A stretch of DNA of 46,071 nt. Origin: an uncultured Halieaceae bacterium. GTDB taxonomy: Bacteria > Pseudomonadota > Gammaproteobacteria > Pseudomonadales > Halieaceae. Both the position numbers and the translations under genes were made by a program. The notes beneath the pieces are model-generated. The model was given only the letters and a program-made list of their open reading frames with translations. It made no database searches and had not been told where the DNA came from. The DNA is taken from NCBI GenBank assembly GCA_913031575.1, contig CAJWEV010000014.1, forward strand, positions 1 to 46,071. The letters run 5' to 3'. Of this stretch, positions 1-46,071 are shown piece after piece. Every line of letters starts with the position of its first letter. Positions within the stretch are counted from its first letter, which is position 1.

Positions 1-61
1 ACCAGAAACCCTCTATGGCGTTCAAGAAGTAGCCAAATCGCAGTTTGACCCACATTTATGA
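1..61 (+). CDS. possible 3' end of an unidentified gene
   Basis: An open frame runs from base 2 to a TGA at 59-61 and encodes 19 residues ending in AKSQFDPHL. The peptide looks protein-like; the FDP ending faintly recalls C-termini of HD-domain proteins. It is too short to identify and could be chance. The rest of the gene would lie left of the window. Confidence 0.25.
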   Translation, partial: PETLYGVQEVAKSQFDPHL

Positions 62-152
62 CGTAAAGTTCGCGTAACGTCAATATGCAAGATAGTATCA
101 GGAGGCGTTGTTACAGTTCCATTTCAAAGCAAATAAACTTTTGCGTATCTGG

Positions 153-1277
153 CTAAGTTGTCACATTCCGCACATTTGCATCGGGCAGAACACAAAGACG
201 ATCATTCAAATACTTCGATCCAAGTAGATATAAAGCCCACTGACCAATAATTAGGAAAAACCATTGGTCGTCAGCAGTAGGCCAAACTTCTAACAACGTC
301 AGTAAGAAGGGAATCCCCGAAAAAGTAGCGACTACACTAAGACCCGTAATATTATTGGCACGCATTGGTGATGTGTTGCCAGCGCTTAAGTAAGCAAATA
401 AAAGGTTGTGGAAGTGCTGGTTGTCAGGGTTCAAAGGTGACAATCCTTGTCGCAGTCTCCGTACCATGCTCCAGATCAAATCTGCAACGGGATAAAACAC
501 CAAGGATAAGAGCCACCAAACTGATACATCGGTATTATTTGAGACCACCACTAAACTTAATCCAGCCATGGCACCCAAAAAATACGCGCCACCATCGCCC
601 AAGAAAAATCGCCCACTTACAAGGTTAAAAACGAGAAAGACAAGACAGCCAACCACTGCCGCTAACAAAAATGGCACCAAGTCAGGCGGCGCAACTGATA
701 TAAGCGCCAGGAACGCGAGGGCGCTTGTGCCTGCTACCAGACCATTAGCACCGTCCGCGGTATTAAAAGCATTCGGAATGAAGGCAACGCAAAGCGCAGT
801 AAAAATAATTGCACTCAGCGGCGAGGTTCCAATAATAAAATCCACCCACACTATGCCGACGGGCAACAAGACCATGTCAGGAGCGAGGTACATCGTGAGC
901 AAACCTAGACACAGCATCAACGCGAATCTGATTCTTGCCGACAACAGCCCGCTAAGATCCTCGTAGACTCCAATCAAAAAATAAGCAAAGCATGTCGCTA
1001 TTATCATTGCCTCATTGAGGGGTGGCAGGAGAAGCCCAATGTAGATTTGGTAACCGAGATGCATCAGCATGTAGGCAACGATAGCAATCCCTCCCAGGCG
1101 AGTAGCGTCAACTGCGGAGATCCCGTGCTTACCAGCAGAATCTTCCCCTCCAAAAGAGAGTATGTAATTACAAATTAGCATCGCAATAAGACCGGCAGCT
1201 CCACCCACAAGAAGTACCAGCCCCCAAGCGACGACTGCTTGGGATACTGACAAACCCAATCGGTCTCTAAAGCTCAC
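153..1277 (-). CDS. WecA/MraY-type polyprenyl-phosphate sugar-1-phosphate transferase (glycosyltransferase family 4)
   Basis: This 374-residue polytopic membrane protein should transfer a HexNAc-1-phosphate from a UDP-sugar to undecaprenyl phosphate at the cytoplasmic face, starting synthesis of O-antigen or another surface polysaccharide. About ten hydrophobic segments are visible. Family motifs seen: ED at 106-107 in place of the more usual DD, NTADGANGL with Asp175, LGDGG around 226-230, and HFHN at 288-291 (the HxH uridine-nucleotide motif). The start is GTG (1275-1277), preceded by GGAGAG six bases upstream. Motif spacing favours a WecA/WbpL-type enzyme over MraY. The exact sugar cannot be told. 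No other glycan genes adjoin it except galE at 5058. Confidence 0.85.
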   Translation of the reverse strand: MSFRDRLGLSVSQAVVAWGLVLLVGGAAGLIAMLICNYILSFGGEDSAGKHGISAVDATRLGGIAIVAYMLMHLGYQIYIGLLLPPLNEAMIIATCFAYFLIGVYEDLSGLLSARIRFALMLCLGLLTMYLAPDMVLLPVGIVWVDFIIGTSPLSAIIFTALCVAFIPNAFNTADGANGLVAGTSALAFLALISVAPPDLVPFLLAAVVGCLVFLVFNLVSGRFFLGDGGAYFLGAMAGLSLVVVSNNTDVSVWWLLSLVFYPVADLIWSMVRRLRQGLSPLNPDNQHFHNLLFAYLSAGNTSPMRANNITGLSVVATFSGIPFLLTLLEVWPTADDQWFFLIIGQWALYLLGSKYLNDRLCVLPDANVRNVTT

Positions 1278-1421
1278 GCCCTACTCTCCATTCAACCAAC
1301 GCGGCCACCCTAAAGATATGCGAGCAAAAATACAAAAAAATGACAACCTTGAGCTTCAATTTACAGGGAAATGTGGTCAATACGACACATTGGCGCTCAC
1401 CATCGGTTAACAGACATCTAG

Positions 1422-2030
1422 TTACGAGCGAAGCTTAAACGATACCCTCTTCGCAATTGGGCGAATGCGATAGAGAAGTAAAAGCCCAAAAATAACCCCG
1501 TACAGCACCGCATTGCCCACATCTGATCTTGACAGCCAGAACAAATGTAGCCAGCCCAATACAGCGACAACATAAGTGAGTTTGTGAAGTTGCCGCCAGT
1601 ACCTTCCCATTCTTTTACGGATCGTCTGAACCGATGTAATACCCAGTGGCACCAAAATAAGCCAGGCAAGAAAACCCACTAGCACGTAAGGTCGATCGAC
1701 CAACTCTCTGACCAGCTGGTCTCCGGACCAACCAATAAACACCTGTGCAAATACCAACAGATGAACCGTCGCGTAAAACCAGACATACAGTCCTAGCATC
1801 CGACGATAACGAGCGAGTCTTGGCCAACCATGTCGTGCAAGCGGCGTTGCCAGTAGCACCAGTACCATAAATCGCATCACCCACTCACCCGTAATATGCA
1901 TCAAATGCTCAGCAGGATCCGGCCCTAGCGAGTTTGATACGACCCCGTTAACCAGCAACACGAATGGACCGAGGCAGGCCAAAAACACCAACACCCTAAG
2001 CGCTGGATTCCAATCTAGTGGAATGCTCAT
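1422..2030 (-). CDS. msrQ: MsrQ, haem-binding membrane subunit of the MsrPQ methionine sulfoxide reductase
   Basis: MsrQ (YedZ) is an inner-membrane b-type cytochrome that passes electrons from the quinone pool or flavin reductase to periplasmic MsrP, which repairs oxidised methionines. The 202-residue product has about six membrane helices, with family-typical histidines in HITGEWVMRF, ARYRRMLGLY..ATVH and WRQLHKLTYV..LHLFW. The frame is open further upstream, but the ATG at 2030 (MSIPLDWNP) matches the family and starts 22 bases after the msrP stop; the longer version would overlap msrP by about 60 bases. It is cotranscribed with msrP. Confidence 0.92.
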   Translation of the reverse strand: MSIPLDWNPALRVLVFLACLGPFVLLVNGVVSNSLGPDPAEHLMHITGEWVMRFMVLVLLATPLARHGWPRLARYRRMLGLYVWFYATVHLLVFAQVFIGWSGDQLVRELVDRPYVLVGFLAWLILVPLGITSVQTIRKRMGRYWRQLHKLTYVVAVLGWLHLFWLSRSDVGNAVLYGVIFGLLLLYRIRPIAKRVSFKLRS

Positions 2031-2052
2031 GAACGACTTTACTGTTTGGCCG

Positions 2053-3036
2053 TTAGTAGTAATTGGCAAGGTCCATGCCTTTATACATGCCTGCCACCTG
2101 CTCACCATAGCCATTGAACATCTGTGTTTTCACACGATTTGGATTAAAGAGCGATGACGGCAATCGCCGCTCGTAAGCTTGCGACCAACGCGGATGACTG
2201 ACCTCTGGATTCACATTGGCATAGAAACCATATTCCTGCGGCGCCAAGTCCTGCCAGCTCGTTTTAGGCTGACGATCTGTCACATTAATTTCGACTATCG
2301 ATTTAATGTTCTTAAAGCCATATTTCCATGGAACAATCAGACGAAGCGGAGCACCACTTTGATTAGGCAGGGTCTTTCCATATAAACCCACCGTCATCAG
2401 TGTCAGGGGGTGCATGGCCTCATCCAGTCTCAGACCTTCACGATATGGCCAGTCGATGATGGAAGTGAATGAGCGAGTACCGCGCATCTCTGAGCGACGA
2501 TAAAGCGTCTTAAACTCGATAAATTTGCCTTCCGACGTGGGCTCAAAGCGTTCGAGTAACTTCGACAGTGGAAAGCCAATCCACGGAACCACCATGGACC
2601 AGGCTTCAACGCAGCGGAAACGATAGATTCGCTCCTCGAGGTCAAACCCATTCACGATATCTTCCAGGTATAGCTTCCCGGGCTTGTTGACTAGCCCACC
2701 CACTTTTATCTCCCAAGGGTCAGTTGTCATCGCGTCCGCGTAACGTGCCGGGTCCGACTTATCAGTCCCAAACTCATAAAAGTTGTTGTAAGTCGTTGCC
2801 GCCTCATAGGGCGTCAGGTCTTCACCGGCCTTGAACGGCGTATTGGCCACCGCCGAGGAAAAGTTAAGGTCTTTGAGCACCTTGGGCTGAGCAACCGTCT
2901 CACCAGCAGCCGTTATACCCGCGGCGACTGCCGCAGTCTTCATCAGATTGCGACGATTTAACCATACAGATTCAGGGGTAATTTCGGAGGAATCAATCCG
3001 CGGATACGACCGCCAAGTTCTGCTAATACGACTCAT
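2053..3036 (-). CDS. msrP: MsrP, periplasmic molybdopterin methionine sulfoxide reductase catalytic subunit
   Basis: MsrP (YedY) is a Tat-exported Mo-molybdopterin enzyme of the sulfite oxidase fold that reduces methionine sulfoxide in periplasmic proteins. I place the start at ATG 3036 (MSRISRTWRSYP), giving 327 residues. This puts the twin-arginine motif NRRNLMK near residue 31, followed by a hydrophobic AAVAAG stretch, as in the E. coli protein where SDVTAESV precedes the RR. The open frame upstream of 3036 does not resemble the family. The expected Mo-ligand cysteine is present in RFRCVEAWSM. Downstream msrQ completes the two-gene operon. Confidence 0.94.
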   Translation of the reverse strand: MSRISRTWRSYPRIDSSEITPESVWLNRRNLMKTAAVAAGITAAGETVAQPKVLKDLNFSSAVANTPFKAGEDLTPYEAATTYNNFYEFGTDKSDPARYADAMTTDPWEIKVGGLVNKPGKLYLEDIVNGFDLEERIYRFRCVEAWSMVVPWIGFPLSKLLERFEPTSEGKFIEFKTLYRRSEMRGTRSFTSIIDWPYREGLRLDEAMHPLTLMTVGLYGKTLPNQSGAPLRLIVPWKYGFKNIKSIVEINVTDRQPKTSWQDLAPQEYGFYANVNPEVSHPRWSQAYERRLPSSLFNPNRVKTQMFNGYGEQVAGMYKGMDLANYY

Positions 3037-3418
3037 AACTTTCGCTCTCAACTTTTGTTCTGTTTTGGCGCACACGGAGTGATGCGTCAACTTCAATGTT
3101 TTTAACTCTAAGCTTGATACGCACCTCCAGTGACGGAGATGTCTGTACCTGAGTTCAACGTCTTGATTGAGTTCCTTGAAAGGATACGCTGGGCCAGACA
3201 TTTATAGCGCTTTTTAGCTCCGAGCAGATTTTAGAAATTAGAAATCGGCAAAAATTGTCTGAACTTTTAGCAACCACACACATCATCCCGCCAAACGCTC
3301 ATTAAAACGCCCAATACATCCGGTTTGTGCGGTCCTAACATTTACGTAGCGGCGTTCAACCACTACATTATGCGCCCCGTATCTGCATCATATTAAAATT
3401 CTCGACGAGGAATCCCCA
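3037..3418. other. divergent intergenic region between msrP and ilvC
   Basis: This 382-base gap separates divergent msrP and ilvC and should hold both promoters. No credible gene was seen. A possible ilvC promoter is listed separately. The A/T-rich stretch around 3225-3260 could serve msrP, but no convincing hexamer pair was found there. Confidence 0.6.
3341..3369 (+). promoter_or_regulatory. possible sigma-70 promoter of ilvC
   Basis: TTTACG (3341-3346) and TACATT (3364-3369) are separated by 17 bases and lie 50 bases before the ilvC GTG. Both hexamers are partial matches to TTGACA/TATAAT, so this is only a candidate. Confidence 0.3.
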
Positions 3419-4885
3419 GTGAGCAACTACTTCAACACCCTGCCCCTGCGCGAGCAGCTAGAAGAACTTGGTAAGTGCCGTTTCATGGAGCCTGAAGAGT
3501 TCGCCAATGGCGTGGACGCCATCAAGGACAAGAAAATCGTAATCGTCGGCTGCGGTGCTCAGGGCTTGAACCAGGGTTTGAACCTGCGTGACAGTGGTTT
3601 GGATGTCTCCTATGCACTCCGTGAGTCAGCAATTACCGAGCAGCGCGCATCGTTCCTTCGCGCAACCGAGAACGGGTTTACCGTCGGCACCTATGAGGAG
3701 CTCATTCCACAAGCAGACATGGTTCTCAACCTGACCCCTGACAAGCAGCACACCGACGTTGTCACCACGGTGCAGCCCCTTATGAAACACGGTGCCTGCC
3801 TCTCGTACTCACACGGCTTCAACATTGTTGAAGAAGGCATGCAGGTGCGCGAGGATATCACCGTCATCATGGTCGCACCGAAGTGTCCCGGCACTGAGGT
3901 TCGCGAGGAGTACCTGCGTGGTTTTGGTGTTCCAACGCTCATCGCTGTTCACCGTGAGAACGATCCCAATGATGATGGTCTTGAGCTTGCGAAGGCCTAC
4001 GCGGCAGGGACCGGTGGTCACCGCGCAGGCGTTCTCGAGTCTTCATTCATTGCCGAAGTAAAGTCTGATCTCATGGGTGAACAGACCATTCTTTGTGGCA
4101 TGCTCCAGACCGGCTCCATCCTATGTTTTGATCGCATGGTCGAGCTCGGCATCGAGCCTGGCTACGCAGCCAAGCTCGTCCAAAATGGCTGGGAAACCGT
4201 CACAGAGGGTCTCAAGCACGGCGGTATCACCAATATGATGGACCGCCTAACAAATCCCGCGAAGATCCGTGCCTACGACCTCGCTGAGGACATGAAGGTA
4301 ATTCTTCGGCCGCTCTTTGAGAAGCACCAAGACGACATCATGTCTGGCCACTTTTCTAAGACCATGATGGCGGATTGGGCGAACGATGACATCAACCTGC
4401 TCACCTGGCGCGCCGAAACCAATGCGACTGCGTTCGAGGAGCAGCCATTGACCGACCATAACATCGAGGAACAGACCTACTACGACCAGGGCATCCTCAT
4501 GGTCGCCATGGTCAAAGCTGGCGTCGAGCTTGCATTCGAGACCATGGTCTCGGCGGGCATCATTGACGAGTCGGCCTACTACGAGTCGCTCCACGAGACA
4601 CCCCTCATTGCCAACACCATTGCACGAAAAAAGCTCTACGAGATGAACGTCGTTATTTCCGATACGGCTGAGTACGGCAACTACCTCTTCGATCAAGCGG
4701 CCCGCCCAATGCTAAAGGACTTTGTTGCAGGTCTTGGTGCTGATGTCATCGGCAGTGGCATGACCGGAAGCAATGCCGTCGATAACAAGATTCTCATCGC
4801 GGTCAATGCCGAAATCCGAAATCACCCGGTCGAATTGATTGGCGAAGAGCTTCGGGGTTACATGACCGGGATGAAAGCCATCTAA
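3419..4885 (+). CDS. ilvC: ketol-acid reductoisomerase (class II, long form)
   Basis: IlvC converts 2-acetolactate (or 2-aceto-2-hydroxybutyrate) to the dihydroxy acid using NADPH and Mg2+, the second common step of valine/isoleucine synthesis. The 488-residue length and near-continuous similarity to E. coli IlvC mark the enterobacterial-type class II enzyme with a duplicated C-terminal domain. The Rossmann motif GCGAQG is at 44-49, and the [11 protein letters not shown] and [15 protein letters not shown] metal/substrate motifs are intact. The start is GTG at 3419, preceded by GAGGAA. It stands alone and is followed by a terminator. Its pathway partners ilvIH are about 21 kb away on the other strand. 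Confidence 0.98.
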
Positions 4886-4907
4886 TAACCACCAAAATCA
4901 GAAAAAT

Positions 4908-4939
4908 GGCTCACTGCTTAAGCACTGGGCCGGTTTTTT
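4908..4939 (+). terminator. rho-independent terminator of ilvC
   Basis: The segment GGCTCACTGC-TTAA-GCACTGGGCC (4908-4931) folds into a nine-pair stem (one G-T pair) with one internal mismatch and a four-base loop. Two G and six T residues (4934-4939) follow. It lies 23 bases after the ilvC stop codon. Confidence 0.8.
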
Positions 4940-5057
4940 ACTAGTTTCGTTGTGGTGTGCCGTTGAAAGTAGGGAGCGTGGCATAAAGATGGCATGTTCT
5001 TAAGGTTAACTGCACACTCGTGGGCCAGGGGCCAATAAACAATTTTCCGGAGATTCG

Positions 5058-6041
5058 ATGAAATTACTTGTGACGGGGGGCGCAGGCTACGTTGGATCGC
5101 ATGCGGTCTATGCGCTACTTACGCAGGGCCATGAAGTCGTCATTCTCGACAACTTGAGTACAGGGCATAAGTGGGCGCTTCAGGACTGCGAGCTGGTCAC
5201 CATCGATCTCCGCGACGAGGCCAACCTCGTGCGCAACCTGAAAGGCCGGGGTTTTGACGGCGTACTTCACTTCGCGGCCAAATCGCTGGTCGGCGAGTCA
5301 AAGAATCAGCCCGTCAAGTACTACCAGAACAATGTGGGAGGAACGACGAATCTGATCCGCGCAATGCAGGCAGCGAATATCCAACGACTGGTGTTCTCCT
5401 CAACAGCTGCGATTTTCGGTAACCCTGTGTCGGACCTCATCGATGAGGCGCACCCGAGGGCACCCATCAACGTCTATGGTCAAACCAAACTCGCGGTAGA
5501 GCAGATGCTCGAAGCTGTGACAGCCAGCTCCGACTTAAGTGCCACCTGCCTTCGTTACTTCAACGCCGCCGGCGCCAATAATGCCGCCAACCTGGGCGAG
5601 TGGCGTGAACCCGAGACCCATCTCATTCCCAATGCGCTGCGAGCTGCAGCTGGCACGGGAAACCCATTAACCCTGTTCGGGGATGACTACCCTACGCCCG
5701 ATGGCACCTGCATCCGCGACTACATCCACGTTGATGATCTAGCCAACGCACACATCGCGGCCATCGATGCCATGACTGAATCGGGTGTGTTTAGCACCTA
5801 CAACCTGGGGAATGGTAACGGTTACTCAGTAAAGGAAGTAATTGACGCCTGCGAGAAAGCCGTGAGATCAGACATTCCCTTTACGATTGGCCCGCGCCGC
5901 GAAGGTGATCCTCCAACCCTCGTTGCAAGCTCACAGAAAGCGCGCGACGAACTCGGCTGGACACCAGCCCACGACAGTATCGAAGAGATTGCCCAGAGTG
6001 CCTGGAACTGGGAGTGCTACCGACGCGATAAGCTCGCCTGA
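5058..6041 (+). CDS. galE: UDP-glucose 4-epimerase
   Basis: GalE interconverts UDP-glucose and UDP-galactose using bound NAD+ and supplies galactose for surface glycans. The 327-residue short-chain dehydrogenase has the GGAGYVGSH dinucleotide motif at residues 7-15, catalytic Thr116 in SSTAAIFG, and the YxxxK pair Tyr140/Lys144. The Asn-rich NVGGTTNL and RYFNAAGAN motifs are typical of GalE. CCGGAG lies seven bases before the ATG. It is monocistronic: a terminator precedes it and the next gene converges on it. Specificity for N-acetylated UDP-sugars cannot be ruled out. Confidence 0.93.
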   Translation: MKLLVTGGAGYVGSHAVYALLTQGHEVVILDNLSTGHKWALQDCELVTIDLRDEANLVRNLKGRGFDGVLHFAAKSLVGESKNQPVKYYQNNVGGTTNLIRAMQAANIQRLVFSSTAAIFGNPVSDLIDEAHPRAPINVYGQTKLAVEQMLEAVTASSDLSATCLRYFNAAGANNAANLGEWREPETHLIPNALRAAAGTGNPLTLFGDDYPTPDGTCIRDYIHVDDLANAHIAAIDAMTESGVFSTYNLGNGNGYSVKEVIDACEKAVRSDIPFTIGPRREGDPPTLVASSQKARDELGWTPAHDSIEEIAQSAWNWECYRRDKLA

Positions 6042-6168
6042 CCTAGCATTTAGCGCTCTAAATTAAGCTACTTCAATGACGCTAAAACCAGAAACACCAC
6101 TACAGCGGGAGCGCTTGGAAATCTTACCTAGGAGTTCTAGTAAGCGTTAGCCTCGAGGCGCCAGCAGA

Positions 6169-6561
6169 CTAGGTACCAAAGAATATTTGCCCCATTACAC
6201 GGTTGGGAAGCAGGGTAAACAACCCCGTCAGAATCAGCGCAAGACCATAAAGCAATTGCATATTAAGCTGATGCGCTTTGATGTTACCAACGCCCGCAAA
6301 ATAGACCCCCGTGCATAGGGTCAGCACGGTCCAAATGCTGAGTAGGTGGATTGGGCTGTAGGCACCCCACAACTGAATCTCCGAGATGAAAAATGAGGAG
6401 ATCGACACATACATCATGAGACTTACCCAGATATAGCCCAGCACCTTGTGCTGCGGTGTTCCCTTCGCAATCATCAGCTGCACCCCACCAACGAGAACAG
6501 CCGCCAGTGCGGTGAGTGCATGGCTTGGGATTGGACGAGACTCTAAAAATAATAGATCCAT
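6169..6561 (-). CDS. small DUF2306-type predicted membrane protein
   Basis: A 130-residue protein with four hydrophobic segments: ALTALAAVLVGGVQLMI, a helix before the charged IQLWGAYSP, LLSIWTVLTLCTGVYFAG, and LLYGLALILTGLFTLLP. The spaced motifs HKVLGYIWV, SPIHLLSIW and N..AHQLNMQ fit the DUF2306 family, whose function is unknown; conserved histidines suggest metal or haem binding. It starts 21 bases after the acetoacetyl-CoA synthetase stop on the same strand, so it may be the last cistron of the carnitine operon, although no clear ribosome binding site precedes the ATG. Confidence 0.7.
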   Translation of the reverse strand: MDLLFLESRPIPSHALTALAAVLVGGVQLMIAKGTPQHKVLGYIWVSLMMYVSISSFFISEIQLWGAYSPIHLLSIWTVLTLCTGVYFAGVGNIKAHQLNMQLLYGLALILTGLFTLLPNRVMGQIFFGT

Positions 6562-6582
6562 GACTGACGACTGACTGCGGTG

Positions 6583-8589
6583 TTAACAAACAAGCGCTTC
6601 GATATCCACAAAATAGGACAGTGCCTCCGGATTCGCCAATGCGTCAATATTGTACACAGGCCTTCCGTGCAAGACTTCTCGCACAGCGAGCTCTACGATT
6701 TTACCGCTTAAGGTTCGAGGAATTTCTGGCACTTGAATAATCTTCGCAGGCACATGTCGTGGCGTCGCATTCTGGCGAATCGTCGATCGCACAGCTTGGG
6801 CTAGCTGCTCATCGAGTATCTCACCTTGCCGAAGCACCACAAACAATACAATTCGAACATCGTCCTCCCAGTCCTGCCCAACAACAATGCTTTCGACAAT
6901 GGCGTCTAGCTTCTCAACCTGCCGGTAAATCTCGGCAGTGCCAATGCGAACCCCACCTGGGTTAAGCACTGCATCGGAGCGCCCATGAATGATGGCACCG
7001 TCCTGGAGCGTGATCTCACCGTAATCCCCATGACACCAGACGTTATCGAACTGAGCGAAGTAAGCACGGTGGTACCTCCCGCCGTCATCGTCATTCCAAA
7101 AACCAATGGGCATGCTGGGAAACGACCGCTTGCACACCAATTCGCCTTTACCACTCTTGAGAGGTACACCGGTATCATCCCAAAACTCAACCGCCATACC
7201 GAGCGCGCGGCACTGGATTTGGCCTGTGTAAACCGGTCGCGTCGGACACCCACCCACAAAGCAGGAAATTATGTCGGTACCACCCGCAATAGAAGCGAGC
7301 AGTACGTCGCTCTTTATATCCCGATAAACGTACTCGAAGCTCTCGTGAGAGAGCGGAGAGCCTGTCGATAAAATGGTGTTGAGGCTCGATAGCTCATGTG
7401 ATTCGCGGGGTTTAAGCCCTGCCTTCTCGATACCCGAAATGAACTTCGCGCTGGTGCCGAACACGGTAATACGCTCCCGGTCAATCGCGTCGAGAAGTAC
7501 CTTTCCGTCATCAGCAAAGGGAGAGCCGTCATACAAAATTAGCGTTGCACCGCTGGCAAGACCCGAGACCAACCAGTTCCACATCATCCAGCCACAGGTG
7601 GTGAAGTAGAACAGCGTGTCGTCTGACCCAATATCACAGTGAAGCTGGTGTTCCTTCAGGTGCTGAATGAGTGTTCCGCCAGCACCATGCACAATGCACT
7701 TAGGCACGCCGGTCGTCCCCGATGAGTACATGATGTAAAGTGGGTGATCGAAAGGCAGCTGCTCAAACGCGATGTCGGTGACGCTCGCTTGCTCATGCTG
7801 CCAGGCTGAAAACAGTGCTGTGCCTTTCATACCTGCGATATTGGGGGCAGTCTCGACAATCTCGACGATCACCACGTGCTCGAGGCTATCTATCTCCTCG
7901 GCGATTTGACGCACCTTTTCAAGGGAATCGTGCGCCTTACCGTTGTAATAGTAGCCATCCGCCGCAAACAGAACCTTAGGTTTCACCTGTCCAAACCGAT
8001 CCATCACTCCCTGAAAGCCAAAGTCAGGAGAGCACGATGTCCATACGGCACCCAAGCTCGTCGCTGCCAACCCGGCGACGACGGTTTCAGAGACGTTGGG
8101 CATGAAACCTGCCACTCGATCACCCGGCTCAATACCGCGCGCTTTCAGAGCAGCAGCAATGGCAGCCACTTGTGCATAAAGCTCGTCGAAAGTGGTCTCT
8201 TTACGCCTGCCATTTTCGAGCAGTGACACAAGGGCTGTCGCATCACCGCGACGTCTTAACAGGTTCTCAGCAAAATTCAGACGGGCGTCAGGAAACCATA
8301 ACGCGCCGGGCATTTTGTCGGCATCGCGGACCACGACATCGCTTGGCTCGCTTGCAATGACCTCACTGTAGTCCCAAATACATTGCCAGAAGTCATCAGT
8401 AGCCGTTATCGACCAGTGATGTAGGGCTTCGTAGGTCGATACATCAACCTCGGGAAATCGCTCTTTAACGAAAGCACCAAATGCTGTCAGCGCAGAACGA
8501 GCAACGCGATCTTGGCTCGGACACCACAGCGGGGGTGGGCTCTCGGTTACGCCACCCTCGCTAGGAGCATCCAGCGAACTATCGGTCAT
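6583..8589 (-). CDS. aacS: acetoacetyl-CoA synthetase (acetoacetate-CoA ligase)
   Basis: This 668-residue ANL-superfamily enzyme activates acetoacetate with ATP and CoA to acetoacetyl-CoA. The AMP-binding P-loop YSSGTTGVPKCIVHG, the A5-type region GCPTRPVYTGQIQ, the GDYGEI motif and the C-terminal PRTLSGKIVELAV lysine motif are present. The N-terminal W.PS.....S.L..F and HHWSITATDDFWQ segments are typical of AacS rather than acetyl-CoA synthetase. Its ATG overlaps the carnitine dehydrogenase stop in an ATGA, so translation is coupled. In context it would recover the acetoacetate released by the BKACE enzyme, letting a thiolase encoded elsewhere make two acetyl-CoA. Confidence 0.93.
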   Translation of the reverse strand: MTDSSLDAPSEGGVTESPPPLWCPSQDRVARSALTAFGAFVKERFPEVDVSTYEALHHWSITATDDFWQCIWDYSEVIASEPSDVVVRDADKMPGALWFPDARLNFAENLLRRRGDATALVSLLENGRRKETTFDELYAQVAAIAAALKARGIEPGDRVAGFMPNVSETVVAGLAATSLGAVWTSCSPDFGFQGVMDRFGQVKPKVLFAADGYYYNGKAHDSLEKVRQIAEEIDSLEHVVIVEIVETAPNIAGMKGTALFSAWQHEQASVTDIAFEQLPFDHPLYIMYSSGTTGVPKCIVHGAGGTLIQHLKEHQLHCDIGSDDTLFYFTTCGWMMWNWLVSGLASGATLILYDGSPFADDGKVLLDAIDRERITVFGTSAKFISGIEKAGLKPRESHELSSLNTILSTGSPLSHESFEYVYRDIKSDVLLASIAGGTDIISCFVGGCPTRPVYTGQIQCRALGMAVEFWDDTGVPLKSGKGELVCKRSFPSMPIGFWNDDDGGRYHRAYFAQFDNVWCHGDYGEITLQDGAIIHGRSDAVLNPGGVRIGTAEIYRQVEKLDAIVESIVVGQDWEDDVRIVLFVVLRQGEILDEQLAQAVRSTIRQNATPRHVPAKIIQVPEIPRTLSGKIVELAVREVLHGRPVYNIDALANPEALSYFVDIEALVC

Positions 8590-9572
8590 CCGTTTGCCTG
8601 TTGGCGTCGATTGACCTCGTTGAGAAACGCGCCAGCGGCCGCGTCTTCGGCCCGCAGTGCTTTAAGCAATGCAACAAGATTGCGGTCGCGCTCGTTTTCG
8701 AGCTGCGTGACGGTTCGACCCGCTGCTTGCTCGTCTGACTGCTCAACAATGCGGTCAATCAGCGCCTCATCAAGGTCGGGCACATCCATGAGCTTGGTCC
8801 ATGGCCATTCAAGACAGGGGCCAAACTGCTCAAGAAAATGTTTCATACCGGCTTGGCCACCCGCCACGCGATAGGTTTCAAAGAGCCCCTTTTGTGCCCA
8901 GCGCAGACCAAAGCTATGCGTGATGATGTCGTCGATCTGACCGGTCGTTGCCACGCCATCCTTGATGAGCCACAGCGCCTCACGCCAAAGCGCCTCTAAC
9001 AAGCGATCGCCGACATGCGCTGGCACCTCGGCACCCAATACCACCGGCTTCATATAGACCGACTCAAGGTAATCACTCGCACGTTGCGTGACCTCAGCGG
9101 GCACCATAGGCGACGCTACCACCTCTACCAGAGGCAATAGATAAACCGGATTGTAGGGATGCGACACAATGATTTGCGGGGGCCGAATGGCACCTGCCTG
9201 AAGCTCACTCGGCATGAAGCCCGATGTCGAAGAAGCAATAATCGCATGGGCATCACAAGACTCTTGAATAGACTTCAGAACAGCGTGTTTTACCTCGATA
9301 CGCTCCGGTGTCGATTCCTGAATATAGACCGCCCCTACAACCGCATCCGCCGTCGATGTCGCGAGGTACAGGCTACCTTCCTTGGGCACAACATCGCAGA
9401 GCGCGGGCATTGCCTCGCGTCCACGCTCTATGACTGCATGCAGTATGTGCTCCGCATCGGGACTGGGATCAAAGAAGCGAACATCCCAGCCGTTTAGTAA
9501 AAACCGCGTCGCCCAACCTGAGCCAATCACACCACCGCCGATGATGGCGGCAGTTCGTCGCTTAACGGGCAT
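8586..9572 (-). CDS. L-carnitine 3-dehydrogenase
   Basis: This 328-residue member of the 3-hydroxyacyl-CoA dehydrogenase superfamily is expected to oxidise L-carnitine to 3-dehydrocarnitine with NAD+. The Rossmann motif GGGVIGSG is at 12-19, Asp35 ends the second strand (NAD preference), SSTSGF is at 114-119, and the catalytic His138 lies in SHPYNPVYLLPLVEVV. The NPVYLLPLVEVV segment and the absence of CoA-binding features fit stand-alone carnitine dehydrogenases (cdhA-type of Pseudomonas). The start overlaps the upstream BKACE stop (TAATG) and the end overlaps aacS (ATGA). The BKACE neighbour strongly supports the carnitine assignment over a generic hydroxyacyl-CoA dehydrogenase. Confidence 0.9.
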   Translation of the reverse strand: MPVKRRTAAIIGGGVIGSGWATRFLLNGWDVRFFDPSPDAEHILHAVIERGREAMPALCDVVPKEGSLYLATSTADAVVGAVYIQESTPERIEVKHAVLKSIQESCDAHAIIASSTSGFMPSELQAGAIRPPQIIVSHPYNPVYLLPLVEVVASPMVPAEVTQRASDYLESVYMKPVVLGAEVPAHVGDRLLEALWREALWLIKDGVATTGQIDDIITHSFGLRWAQKGLFETYRVAGGQAGMKHFLEQFGPCLEWPWTKLMDVPDLDEALIDRIVEQSDEQAAGRTVTQLENERDRNLVALLKALRAEDAAAGAFLNEVNRRQQANG

Positions 9573-10483
9573 TACAACGGATCTCTTTTAACCAAATTCA
9601 GTTCGGCACGCACTTCCTCGGGGGTCATAATCTCTACTCCCATGGCCGTAATAATGCCCGATGCTTTCTCAACCAGCTCCGCATTACTCGCGAGACGTCC
9701 GCGCTCTAACCAGAGATTATCCTCAAGGCCGACACGGACATTGCCGCCCGATAGAACGGCTGCTGCGACAAAGGGCATCTGGTTTTTTCCGATACTAAAG
9801 GCCGAGTGAACCCAGTCACTGGGTACGTTATTCACCATGGCCATGAAAGTATTCATGTCATCGGGTGCCCCCCAAGGTATACCCATACAAAGCTGGACCA
9901 TGACAGGATCGTTAATGACACCCTCTTCGACCAACTGTTTGGCAAACCACAGGTGCCCCGTGTCGAACGCTTCGATCTCAATTTGAATGCCGAGGTCGGT
10001 CATACGCTGCGCCATGTCGCGCAACATGCCAGGTGTATTGGTCATCACGTAGTCGGCTTCGGCGAAGTTCATGGTCCCGCAGTCGAGTGTCGCAATCTCG
10101 GGCCGGCAGACTTCAAGGTGCTCGACACGCTCAGCCGCTGACACCATGTCCGTGCCCGCTTCCTGGAGGGGCAACGGTGCCTCGGGCGGGCCGAAGACAA
10201 TGTCTCCACCCATGCCCGCTGTCAGATTTACCACGACGTCGGTATCGGAAGCGCGAATGCGCTCAACAACTTCTTTATACAAATGAACGTCGCGTGCCGG
10301 CGCGCCCGTTTCAGGGTCGCGCACGTGAGAGTGAACAACCGCAGCGCCCGCCTTTGCCGCCTCGATGGCGTCACTGGCTATTTGCTCGGGACTACGCGGC
10401 ACCTTTTGACTTCGATCTTGTGAAGATCCAGAGCCTGTCAGTGCAGCGGTGATAAAAACTTTTTTACGCATGGCTAGTGGCAT
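9572..10483 (-). CDS. BKACE-family (DUF849) 3-dehydrocarnitine cleavage enzyme
   Basis: BKACE enzymes are Zn-dependent and condense a beta-keto acid with acetyl-CoA, releasing acetoacetate and a new CoA ester. With 3-dehydrocarnitine the products are acetoacetate and betainyl-CoA. The 303-residue protein shows the family hallmarks: ITAALTGS near the N-terminus, zinc ligands His51 and His53 in VVHSHVRDP, a central NLTAGMGG, and GLEDNLWLERG near the C-terminus. The Glu following TGA in the founding Kce enzyme is not obvious here, a difference that may relate to the cationic substrate. The downstream carnitine dehydrogenase and acetoacetyl-CoA synthetase fix the likely role. ATG 10483 and the in-frame ATG 10471 (MRKKVFI) are both possible starts; AGGGAAA precedes the first. 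Confidence 0.88.
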   Translation of the reverse strand: MPLAMRKKVFITAALTGSGSSQDRSQKVPRSPEQIASDAIEAAKAGAAVVHSHVRDPETGAPARDVHLYKEVVERIRASDTDVVVNLTAGMGGDIVFGPPEAPLPLQEAGTDMVSAAERVEHLEVCRPEIATLDCGTMNFAEADYVMTNTPGMLRDMAQRMTDLGIQIEIEAFDTGHLWFAKQLVEEGVINDPVMVQLCMGIPWGAPDDMNTFMAMVNNVPSDWVHSAFSIGKNQMPFVAAAVLSGGNVRVGLEDNLWLERGRLASNAELVEKASGIITAMGVEIMTPEEVRAELNLVKRDPL

Positions 10484-10582
10484 GGTCGGTTTCCCTGTTG
10501 TGTCGCTCTCGTTGTCGTTATTTTTTGTTTCTACTTACTAGTGTCGGCTTTTGTTTCTGCGCCTACTCAATAGACGCGCTAC

Positions 10583-11788
10583 TCAGAGACCTTTCGATCG
10601 CGCGGCCCTGTTCAAAGCTCGAGCCCGAGACATGATCTCGTCGCGATCAATGTAAACACCTTGTAAGTGTCGCTTACCTGACCCCGTAAACGCATCCCGC
10701 CCATGGAGTACACGGCGATTATCAAAGCACATGATGTCACCGGCGATCAGGCGGAACTTCAATTCAAACTCTGGTTGATCGGCCATGCGGTGAAATAGTC
10801 GTAGCGCATCATACGAGCGGCTCACGTCTTCATTGGCCATCGCCGGAAAGGCACGGACCGGATAAAAGGCTCGAATAGTGGGCGTATCGCAGCCAGGTAA
10901 ATAATCTATGATGGGCGCGGACCATCGGTGATCGATGCCGGGGCCGCGGTTGAAGAAAATCCAATGCCGTGTAGACAGAAGCTCAAACGCTTCCGGGTGG
11001 TCGCGCTCGAGCGCCTCGACAAGTGCGGCCCCATCGGTCAATGTAGATTCGCCGCCATCGGCCTCGTTAATCAGGCAATGCAGGAATTGGAATCCCGGGG
11101 GGACCTCTCGTGTGGGCAAATCGGAATGAGGCCCCAGCCGCAACCCCGTGTTCGCGGTGGAATTTGTCTTCGCATCGCCGGCGAGCTCAACGTCTGCCTT
11201 CACATCCCACAACATACCGAAATTACTGTCACGCACCGGGCCAATCCGCTCTGCGAGTTTGAGCAGGTAGGCCTCATGCGTTGGAGAGTTCTCCAATACA
11301 CAGGCGCCATAAACGAGTAAGTTATTGAGCAGTGTCAGGATAACGTCATCGTTTTCAAGCGCCATACTGCCATCCACCCGCGGCACCTCACCGATAGAGT
11401 CAGTTGTCCACGAAATCACCTCAGGAAGCCAACTACTGGGCCGGTGATTATTATCGGCCACATGGCGCAACCAACCTGCGTGATAGATAGAGCGTTGGCC
11501 ATCATTGGCCCACTCAACAATGAGATCACCGGCGTCATCTACTACGGCTGATCTCACTTCAATGTCGTCAGTGAGTGCCGCAGGATCTAGAATGCCCTCA
11601 CGGGTTGCCAAGTCGATACCCCCCTGACCCATCGCGTTCTCGCGCAGCCAGAATCGATGGCAGGCCAGCTTCGCATCATCACACCAGCGGATATGGACAA
11701 AATCACCCTCGGTGACTGCAGCGGCTAGTGGGCTAGGTTCGTAGTGATAGAAGTCGGGGGCTAGTGCCTGCGAGACTGGAGTGTTCAT
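10583..11788 (-). CDS. gamma-butyrobetaine dioxygenase-like Fe(II)/2-oxoglutarate oxygenase
   Basis: This 401-residue protein has the two-domain layout of gamma-butyrobetaine hydroxylase (BBOX): an N-terminal DUF971-like domain (about 25-115) and a TauD/TfdA catalytic domain. BBOX hydroxylates gamma-butyrobetaine to L-carnitine. The iron triad is His221, Asp223 (GPHSD) and His362 (RRVLHGRD), with Arg373 placed to bind 2-oxoglutarate. Phe190 and Trp194 align with two substrate-cage aromatics. The N-terminal WLRENAMGQGG replaces the WLRDNCPCSDC of the human enzyme, so the zinc ligands are absent (see findings). GGAGG lies ten bases before the ATG. It heads the carnitine operon, 99 bases before the BKACE gene. 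A different trimethylammonium substrate remains possible. Confidence 0.8.
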   Translation of the reverse strand: MNTPVSQALAPDFYHYEPSPLAAAVTEGDFVHIRWCDDAKLACHRFWLRENAMGQGGIDLATREGILDPAALTDDIEVRSAVVDDAGDLIVEWANDGQRSIYHAGWLRHVADNNHRPSSWLPEVISWTTDSIGEVPRVDGSMALENDDVILTLLNNLLVYGACVLENSPTHEAYLLKLAERIGPVRDSNFGMLWDVKADVELAGDAKTNSTANTGLRLGPHSDLPTREVPPGFQFLHCLINEADGGESTLTDGAALVEALERDHPEAFELLSTRHWIFFNRGPGIDHRWSAPIIDYLPGCDTPTIRAFYPVRAFPAMANEDVSRSYDALRLFHRMADQPEFELKFRLIAGDIMCFDNRRVLHGRDAFTGSGKRHLQGVYIDRDEIMSRARALNRAARSKGL

Positions 11789-11833
11789 TGTGCCAACGCC
11801 TCCTGCGGCGCATGTGTCAGACAGCGTGTGTGA

Positions 11834-11848
11834 TCATAATTATTATGA
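11834..11848. promoter_or_regulatory. perfect palindrome upstream of the BBOX-like gene, probable operator/-10 region
   Basis: TCATAATTATTATGA is a perfect 15-base palindrome (seven-base arms around one centre base), 46 bases upstream of the BBOX-like start. Read on the minus strand its edge forms TATGAT, a five-of-six match to a -10 box, but no good -35 box lies 17 bases upstream. A regulator bound here could therefore control the carnitine operon. Confidence 0.45.
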
Positions 11849-12341
11849 GGGCGATTTTTCTGCTTCGCCTTATGTTGAGCGCTGCGCCACTTTTTACTGT
11901 GTCACCTACTCACATTACGACTTAGTCCGAGCAAGCTATGCACCAGCATCGTCGCCGCCCTTCCAAGCCAACACAACTGACTTTAACCTACTTCACTGCA
12001 AATTTTCCGCAACGTTTTTTCAGGGTTTTTTTGGCCACATTGATTCGCGCTCAAACAAACACTGCGAAGTTGAATAAACCGTGACAGCAGGACGATGAGG
12101 ATACGCGCACCAAATAGATAAGTGCTGGCTAAGTAGTCGGCGACCGCACAACATCAGTGAAAAGGCTGCAGCAGACCCCGGGGCTCCCGTGATCGCGAGT
12201 TTCGATCACGATTGGCCGCGGTATTTTTCGAGAGAACGTAATGCGGAGGACCATAGGAGCAACATGGTCATGCAGGCGACAAAAGCACGACAAATTAAGT
12301 GTGCCGGATCGGCTGAAAACAACCGCATAGCAACAAAAATC

Positions 12342-12404
12342 GCAAATTACTTTGCACTCAAATGGAGTGAAAATTCACACCTAACAAAGAGCGCAAAATT
12401 CACA
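12342..12404. promoter_or_regulatory. cluster of inverted and direct repeats before the first MFS gene
   Basis: Three elements are visible. GCAAA-TTAC-TTTGC (12342-12355) is an inverted repeat. GGAGTGAAAATTCACACC (12364-12381) is a near-perfect 18-base palindrome with one mismatched pair in each half plus the centre. AAAATTCACA occurs at 12370-12379 and again at 12395-12404, 25 bases apart. This resembles a tandem binding site for a transcription regulator. No regulator gene lies nearby. Confidence 0.4.
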
Positions 12405-12475
12405 GATTTCAACACTTGCGCGGCGATAAAAAATATTGAAAATGCGCGCTCCGAAATTCAACTGGGCCGGGCGAC

Positions 12476-13783
12476 ATGAGCAGCGTTCGATCTATATTTT
12501 CTTTGTTGTTGACCACAGCATTCTTGCTGACGGGTCACGGCATACACATGACCTTTTTGCCGCTCATGGCGAGCGATATAGGACTTTCGCAGACCGTGAT
12601 TGGTATCTCCGGGTCTGCGTATTTTGCCGGCTTCATTTCAGGTGCCATGGTGACACCGCATATTATTGCTAGGGTGGGGCATGTTCGCAGCTTCACCACG
12701 CTCATGGCCGTATTCCTGTGCTGCTTTCAAGTACTCCCAATGACCGACGCAGGCTGGATATGGATTGTTGCGCGCTTTTTGCTCGGTGCAGTGATGTGCG
12801 GTGCCTACACAGTCGTCGAGAGCTGGTTATCAGATCAAGCAGACCCGCAAAACCATGGACGGGTTCTCGGGATCTACACACTGGTTGTATTAGGTGCAAT
12901 GGCCGCTGGCCAGGCTATGTTGGGCCTTGCTTACGGTGACGCCGCAATAGTATTTGCCCTAATATCCATTCTCATTGGTTGCGCCATCATTCCCGTGAGT
13001 CTCACGAGCTCCTTGGCACCAGCGCCTGTCCCCGCGACGCGCATCGACTTTATGAAGCTATACCGACGCTCACACACCGCGTTCGCAGGCGCATTAGGTT
13101 CAGGTGTCATTATCGGTACTTTCTGGACCTTGGGTGCCGTGCACGTCGTAAGCGTTACAGGAAATGCCGACTTTGCACCTACATTTGTAGCCGTCAGCAT
13201 TCTGGGTGGTGCGTTAGTCCAATACCCTATTGGCATCGCGTCTGATCGAATCGATCGTCGCCATGTACTGACCTTACTTTGTGCCATGAGTAGCCTGACT
13301 GCTTTTTGCCTATCAAGCGCAACGGATACGACATCGCTCATTGTGGGTGCTGCTGCCTTTGGTGCCGCTAGCAACTCACTTTATGCAGTGTCATTGGCCA
13401 AGGCAGCCGATAACTCAGAGCGCGACGAATTCGTGATTATTGGCTCATCCGTGCTTCTACTGAACGCCTTAGGCGCTGCCATTGGTTCGTTTATCTTTGG
13501 GTGGGCCATGCGTTCGGCCCAAGGTGATATTCTCTTCACACTGATAGCGATCGCCTCTGCACTATTTGCTGCCTTCATCGCTATCCAACCAAAGGGAGCG
13601 ACAGCCGTTGCGACTGACGAGCAAAGCAGCTTTGTTCCTGCGACGTCAGCCTCGGCTCCGGCTGCTTTACAGCAAGATCCGCGTGCGGGGGAGATCGCTG
13701 AAGAAGACCGGCTGAAGCCTACAGACACAGTCTCTGCAACTGATGAATTAGGCAGCGAGATCGAATGCTCAACAGCCGGCTGA
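12476..13783 (+). CDS. MFS transporter (YcaD/CynX-like)
   Basis: A 435-residue major facilitator protein with about twelve membrane helices. Visible features include HGIHMTFLPLMASDIGLS in helix 1, the motif-A-like loop after helix 2 (TPHIIARVGHVRSF), VESWLSDQADPQNHGRVLGIYTL between helices 4 and 5 (typical of YcaD-type transporters), and the second-half motif YPIGIASDRIDRR. A hydrophilic cytoplasmic tail of about 60 residues, rich in Ala, Ser, Thr and acidic residues, follows the last helix. It is transcribed divergently from the carnitine operon, so uptake of carnitine, butyrobetaine or a related compound is a reasonable guess. Substrate cannot be read from sequence. Confidence 0.85.
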   Translation: MSSVRSIFSLLLTTAFLLTGHGIHMTFLPLMASDIGLSQTVIGISGSAYFAGFISGAMVTPHIIARVGHVRSFTTLMAVFLCCFQVLPMTDAGWIWIVARFLLGAVMCGAYTVVESWLSDQADPQNHGRVLGIYTLVVLGAMAAGQAMLGLAYGDAAIVFALISILIGCAIIPVSLTSSLAPAPVPATRIDFMKLYRRSHTAFAGALGSGVIIGTFWTLGAVHVVSVTGNADFAPTFVAVSILGGALVQYPIGIASDRIDRRHVLTLLCAMSSLTAFCLSSATDTTSLIVGAAAFGAASNSLYAVSLAKAADNSERDEFVIIGSSVLLLNALGAAIGSFIFGWAMRSAQGDILFTLIAIASALFAAFIAIQPKGATAVATDEQSSFVPATSASAPAALQQDPRAGEIAEEDRLKPTDTVSATDELGSEIECSTAG

Positions 13784-13896
13784 GGCTCGCTATTGAGCGC
13801 TGCACCTGTGGGCGCGGCAACGCTTATTTTTTTCTGGATGTTTTTGCCTAAACCCACTTATGCTGATGTCTCTGGTGGCAGTAGCGAGTGCGTTTC

Positions 13897-15186
13897 ATGG
13901 GCACTTCAACAATTCCCGTTCGGTGGCGCTTTTTCTCCGTCATCTTCATCCTGAGTTTTCTCTCCTACATGCTCCGGCAGCACTTTCCTGTCGCGGGCGA
14001 GTTCATGATGAAAGAGCTCGTCATCAGCGAACTACAGATGGGCTGGGTGTACGGGGCCTTTTTCTGGGGCTACCTCGTTTTTCAGATTCCAGGCGGCATA
14101 CTGGGTAAACGCTTCGGTCCGCGACTGACACTCCTCGTCGCTGGCGCTATATGGGTTCTTGCTTGCTTGCTATTCGCCATATTGCCCGGCAGTTTCGAGT
14201 CATCAGTCATAGGCACCGTTGGTATGCTAATTGCCATTCGCGTGGTCATGGGCGCAGCGCATGCACCCATATACCCGGTTCAAGCCGCGTCTGTGGAGCG
14301 ATGGTTCCCTGTCGGCCAGTGGGCCCTACCCAGTGCGGTCTCGAGCACTGGCTTGTCTCTGGGCGCTGCGGCGGCGGCTCCCATTTTCTCGATCGTTATT
14401 ATCAACTACGGCTGGCGCGCTTCATTTCTTGTCTTCGTACCAGTGGGACTGTTGTTCTTCTCAATTTGGTGGTGGTACGCGCGCGATAATCCCAGAGAAC
14501 ATCCAGCCATGTCCGAGGATGAGCTAGAAAAAATCGAAGCTAATCGCTCAGGTTTGACTCAAGATGTAGGCTATGCCGCCTGGCGCCAGCTGCTGGCTCA
14601 TCGAGAAACCTTGCTACTGGCGTCCGCCTATTTCACACACAACTTCGTCTTCTACTCCTTCGCCACCTGGTTCTTTCATTATCTGGTGAACGTACTCGGT
14701 TTCAGCATTATCGAGTCGGGTATGCTGGCCGCCGCTCCCTGGGTACTGGGTGCCGTAGCAGCGACAGTTGGAGGATGGGTTTGCGACACCTTGTGTCATC
14801 GCCTTGGACCCAAATTAGGTTGTCGTATCCCTGCGATGACCGGTCTTATCGGCACGGGCATCTTCCTCTACCTCGGCCTATACGCCTCATCACCCTACAT
14901 TGCTGTTGCCCTACTCTCACTCTGCTATGCCTGCACGCAATTCGCTGAGGGGTCCTTCTGGTCAGCCCAGATACACCTTGCAGGGCCCTATTCGGCACCC
15001 GCCTGTGGGCTGATGAATACGGGTGGTAGCGTTTCAGGCATCATCGTAGGCCCTCTCATGCCCTTTCTTGCCCTCAAGGTAGGCTGGGTGGCTGCGCTAA
15101 GCACAGGCACCATTGTCGCCTTCATAGGTGCTGCGCTGTGGATGTTCGTCCGCGTCGATAAGCCGTTCCAACCACGAGAGATTTAA
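13897..15186 (+). CDS. MFS transporter, anion:cation symporter (ACS)-like
   Basis: A 430-residue twelve-helix major facilitator protein of the ACS/DgoT type. Typical elements are WVYGAFFWGYLVFQIPGGILGKRFGPR after helix 2, RVVMGAAHAPIYPVQAASVERWFP at helix 4, and WRASFLVFVPVGLLFFSIWWWYARDNPREHP leading into the central loop. This family usually carries carboxylates with H+ or Na+. ATG 13897 is chosen; an in-frame GTG at 13888 is an alternative. It lies about 110 bases after the first MFS gene on the same strand. A dioxygenase pseudogene follows on the same strand, suggesting that an ancestral transporter-oxygenase pair has lost its enzyme. Confidence 0.85.
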   Translation: MGTSTIPVRWRFFSVIFILSFLSYMLRQHFPVAGEFMMKELVISELQMGWVYGAFFWGYLVFQIPGGILGKRFGPRLTLLVAGAIWVLACLLFAILPGSFESSVIGTVGMLIAIRVVMGAAHAPIYPVQAASVERWFPVGQWALPSAVSSTGLSLGAAAAAPIFSIVIINYGWRASFLVFVPVGLLFFSIWWWYARDNPREHPAMSEDELEKIEANRSGLTQDVGYAAWRQLLAHRETLLLASAYFTHNFVFYSFATWFFHYLVNVLGFSIIESGMLAAAPWVLGAVAATVGGWVCDTLCHRLGPKLGCRIPAMTGLIGTGIFLYLGLYASSPYIAVALLSLCYACTQFAEGSFWSAQIHLAGPYSAPACGLMNTGGSVSGIIVGPLMPFLALKVGWVAALSTGTIVAFIGAALWMFVRVDKPFQPREI

Positions 15187-15211
15187 GCACCAAAAATCCG
15201 CTAACTCAGCC

Positions 15212-15225
15212 CGCTTTTAAAAGCG
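15212..15225. repeat. 14-base perfect palindrome after the MFS gene
   Basis: CGCTTTTAAAAGCG is perfectly self-complementary, 25 bases after the second MFS stop. With no spacer it could only form a small hairpin. No T-run follows, so it is a poor terminator; it may be a protein site. Confidence 0.35.
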
Positions 15226-15305
15226 CCGCTGTCGCCTTCAGGTCTATTCTCACTCGGCGCATGACATGACCAGTGCGCAGATCAGACAAAGAGCCTAAGG
15301 CAAGT

Positions 15306-15354
15306 GACTATCGTCTCTTTTAGAGACGACTATCTTGGAAAGTAGTCGACTATC
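15306..15354. repeat. three GACTATC direct repeats with an embedded hairpin
   Basis: GACTATC occurs at 15306-15312, 15328-15334 and 15348-15354. TCGTCTC-TTTTA-GAGACGA (15311-15329) is a perfect seven-pair hairpin between the first two copies, and TAGTCGACTA (15343-15352) is a perfect palindrome. The cluster sits at the left edge of the recognisable dioxygenase remnant and may mark the deletion or insertion that truncated it. Confidence 0.5.
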
Positions 15355-15665
15355 CAGGCTATGAATGAGGGCTTCCATAGCAACAGTGTCTGGATACATG
15401 CGGTAATAGGGATTCATCCTATTACCTACGATAAGTACATCATGGTGAATCGCTCTTTCACTCAGGGCATCGCGGGAATGCAAAAGCCGGAGAGCGACTG
15501 TCTGCTCGAATATGCATACTTGCACATTGATTAACCGGAACATCAGGTGCGATTCCGCTGGCGAGAACATTCGGTGGGGAGCTGGGACAAACGGGTGACA
15601 CAACACCAGGCGCACGCCGACTACCAGTCAATTCTGATCGGCGCGCTGCTAGGGACACAGCTTAG
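15355..15665 (+). pseudogene. C-terminal remnant of a TauD/TfdA-family Fe(II)/2-oxoglutarate dioxygenase
   Basis: Reading from 15361 on the plus strand gives a TauD/TfdA C-terminal region: SNSVWIHAVIGIHPITYDKY corresponds to the family's H-P-V-V-R-T-H-P segment, IMVNRSFTQGIAGM to the FVNRGFT segment, then PESDCLLEYAYLHI. A TAA at 15532-15534 interrupts the frame. It continues as PEHQVRFRWREHSVGSWDKR and VTQHQAHADYQ, which includes the family's distal iron-ligand His (TQH). Just after DYQ (about 15627) the match shifts frame, where another frame reads NSDRRAAR. The N-terminal two thirds, including HxD, are missing. One stop, one frameshift and truncation make it a clear pseudogene. It ends beside the convergent Rieske gene. 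Confidence 0.8.
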
Positions 15666-16924
15666 GCGTGACTAGCTTTCTCGAGGCTATGTAGGTACCA
15701 ACAAACAAACTTCTGAAGCGTGGCTTCGAACTCGGGATGGTAAGGCCCAGGCTCAAAAAATCGCGAGTTCACACCCGCATTATTTCGAAGAATGATGTAC
15801 TCGTCTTCCTGTGTGGTGTGGTCCCAGAGCCAGACGACATCCTCGCGCTTGTAGTCTTTACCATCCTCGGCATCACCACGCACAAACCAGACCAGTTCAA
15901 CATCGGTCTCAGTAAGTGATCGTGGAAGGAATCGGTAAAGAACGCAGTGGTCCGGGTAGTTCAACATAAAGGTCAGCGGACCCATTTGATAATCACCTGC
16001 CCCACCGTCATAGTCTTTGATATTACCCATGAGCGGTGCTACCGGTTGCCCATCTCGGCTACCTGTAACATTCCCGTCAAATAGTCCATATCGCATGGTG
16101 TGGACACAAGCACCAAAGCCGTGTGCGTCTCGGTAAATCTTGGTGTATTGCTTGGACATGCCGGGCACCCCCGTCACCTCGTCGGAACGCTCGAGTAACG
16201 CCTCCACAATCGGCGCTACTTTTTCATGCAAATCTTTAAAAGTGTGTAGCTTGGCGTAAGCGCGGTGTGAGGTGGCGCAGTGATAGCACTCTAAATAGTT
16301 CTCAAGCACGAGTTTCCAGTTCGCACCGATCTTGTAGGTCTTACGATGAGCGACCTTCGCGTTCGCCAAATCATAGGCGCCGAGTGGCTCAGAAATATGT
16401 TCAAGTGGCCCCAGGAAATCAGCAGCGTTTGGGTCACAGTTAATGAATACTAGCCCCATGTACTCGACACAGCGGACCGGTTTTAGCCCGTGCGCGTCCG
16501 CATCAAAGTCAGGTATGACATGTGTTTCACGTGCAGCCTTGAGACTACCGTCCAAGTTGTAGACCCAGCCATGATATGGGCAAACAAAGGTGCGCTTGTT
16601 TCCGGTTGCGGCTTCGCACACTTGTGCGCCACGATGGCGGCAGATGTTGTGCATGGCTCGAATCTTCCCGTCATCACCACGGACCACAATGATAGAGTCC
16701 TCACCAATGTCTACCAGCTGATAATCGCCCTTTGCCGGAACTTCGCTGCTGTGCAGTGCATACAACCAGCTTTTAAAAACAAGGTGATCGAGTTCACGCT
16801 CGTACACCAGATGCGAACGATAGAAATAGGCATCCATTGCGTGCCGCGGACGCTCCCGCTCCGCAGCGAGTTTCTCGCGCATCCGCTGGAGGGAGTCGTC
16901 AACTTGTGTTGCAATGAGGTGCAT
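15662..16924 (-). CDS. Rieske non-haem iron oxygenase alpha subunit, glycine-betaine/quaternary-amine N-demethylase type
   Basis: Oxygenases of this group remove an N-methyl group from compounds such as glycine betaine, stachydrine or carnitine, releasing formaldehyde. The 420-residue protein has the Rieske [2Fe-2S] ligands Cys95/His97 and Cys115/His118 (CRH..CPYH). The mononuclear iron motif is ENYLECYHCATSH (208-220), with His215 and His220 as ligands and Asp374 as the likely carboxylate. Glu212 sits where ring-hydroxylating dioxygenases use a bridging Asp, as in quaternary-amine oxygenases. It is the last gene of a four-gene operon, four bases after the GcvT-like stop and without its own clear ribosome binding site. 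No ferredoxin or reductase partner is encoded in the window. Substrate is unproven. Confidence 0.85.
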   Translation of the reverse strand: MHLIATQVDDSLQRMREKLAAERERPRHAMDAYFYRSHLVYERELDHLVFKSWLYALHSSEVPAKGDYQLVDIGEDSIIVVRGDDGKIRAMHNICRHRGAQVCEAATGNKRTFVCPYHGWVYNLDGSLKAARETHVIPDFDADAHGLKPVRCVEYMGLVFINCDPNAADFLGPLEHISEPLGAYDLANAKVAHRKTYKIGANWKLVLENYLECYHCATSHRAYAKLHTFKDLHEKVAPIVEALLERSDEVTGVPGMSKQYTKIYRDAHGFGACVHTMRYGLFDGNVTGSRDGQPVAPLMGNIKDYDGGAGDYQMGPLTFMLNYPDHCVLYRFLPRSLTETDVELVWFVRGDAEDGKDYKREDVVWLWDHTTQEDEYIILRNNAGVNSRFFEPGPYHPEFEATLQKFVCWYLHSLEKASHA

Positions 16925-16928
16925 GAGG

Positions 16929-18113
16929 TTAGTGCGCAGGTGCCGGTGTCTGTCGTTTACGCGGCGGATTAAACAGTGGACCGTCGATGACTTTGCAAGG
17001 CGCCATCAATCGCGTCCATTGCAACTCTCGCTGATAGTAAATCTCAGCAACAAACTCATCCCCAACAGCCCCGTGCGGCATCTCAACCTGCGCAAAAGCG
17101 AGGTTTGACTTTGCGGTGGGGCACCACGCCGCAGAGGTGACAATACCGATTTGCTTACCGTTCTTGTAGATAAACGAATGCTCAGCGGGCTTGTTGCCCT
17201 CGACATCGAGCAGAACAAATCGATATCGCAGACCCTCTTCTCTCTGCTTCACAAGTGCGGCGCGGCCGTTGAACAGTGACTTATTAAAGTCGACCTGCCA
17301 GTCTAAGCCCATCTCTAGGGGCGTGCGGGTGCGTCCGGGGCGCACCGCAATTTCCGCAGGCACGAAATCGACATTAGCCTGCAGAAAACCTGCTTCAATC
17401 CGCGCCACGTGAAGTGCGTGCGAACCGATGGGTTTAATCAGGTAGTCACGACCCTTGTCGAACAGCTGATCCCACAGCGCGTTAGCTTTACTGGGGTCGA
17501 TCCAGACTTCATAGCCCAAATCACCGGTAAACCCAGTGCGGCTTACCATCATTTCGACGCCTTCGAAATCAAATCTAGCGATGCCAAAAGGCTTAAGCTC
17601 ATTTAAGCCCTCACAGCCAATCAAGGTCAAAATGGTGCAGGACACGGGGCCTTGAACGGCCAGCGCTGCGATGTCATCGGACTCGTTGTTGATCGTCACG
17701 TCAAAACCGGATGCGTTCCACTCAAGCCAATCATCAGCGCGCATGTACGAGCATAGACGGTAATCGTCCTCGGCCAAGTGGAAAATAGTTCCATCGTCCA
17801 TGAGCTCGCCTCCGTCATTACACCAGACCGCGTAACCCACCCGATCGACACCAATCTTGGTGACATCACGTGTGACTAAGCGATTGAGAAAAGCTTCCGC
17901 GTCGGGACCCAAGATGCGATATTTATTCATGGGGGAGAGATCGAGAACGCCCGCTGTGCTTCGAATGGCGAAGTACTCAAGCTCCATATCGAAGTAGGAG
18001 TTCGGCGTGGTATATCCCTGCCATAAGCCCCAATCGTTAAGCTCGCAGTACTGCTCTACCCGCGAGTGAAACGGCGTGGTCAGTAACATCGTTTTGCGTT
18101 CAGCAGCGCTCAT
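16929..18113 (-). CDS. GcvT-like tetrahydrofolate-dependent aminomethyl/methyl transferase
   Basis: A 394-residue single-module GcvT-family protein. Relatives include the glycine-cleavage T protein, the C-terminal modules of dimethylglycine and sarcosine oxidases, and the DMSP demethylase DmdA; all move a one-carbon unit to THF. Visible family features are the N-terminal DLSPMNKYRILGPDAEAFLNRLVTRDV, the SRTGFTGDLGYEVW folate-domain strand, ARIEAGFLQANVDF, and the C-terminal beta-barrel region. No FAD domain is fused, unlike dimethylglycine dehydrogenase, but two FAD oxidoreductases are encoded immediately upstream. Its start overlaps the stop of the upstream FAD gene (ATGA). It is not in a gcvTHP operon. 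The substrate is probably a methylated amine intermediate (inference). Confidence 0.82.
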   Translation of the reverse strand: MSAAERKTMLLTTPFHSRVEQYCELNDWGLWQGYTTPNSYFDMELEYFAIRSTAGVLDLSPMNKYRILGPDAEAFLNRLVTRDVTKIGVDRVGYAVWCNDGGELMDDGTIFHLAEDDYRLCSYMRADDWLEWNASGFDVTINNESDDIAALAVQGPVSCTILTLIGCEGLNELKPFGIARFDFEGVEMMVSRTGFTGDLGYEVWIDPSKANALWDQLFDKGRDYLIKPIGSHALHVARIEAGFLQANVDFVPAEIAVRPGRTRTPLEMGLDWQVDFNKSLFNGRAALVKQREEGLRYRFVLLDVEGNKPAEHSFIYKNGKQIGIVTSAAWCPTAKSNLAFAQVEMPHGAVGDEFVAEIYYQRELQWTRLMAPCKVIDGPLFNPPRKRQTPAPAH

Positions 18114-19684
18114 GATAAGACCCCCTGCTTGAGTATTTCCTCCGCCGCATTTTTTCCAGCGAGCCCCATGAGACTGCCTCCGGGGTGCGATCCAGCACCG
18201 CAGAGATAGAGCCCCACGACACTGCCCGTATACTGCGTCGATCCGGGGAAAGGCCGCATCATCAGAGCTTGATCAATGGAGAGCTCGCCATGGTGCCAGT
18301 TACCGCCTGTCACACCGTGCGACGCCTCGAAGTCCTCGGGCACACGCACTTCGCTAGCAATTATGAGTTCGCGAATCCCCGGGGCATACACCTCAAGCTG
18401 CGCCAATAACGACTGAAGCAACTGCTCGCGAGCACTTTCGTTGTTGTCCCAACCCGTCTTAAGCTCGTGGGGCACGTAATGTACCAGCGCGGTTAGAACG
18501 TGCTGACCCGCGGGTGCTAGTGTCGGGTCTTCAATGCTTGGAATACTGATATCGAAAACGTGCTGCGATGTCAGCTCCCCGTATTTAATGGGGTTCAAGC
18601 CGGCTTCCATGGCATCCATACACGGCGCAATAATCAAACGCTGGCTGTGATCATCAGGAGAGACACCGACAAAAGATGGCAGCCCCGACAAGGCCAAGTG
18701 CAACTTGCCGGTGCCAGAGCGGGTTCGATATTGCTCGACACGACGCGCTTGCCCCGCCTCGATATTGCGATAGCCCAACAAATCACGATAGGTCCTCGTG
18801 GGGTCAACACTCGAAACCACCGCTATCGCCTCAAGAGTATCACCCGAGCTCAATTCAACGCCCATTACGCGATCACCGGTTTTGATAATGCGAGTAACGG
18901 CCTCGCCCAACCGCACTTCGACGCCCTGTGTTTTTGCTGAACTCAGCAGTGCACCGCCAAGACTGCCCATGCCACCCATCACCTGACTAACGCCCCGATT
19001 ACCCAGCGCCTCTCCGACCATACGGTGTATATACGTAAACACCGTATTGGGAGAACGCGGTCCCATATTGGTCCCCGTTATTGCGTCGAGCGCGATCGCG
19101 GCTTTCAGCCCATCGTGCTCAAAGTGCTCGTTCATCACGTCGTAAATATTGATCAGCACCAGCCGCATCATGTCTCGCATGTTTCTTCGGCCCATCATCT
19201 TCAGACCGAGCCCCAGCGAAAGCAATGTCATGCGATCACCCCAATCTGCGTCGACCATTTTGGGCGCTCGGGTGCGATAGAGCTTGAGCATCAACTTGGC
19301 AAAGACTTGCATTTGCCTTCGAAACGCTTTGTAGGCCTTCTTATCGGCTGCGCTGATCCCGGCACCGCTGAGGCTATCGCCGTCGACGATTAAGTGATCA
19401 CCACTCGACTGAAGCGCGATCGTCCGTTTGGCCTCCCCTAACCGCAAACCGTGCATTTCGAGGCTAAGCTCTTTAACAATCTTCTCATCAAGTTGATGCA
19501 CCCACTGGGCACAGTCCGAGATGTGAAATCCGTTGGCAAAAGCCTTGGTACTAGCACAGCCACCCGCTTGGTTAAGGGCGTCAACTACCAATACTCTCTT
19601 TCCTGCCTTGGCGAGATAGCTCGAGGAAATAAGCCCGTTGTGTCCCGCCCCGATTACGATGGCATCGTACTTAGTCATCGGCAT
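18110..19684 (-). CDS. PYROXD2/phytoene-desaturase-like FAD oxidoreductase (copy 1)
   Basis: A 524-residue flavoprotein of the COG1233 group, which includes carotenoid desaturases and the poorly understood PYROXD2. The FAD-binding GxGxxG motif is VIGAGHNGL near residue 11 and the second strand ends in VVDALNQAGG, with Asp where most relatives have Glu. The C-terminal FAD motif is LYLCGAGSHPGGSLMGLAGKNAA. No carotenoid genes are nearby, so desaturation is unlikely. It overlaps copy 2 by 14 bases and the GcvT-like gene by 4, so translation is coupled. An amine or betaine-derived substrate is inferred from context only. ATG 19678 is an alternative start. Confidence 0.8.
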   Translation of the reverse strand: MPMTKYDAIVIGAGHNGLISSSYLAKAGKRVLVVDALNQAGGCASTKAFANGFHISDCAQWVHQLDEKIVKELSLEMHGLRLGEAKRTIALQSSGDHLIVDGDSLSGAGISAADKKAYKAFRRQMQVFAKLMLKLYRTRAPKMVDADWGDRMTLLSLGLGLKMMGRRNMRDMMRLVLINIYDVMNEHFEHDGLKAAIALDAITGTNMGPRSPNTVFTYIHRMVGEALGNRGVSQVMGGMGSLGGALLSSAKTQGVEVRLGEAVTRIIKTGDRVMGVELSSGDTLEAIAVVSSVDPTRTYRDLLGYRNIEAGQARRVEQYRTRSGTGKLHLALSGLPSFVGVSPDDHSQRLIIAPCMDAMEAGLNPIKYGELTSQHVFDISIPSIEDPTLAPAGQHVLTALVHYVPHELKTGWDNNESAREQLLQSLLAQLEVYAPGIRELIIASEVRVPEDFEASHGVTGGNWHHGELSIDQALMMRPFPGSTQYTGSVVGLYLCGAGSHPGGSLMGLAGKNAAEEILKQGVLS

Positions 19685-21287
19685 AGCTCCCTGGGACGGT
19701 ATTGGGTCGTTTTAAATCATAGAGAATCTCGCGCGCCGCGTTCGCGCCAGGCGCCGCCATCACACCGCCACCCGGGTGTGTGCCAGAGCTGCACATGTAC
19801 ATGCCTTTGATAGGCATCCGGTACTGCGCATAACCCGGGAAGGGACGATTAAATAGCAACTGATCGAAAGTCAGCTCACCCTGGAAAATATTACCTTCGG
19901 TGAGCCCAACTTCGGCCTCGATTTCACGCGGAGTGCGGGTCTCACAATGGAGAATCAGGTCGCGAAAATTCGGGCTGTATTTTGAAATTTGATCGACAAC
20001 TGACTTCTCAAACCCGTCCTTATCTTCGTCAGTCCAATCGCGACCCTCAACTTTGGGCGGCGCGTATTGAACGAAGACCGACATCATATGTTTGCCCGGA
20101 GGCGCCATAGTCGGATCCGTCAGGGAAGGGATCATCATGTCAAGGTACGGGTCTTTCGACCAGGTTCCCGCCTTCCAATCATCGTAAGCACGCTCCATAC
20201 GCTCGAGCGAGTCACTGAAGTGCAGATCGCCAGACATTAGGGGATTCTTGGGATCCAGACCGTCGAAGGTGGGTAGACCATCCAGCGCAATATTTAGCTT
20301 TCCTGAGGAGCCGCGAATTTTGAAGTTTTTGGCTTTCTGAACCACGTCCTTGGGGAGATCGCGCTCGTCGGTAATATCCAGCAAGGTCCGCTTGGGATCG
20401 AGGTTGGAGACAACAATATCAGCGTGATATTCATCACCGTTCTTAAGTGCCACACCCTTTGCGCGGCCACCCTTCACAATAATACGTTCCACGTCCGCAT
20501 CACATATGATATCGCCGCCGAATGACTGAAGTGATTTTGAAAGCGCATTGGCAATGGCACCCATGCCACCACGCGCGAAGCCCCAGGCCCCTACATTGCC
20601 GTCAACATCGCCCATGTAATGGTGAAGTAAGACGTAAGCTGTGCCTGGTGAGTACACACCCAGAGCTGTACCAATGATGCCACTACCTGCGTGCTGCGCC
20701 TTGATAACGTCCGTCTCAAAGTACTCGTTAAGGTAATCCCCTACGGAGGTCGTCCAAAACTTGATCGTATCCAGCAAACCCTCTTCACCCATATTGAGGA
20801 AGGGTTTTGCAAAATCCACGAGGTCTTTGAGGTCTCTTAATCTAAGCGATGTAGGATCGGGCGGCGTCTTTAGTAGGAAGGGCCGGATGAGTCGCGTCTG
20901 GCGGCTGGTGTCAGCCCTGTAGCGTTCGTAGGCATTGGCATCGCGCTTTGAGTGGCGCGATATCTCACGATATTTACGTCCGTAGTCGCTATAGCTCCCA
21001 AAGTGATCGCCGTTTTGCATGAAGGTGGCACCGCCACCAAATGGCACCACCTGCAGACCGTGACGAGGTAACTCAAGGTCTCGGGTAATTTCGGGACGCA
21101 ACAAGCTGGATACGTAGGAGCAATTGGAGTAATACCAACCCTTGTAGAGCTCCCGACTTACCGTCGCACCACCAATGTGGGGATTGCGCTCAAGCACGGC
21201 GACTTTCAACCCCGCCTTAGCGAGGTAAGCCCCATTGGTGAGCCCATTGTGACCGGCACCGACAACGATGGCGTCGTATTTATTCAC
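19671..21287 (-). CDS. PYROXD2-like FAD oxidoreductase (copy 2), first gene of the Rieske/GcvT operon
   Basis: A 538-residue paralogue of the next gene. The N-terminal FAD motif VVGAGHNGL ends with the canonical VLERNPHIGGATVSRE, followed by YSNCSYVSSLLRPEI. The C-terminal signature is MYMCSSGTHPGGGVMAAPGANAA. It is closest in pattern to PYROXD2-type proteins of unknown reaction. The start is a GTG at 21285-21287 preceded by GGCGGAGA, which fixes the start. Upstream lies a leader able to fold as a pseudoknot. Two adjacent, non-identical copies suggest either a heteromeric enzyme or two successive oxidations. Confidence 0.82.
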   Translation of the reverse strand: MNKYDAIVVGAGHNGLTNGAYLAKAGLKVAVLERNPHIGGATVSRELYKGWYYSNCSYVSSLLRPEITRDLELPRHGLQVVPFGGGATFMQNGDHFGSYSDYGRKYREISRHSKRDANAYERYRADTSRQTRLIRPFLLKTPPDPTSLRLRDLKDLVDFAKPFLNMGEEGLLDTIKFWTTSVGDYLNEYFETDVIKAQHAGSGIIGTALGVYSPGTAYVLLHHYMGDVDGNVGAWGFARGGMGAIANALSKSLQSFGGDIICDADVERIIVKGGRAKGVALKNGDEYHADIVVSNLDPKRTLLDITDERDLPKDVVQKAKNFKIRGSSGKLNIALDGLPTFDGLDPKNPLMSGDLHFSDSLERMERAYDDWKAGTWSKDPYLDMMIPSLTDPTMAPPGKHMMSVFVQYAPPKVEGRDWTDEDKDGFEKSVVDQISKYSPNFRDLILHCETRTPREIEAEVGLTEGNIFQGELTFDQLLFNRPFPGYAQYRMPIKGMYMCSSGTHPGGGVMAAPGANAAREILYDLKRPNTVPGSYADD

Positions 21288-21309
21288 GTATTTCTCCGCC
21301 AGATTTTCG

Positions 21310-21382
21310 GTGACCCATCATGTGGGAAGCAATCAGGTACGCACCGACAAACTTTTGCCCGTAAGGGTCACTCAACGGGCAA
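21310..21382 (-). promoter_or_regulatory. candidate pseudoknot leader of the FAD/GcvT/Rieske operon
   Basis: On the transcript, TTGCCCGT (21362-21355) and ACGGGCAA (reading downstream from 21382) are perfect complements flanking a twelve-base loop (stem arms at 21355-21362 and 21375-21382). The loop holds GTGACCC (21365-21371 on the complement), which perfectly complements GGGTCAC at 21310-21316, downstream in the mRNA. The latter can alternatively pair in a CCCA/TGGG hairpin. The second stem ends about 12 bases before the ribosome binding site. This is the geometry of an H-type pseudoknot that could act as a riboswitch or protein-binding leader; no known class was recognised. Confidence 0.4.
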
Positions 21383-21416
21383 CGAGAGACAAGCGTTTTG
21401 ACCGCAAACAGTCCAC

Positions 21417-21446
21417 AAAAAAATACCCCAGCCGCAGTATGCGCGG
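21417..21446 (-). terminator. possible terminator of the GH81 gene
   Basis: On the minus strand a G/C-rich segment with a CCGC/GCGG stem (21432-21435, 21443-21446) is followed, after a short C/G run, by seven T residues (21417-21423). The stem is short, so confidence is limited. It lies about 35 bases after the GH81 stop. Confidence 0.35.
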
Positions 21447-21479
21447 GATTACTTCAACGTCGCACAGGGAGCGCTAAAG

Positions 21480-24400
21480 CTACCGTTGTTCAATAGCGAA
21501 CGCGTTCGGCGCGGCCTCAACCACTGTGTCATCACTGAAGGTTACCGCGATGGCGACATCGCTGTAGTTGTAAACCACGTAGCTGGTGACGCCGGCGTCT
21601 GTCTTGAAGGCCATTGCCGCGGGATAATCTGCAGTCAAAGCACCCGTACCTGTCTGAAGCTCACCCAAGGCACGCATGGTGTAGATCCAGTGGTAAGTGT
21701 GCGCAGGTGCCTCACCGGTTTCAGGTTCATAGTTTGCCGTGGCTTCATAATCTGCAATAGCAGCATCAGCGTCCGTCATTGACCATAGGTTCCACCAGAG
21801 GTCCGTCCAGTGACCATTCGGTAGACCTGAAGGCTTGCCATTTGGCGACTCCTCTAGACCCAAGGTAACGTAATCATCAAGATAATCTGTAAACAGGCCG
21901 ACGTGCATGATCAATGGGTTCGACGGGAGTCCTTGAATACCCAAAATGTGAGCAATCGCGGGGCTAAACCAAGTCGAGAACGCACTACCATCACCCCAGA
22001 TGATCGACGTGGTGATCCGTGAGTAGCCCGGCGGGAAGTTGCGCGCATCCGGATCGGCACCGAGGTAACCATCGATGTCGTTCCAGTACTCCCAGTACGT
22101 TGCCGAAGTCGAAGCGTGCAAGTACATCCCACGCTCCATTATATCGTCGTTACCTGTCACCAACCCGTAGAGCACCATAGCGCCGTAGGCGTTGGCCGCC
22201 TCGGACGTCGACTCGTTGTTGTTTCCGCGAACGAAGTTGGCAGGACCCGAGGCCCATGAGAAACCATTAGCTGGATCAAAGTTGCGCAGGTAGGGGAACA
22301 TCGGATCGTTCTTGCCGCCTGCATAGTCACGAATGAGCAGCTTAAACATTTGCCCATACTGCTCGTCGCTGCAGAACGCCTTTTCGACACGGCAGACTTC
22401 CGCCGCAGCTCGAATGAAGTAACCGTAGTGGAAATGATGATCGTTCAACTGCTGGTGGGAGGCGAACGACTCCTCCATGCCCAATAGCGTGCTCCAGTTA
22501 GGGTCATACACAAAATAGTTTTCGCTATCCAACGTCCCATCACGTTCAGCACTCATCCAGTCAGCGAGTTCGCCCATGAGCCAATCTCGCAAAGTAGTTG
22601 CCTCATCGACCATACCCAACTGATCGGCGATAGCCAAAACTTCAGACAAGCGGCCCACTGCCTTGCCGTTCCAGTAGGTGTCGTTGGCGGTATTCCAATA
22701 AGCAGTGCCGCCGGCAACGAAATCCGCAACCAAGCCGGCCAGCTCGGTCTTGTTAAGAGAGCCATCGATCAGCGGCAGCGCTGGTAGGACCCCCACAGAA
22801 GGTAGGTCGTAATCAAAGCCGGTGACCGGCGCGAATTTCACTAGACCGCGCGCACTGCGAACCGAGGTGGCATAGCCCATCGCCGGCGCACGTTTCCACT
22901 GTAGCGGCATGAGGCCGGCCAAGGTCTCGATGGGCGCATTGTCATCGTCTAGATATCGATGACTTACCGTGACCGTGTTGGTAGAACGGTCCACGGCGTA
23001 GTCTATGGCGACATGCTTCACTTTGTTGCGCGCATAGCTCTCGAGCGTCTGTCGTACTGATGTAGTCGTCTCAGGTGCCCACACCAAGGTAAAGGAGTTG
23101 CTTGGCGCAGAAATGGTGACCGTGTCCGTGTCAACACCGCTGAACGTTGTACCCGAATCGCCGACAATCAAGAAATCGTTGCGCTGACCGGCAACATTAC
23201 TCCAGATGCCTAGGCTGTTACCGTCCTCATGCCACACGCCCCGCTCGCCGCTGTTGGCGCGCAAGGTTTTCAGCGTTGGGGTGCCCGAGTAAACCTCGAA
23301 GAACACAAAGGGAGAGCCATAGACAAAGGTAGCTTCCATGATCAGGGAGTCGCCCTCGTACCAGCCCGCGGTAATGGCACCCTCCGAGTAGTCGAGCAAC
23401 TTCACATCCATGTTGCTATGCGCATTATTAGCAATCGCAGCACCGTCAAAGACTTCGGCAAACGGATCAGGTACGGCATAACCAAAGCCGCCATCGTTAG
23501 CAACAAGACCCGGCGGTATACCCATAAACCGTGCGCCACGCTCAGTCAGTCGGGCCATGATAGGGTCAGGTGTGATGTAACCCGCACCGTTAGGGTCGCC
23601 TAAACGCATCTCACCGATGAAAGAGACAGATCCCCACCAACGGTGCGTCATTGTGTGCTTGTTCGCGGCGGGGCCCGCCAACTGCGGATACTTAGGCGTT
23701 GGATCACCCTGAGGCGTTCCGGTTGACGTCTCACAAAAAGGAATCCCGGGCTCTACCACACCCGCGTTGTAAATCCAGTTGCCATAGTCATAGACACATC
23801 GATAGCTCGCTGGATTGATGGTGTCTGAATAACTACCAAGTCCCATTTGAGTGAGATTGAAAGGAACCGTGACGGGGGGTGTTACAGGAGGCTCCGCCTC
23901 TGCATCGAAACCTGTAAATCGAACATTATCAATCTGAAAAACGGTGTTCTCAAATCGACTCGCCCAAATTACCAATCCGGTGTTTACCTCGCTCAGATTT
24001 AAGCCGCCGCCGGTTAGCTGCGACATAGGAACCTTGACTGTCTCCCAGCCTCCCAATCCTTTCTCACCCAAAGGCTGATCGCCTGATGTACAGGGATAGA
24101 AACAATCAAGTTTCATCGTAATTTCTGCGTTACCAGACACGACCTGGATATCAAACTCGATGTGACCATTAACATAACCGTTCAGATCAACCGCGGTTGA
24201 TGAAGCGAAAAAAAGTCCGGCGAGATTTTGGTTGTTCGCGTGCGTCACCTGAAGCACGTCACCCCGATCAGGATCAGAGACAAACTCCCAAGCAATTGAT
24301 GGGCAGCCTTCACCACCATCGTTGCTGCAGTCACCCCAACCAATGGCTTGGTCAAATGCATTGATACCGCGATCCCAAGTGCCATGGACTGCGCCATCGG

Positions 24401-25079
24401 TCATGACTAACTGATCATCGACCTCATTACCGCCACCCCCGGTGGGTGGCGGCTCGGGCTCGGGCTCAGGTTCAAGAACCGTGACCACCCGCTGCGCCTG
24501 GGCTGAGTTACCGGCCGCATCGGTCGCAGTGTAAGTGAGTGTGTAGGTACCAGCAGCGCTGCCAACACTACCCGTAATGACAACCTCGAGCGCGCCATCA
24601 ACGATATCGACAGCGGTGGCACCTTGCTCTGTGTAGGCGGCATCCGCCTCAAGCGTAATCGAACCGCTGCCGTTGAGCGTTATTGTAGGGGATGTGGTGT
24701 CCGAAACGGTGACCTCGCGCTCGGTTGACGCCTCATTTCCCGCAGCGTCATTAGCAGTATAGGTCAGGGTGTAGACCCCCGCCGTGGCGGTATCGACAGT
24801 GCCAGAGACCGACACAATGACTTCACCGTCGGTGTCGTCAGAAGCAGAAGCGCCCGGATCTGTAAACTCTGTACCCTGCTCCACACGCATCTCCGCGTCA
24901 CCCGACAGCGTAATCGCGGGTGGCGTCGTATCAGCAGGTGGAGGTGGTGGTTCGACGACCATAGGCGGTGCACTAACAGCACCGCCTCCGCCGCCACCGC
25001 AGGAAGTTACAAGCAGCGCTAGCAACATCGCTGGTATGAAAGAAAAACTCGAGGTGATACGGCACAGCGGTCTCGGCAT
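21480..25079 (-). CDS. secreted multidomain GH81 endo-beta-1,3-glucanase (laminarinase-like lipoprotein)
   Basis: This 1199-residue protein should cleave beta-1,3-glucans such as laminarin outside the cell. A signal peptide ends in the lipobox VTSC (Cys27), followed by a Gly run, so it is probably an outer-membrane lipoprotein. Two DUF5011/HYR-like immunoglobulin repeats cover about 52-126 and 127-202. A PEPEPEP linker leads to a galactose-binding-like beta-sandwich resembling carbohydrate-binding domains (about 225-392). The GH81 module spans about 405-1140. GH81 catalytic motifs are intact: DHHFHYGYF with Asp880 and His884, and NNNESTSEA with Glu956 and Glu960. It is monocistronic between ilvIH and the FAD operon and is not flanked by SusCD or other glycan genes. 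Confidence 0.9.
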   Translation of the reverse strand: MPRPLCRITSSFSFIPAMLLALLVTSCGGGGGGAVSAPPMVVEPPPPPADTTPPAITLSGDAEMRVEQGTEFTDPGASASDDTDGEVIVSVSGTVDTATAGVYTLTYTANDAAGNEASTEREVTVSDTTSPTITLNGSGSITLEADAAYTEQGATAVDIVDGALEVVITGSVGSAAGTYTLTYTATDAAGNSAQAQRVVTVLEPEPEPEPPPTGGGGNEVDDQLVMTDGAVHGTWDRGINAFDQAIGWGDCSNDGGEGCPSIAWEFVSDPDRGDVLQVTHANNQNLAGLFFASSTAVDLNGYVNGHIEFDIQVVSGNAEITMKLDCFYPCTSGDQPLGEKGLGGWETVKVPMSQLTGGGLNLSEVNTGLVIWASRFENTVFQIDNVRFTGFDAEAEPPVTPPVTVPFNLTQMGLGSYSDTINPASYRCVYDYGNWIYNAGVVEPGIPFCETSTGTPQGDPTPKYPQLAGPAANKHTMTHRWWGSVSFIGEMRLGDPNGAGYITPDPIMARLTERGARFMGIPPGLVANDGGFGYAVPDPFAEVFDGAAIANNAHSNMDVKLLDYSEGAITAGWYEGDSLIMEATFVYGSPFVFFEVYSGTPTLKTLRANSGERGVWHEDGNSLGIWSNVAGQRNDFLIVGDSGTTFSGVDTDTVTISAPSNSFTLVWAPETTTSVRQTLESYARNKVKHVAIDYAVDRSTNTVTVSHRYLDDDNAPIETLAGLMPLQWKRAPAMGYATSVRSARGLVKFAPVTGFDYDLPSVGVLPALPLIDGSLNKTELAGLVADFVAGGTAYWNTANDTYWNGKAVGRLSEVLAIADQLGMVDEATTLRDWLMGELADWMSAERDGTLDSENYFVYDPNWSTLLGMEESFASHQQLNDHHFHYGYFIRAAAEVCRVEKAFCSDEQYGQMFKLLIRDYAGGKNDPMFPYLRNFDPANGFSWASGPANFVRGNNNESTSEAANAYGAMVLYGLVTGNDDIMERGMYLHASTSATYWEYWNDIDGYLGADPDARNFPPGYSRITTSIIWGDGSAFSTWFSPAIAHILGIQGLPSNPLIMHVGLFTDYLDDYVTLGLEESPNGKPSGLPNGHWTDLWWNLWSMTDADAAIADYEATANYEPETGEAPAHTYHWIYTMRALGELQTGTGALTADYPAAMAFKTDAGVTSYVVYNYSDVAIAVTFSDDTVVEAAPNAFAIEQR

Positions 25080-25257
25080 CTTGCGCTCTTTACTCGTTAT
25101 CTAGGAATTATGTACGAATGAACGCGCAGCAGTGCTCGCAAGTCAACGCAGCTTCCTACCATTTAAGACAGAGCGTCCCCGAGACCGGTCAGATGGGTCG
25201 CTATTTGATTCGTTCTTCAGTACCGAACACCAACGTCAATGAATGATGCTCTACGCC

Positions 25258-25749
25258 CTAGATGGTAAGCACCTTCTCACCCCGAGCCATGCCAGCAACG
25301 CCTGATCGCACAACCTCGAGTATCTCCGCTTCGCCTAGAGCTGACAGGAACGAATCGAGTTTATCAATCGGGCCTGTGAGCTGCACGATATAGGTCGCTG
25401 GACCCACATCGATAATCTGGCCGCGGAAGATGTCCGTGGTTCGCTTGACCTCATCACGCTGGGCACCTTCAGCACGCACCTTTACCAATAACATGTCACG
25501 CTCGACATGCGCGCCTTCAGTGAGGTCAACCACCTTAACCACATCAACAATTTTATTGAGATGCTTCGTAATCTGCTCAATCTTGAGGTCATCGCCCGTT
25601 GTCGTTAGCGTTAAGCGGGACAATGTATTATCCGTCGTTGGTGCGACGTTCAGGCTCTCAATGTTGTAGCCACGTTGCGAGAACAAACCCACAACGCGCG
25701 ATAGTGCTCCGGGCTCGTTCTCCATCAATACGGAAAGTATGCGTCTCAT
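25258..25749 (-). CDS. ilvH: acetolactate synthase small (regulatory) subunit
   Basis: IlvH is the ACT-domain subunit that activates IlvI and confers valine feedback inhibition. The start is set at ATG 25749 (MRRILSVLMENEPGALSRVVG), which matches E. coli IlvH residue for residue and gives 163 residues. An in-frame ATG at 25779 would overlap ilvI and is unlikely. The N-terminal ACT domain (about 2-80) includes LFSQRGYNIESLNV, and the C-terminal domain has RGQIIDVGPATYIVQLTG. Two bases separate it from the ilvI stop, so the two subunits are cotranslated. Confidence 0.97.
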   Translation of the reverse strand: MRRILSVLMENEPGALSRVVGLFSQRGYNIESLNVAPTTDNTLSRLTLTTTGDDLKIEQITKHLNKIVDVVKVVDLTEGAHVERDMLLVKVRAEGAQRDEVKRTTDIFRGQIIDVGPATYIVQLTGPIDKLDSFLSALGEAEILEVVRSGVAGMARGEKVLTI

Positions 25750-25751
25750 AA

Positions 25752-27500
25752 TCAAGTCCTCTCCGTTTTGCTTAGCCACATGTCTTTCATGGCACCGTTA
25801 GGGGCTACTTGCATCGGATAAACGTGCTCATGCGGCTCAACGAAAATATCGAGGAACACCAACTTATCTTTCATGGCAAACGCCTCGCGCATCGCCGGCT
25901 CAAGATCCGCCTTGTCTTTGATTTCCATGCCTACATGACCATAGGCCTCAGCGAGCTTCACAAAATCGGGTAATGAGCTCGCATAGTGGCTCTCTGAGTA
26001 GCGGCTGTCGTACTGCATGTCTTGCCACTGCTTCACCATGCCCAAATAGTTATTGCGCAAGTTCACAATCTTGACCGACACATCGTATTGCGCGCAGGTG
26101 GAGAGCTCCTGAATATTCATCTGAATACTGCCCTCACCGGTCACACAGGCGACTTCGGCATCAGGCATTGCCAGTTTGATACCCATGGCCGCAGGTAGAC
26201 CGAAACCCATGGTTCCCAAGCCACCAGAGTTAATCCATCGGCGGGGGTGATCGAATTTGTAGTACTGAGCCGCAAACATCTGGTGTTGGCCCACGTCAGA
26301 GGTAACGTAGGCTTCGCCGTCGGTCGCCTCGTACAGCGCGGTAATGGCATCTTGCGGCATGATAAAATCAGAGTCACCGTAGCGGCGGCCATGCCACAAG
26401 CCATGCGCGGCGCGCCAGTTATCTATCTGACTCCACCAGTCAGCGATTGCCCCGGCATCAGGCAGAGTCCGCTCTGAAGAAGACTGCTGTTGATCAATCT
26501 GCGCGTCGAGATCTTTCAATACCGTGGTAACAGGACCCACAATCGGTACATCGACCGGAACAATCTTGGCGATCGACGCCGGATCGACATCGATATGAAT
26601 AATTTTTGCGCCCGGGCAGAACTTACTGACGGTGTTGGTCACACGATCATCAAAACGCGCGCCCACGGCAAGAATCACGTCGCTGTGGTGCATTGCCATA
26701 TTGGCTTCGTAGAAGCCATGCATACCCAGCATGCCCAGGAACTGACGGTCAGTAGCTGGATAAACGCCCAAGCCCATCAGCGTATTGGTAACAGGGTAAT
26801 TCAGCTTTCGTGCCAGCCGCGTCAACAGCTCACTGCCCTCACCCTGAATCACACCACCACCGGCATAAATAACAGGACGCTTCGCGTTCAGTAATAAGCG
26901 CGCTGCCTTCCTCACTTGACCCGAATGACCTTTCGTGGATGGCTGATAAGAGCGCATCGATACCGACTCGGGATACTCGTAATTGAACTTGTGCTCCGGG
27001 TGAGTCAAATCTTTAGGCACGTCGACAACAACGGGGCCGGGGCGACCCGTCGTGGCAATGTAAAACGCCTTTTTGATGATGCTCGGAATATCTTCAGTCC
27101 GCTGCACCAGGAAGGAGTGCTTAACGATGGGCCGCGAGATACCGACCATGTCGGTTTCTTGAAACGCGTCCTCGCCTATCAAGTGGCTCTGCACCTGACC
27201 CGAGATGACCACCATGGGAATGGAGTCCATGTAGGCCGTCGCGATACCAGTAATAGCATTGGTCGCACCTGGGCCTGATGTCACCAACACCACTCCCGCC
27301 TTGCCGGTCGCGCGCGCATAGCCGTCTGCCGCATGCGTCGCCGCCTGCTCGTGGCGCACCAAAATGTGGGGTACTGAATTGGCTTTAAAGATGGAATCGT
27401 AGATGTGCAGCGCTGCACCACCCGGATACCCAAAGATGTATTCAACGCCCTCATCTTCGAGTGCGCGGACGATCATGTCACCGCCTGACAATTGTTCCAT
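25752..27500 (-). CDS. ilvI: acetolactate synthase large (catalytic) subunit
   Basis: IlvI is the ThDP-dependent catalytic subunit that condenses pyruvate with pyruvate or 2-oxobutyrate in branched-chain amino acid synthesis. The 582-residue protein has the catalytic Glu in [15 protein letters not shown], the FAD-domain GARFDDRVT, and the ThDP/Mg motif beginning [13 protein letters not shown] and ending [13 protein letters not shown]. The Glu in GEG replaces the more common Asp; the same variant is known in other gammaproteobacterial IlvI proteins, so it is not a defect. GGAGGGAG lies seven bases before the ATG. The long leader upstream contains inverted repeats. Confidence 0.97.
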
Positions 27501-28032
27501 TGTGTCGCTCCCTCCGTGTTAATACCTAACGGTGAGAACGCGAGTATGAATAGGCTCCTAGCGTGCGCACCGAGGTCTGTCGCACGAACCACTGGCCGGA
27601 TCGATCCGGAAACCCACCAGAACATCGATCACGAAACCCGTGTTCGGCCGCCCTGCGAGGTAGCGCAGTGTCGAGCCCGAGCGTGAATCACATAACCCTG
27701 TGAGACACTGACGGAACCCGCAAACAGCCTAGATAACTATCCCGTTATAGAGGTGGGCCAGAGGATGAGGGTACTCACCAATAGCCGTTGCCGTTCGCGT
27801 GACGAATCGTAGTGTCTTGATCGACCCCATTGAAGTCAAGAAATGATCGTAAATCGTGATTATTGACGTTAAAAGCACCCAAAATGAGCTCTAAAAAAAG
27901 GGCCGCGGCGCATATTTTCCTATCTTTGAGCCGCAGACGAGCATCGGTAGCTTGTGATGTCAGCGGACTCCAAAAAAAGACCCACAAAAGCGGGTCTCCA
28001 GTCTTTGATGGGCAGCCGATCACTTGCAGGCG
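27501..28032. other. ilvI leader/intergenic region with inverted repeats
   Basis: This 532-base gap separates clpB from ilvI. No credible gene was found; the 27775-28023 minus frame overlaps the clpB terminator and has no family features. Near ilvI the strong Shine-Dalgarno is at 27508-27515. CGTGCG/CGCACG (27562-27567, 27581-27586) forms a hairpin, and CCGGATCGATCCGG (27596-27609) is a perfect 14-base palindrome. No leader peptide rich in Val, Leu or Ile was found, so classical attenuation is not supported. Confidence 0.5.
27972..27997 (-). terminator. rho-independent terminator of clpB
   Basis: On the minus strand AGACCC-GCTTTTGT-GGGTCT forms a six-pair stem with an eight-base loop, running straight into a T tract (the seven A residues at 27972-27978 on the plus strand). 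It lies about 35 bases after the clpB stop. Confidence 0.85.
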
Positions 28033-30654
28033 TTAGTGAAGGCTTTTTGTCGTCGGTGGTTCCGGACCCCTATCGATCATGGCCTCGCTCGCGAACTTAA
28101 GTGACGAGCCATCAAGTGCCGCATAGACCTTATCTCCCGGACTGAACTCCCCCTCAAGTATGGCTTGGGCCAATGGATTCTCAATCAACTGTTGGATGGC
28201 GCGCTTCAACGGTCGGGCACCGTACACAGGATCGAAACCGACCCGTGACAGCTGCTCGAATACCGCATCCGAGATCTCGAGCTTCAGCTCACGCTCTTCC
28301 AAACGCTGCGATAGCGCTTGCAACTGAATTTCCGCAATCGATCGAATCTGCTCAGTACCCAAGGGGTGGAATACCACAGACTCGTCGATACGGTTGATGA
28401 ACTCGGGACGGAAATGATCCGCAACCGTACCCATCACCTCGTGCTTCATATCCTCATAGTCCCCGTCGGCCATGTCCTGAATGATGTCGGAGCCTAGGTT
28501 CGAGGTCATCACAATGACCGTGTTACGAAAATCCACTGTGCGACCTTGCCCATCCGTCAGTCGACCATCATCCAACACCTGAAGAAGGATATTGAAGACA
28601 TCCGCATGCGCCTTTTCGATTTCGTCTAAGAGTAAAAGTGAATAGGGTCTGCGGCGCACTGCCTCGGTGAGATAGCCGCCTTCCTCATAGCCCACGTAAC
28701 CCGGTGGCGCGCCGATTAATCGCGCAACCGAGTGCTTCTCCATGAACTCCGACATGTCGATACGAATCATCGACTGCTCAGAGTCAAACAAAAACGCCGC
28801 TAGCGACTTACACAGCTCTGTCTTACCCACACCTGTAGGACCGAGGAACAAAAACGAGCCATTCGGGCGCTTGGGATCTGACAACCCAGCACGCGAGCGC
28901 CGTACTGCATTGGAGACTACGGTCACAGCTTCATCCTGCCCAACAACCCGTTCTTTGAGCGATGCCTCCATCCGCAGCAAACGACTTCGATCTCCCTCGA
29001 GCATTTTTGAAACGGGGATGCCAGTCCATCGCGATACAACCTCTGCTACTTCATCCTCGGTCACTCTGGACCGCAAGAGTGTTGGCTCAGGCGTATCCGC
29101 TCCCTCAGCCGCCTCTAACCGCTTCTCGAACTCGGGAATCACGCCGTACTGGATTTCAGACATGCGCGCGAGGTCGCCGGCTCGATGCGCAGCCTCTAAG
29201 TCAAGCTTGGCTTGCTCAATCTCACTCTTGATTTGAGCAGATCCCTGCACGGCAGCCTTCTCAGCGGTCCAAACCTCTTCAAGATCAGCAAACTCCTTTT
29301 GAACAGCATCAATCTGTTCGTCCAGGAGGTCAACTTGCTTAATTGCCGCATCGGTCGTGTCCTTCTTGACCGCTTCGCGCTCGATTTTGAGCTGGATAAG
29401 CCGACGTTCGAGTCGATCCATCGACTCTGGCTTGGAGTCAATCTCCATGCGAATGCGACTCGCTGCTTCGTCGATGAGATCAATGGCCTTATCAGGTAGC
29501 TGACGATCAGTGATGTAACGCTGACTTAAGCGAGCTGCTGCAATGATGGCACTGTCTGTAATGGCCACGGAGTGGTGCACTTCGTAGCGTTCCTTGAGGC
29601 CACGCAGAATGGCGATCGTGTCTTCCTCGTTGGGCTCATCGACCAAGACACGCTGAAAGCGCCGCTCAAGGGCCGCATCCTTCTCCACGTACTGTCGGTA
29701 TTCTTTGAGTGTGGTGGCACCCACGCAATGCAGCTCCCCTCGCGCCAATGCAGGCTTAAGCATGTTACCGGCATCCATCGACCCCTCGGCCTTACCCGCG
29801 CCCACCATGGTATGAAGCTCGTCGATGAAGAGAATAACCCGGCCATCCTCTTTACCTAACTCGTTAAGGACCGCCTTAAGACGCTCCTCGAAGTCACCTC
29901 GGAACTTGGCACCCGCTAATAACGAGCCCAGATCGAGCGCCAATATGCGCTTTCCTTGGAGTCCCTCGGGCACTTCACCATTAATCACGCGCTGAGCCAG
30001 CCCCTCAATAATCGCGGTTTTACCCACACCTGGTTCGCCGATAAGGACGGGATTGTTCTTCGTTCGACGTTGCAGCACTTGGATCGTGCGACGAATTTCA
30101 TCATCGCGGCCAATGACCGGATCCAATTCACCCACCTCCGCCCTTGCTGTGAGATCAACGGTGTATTTTTCGAGCGCCTGACGTTGCTCCTCCGCATCCG
30201 CTGACTGCACGCCATCGCCGCCGCGAACATCATCAATGGCCCTCTTCAGCATAGGCTCACTCAAGCCTGCTTCAGACATCACAGGTGCCAATGGTGAGCG
30301 TTTCTCCATCATGGCGAGTAAGACAACATCACTGGATATGTAGGCATCCGTGCGCTCTTGTGCCAGTTTGTCGGCACGATTGAGTAACCGGCCTAACGCT
30401 TGTGACCCCTGCACGTCGCCCGTGCTATCAGCCAAGGCAGGCACCTTGCTCAACGCATGCTCAACACCCGACTTTAGGGTTGCTAAATTTGCACCCGCTT
30501 TTTGCAGTAACGGAGTAATCGCACCACCCGACTGATTCAAAAACGCGCTCAATAAGTGAGCGGGTTCGATCATCGAATGATCACGACCCACCGCCAACGA
30601 CTGCGCATCACCGAGCGCCTGCTGCAGCGGATTGGTCAGTTTGTCCATTCGCAT
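28033..30654 (-). CDS. clpB: ATP-dependent disaggregase ClpB
   Basis: ClpB is a hexameric AAA+ chaperone that, with DnaK, pulls polypeptides out of heat-induced aggregates. The 873-residue length fits the family. The N-terminal Clp repeats cover 1-145. AAA-1 has Walker A GEPGVGKT (206-213) and Walker [10 protein letters not shown]. The coiled-coil M domain (about 400-530) contains [22 protein letters not shown]-2 has [15 protein letters not shown] and a C-terminal D2-small domain. The start [11 protein letters not shown] matches E. coli MRLDRLTNKFQ. A sigma-32 promoter and a leader hairpin lie upstream and a terminator downstream, so it can be expressed as its own heat-shock unit. Confidence 0.98.
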
Positions 30655-30667
30655 ATCTATCTCCTGT

Positions 30668-30689
30668 AAAACACCGCCTCGGGTGTTTT
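30668..30689 (-). promoter_or_regulatory. hairpin in the clpB 5' leader
   Basis: AAAACACC-CGAGGC-GGTGTTTT on the minus strand is a perfect eight-pair hairpin that ends two bases before the clpB AGGAG ribosome binding site. It may be a weak pgeF terminator or a leader element affecting clpB translation or mRNA stability. Confidence 0.5.
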
Positions 30690-30709
30690 CACTCTTTCGT
30701 TACCAATAG

Positions 30710-30738
30710 ACATGGGTTTTTTAAGGGTATTTTTCAAG
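30710..30738 (-). promoter_or_regulatory. sigma-32 (heat-shock) promoter of clpB
   Basis: On the minus strand CTTGAAA (30738-30732) is followed after 14 bases by ACCCATGT (30717-30710). The sigma-32 consensus is CTTGAAA and CCCCATNT with 13-17 bases between, so only one consensus position differs. It lies in the pgeF-clpB gap and gives a leader of roughly 45 bases. Confidence 0.8.
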
Positions 30739-30764
30739 TCCCTGGTACACGCACGCCAAAGACA

Positions 30765-31529
30765 CTATTTTTTTAAGATTAGGGTGACCATTCGACCGGT
30801 TTCGCCGTCGCGTCGATAGGAGTAAAAGCGTTGCGGATCACTGTATGTACAGGTATCTCCGCCGGAAACCTGGCTGGGATCAAGACCCAATGCCAGAAGC
30901 TGTCGCCCTGCGAGGATGTTGAGATCGAGAAAATATTTGTTGTTAGTTTCAGAAATGGGATGGACCGCAAGATCATCCTCGGCGAGATAAAAAGCTGCCA
31001 GTACATCACCACCCACCTCAAATGAAGTAGGGCCTATAGCTGGACCCATCCAGGCCACAAGGCGGCTGGGGTCGACTGGCATCGCCTCGATCGTCTGTTT
31101 CAAGATGCCGCCTGCAAGACCGCGCCACCCGCAGTGCGCTGCGGCAACACACTGGCACTCAACGTCAGCCAGTATTACGGGTAAGCAATCGGCCGTCATG
31201 ACAGCGCAAGCAAATCCAGGCTCATCGCTCCAGACAGCATCTGCCTCCACCCCTTCCACATACTCTGACGGCGCATGAATCACGTGAGTGCCGTGAACCT
31301 GATTTAACCAAGTAATCGTGCTTGCCGGTGGGAGTTGCCCATAAAGCACCTGCCGGTTCGCTCGCACAACATCATAGTTGTCACCCACATGACCACCCAC
31401 GTTGAAACCCGCAAAACTCCCCGTGCTGGCACCGCCAGCGCGGGTGGTACTGATGACCTGACTACCGGGAACGCCAATATCAGGTCGCAGCCAGTAATTG
31501 GAAGCATCAGCTGCCAAACCGGTCCTCAC
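30765..31529 (-). CDS. pgeF: peptidoglycan editing factor / multicopper polyphenol oxidase-like (YfiH family)
   Basis: PgeF (YfiH) belongs to the laccase-domain family. In E. coli it prevents incorporation of wrong amino acids (serine for alanine) into peptidoglycan precursors; relatives show purine nucleoside phosphorylase activity. The 254-residue protein has the metal-site motifs WLNQVHGTHV, VMTADCLPVIL and AAHCGWRGL, supplying the His and Cys ligands. The gene overlaps the end of rluD by 23 bases on the same strand, the common yfiH-rluD arrangement. Confidence 0.92.
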   Translation of the reverse strand: MRTGLAADASNYWLRPDIGVPGSQVISTTRAGGASTGSFAGFNVGGHVGDNYDVVRANRQVLYGQLPPASTITWLNQVHGTHVIHAPSEYVEGVEADAVWSDEPGFACAVMTADCLPVILADVECQCVAAAHCGWRGLAGGILKQTIEAMPVDPSRLVAWMGPAIGPTSFEVGGDVLAAFYLAEDDLAVHPISETNNKYFLDLNILAGRQLLALGLDPSQVSGGDTCTYSDPQRFYSYRRDGETGRMVTLILKK

Positions 31530-32478
31530 TCTCGAGAACCTTTAACAGGTTTACAAGATCATCGGCAAGGTCTGCCTCAAACCCCATCCAGTCTCCACTG
31601 GCTGGGTGCTCGAACTCGAGTGCTTGGGCATGAAGTGCCTGGCGAGGGAAACCGCGTAATATCGACATTAGAAGGTCCGATGCACCGGCAGGGACTCGTT
31701 GACGACCGCCGTAAACGGGGTCGCCAATCAACGGCCATTTCCGGTGCGCCATATGAACCCGTATCTGATGCGTTCGCCCCGTCTCTAGATTGACCTGTAA
31801 CTGGGTGTAGTGCTTGAACCGATGCGCAATGCGGTAGTGCGTTACTGCTGGCTTGCCGTCGGCTACCACCGCCATTTTGGTTCTTGCCGTGGGATGACGG
31901 TCAATCGGAGCATCGATTTTTCCACCGCCTGTAAGTGCGCCTGTGCAGATTGCGCAGTAAGTCCGGGACACCGTTCGCTCCGACAATTGCGCCACCAGCG
32001 ACTTATGAGCCAGTGACGAGCGAGCCACAAACATAATACCTGAGGTCTCTTTGTCGAGGCGGTGGACGATGCCACCTCTGGGCAATGCATCGAGCTCGGG
32101 CGCATGGGCCAATAGCGCATTGACGAGGGTGCCGTCGGCGTGACCTGCCGCCGGATGAACAACAACGCCTGCAGGCTTGTTTACCACCAGGATGTGCTCA
32201 TCCTCGAAAATAATATCGAGCGGTAGACTCTGTGGCTGCCAATCGATAACCGGCTCATCCGTCACCATGAGCGTGACCTGTGCACTGGCTGTCGCCTTCT
32301 CTCGCGGCTTTACCGTTCGACCATCCACCGTTAATCGCCCCTCTTTAATCCAGGTCGCTAGTCGATTTCTGGAGTAGTCGGGGAACAACTCAGCTGCAAC
32401 CTGGTCCAACCGCATGCCATGGCACTGGATTGGCACGCGCGCCTCAAGGCAATCTTGTTTAGGTGCATCAGTGGCCAT
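31507..32478 (-). CDS. rluD: 23S rRNA pseudouridine synthase RluD
   Basis: RluD makes pseudouridines 1911, 1915 and 1917 in helix 69 of 23S rRNA. An N-terminal S4-like RNA-binding domain (MRLDQVAAELFPDYSRNRLATWIKEG) is followed by the RluA-type catalytic domain with HRLDKETSG, whose Asp142 is the nucleophile, and the GRTHQIRVHM motif. ATG 32478 (MATDAPKQ) is chosen; a TTG at 32490 is in frame but weak. It is divergent from bamD, as in many gammaproteobacteria, and precedes pgeF in an operon. Confidence 0.95.
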   Translation of the reverse strand: MATDAPKQDCLEARVPIQCHGMRLDQVAAELFPDYSRNRLATWIKEGRLTVDGRTVKPREKATASAQVTLMVTDEPVIDWQPQSLPLDIIFEDEHILVVNKPAGVVVHPAAGHADGTLVNALLAHAPELDALPRGGIVHRLDKETSGIMFVARSSLAHKSLVAQLSERTVSRTYCAICTGALTGGGKIDAPIDRHPTARTKMAVVADGKPAVTHYRIAHRFKHYTQLQVNLETGRTHQIRVHMAHRKWPLIGDPVYGGRQRVPAGASDLLMSILRGFPRQALHAQALEFEHPASGDWMGFEADLADDLVNLLKVLESEDRFGS

Positions 32479-32569
32479 GCTGCAAACCAAATTGAATGAG
32501 AGGTGTGATCAAAGTGAAACCGCGGGTTAGAATGTCGGCTTACGATGCTATCAGATGGAAGCACCCGCA

Positions 32570-33478
32570 GTGACAAAGCCCGTATTTTTTCAGTTGAAGT
32601 GGAGCGCGCTGCTCTTGGTTGTCAGTCTCGGTTTGTCCGGGTGTTCGCTGTTTGACGATGATGACGAGTTGCAAGTTGATGCCAACTCTGGTGAGCAGCA
32701 AATGTATCGCCAGGCGCAGCGTTATATCGATAGCTCAAACTTCGATCTTGCGATCAGGGCCTTGCAGCAACTCGAAAGCCGCTACCCCTTTGGGAAGTAC
32801 GCTGAACAAGCGCAGCTCGAGTTAATTTATGCGCACCACGGTGCCTATCAGAATCAAGCGGCAATTGAAGCGGCTGACCGGTTCATTCGCCTGCATCCTC
32901 AGCATCCCAGTGTCGACTATGCATTTTATATGAAGGGCGTTGCAGCCTATGATCTTAACAAGAGCTTTTTCTCATCACTGATTCCGCGAGATGACTCGAA
33001 GCGCGATGTCTCTGGTGTTAGAGAAGCGTTTGGCGAATTTTCCAATTTGTTGAATCGCTACCCCAACAGCCGTTATGCGCAGGACGCGCGAGCGCGTATG
33101 GTCTATATCCGCAACATGCTGGCGCGACATGAGATCCATGTCGCCAACTATTACTTCAAACGAGGCGCCTTCATGGCTGCTCTGAAGCGTGGGCAAAACG
33201 TTGTAGAGACCATGCAGGAAACAACAGCAGTCGCTGACGGCTTAGCGGTTATGGCGCAAGCTTACATTCTACTGGGGATGAATGACCTCGCTGAGAACAC
33301 TGTCCGAGTACTGTGCGTAAATTACCCTGCGCATCCCAACCTCGATGGCGATTGCAACTTTGATGGTGGCTACGACATCGATGGACTACAGCGATCTTGG
33401 TTAAACCAAGCGTCGTTTGGTCTGCTTGATCCCCCAGAGGCACCGCAGTTCGACTACCGTCCGGGCTTCGAGTCTTAA
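32570..33478 (+). CDS. bamD: outer-membrane assembly lipoprotein BamD
   Basis: BamD (ComL/YfiO) is the essential lipoprotein partner of BamA in beta-barrel protein insertion. A signal peptide ends in the lipobox LSGC and is followed by five TPR-like repeats, including MYRQAQRYIDSSNFDLAIRA and FGEFSNLLNRYPNSRYAQDA. The GTG at 32570 (MTKPVFFQLKW) is preferred because GGAAG lies eight bases before it and it gives a normal lipoprotein leader. The in-frame ATG at 32555 adds five residues and has no ribosome binding site. The length of about 302 residues is slightly longer than E. coli BamD because of a C-terminal extension. Confidence 0.95.
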   Translation: MTKPVFFQLKWSALLLVVSLGLSGCSLFDDDDELQVDANSGEQQMYRQAQRYIDSSNFDLAIRALQQLESRYPFGKYAEQAQLELIYAHHGAYQNQAAIEAADRFIRLHPQHPSVDYAFYMKGVAAYDLNKSFFSSLIPRDDSKRDVSGVREAFGEFSNLLNRYPNSRYAQDARARMVYIRNMLARHEIHVANYYFKRGAFMAALKRGQNVVETMQETTAVADGLAVMAQAYILLGMNDLAENTVRVLCVNYPAHPNLDGDCNFDGGYDIDGLQRSWLNQASFGLLDPPEAPQFDYRPGFES

Positions 33479-33501
33479 CAGGCTTCGACGCAATAGCCGG
33501 A

Positions 33502-35121
33502 TCAGCTCTTACGCCAAGCCCACGAGATGGGGTAACGCCTGTCTCGTCCAAAACCTCGCGTTGTGATTCGAACGCCAACCGGTGCCTGACGACGCTTGTA
33601 CTCGTTTAAGTCGATCAATCGAATAACTCGTTTTACATCGGACTCTGCGAAACCCGCCGTGACAATTTGCTCGGGGCTTTGATCCTCTTCTACATATCGT
33701 TCAATGATTTCGTCTAGCTCCTCGTACGGTGGGAGGTTATCCTGATCCGTTTGATCGGGTGCCAATTCGGCCGACGGTGGACGGTCGATAACCCGCTGAG
33801 GAATACAATAACCCAAGGTATTACGGTAGCGGGCTAGTTCATAAACCAGGAGCTTCGGACAATCCTTGAGTGCATCGAAACCACCGGCCATATCACCGTA
33901 TAAAGTGGAGTAACCTACGGCTAGCTCACTCTTATTCCCTGTCGTTAACACCAGACGGTGTTTTTTGTTAGAAATGGACATCAAGAGAACGCCCCGGCAA
34001 CGTGCCTGAAGATTCTCCTCGGTAGTATCGACCAACAGCCCATCAAACTGATCGATGAGTCCCGCCATAAAGGCCTCATAAATGGGCTCAATGGAGATGA
34101 CATCGTATTCAACCCCCATAATCGACGCCTGCTCGCCGGCATCCTCAACACTCATATCGGCCGTGTATTTAAAGGGCATCATAACGGCCTGTACGCGATC
34201 AGCGCCCAACGCGTCAACTGCCACTGCCAGTGTCACCGCTGAGTCAATGCCGCCCGACAACCCCAAAACAACCCCTGGAAAGCCATTCTTCTCGACGTAA
34301 TCACGAACACCAAGGACTAACGCCTGCCAAACGGCGGCAACATCAGAGAATCCGGTTGTGGCGACCCCTTGCGCGATCTCAACACCACGTACCGTGCGTT
34401 CTACCGAGAGGTCAAAACAGCCCTCCTCGAAGTCCGGCGCGATCACGGCCAGCTCACCGTCGGCGTTCACCGCGAAAGAGCCGCCATCAAATACCAGCTC
34501 ATCCTGACCCCCCACCTGATTCACATAAATCATGGGAATAGACTGCTCAGTTGCTCTGTCAGCCAACACTTGCCAGCGCTCTTTATGTTTACCTCTATGG
34601 AAAGGACTGGCATTAAGGTTGATCAACAGCTCCGCTCCCATGCATCTCGCCGCACCTGCGGGCTCTTTGTGCCAAATATCTTCACAAATCGTGATGCCTA
34701 CTTTAACACCCGCCATATCAACAATGCAGGGTGTATCACCCTCACTGAAATAGCGCTTCTCGTCGAAAACCTGATAATTGGGCAGGCGTTGCTTGAAGTA
34801 CTCACCGACCATTTGGCCGCCATGCAAAACACCGGCCGCGTTATACAACCTGCCATCGCATCGCCGGGGGTATCCGACAACCACGTAGAGGTTAGAAGGA
34901 AGGTCGCTCGCAAGTCGCGTCAATGCATCTTCGATCTGCGCCTGCAAACTGTCGCGCATGAGAAGGTCTTCAGGGGGGTAACCGGTTAGTGTCAGCTCAG
35001 GGAACACTACGAGGATGTCCCGACCGTCGGTGTCAGCCTCGCGCGACACCTGGATCACCTTCTCAGTATTGCCCCTGATGTCACCAACAAAGGTATTGAG
35101 CTGTCCCATGACAACTTTCAT
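33502..35121 (-). CDS. nadE: glutamine-dependent NAD+ synthetase
   Basis: NadE amidates nicotinic acid adenine dinucleotide to NAD+ using ATP and ammonia from glutamine. The N-terminal nitrilase-type glutaminase domain has the triad Glu42, Lys110 and Cys146 (ICEDIW). The C-terminal synthetase domain has the ATP pyrophosphatase loop SGGIDS (289-294) and TTGNKSELAVGYSTLYGD. The start is ATG 35121 (MKVVMGQLNTFVGD), preceded by AGGAGA; the frame extends upstream without family similarity. It gives 539 residues, typical for the two-domain form. Converges with bamD. Confidence 0.96.
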   Translation of the reverse strand: MKVVMGQLNTFVGDIRGNTEKVIQVSREADTDGRDILVVFPELTLTGYPPEDLLMRDSLQAQIEDALTRLASDLPSNLYVVVGYPRRCDGRLYNAAGVLHGGQMVGEYFKQRLPNYQVFDEKRYFSEGDTPCIVDMAGVKVGITICEDIWHKEPAGAARCMGAELLINLNASPFHRGKHKERWQVLADRATEQSIPMIYVNQVGGQDELVFDGGSFAVNADGELAVIAPDFEEGCFDLSVERTVRGVEIAQGVATTGFSDVAAVWQALVLGVRDYVEKNGFPGVVLGLSGGIDSAVTLAVAVDALGADRVQAVMMPFKYTADMSVEDAGEQASIMGVEYDVISIEPIYEAFMAGLIDQFDGLLVDTTEENLQARCRGVLLMSISNKKHRLVLTTGNKSELAVGYSTLYGDMAGGFDALKDCPKLLVYELARYRNTLGYCIPQRVIDRPPSAELAPDQTDQDNLPPYEELDEIIERYVEEDQSPEQIVTAGFAESDVKRVIRLIDLNEYKRRQAPVGVRITTRGFGRDRRYPISWAWRKS

Positions 35122-35663
35122 GCACTTACTCTCCTGACTAAGAGTCTTTTTCTCGATGATTTGTGACTGACACAGCGCAATAATCAGTCGCAAATCTGTT
35201 TACGAACAATGTCAAAAGACACGTCTGCAAGCACAAAGGATAACATTGACCGGTCAGAGGTCTTTGCTTTTTACAACGTTTACAGACTCTTCATTGACCC
35301 AGTTCTTTCTGCCTTGCCACCTTCCTCAACACAATCTGCACTGGCGGCATATAAAGTGCCCCGGAAAATGCTCGTGGTGAGCATCCTGATCGTCAACAAC
35401 CTTATTATTGCGACCTTGGATCTCCGTTCCAAGCTCACCTCAGAAAGCGACACTGTAATTGTCTCTCCCACAAACGATATGCATCCAATTAACTTTATTG
35501 CACGTGGCCTATTTCTCCTAGACAGTGCGAACGAGCAACCAACTTATTTGGCGGATCTACAACTGACGGTATCGCTCGAGGATAGGCTGGAAGGCAAGAC
35601 CAGCGCGCACTGCGCCCCTCTTCTTAGAGCGCCTCGACTGGCGCGGTGTTAGCGACAGCGGTC
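35122..35663. other. 542-base gap between ispH and nadE
   Basis: The gap contains the presumed nadE promoter and the weak plus-strand frame listed separately. No RNA gene, terminator with a T-run or mobile element was seen. In many relatives type IV pilin genes follow ispH; no pilin signal was found here. Confidence 0.5.
35209..35652 (+). CDS. hypothetical protein, doubtful
   Basis: A 147-codon frame with no recognised domain. It has one moderately hydrophobic stretch (MLVVSILIVNNLIIATLDL, residues 54-72) and a low-complexity C-terminus. No Shine-Dalgarno precedes the ATG, and it lies convergent to ispH and divergent from nadE. It fills almost the whole gap, which slightly favours a real or decayed gene. 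It could equally be chance open frame. Confidence 0.25.
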   Translation: MSKDTSASTKDNIDRSEVFAFYNVYRLFIDPVLSALPPSSTQSALAAYKVPRKMLVVSILIVNNLIIATLDLRSKLTSESDTVIVSPTNDMHPINFIARGLFLLDSANEQPTYLADLQLTVSLEDRLEGKTSAHCAPLLRAPRLARC

Positions 35664-36617
35664 TTAATTCACTTCCACTGTCGGGATACGGAGCTCTTTA
35701 GGCAGTGAGAATGTGATGTTCTCGGGCCGGCCATCCAAGGATTCGACATTCGTATGCCCCTGACTATGCAGCCACTGAACAACACCCTCCACCAAATGCT
35801 CGGGCGCCGACGCCCCGGCGGTAACGCCAACAGTGTCGCCCTCACCTACCCAGCTGGGATCAATCATTTCAGCCGAGTCAATCAGGTAAGCGCTAGAGCC
35901 GCACCGCTCGGCCAATTCTTTTAGGCGGTTAGAATTAGAGCTGTTGGGAGAGCCGACAACAAGCACAACGCTCGCTTTTTCAGCCAGAGTCCTAACCGCA
36001 TCCTGACGGTTTTGGGTCGCGTAGCAAATATCATCTTTACGAGGACCTTGGATATTAGGAAAGCGTTCACGTAAGGCTTCAATTACCTTCGCCGTATCGT
36101 CAACGGACAACGTCGTTTGAGTAACATACGCCAGATTTTCCGGATCTCGAACCTCCAAACTAGAAGCCTGCTCCTCGTCTTCAACCAGATACATCACCCC
36201 ACCATTGGACCTGTCATACTGACCCATGGTGCCCTCAACCTCAGGGTGCCCCTCGTGACCAATCAAAATGCATTCTCGCCCCGATCGACTAAATGCTGTC
36301 ACTTCAACGTGGACTTTGGTCACTAGCGGACAGGTCGCATCAAAGACCTGAAGACCGCGATCAGCCGCTTCGGCCTGAACTGCCTTTGAGACGCCGTGGG
36401 CACTAAAAATAACAACCGCATCATCGGGAACTTCATGAAGCTCCTCTACGAAGATAGCGCCTCGGTTTCTGAGGTCATCCACCACCGTTTTGTTGTGAAC
36501 AACCTCGTGGCGAACGTAAATAGGACGTCCAAAGACTTCAAGAGCGCGGTTGACGATATCGATCGCGCGATCAACACCGGCACAAAACCCGCGCGGGTTG
36601 GCAAGCATCACTGTCAT
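35664..36617 (-). CDS. ispH: 4-hydroxy-3-methylbut-2-enyl diphosphate reductase
   Basis: IspH is the [4Fe-4S] enzyme that makes IPP and DMAPP in the last step of the MEP isoprenoid pathway. The 317-residue protein has all three cluster cysteines, Cys12 (GFCAGV), Cys96 (DATCPLV) and Cys198 (DDICYAT), and the HPEVEGT motif carrying the catalytic Glu. Its ATG overlaps the fkpB stop by one base. It is the last gene of the ribF-ileS-lspA-fkpB-ispH operon. Confidence 0.98.
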
Positions 36618-37069
36618 CAGTGCAACTCCGCTGGTTCCACGCGGTCGATTTTCACCCCAAACCTGAGGGTGCGTCCCGCGAGTGGGTGATTGAAGTTAAC
36701 ACGGACTGTGTCCTCGTCAAAAGTATCAATCACTCCGGGCAGCTCTCCCCCGGCCGCATCAGCAAACGAGAACACCATGCCAATTGCTAATTCGGTATTG
36801 TTACTAAAGGTATGCCTAGGAATATCTTGATAGTTTGCCTCCTGCGGCTCGCCAAACCCCTCTTCAGGTGAAATGGTGAAAGCCGCCTCATCGCCGGGCT
36901 CTAGACCTAGTAAACAGGCTTCGAAACCCGGGAGCAAAGAACCATCACCCATTACAAAGCTAACCGGCGCACGATCGAAGTTTGTCTCAACCACCTCGCC
37001 CGTTTTGAGGGTAATGGAAAAGTTGAGGCTGACTTTTGTATGTGGCGTAATCTTTAAGTCATTACTCAT
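36617..37069 (-). CDS. fkpB: FKBP-type peptidyl-prolyl isomerase (SlpA/FkpB)
   Basis: FkpB (SlpA) is a cytoplasmic peptidyl-prolyl cis-trans isomerase with an inserted chaperone flap domain. The 150-residue protein shows FKBP strands [20 protein letters not shown], the flap [20 protein letters not shown], and the C-terminal [20 protein letters not shown] (the NHPLAGK-like motif of SlyD/FkpB). It lacks the His-rich tail of SlyD. Its start overlaps the lspA stop by four bases and its stop overlaps the ispH start, so the three genes are coupled. Confidence 0.95.
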
Positions 37070-37593
37070 ACGGACTTTCCTGGCTCGCCATAAAAGCTGT
37101 CACAAAGCAGAAAGATCGCTCCACAGAAAATAGCCGAGTCTGCAATATTAAACGCTGGCCAATACCAGTTTTGATAGTGCCAGGAGATGAAATCAACAAC
37201 GTAACCTAAGGTCACTCGATCGATAAGGTTTCCAAGGCCACCGCCCAATATGAGCCCTAGCGATACGCCCAATACCCGCTGCTGAGGCTCCAGACGGATC
37301 AGCCATACAGCCACAAACACACTGACCAGTATTGCCACTGCTGCAAGGAACCAGCGCTGCCAACCACCGGCGCTTGCCAGAAAACTGAATGCCGCTCCCG
37401 TGTTATGAGCAAGCGTCAAATCAAACCAGGAAGTAATTTCGACAGGAACCCGATAGATCAGCTCGTTGCTAGCCCAAATTTTCGTGTACTGATCTAGGAC
37501 GATCACCACCAGCGCCAGAATGAAACCCGCCCAAGGGTTACCCAGCGCTTTCGAGCCTATGGAGACAACGGGCCCGGCCGTATTATCAGGCAT
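37066..37593 (-). CDS. lspA: lipoprotein signal peptidase (signal peptidase II)
   Basis: LspA is the inner-membrane aspartyl protease that cleaves the signal peptide of diacylated prolipoproteins such as BamD. Four membrane helices are seen. The catalytic aspartates are Asp125 (GNLIDRV) and Asp152 (FNIADSAI), with the conserved VVLDQYTK and [10 protein letters not shown] segments. ATG 37593 (MPDNTAGP) is used; it lies inside the last codons of ileS (8-base overlap). A start at 37614 would extend further into ileS and is less likely. It gives 175 residues. Confidence 0.96.
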
Positions 37594-40387
37594 AGTGCCT
37601 GACCTCACCCTCACCAGCGACGTTCGTTACACATCGACTGCAGAGGCTCGGATGCTCTGCGACCGAGCCAATATCATCACAACGATGCCAGCATCGCTCG
37701 CATTTCTCCGCGTCACTGGCACTTACCACCACTCTCAAACCCTCGACTTCACACACTAGGGCTTCAGTAGGAGCGTCCGCAATATCGGCGAGCTCAGCGC
37801 CTGACGTAATGAGCACAAAACGAAGTTCATCGCCCAGCGTCGCCAGCATCTGACGCAGCTCAGATGTGGCATACAAGACAACACTCGCGTCTAGCGAGCC
37901 GCGGATATTTCCCTGAGCACGCTCGGTTTCCATGGCCTTATTTACGTCTTGCCGCACGGCTAGGCAAGAAGACCAAAAAGCATCTCCCATACCATCGGAA
38001 GCTTCGTAAGCAGGCAGCTCATGCCACTCCGTCAAGAACACAGACGCTTCACGCTCACCCGGCAGGTTCTCCCAAATTTCCTCGGCAGTGAAACTCAAGA
38101 TGGGAGCGATCCAGCGACTTAATGCTTCCGCCATATGGTAAAGCGCTGTTTGGCAGGACCGACGCGCTATTGAATTGGTTTGCGTGGTGTACTGACGATC
38201 TTTGATGACATCGAGATAGAAGCCACCCAGTTCGCCGCTGCAAAAGTTATGTACCTTGTGATAAACGTGATGGAACTGATAGGTCTCATATGCCTCAATC
38301 AACTCTGACTGAAGTTCCTGCGCCTTGGACACAATCCAACGATCTAGAGGCAGCAGATCGTTGCCCGATACGGCATCTCGCGCGGGTTTGAAGCCAGCGA
38401 GGTTAGCTAACAAGAATCGTGCGGTGTTGCGGATCCGACGGTAGGTATCTGATGTTCGCTTAAAGATTTCATCACTAGCAGCGATTTCATTGCGGTAGTC
38501 GGCAGACGCTACCCACAGGCGCAGGATATCGGCGCCCATGTCATTCATAGCCTTTTTAGCAGGAATGATATTGCCGATCGACTTAGACATCTTTCGGCCT
38601 TCGCCGTCGACGGTAAAACCATGGGTCAAGACTTGTCGATAGGGAGATTCGTCATAAGCACCCATACCAGTGAGTAAGGAAGACTGGAACCAACCGCGAT
38701 GCTGATCGGACCCCTCCAGGTAAAGATCAGCAGGAGCTGAAAGGCCGTGTCGCTCGCGTAATACGCAGGCATGGGTAACACCAGAGTCAAACCAGACATC
38801 TAGCGTATCGGTCACCTTTTCGTAACCATCAGCTTCATCACCAAGGATGTCCGCAACATCTAGCTCAAACCAGGCATCGATGCCCTTTTCCTCGATACGC
38901 AGAGCTACCTGCTCGATGAGGTCAACCGAATTAGGGTGCAATGACCCATCAACCTTGTTCACAAATAGTGTGATGGGAGCTCCCCAGGTTCGCTGACGAG
39001 AGATACACCAGTCCGGACGGCTCTCAAGCATGGCGTCAATGCGCGCACGCCCCCAATCTGGCACCCAGGAAACGGTATCAACGGCCGCCTGAGCCTGAGT
39101 CAACAAGCCTTGCTTATCCATCGAAACAAACCACTGTGGCGTGGCCCGATAAATAATCGGTGTCTTGTGGCGCCAGCAATGTGGGTAGGAGTGGGTGAAG
39201 GGTCGATGACACAGTAACCGGTTACGCGCCTCCAATTCCTCAATAATCTCGTCGTTCGCTTTGAAAATATGCTTGCCTTCGAACACCGGCGTCCCTTCCA
39301 CGTAGACGCCATTACCACCAACAGGGTTGTAGACCTCTAGGTCGTAGGCCTTACCGATCTGGAAGTCTTCCAGACCGTGCGCAGGTGCTGTGTGAACACA
39401 GCCGGTTCCCGCATCAGTGGTCACGTGATCACCGAGCATTAGCGGCACTGAATCATCAGAAAAGGGCGGAACCACGTGAACACGATCAAGTACCAAGCCT
39501 TTGACGCGAGCAAAGATCTTAGGCGAGTCAACCCCAAAGCGGTCAGCACACTCCTGCAGCAACGCCTCCGCAACTAAGACGGCTCTCCCGCCAACACGCA
39601 TCAGTACGTAATCTAAATCTGCGGCTACACTGACGCCACGGTTCGCAGCCAATGTCCAGGGTGTCGTGGTCCAAATGGCAACGGATAACTCACCCATACC
39701 GCTCACGCCCATAAGCGCTTCGGCGGCCTGCTGATCAGCAAATGGGAAGGCCACATCAATGGCGGAGGATACCTTGTCTTGGTATTCCACCTCGGCCTCT
39801 GCAAGGGCTGAGCCACAATTCAAACACCAGTGCACAGGTTTGAATCCCTGTTGAAGGTGGCCGTTATCGATAATCTTACCAAGGGTCCGAACAATATTAG
39901 CCTCGAACGAGAAATTCATAGTCAGGTAAGGATCATCCCAGTCACCGACAACGCCCATGCGTTTGAAATCCTCGCACTGGCTATTCACTTGCTTTGCCGC
40001 ATATTCCCGACATTTCTGCCGAAACTCGCTAGCGCTCACCTTGTGGCCGGGCTTTCCAACCTTTTTCTCGACGTTTAGCTCAATTGGGAGCCCATGACAG
40101 TCCCAACCGGGGACGTAAGGCGAATCGAACCCTGAGAACGTTTTCGACTTGATGATGATGTCTTTGAGGATTTTGTTAACAGCATGCCCAACGTGCAGCT
40201 CACCGTTCGCGTAGGGAGGGCCATCATGCAGAATGAAGGTGGGCTTACCCTCGCCCGCTTCGCGCATCTTTTGGTAAAGGCCCATCTCTTCCCACTGCTT
40301 GAGCCGTTGAGGCTCACGCTGGGTGAGATTCGCTTTCATCGGAAAAGCCGTCTCGGGGAGGTTCAGGGTGTTTTTATAATCGCTCAT
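37586..40387 (-). CDS. ileS: isoleucyl-tRNA synthetase
   Basis: IleS charges tRNA-Ile and edits misactivated valine. The 933-residue length matches bacterial type-1 IleS. The HIGH-like motif is [15 protein letters not shown], the KMSKS motif is [10 protein letters not shown], and the CP1 editing domain has [14 protein letters not shown]-terminal zinc finger ([12 protein letters not shown]) is present. The start [21 protein letters not shown] matches the E. coli protein. It lies 23 bases after ribF and overlaps lspA, as in other gammaproteobacteria. Confidence 0.98.
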
Positions 40388-40410
40388 CGTACGTCTGAGT
40401 TCTCACACTA

Positions 40411-41364
40411 CTATGCTGGATTTGCAATGTGCCAGTCGCGCGCCGATATTTGATCGCGCGCGATCGCAGCCTTGAGCGAATCCAACGAATCGAATTTCTT
40501 TTCATCTCGGAGCTTGGTCATAAACTCCACTTCCAAGCGCTCGCCATAAATATCCCGGGTGAAGTCGAACAAGTGCACCTCGAGATTAGCAAGTGTTCCG
40601 TCGTTCACCGTCGGTCTAACCCCAACGTTGGCGACACCTGGGGCATCTATCATTCCAGCACCCTTCACTCGCACAGCGTAGACGCCGTGAAGAGGCGACT
40701 TTACACGCTTCAGCGCGATATTGGCGGTTGGAGAGCCAATTTGACGTCCTAATTGCTTACCTTTGAGGACTTTTCCCGAAAGTTTAAAGGGCCTTCCGAG
40801 AAGATCTGCGGCTGCACCAAAGTCAGCCTCTAATAAGACGGATCGGATACGCGTGCTACTCACGCGCTCGCCGGCAACATCATAGGTCGATGTGGGCACC
40901 ACCTCATAACCAAACTCACCCGCAAGTGATTCGGTAAAAGCGAGGTCACCTGTGCGCTCTTTGCCGAAACGAAAATCGTCACCAAAGGCGATATACCTAG
41001 CGTTCAATCCATCGACAAAAATGCTCTCCACGAAAGCTTTGGGCGACATGGTCCTCAGATCATCATTAAAGCGAAGACACAAAAGATGATCGATACCCAG
41101 TGCTTCCAATGCACGAAATTTCTCCCGGAATGTCATCAACCGGGGTGGCGCCCTCTCGGGAAACAGGAACTCGCCAGGCAAAGGTTCAAAGGTGATGACC
41201 GCAGTCGAGAGTCCACGCGCCTCAGCTTCCCGCTTTAAATGGCCGAGCACCTCTTGATGGCCTCGATGCACCCCGTCGAACGCACCGATGGTCACAGCGC
41301 TGCCATCGGTATCTAAGCTCTTAAAAAAGCTCGATAAATTGTGCTTTCCGCGGATAAGCCTCAT
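40411..41364 (-). CDS. ribF: bifunctional riboflavin kinase / FAD synthetase
   Basis: RibF phosphorylates riboflavin to FMN and adenylates FMN to FAD. The N-terminal nucleotidyltransferase domain has GAFDGVHRGHQEVL and SSTRIRS, and the C-terminal flavokinase domain has GSPTANI and the VNDGTLANLEVHLFDF strand. ATG 41364 (MRLIRGKHNL) matches E. coli MKLIRGIHNL and is preceded by AAGG; an in-frame ATG at 41376 is less likely. It heads the operon; the large number of flavoproteins in this window is compatible with demand for FAD but does not imply regulation. Confidence 0.96.
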   Translation of the reverse strand: MRLIRGKHNLSSFFKSLDTDGSAVTIGAFDGVHRGHQEVLGHLKREAEARGLSTAVITFEPLPGEFLFPERAPPRLMTFREKFRALEALGIDHLLCLRFNDDLRTMSPKAFVESIFVDGLNARYIAFGDDFRFGKERTGDLAFTESLAGEFGYEVVPTSTYDVAGERVSSTRIRSVLLEADFGAAADLLGRPFKLSGKVLKGKQLGRQIGSPTANIALKRVKSPLHGVYAVRVKGAGMIDAPGVANVGVRPTVNDGTLANLEVHLFDFTRDIYGERLEVEFMTKLRDEKKFDSLDSLKAAIARDQISARDWHIANPA

Positions 41365-41540
41365 GGTGCCTTGCACGCTGATATGACGCAGAGAAAGTAT
41401 ACAGGAGCCGTAGGCGACAATCGCCTGTTTAACGTCAGAGCGCAGTGATCAAAAAGAATTGAGCATCGTCACTGTCGAGCGGCACAACAAGGCTGACAAA
41501 AGGAGCTATTTCAGAACAGCCTCAACCACGACGACGAGCG

Positions 41541-43199
41541 TTACTTGGACGAGGACTTCGATAAAGAAACAGGCGGTCCTTTTACCTCTTTAAATCTGAA
41601 ACCGAGTGCCGCCAGCACGATAGCAAAGCTGACAAGTCCAACTGTCACCAAGAGCATCATTTGGCTCGCGCGCCAGTTAAGGTCAGCAGCGAGCCACAGC
41701 GGCACAGCAGGTGCCAGTGTGGATACGGCAACACCCATGACCGATACGGAGACACCGAGCCTCAGAACGAACTTCGGCGCAAAGATGCCGGCAAGAGAGA
41801 TGCCACCCCGGCGAAGTCCCAGGTACAAAAGTCCAGCATTAATCCACGCCGATGCGCTAGTGGCAAGGGCGAGACCCACATGCCCCATCTCGTAATACCA
41901 CATCAAAGGAAATACAAAGACTACGTTCAGTACCATATTGCTGACCATAGCGATGATGCCGATTTTCACCGGCGTCTTCATATCTTGGCGCGCGTAATAA
42001 CCGGGAGCTAGCACTTTGATGAGCATGAAGCCGCCAAGGCCTAGGGTATAGGCACGCAGGCTGGCCGCTGCCATCGTGACATCGCGATCGGTAAAGGCAC
42101 CGTATTGGAATAAGGTTGCTAAGATAGGTTCCGCCAGCAACAACAAAGCGACCGTCGCGGGTACCGCGATCAACAGAACATTCCGCGCGGCCCAGGCAAG
42201 CGTTTCAGAAAACTCTTCAGACTCCGCCCTTGTGTTCAGTACTGACAGAGTGGGAAGAATAACAGTCGCAATCGCAATGGCGAATACGCCCAGCGGAAGC
42301 TCGGTCAATCGATCAGAGTAATACAGCCAGGCAACGCTCCCGTCGGGCAGTAAGCTCGCCAGCACAGTATCAAACAATAGATTAATCTGACTTACGGAGA
42401 TGCCAAAGAGCGCGGGCACCATGAGTATCAGTATCTTTCTGACGCCTTCATCTTTGGTATCCCAAACCGGCCGAGGTGTAAGCTTTAACGCATGCAACGA
42501 GGGCAGCTGGAACATTAGCTGCACAACCCCTGCCAACATCACGCCCATGGCCAAGCCCAAGGCAGGTTCTGGCATGGTTGGCGCCCAGACGACGGAGGCT
42601 GTGATCAGTGAAAGGTTCAGCAGCACAGGCGTGTACGCAGGTACCGCAAATCGCCCGTAACTATTGAGAATAGCGCCACAAAATCCCGTGAGGCTGATGA
42701 GCAACAAGTAGGGAAAGGTCCAGACAATCAGATCAGCGGTCAGTGCAAGCTTGGCCGCATCCCGACTAAACCCAGGGGCAAAGATCAGCGCCACCCAAGG
42801 AGCCATTACCATCGCCAGCGCTGTCAGTACGAAGAGCGAGCCACCCAGAACACCCGCCACGCGATCCACGAGGTGACGAACCGCCTCATGCGATCCACGC
42901 TCCCTGGTCTCCGTGAGTACCGGCACAAACGCCTGTGAGAACGCACCCTCGGCAAACAGTCGCCGCAAAAAATTTGGAATTTTGAAGGCAACAAAAAAGG
43001 CGTCGGCATTCGGCGCTGCACCCAGCAAGTTGGCTAATACGACGTCGCGCACCAGGCCAAGTACTCGCGAGAGCATGGTGCCCATGCTCACGATAAAACT
43101 CGATCCTAGCAGCCCGCGCTTCGGTTGCGACACAGATTCGGGATGGCCAGCAGACGACCGTTGGGCGGACTCGTTATTTTCTGTCTTGCTATCTGTCAT
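41541..43199 (-). CDS. murJ: lipid II flippase MurJ
   Basis: MurJ (MviN), of the MOP exporter superfamily, flips lipid II across the inner membrane for peptidoglycan synthesis. The protein has about fourteen hydrophobic segments and the family motifs SSFIVSMGTMLSRVLGLVRDVVLANLLGA and AFFVAFKIPNFLRRLFAEGAFSQAFVPVL. ATG 43199 (MTDSKTENNES) is chosen because it overlaps the nudF stop in an ATGA; this gives 552 residues with a short Ser/Glu-rich cytoplasmic N-terminus. A start at 43247 would run deep into nudF. The end faces ribF across a 176-base gap. Confidence 0.96.
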   Translation of the reverse strand: MTDSKTENNESAQRSSAGHPESVSQPKRGLLGSSFIVSMGTMLSRVLGLVRDVVLANLLGAAPNADAFFVAFKIPNFLRRLFAEGAFSQAFVPVLTETRERGSHEAVRHLVDRVAGVLGGSLFVLTALAMVMAPWVALIFAPGFSRDAAKLALTADLIVWTFPYLLLISLTGFCGAILNSYGRFAVPAYTPVLLNLSLITASVVWAPTMPEPALGLAMGVMLAGVVQLMFQLPSLHALKLTPRPVWDTKDEGVRKILILMVPALFGISVSQINLLFDTVLASLLPDGSVAWLYYSDRLTELPLGVFAIAIATVILPTLSVLNTRAESEEFSETLAWAARNVLLIAVPATVALLLLAEPILATLFQYGAFTDRDVTMAAASLRAYTLGLGGFMLIKVLAPGYYARQDMKTPVKIGIIAMVSNMVLNVVFVFPLMWYYEMGHVGLALATSASAWINAGLLYLGLRRGGISLAGIFAPKFVLRLGVSVSVMGVAVSTLAPAVPLWLAADLNWRASQMMLLVTVGLVSFAIVLAALGFRFKEVKGPPVSLSKSSSK

Positions 43200-43822
43200 G
43201 GGTAGAGCCAATCCGCTCTCAGCCTGTCGCCGTGCCGAGCAAGCCAATGAAGCGCGATGATGGTTAAGCCGTTGTTGATTTTCCCCGCATCCAGCAATGC
43301 TATTGCGTCAGTGCGAGAAACAGAATGCACCAGAATGTCCTCGTGCTCAGTGTCAACGCCCTTAACCTCACCCACAGCCGCTGATACCGCCCGGCCCACG
43401 AACAAGCGGATCTGCTCAGAGCACGCACCGGGACTGGGGTAATACGAAACGACGGGGAGCAACGCATCCAGGGCACAACCGGCTTCCTCTAAGGCTTCGC
43501 GATGCGCGACATCGCTATCGCCTTCTCCGGGCTCCACCACGCCGGCAACCACCTCAAGCATCCAGGGCGACTCGTCACCGCGAATAGCCCCAGGTCTGAA
43601 TTGCTCGATCAAAATAACGGAGTCAGATTCCACATGCCATGGCAGAACAGCAACCGCATCGCCTCGTTCAAAAATCTCTCTGCGAATGCCCTCCGTCCAG
43701 CTACCATCAAATCGCCGATGACGCAGGATCAGCGCATCCATCTGAAAGTAGCCTTCAAATAAGGTTTCGCGCTTGTCGACCTTTACATCAGCTGAGCCGT
43801 AGCTGAGTGAAAGCTCACTCAA
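43196..43822 (-). CDS. nudF: ADP-ribose pyrophosphatase (Nudix hydrolase)
   Basis: NudF hydrolyses ADP-ribose to AMP and ribose 5-phosphate. The 208-residue protein contains a complete Nudix box, GVVEPGE followed by seven residues and REALEEAG, and the preceding FRPGAIRGDESPWMLEVVAG typical of ADP-ribose-specific members. It overlaps the pyrB stop by four bases upstream and murJ by four bases downstream, so the genes pyrB-nudF-murJ are translationally coupled. Substrate within the ADP-sugar group cannot be fixed from sequence. Confidence 0.9.
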   Translation of the reverse strand: MSELSLSYGSADVKVDKRETLFEGYFQMDALILRHRRFDGSWTEGIRREIFERGDAVAVLPWHVESDSVILIEQFRPGAIRGDESPWMLEVVAGVVEPGEGDSDVAHREALEEAGCALDALLPVVSYYPSPGACSEQIRLFVGRAVSAAVGEVKGVDTEHEDILVHSVSRTDAIALLDAGKINNGLTIIALHWLARHGDRLRADWLYP

Positions 43823-44832
43823 AATCGACGCTCCGTGCTCCAGTTCACCGGCTTCGAGTAATCGTCAACCTGATCTGCAACACCAAGAATTAATGCGAAG
43901 AGTGCCATTCGAACCAGAACACCATTGTCGGATTGGCGGAAAATGGCGAGGTTCGGGTCGTCATTTAAGTCGTCGTCAAGCTCCTGCGCTCCCTCCCGCG
44001 AGTCACGAGGCAAGGGGTGCATGATGACCGTGTTGGGCTCACAGAGCGCTGTATATATACTTTGATTGAGCCTAAACCGACCCCGATAGAGATCGGCATC
44101 GGCCTGAGATTCAAATCGCTCTTCCTGAATCCGCGTTGAATATACAATGTCGACGTTGGCAATGCCCAACTCCAACTGATCAGTCTCAACCACATCGATG
44201 CCGCTCTGGCGCATTTCCTCAACCAAATCGTCGGACATTTTGAGCTCGGCAGGCGAGACCAGGCTCACGCTGATATTCTTAAAACGCGTCAATAAGCGTG
44301 ATAATGAGTGGACCGTTCGTCCGAATCGGAGGTCTCCAACCATGGCAATTCGCAAGCCATCAATACCACGCTGTCTGCCCGCCAGTTCGCTACGAATGGT
44401 GTAGAGGTCGAGCAATGCTTGACTGGGGTGCTCATTGGCACCGTCACCGCCATTGATGACTGGTACGCGACTGGCAGAAGCAAACTCGGTCACGGATCCG
44501 GCCGTTGGATGGCGCATGACGATCGCGTCTGAATAGCCACTCAATACGCGCGCCGTATCGTAAAGCGACTCGCCCTTAGCAATAGCAGTGCTCTCGAATC
44601 CGGTGGTTTCTCGAACATGGCCGCCTAGCAAATTAAAGGCACTGCCAAAGCTGATACGTGTCCGTGTCGATGGTTCGAAGAACATTGAGCCCAAGATGGC
44701 TCCCTCGAGTACGGTTGTTCTTCGTTCTCGCTCTGCATAAGGACGCATACGGTCAGCAACATCGAAAATTCGGTCGACATCGCCTCGGTCGAATTGGCTG
44801 ATTCCGAGGATGTGGTGGCCGGCAAATTTCAC
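43819..44832 (-). CDS. pyrB: aspartate carbamoyltransferase catalytic subunit
   Basis: PyrB makes N-carbamoyl-aspartate in pyrimidine synthesis. The carbamoyl-phosphate loop FEPSTRTRISF, the HPSQALLDLYTI motif and the C-terminal MHPLPRDSR are present. At 337 residues it is slightly longer than E. coli PyrB, with a C-terminal extension. No pyrI regulatory gene or dihydroorotase-like gene adjoins it. The start is a GTG at 44830-44832 with AGGAGG ten bases upstream. Confidence 0.95.
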   Translation of the reverse strand: MKFAGHHILGISQFDRGDVDRIFDVADRMRPYAERERRTTVLEGAILGSMFFEPSTRTRISFGSAFNLLGGHVRETTGFESTAIAKGESLYDTARVLSGYSDAIVMRHPTAGSVTEFASASRVPVINGGDGANEHPSQALLDLYTIRSELAGRQRGIDGLRIAMVGDLRFGRTVHSLSRLLTRFKNISVSLVSPAELKMSDDLVEEMRQSGIDVVETDQLELGIANVDIVYSTRIQEERFESQADADLYRGRFRLNQSIYTALCEPNTVIMHPLPRDSREGAQELDDDLNDDPNLAIFRQSDNGVLVRMALFALILGVADQVDDYSKPVNWSTERRF

Positions 44833-44886
44833 AGCGCTTCTTCCTCCTCACGCATCGAGCTGCGTACTTGGGCCTTTATTCTAAAC

Positions 44887-46071
44887 CTAAGCACCGCTGA
44901 CACCTAAAACTTTGGCATTTTCCGATACCCAACGCTCAAGATCGGCGAGTGCCGCACGCTGTTTATCGCCTAATGCTGGGTTGGTTTTTTCTTCCAACAA
45001 GGCCATATGAAAACCCTCGAGATTCAGACGATCACTACGCTGCCACTGTTCTCGACAGTGTTCTTGCCAAGCAGCGCGCTCTGCATCGGTCAGAATATCG
45101 GGCCAATTTCGGGCGCGATAACGGAAGAGGAGCTCGGGTAAGCGTCGGTCGGTGAAAGCAAAGCGACGATCGCGCAGTTCGGCCGGTGAACTCTCCTTAA
45201 CTTCTTGAATCAGCCTACGATCCGAATTGGGCACGAAAGCGCCGTATAGCGCTGTATCAGGATTCGAGTCCGTGGCTTTTGGCCCTCCGTGGTAGACAGA
45301 CTGCAGATGCCGTAGGAACTCGGATCCACGATCATCTCGCGCCTTTCTGAGCATCGCCAAATTTCGGCGCAAACTGTCGCCATCAAGACCCAGTCGCGCC
45401 GCTATATCAGGCGAAATGTGCTGCGTTGAAAGTAACACCGGCGCTTTATTGACCTTGATGGTCATGAGTCCAGGCCGATCACTCGGCGAAGCAAGTTCGC
45501 CGCCCTTGGCGAATAAACGCGCTTGAATTTCCTCCGGCGCCATCGCCAGGAAGTCAGGCTCGCGCGACAAGTCAGCACAGATAATGTCCGACTTATACTC
45601 TGGGTGAACCGCAAGCGGAGCAATGATACCGAGACAGGCGCGTTCGGTCCCCATAAGCCCTGACACATAAACCAGCGGCTTCATGGCGTTGGTATCAACC
45701 AATGCCTCCACGCACGCCTTGAATCGCATAGATAGTAGCTCATCAAAAAGTACCTTATCAGCTGAACGCAGTGCTCTTGCCAGTGCCAAGGTTGCCGTGA
45801 CATCGGACATCGCATCATGGGCAGCGCTGTGCTCCAACCCATTAGAGGCCGTCAAATCCTCGAGCTTGAAACTTGGAGCACCGTCTGGGCGCGTCGGCCA
45901 GTTGAGACTGTCAGGACGCAGGGCGTGAAAGCAGCGCACAACATCAATCAAATCCCAGCGACTATTGCCCCTGCTGTATTCGCGAGCGTATGGGTCATAG
46001 AAATTACGCCAAAGCGTGAATCGAGTGACCTCGTCATCAAATCGCAGCGAGTTGTAGCCCACACCGCAGGT
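44887..46071 (-). CDS. sbcB: exodeoxyribonuclease I, 3' part (runs off the window)
   Basis: SbcB degrades single-stranded DNA 3' to 5' in mismatch repair and recombination. The frame is open to the last base of the window, and residues before GYNSLRFDDEVTRF also match the family (TCGV versus E. coli TTFI), so the gene is cut by the window edge and lacks roughly the first 90 residues. The exonuclease motifs GYNSLRFDDE and EHSAAHDAMSDVTATLALA (with the HxxxxD catalytic motif) and the C-terminal ELLFRYRARNWPD are present. It lies 54 bases from pyrB. Confidence 0.95.
   Translation of the reverse strand, partial: TCGVGYNSLRFDDEVTRFTLWRNFYDPYAREYSRGNSRWDLIDVVRCFHALRPDSLNWPTRPDGAPSFKLEDLTASNGLEHSAAHDAMSDVTATLALARALRSADKVLFDELLSMRFKACVEALVDTNAMKPLVYVSGLMGTERACLGIIAPLAVHPEYKSDIICADLSREPDFLAMAPEEIQARLFAKGGELASPSDRPGLMTIKVNKAPVLLSTQHISPDIAARLGLDGDSLRRNLAMLRKARDDRGSEFLRHLQSVYHGGPKATDSNPDTALYGAFVPNSDRRLIQEVKESSPAELRDRRFAFTDRRLPELLFRYRARNWPDILTDAERAAWQEHCREQWQRSDRLNLEGFHMALLEEKTNPALGDKQRAALADLERWVSENAKVLGVSGA

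Follow-up and report, generated by a model that had tools for sequence, protein, structure and literature searches.

A conserved FADb-FADa-GcvT gene set, frequently accompanied by a Rieske oxygenase gene, is a candidate N-demethylation unit in Halieaceae and other Proteobacteria

Described systems and the Halieaceae operon

Dimethylglycine dehydrogenase/oxidase and heterotetrameric sarcosine oxidase couple FAD-dependent amine oxidation to a GcvT-type THF domain. Both align in the PDB with a GcvT-like protein encoded in the 46,071-nucleotide stretch of DNA from an uncultured Halieaceae bacterium that was analysed here (the window). However, the FAD and THF parts are separate genes in the window rather than a DAO + FAO_M + GCV_T fusion, no FAO_M domain is found in the operon, and the two flavoproteins (FADa and FADb) are of the CrtI/amine-oxidase type, not the DAO/FAO_M type. 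Among solved structures, TMAO demethylase (Tdm; 9q59) is nearest to the GcvT-like protein, but the match is restricted to the C-terminal half of its 793-residue chain and the score (257.9) is well below the cut-off of 1100. The Group V Rieske oxygenases GbcA, CntA and Stc2 (stachydrine demethylase) share a bridging Glu, a Cys-X-X-Cys and overall homology with the remaining product of the operon. Unlike these, the window protein falls below the GbcA cut-off and is encoded together with a FAD pair and GcvT, and no reductase gene was found beside the operon or in the genome (79% complete). Genes of carnitine degradation (carnitine dehydrogenase and BKACE) also occur near the unit; that pathway is not known to include the Rieske/FAD/GcvT set or the reaction of that set.

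The four genes occupy positions 15662-21287 of the minus strand (Table 1). Their ORF coordinates, which give one gap of 4 bases and overlaps of 4 and 14 bases, bear out the tight packing described in the original prediction. FADb is the first gene of the operon and has a GTG start. Searches of the open-access literature found no description of this enzyme combination, in line with the earlier claim that no pathway of this composition has been described. A homarine or trigonelline pathway was considered as a further candidate, and searches of the same literature gave nothing to set against it; homarine is not mentioned in the passages drawn from PMC9870897.

Table 1. Genes of the operon and its neighbourhood in the window
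Feature	Coordinates	Strand	Product size and family evidence
Acetoacetate-CoA ligase, neighbour	6583-8589	-	TIGR01217, 921.7 bits (over the 520.9 cut-off)
Carnitine 3-dehydrogenase (CDH)-like, dehydrogenase part only, neighbour	8586-9572	-	PRK07531, 477.5 bits (under the 592 cut-off)
BKACE (beta-keto acid cleavage enzyme), neighbour	9572-10483	-	PF05853, 328 bits
Gamma-butyrobetaine dioxygenase (BBOX)-like, outside operon	10583-11788	-	TIGR02409, 264.7 bits (under the 414.75 cut-off)
MFS transporter, neighbour	12476-13783	+	Pfam MFS_1
MFS transporter (2A0114-like), neighbour	13888-15186	+	Pfam MFS_1; TIGR00893 best model, below cut-off
Rieske non-heme iron oxygenase, Group V type	15662-16924	-	420 aa; Pfam Rieske + Ring_hydroxyl_A
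Stand-alone GcvT-like protein	16929-18113	-	394 aa; Pfam GCV_T (188 bits) + GCV_T_C
FADa, CrtI/amine-oxidase-fold flavoprotein, less conserved partner	18110-19684	-	524 aa; Pfam Amino_oxidase/NAD_binding_8/DAO-type FAD domains
FADb, CrtI/amine-oxidase-fold flavoprotein, strongly conserved	19671-21287	-	538 aa; Pfam Amino_oxidase/NAD_binding_8/DAO-type FAD domains

Conservation of the three-gene core

The core of the operon consists of FADb, FADa and GcvT. Of the 42 gammaproteobacterial loci examined, 40 yielded FADb when pieces of at least 75 aa were accepted, and FADa adjoins it in all 40, as it does in all 31 loci outside the Gammaproteobacteria. GcvT adjoins in 41 of the 42 and 30 of the 31. 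Because the bait was the window GcvT for the 42 loci and FADb for the 31, it is only for the remaining genes that adjacency does not depend on the bait. Long FADb ORFs are present in 38 of the 42 gammaproteobacterial loci; L007, L008, L022 and L034 have none, the first two being scored as FADb-holding through shorter pieces. FADb is absent from L022, where the contig begins in front of FADa, while L034 is a true miss, consisting of a partial GcvT gene with 10 kb upstream free of any FAD gene. In L123 the contig stops before GcvT.

The Rieske gene is present in 31/42 gammaproteobacterial and 12/31 other loci. It is missing from 11/42 and 19/31, absences that include loci on contigs ending early, and is therefore not part of the core but a frequent, non-universal partner. 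The survey supports conservation of the genes as a set in other genomes, and the possibility that they are rarely neighbours elsewhere is contradicted for FADb-FADa-GcvT and borne out in part for the Rieske gene. As a control, 29 loci were compared that contain FADb-like genes of approximately 34-41% identity (27 distinct genes, L055/L084 and L056/L085 being duplicates of one another). FADa adjoins in none of these and GcvT in one (L126). The first 19 controls are all of the non-orthologous loci returned by the search, with only about 1.5 kb per side, and the other 10 were hand-picked.

The unit is found in marine Halieaceae, SAR92, Woeseiaceae and Rhodobacterales, as well as in rhizobia; many of the surveyed loci come from close relatives (SAR92), and several contigs stop early. 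The 31 loci outside the Gammaproteobacteria comprise 10 genomes from a first search, 16 from a second and five of seven plasmid records at ≥60% (H2 and H3 were left out). The plasmid loci are alphaproteobacterial; the other 26 genomes belong to the window's phylum and to a different class, presumably also the Alphaproteobacteria. Chosen subsets were aligned, namely 27 of 64 collected FADb, 28 of 67 FADa and 29 of 66 GcvT sequences, plus 30 Rieske rows drawn from 25 collected sequences and from partner and control loci. The 26 other FADb rows are 50-87% identical to the window protein. A second FADa-FADb-GcvT copy is found in the window's own genome, with PuuA- and PuuB-like genes on the same contig.

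Protein families and active-site residues

The expected bridging Glu of the Rieske protein is present as E212 in the motif ENYLECYHC. It is invariant in 30/30 aligned rows and aligns with the bridging Glu of CntA (constant offset of 20, chain numbering). The Cys-X-X-Cys beside the mononuclear iron is formed by C213 and C216 within ECYHC; the Rieske partners on alphaproteobacterial plasmids are of an NEGYH type that lacks it. The nearest PDB sequences to the window protein are 3n0q, 3vca, 4qup and 6y8j, and its best NCBIfam model is GbcA (NF058607; 281.7 bits, under the cut-off of 670).

In the GcvT-like protein, D107 is consistent with a THF site: this residue aligns with TmGcvT D96, which we take to be the THF-site Asp, and is at least 90% conserved among the 29 GcvT rows. 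The C-terminal half of TMAO demethylase (9q59/9q5a) is slightly ahead of the T-protein 1woo as the nearest PDB match. The score against the glycine cleavage T-protein model TIGR00528 (170.7 bits) is under the 235.85 cut-off, and a separate 390-aa GCV_T frame is located on contig C70 of the same genome. The association of a GcvT-like protein with an acyl-CoA dehydrogenase (19/42 gammaproteobacterial and 4/31 other loci) and an NDP-forming CoA ligase (21/42 and 3/31) resembles the logic of DmdABC, and one DMSP-lyase-family cupin was seen, in L102. DMSP-type chemistry was rejected, as the DmdA model NF009133 gives 141.1 bits, far below its cut-off of 410.

AlphaFold2 models of FADa and FADb (pLDDT 85.6 and 86.1) match carotenoid desaturases first in Foldseek, followed by NicA2, putrescine oxidase and MAO; the FADa matches include 4rep, CrtI, NicA2 and putrescine oxidase. 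The predicted fold is thus shared with these enzymes, but identity to their structures is only about 13-20%, and the window proteins differ from CrtI/CrtO in being paired and GcvT-linked. CrtO and CrtI are also the nearest NCBIfam models, with FADa and FADb at 209.2 and 288.3 bits for CrtO (NF045689, cut-off 1000) and 121.4 and 113.2 bits for CrtI (TIGR02734, cut-off 238.1); no PYROXD2 model or sequence was among the matches. Carotenoid desaturase or ketolase function was rejected on these cut-offs.

Genomic context, candidate substrates and proposed function

Neighbouring genes were counted as BLAST best hits at 1e-12, with assignments backed by family scans of example loci and by annotated plasmid records. 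PotABC genes (20/42 gammaproteobacterial and 18/31 other loci) and TetR genes (22/42 and 23/31) were scored loosely, any related ABC or TetR gene being accepted. Class III aminotransferases are present in 21/42 and 14/31 loci, GSAM-like aminotransferases in 3/42 and 7/31, and PuuA-like genes in 22/42 but only 2/31. In the window, L002 and L005, carnitine-type genes lie approximately 4-6 kb from the unit, separated from the operon in the window by the divergent MFS genes. L081 combines the unit and carnitine-type genes, including a CDH above its cut-off, in one locus, and in Shinella sumterensis (L126) such genes lie beside a single FAD gene and GcvT. CDH is found in 2/42 and 1/31 loci.

We regard the operon, with moderate confidence, as a unit for oxidative, THF-coupled N-demethylation that acts on a methylated C4 amine or betaine. 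The gene set, its conservation, the motifs, the predicted folds and the context are observed, and we infer from them the reaction, substrate, complex formation, THF coupling and direction. The Rieske oxygenase would demethylate a quaternary ammonium substrate once, the resulting tertiary and secondary N-methylamine could be oxidised jointly by FADb and FADa, and the GcvT-like protein would accept the released C1 unit as 5,10-methylene-THF, three separate subunits thereby doing the job of single-chain dimethylglycine dehydrogenase. The substrate may be gamma-butyrobetaine, methylated GABA or a methylated diamine, and the freed amine could pass to the class III aminotransferases or a gamma-glutamyl pathway.

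N-demethylation is suggested by the adjacency of FADb, FADa and GcvT in two classes, by the bridging Glu and Cys-X-X-Cys of the Rieske protein, by the kinship of the GcvT-like protein to TMAO demethylase with its Asp kept, by the amine-oxidase matches that follow the carotenoid desaturases, and by the second copy with its PuuA- and PuuB-like genes. The recurrent PotABC/aminotransferase/PuuA-like context, and the carnitine-type genes of a small number of lineages, point to a C4 amine or betaine. Several observations argue against this reading: a carotenoid desaturase is the top structural match of both flavoproteins, the Rieske gene is often missing, and L034 has GcvT without a FAD gene; CDH is scarce everywhere and PuuA-like genes are scarce outside the Gammaproteobacteria; the carnitine-type genes of the window lie outside the operon, with BBOX- and CDH-like products below cut-offs; a GbcB/CntB-type reductase was not found; and the SAR92 aminotransferase has no close relative in the window's genome (best 35%).

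It is conceivable, albeit unlikely, that the unit acts specifically on N-methylated polyamines or diamines, which would enter through a PotFGHI-type system and be fed as putrescine into Puu/aminotransferase pathways. SAR92-type clusters pair the unit with a SpuE/PotF-family binding protein, PuuA/PuuB-like genes, GATase, an aminotransferase and an agmatinase (over cut-off), and a cyclohexylamine/monoamine/putrescine-oxidase-type flavoprotein is added in 7/31 non-gammaproteobacterial loci. The 17 gammaproteobacterial binding proteins all keep an aromatic box and two Asp of the binding site, but in each of them the distal Glu is replaced, by Ser/Thr in 16 and by Asp in one. However, the rhizobial binding protein of L079 lacks the two Asp, the PuuA-like protein scores 196 against a cut-off of 650, the window copy adjoins neither a transporter of that type nor an aminotransferase, and the carnitine-type links in three settings favour betaines.

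Glycine betaine, the substrate first proposed, with the FAD pair and GcvT replacing the dimethylglycine and sarcosine dehydrogenases on the way to glycine, is rather improbable. GbcA is the best model of the Rieske protein, and the BBOX-, CDH- and BKACE-like genes nearby (window, L002, L005) could yield glycine betaine from gamma-butyrobetaine or carnitine. The GbcA score is nevertheless far from its cut-off, and use of glycine betaine would not call for the omega-aminotransferases, PuuA/B-like genes and PotF-type transporters that often accompany the unit. The window's genome also encodes a fusion resembling dimethylglycine dehydrogenase (DAO+FAO_M+GCV_T), which adjoins MTTB, B12-binding, Pterin_bind and RACo genes, as well as a sarcosine-oxidase locus (soxB assigned by eye). 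This MttB-type corrinoid set, the fusion and the sarcosine-oxidase locus weaken glycine betaine as the sole substrate and likewise disfavour the proposal that the unit replaces the fused enzymes. The comparison of the corrinoid genes with MtgBCDE (PMC12478193) was at the level of domains.

It could be proposed that the flavoproteins supply the Rieske protein with electrons in place of a reductase while GcvT only mops up formaldehyde, which we consider very unlikely. A GbcB/CntB-type reductase was not found by domain searches of the window's genome, nor is one named in four annotated plasmid stretches carrying the unit, and single FADb-like genes adjoin Rieske genes in 4/19 short control loci. 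However, the FAD pair occurs at many loci without any Rieske gene, and Pfam detects no ferredoxin-like domain in FADa or FADb. The genome is incomplete and has five Fer2 matches, one FAD_binding_6 frame of 410 aa, and NAD_binding_1 in that frame and in a 552-aa frame; judged by length and neighbours, the two frames are probably NqrF and CysJ-like, respectively. Further FAD_binding_6 frames are present in 3/6 related genomes, and in Rhizobium SL42 genes for a MocE-type ferredoxin and a FAD oxidoreductase lie approximately 5 kb upstream of the unit. Action of the flavoproteins on carotenoids, retinoids or lipids, with a GcvT/Rieske neighbourhood of no pathway meaning, would accord with their best CrtO/CrtI and Foldseek matches but is hardly credible given scores far below the cut-offs, the near-constant GcvT linkage and the lack of any carotenoid biosynthesis gene named beside the unit in the same four plasmid stretches.

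If the THF-coupled N-demethylation reading is correct, FADb-FADa-GcvT may, tentatively, represent a new, three-subunit class of THF-coupled amine demethylase in which a CrtI/amine-oxidase fold replaces the DAO fold. With the Group V Rieske protein, it might form an undescribed route in at least two proteobacterial classes for methylated C4 amines, such as gamma-butyrobetaine-type betaines or N-methylated polyamines (for example, those of algal silica), the flavoproteins possibly doubling as electron donors to the Rieske protein, which apparently has no reductase. Both sea and soil contain large pools of nitrogen and methyl carbon in the form of N-methylated osmolytes and amines. The unit would provide an enzyme set so far missing for these pools in Halieaceae, SAR92, Woeseiaceae, Rhodobacterales and rhizobia, and, if the kinship to PYROXD2 proposed earlier is true, the PYROXD2 flavoprotein family would gain a testable reaction type.

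A three-gene core of the operon

The operon comprises four genes encoding two CrtI/amine-oxidase-fold flavoproteins (FADb and FADa), a GcvT-like protein and a Rieske oxygenase. ORF coordinates agree with the one-strand, coupled arrangement of the original prediction, with a 14-base overlap, a 4-base overlap and a 4-base gap at the successive junctions. The genome is 2.14 Mb in 88 contigs (79% complete), and the nearest named matches of the window are Halieaceae. Only about 475 bases separate the MFS and Rieske genes in the window, where the close relative L002 carries a TauD-type dioxygenase gene.

Coordinates of the operon, its surroundings and related loci
Feature	Coordinates	Strand	Remarks
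FADb	21287-19671	-	GTG start; first in transcription order
FADa	19684-18110	-	second in transcription order
GcvT-like gene	18113-16929	-	third in transcription order
Rieske oxygenase gene	16924-15662	-	last in transcription order
GH81-type glycosyl hydrolase with Ig-like domains	21480-25079	-	directly upstream of FADb, end 192 bases away
MFS-Rieske interval	15187-15661
TauD-type gene	L002:12464-13282
Second FADa-FADb-GcvT unit	L074:9145-13692; L130:6784-9635		window's genome, contig C28
Two further FADb-like genes	L075:4674-6275; 10050-11636		window's genome, contig C41
Corrinoid set	L090:7199-16268		window's genome, contig C11
Carnitine-type run	L126:5020-14158		Shinella sumterensis plasmid
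Cupin gene	L102:26647-27498		Fuscovulum

A scan with the window's GcvT-like protein collected 42 gammaproteobacterial loci, distributed in Halieaceae, SAR92/Porticoccaceae, Woeseiaceae, Dasania and unassigned Gammaproteobacteria. FADb is present in 40 of these (38 as long ORFs), FADa adjoins it in all 40, and GcvT adjoins in 41/42. L022 breaks off short of FADb. L034 is a genuine absence, with a partial GcvT and no FAD gene in the 10 kb upstream. Searching with FADb led to 31 loci outside the window's class, five of them on named alphaproteobacterial plasmids; this covered plasmid records, 398 genomes from the phylum, of which 54 matched at 1e-90, and 385 from another class, of which 18 matched at 1e-150. 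Here FADa adjoins in 31/31 and GcvT in 30/31, the sole miss (L123) being a contig end. FADa adjoins the FADb-like gene in none of 29 control loci (27 distinct genes, about 34-41% identity), and only one control, L126, has a single FAD gene adjoining a different GcvT gene. Because adjacency is near-constant in the 42 and 31 loci and the trio occurs in no control, the core of the operon is the three-gene unit FADb-FADa-GcvT.

The four-gene co-occurrence behind the original prediction thus holds for these three genes and only in part for the Rieske gene, which accompanies the unit in 31/42 and 12/31 loci. Rieske genes also adjoin single FADb-like genes in 4/19 short control loci, or 6/29 of all controls by a looser count. 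Single FADb-like genes (37-41% identity) that directly adjoin Rieske genes are found in L055 (= L084), L060, L067 and L070, from other proteobacteria.

Features of the encoded proteins

The GxGxxG dinucleotide motif is intact in both FADa and FADb, which share 34.7% identity. FADb is much the more conserved, the window's proteins being mostly 77-82% (FADb) and 48-53% (FADa) identical to distant gammaproteobacterial rows. The predicted models (pLDDT 85.6 for FADa, 86.1 for FADb) both have a carotenoid desaturase as top structural match (TM 0.73 and 0.75), followed by nicotine oxidoreductase, putrescine oxidase and monoamine oxidase. The two further FADb-like genes on C41 face each other a few kb apart.

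Among solved structures, the best match of the GcvT-like protein is TMAO demethylase (Tdm), in its C-terminal half, with T-proteins only slightly behind; dimethylglycine dehydrogenases match as well. The protein scores under the gcvT, Tdm and DmdA model cut-offs. Its D107, at least 90% conserved in 29 rows, aligns with TmGcvT D96, the Asp of the THF site.

The Rieske protein has both the Rieske and the catalytic domain (Pfam). Its best structural-database sequence alignments are to 3n0q, 3vca/4qup and carnitine monooxygenase, 3vca being the stachydrine demethylase Stc2. Its motif ENYLECYHC contains the bridging Glu E212, invariant in 30/30 aligned rows that include Rieske partners from alphaproteobacterial plasmids, and a Cys-X-X-Cys pair. 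Both are described as features of Group V, whose members include Stc2 and CntA (PMC10952381). The protein scores 281.7 bits against a GbcA model cut-off of 670 and is therefore not filed as GbcA. The window's genome (79% complete) yielded no reductase of the GbcB/CntB type; it gave one FAD_binding_6, two NAD_binding_1 and five Fer2 matches. Six related genomes gave ten FAD_binding_6 matches in five genomes; two have a single match, to a 413-aa frame about as long as NqrF, and three have further frames of 275-281, 382, 397, 409 and 665 aa.

Genomic context of the unit

The fullest version is found in SAR92-type genomes (e.g. L024), where the unit lies inside a larger cluster with a PotF/G/H/I-type ABC transporter, acyl-CoA dehydrogenase, BetI-type TetR regulator, NDP-forming CoA ligase, PuuA-like ligase, Rieske, PuuB-like oxidase, GATase, class III aminotransferase and agmatinase. 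Haliea-type versions have part of this list. A second unit in the window's genome (contig C28) starts with FADa and follows a molybdopterin oxidoreductase gene; about 7 kb downstream lie PuuA-like (50.5%) and PuuB-like (54.5%) genes, both of which the SAR92 cluster also has. Plasmids of Shinella, Rhizobium, Parasedimentitalea and Fuscovulum carry the unit with TetR, Pot-type ABC genes, an aminotransferase and at least one Rieske gene. The Fuscovulum cluster ends with a DMSP-lyase-family cupin (PF16867, over cut-off). In the gammaproteobacterial and outside loci, respectively, the unit has nearby PotABC (20/42 and 18/31), class III aminotransferase (21/42 and 14/31), GSAM-like (3/42 and 7/31), PuuA-like (22/42 and 2/31), acyl-CoA dehydrogenase (19/42 and 4/31), NDP-forming CoA ligase (21/42 and 3/31) and TetR genes (22/42 and 23/31).

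Three settings combine carnitine-type genes with the unit or a simpler relative. The first is the window together with L002 and L005, where genes like gamma-butyrobetaine dioxygenase, carnitine 3-dehydrogenase (CDH) and beta-keto acid cleavage enzyme (BKACE) lie about 4-6 kb off, beyond divergent MFS genes. At L081 one locus contains the unit, two Rieske genes, a CDH that scores 650 bits against a cut-off of 592, a CaiD-like hydratase below its own cut-off, and genes for an aldehyde dehydrogenase, a CoA ligase and an acyl-CoA dehydrogenase. In the L126 run, carnitine-type genes accompany a related, simpler unit: CaiD-like hydratase, CoA ligase, CDH-like, FAD, GcvT, one other gene and BKACE, with CaiD-like and CDH-like both under cut-off and BKACE 62% identical to the window's. 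Carnitine-type genes are rare near the unit overall (CDH in 2/42 and 1/31 loci).

Candidate substrates and pathway

Methylated polyamines remain a rival substrate. The L024 binding protein is of the SpuE/PotF family. An aromatic box and two Asp are kept in 17 aligned gammaproteobacterial binding proteins; at the position of the distal Glu, 16 of these have Ser or Thr and one has Asp. The two Asp are missing from L079, a rhizobial binding protein.

Glycine betaine, the substrate originally put forward, also remains a rival. The C11 locus gives this Halieaceae-like bacterium a corrinoid methyltransferase set of the MttB type, in which genes with MTTB, B12-binding, pterin-binding and RACo domains lie next to a DMGDH-like DAO+FAO_M+GCV_T fusion. 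By domain content it looks like a glycine betaine route with corrinoid enzymes reported in PMC12478193. Because of this resemblance, glycine betaine is unlikely as the operon's main substrate. The genome also encodes a 390-aa GCV_T frame on C70, one more GcvT-like protein on C46, and a sarcosine-oxidase alpha-type GCV_T protein, next to which lie a small GCV_T frame and a gene that by eye resembles soxB.

As originally supposed, no description of a Rieske gene combined with FADb-FADa-GcvT was found in the open-access literature; since the search covered open-access papers, the novelty of the combination is provisional. In the likeliest scheme, motif and family suggest that the Rieske step would convert R-N+(CH3)3 to R-N(CH3)2 and formaldehyde. 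Family, linkage and the conserved Asp suggest that FADb/FADa would oxidise an N-methyl group to an iminium and that the GcvT-like protein would pass the C1 unit to THF, as in dimethylglycine dehydrogenase. We favour a methylated C4 betaine or amine as substrate, and, from the gene context, the freed amine would enter aminotransferase or gamma-glutamyl pathways.
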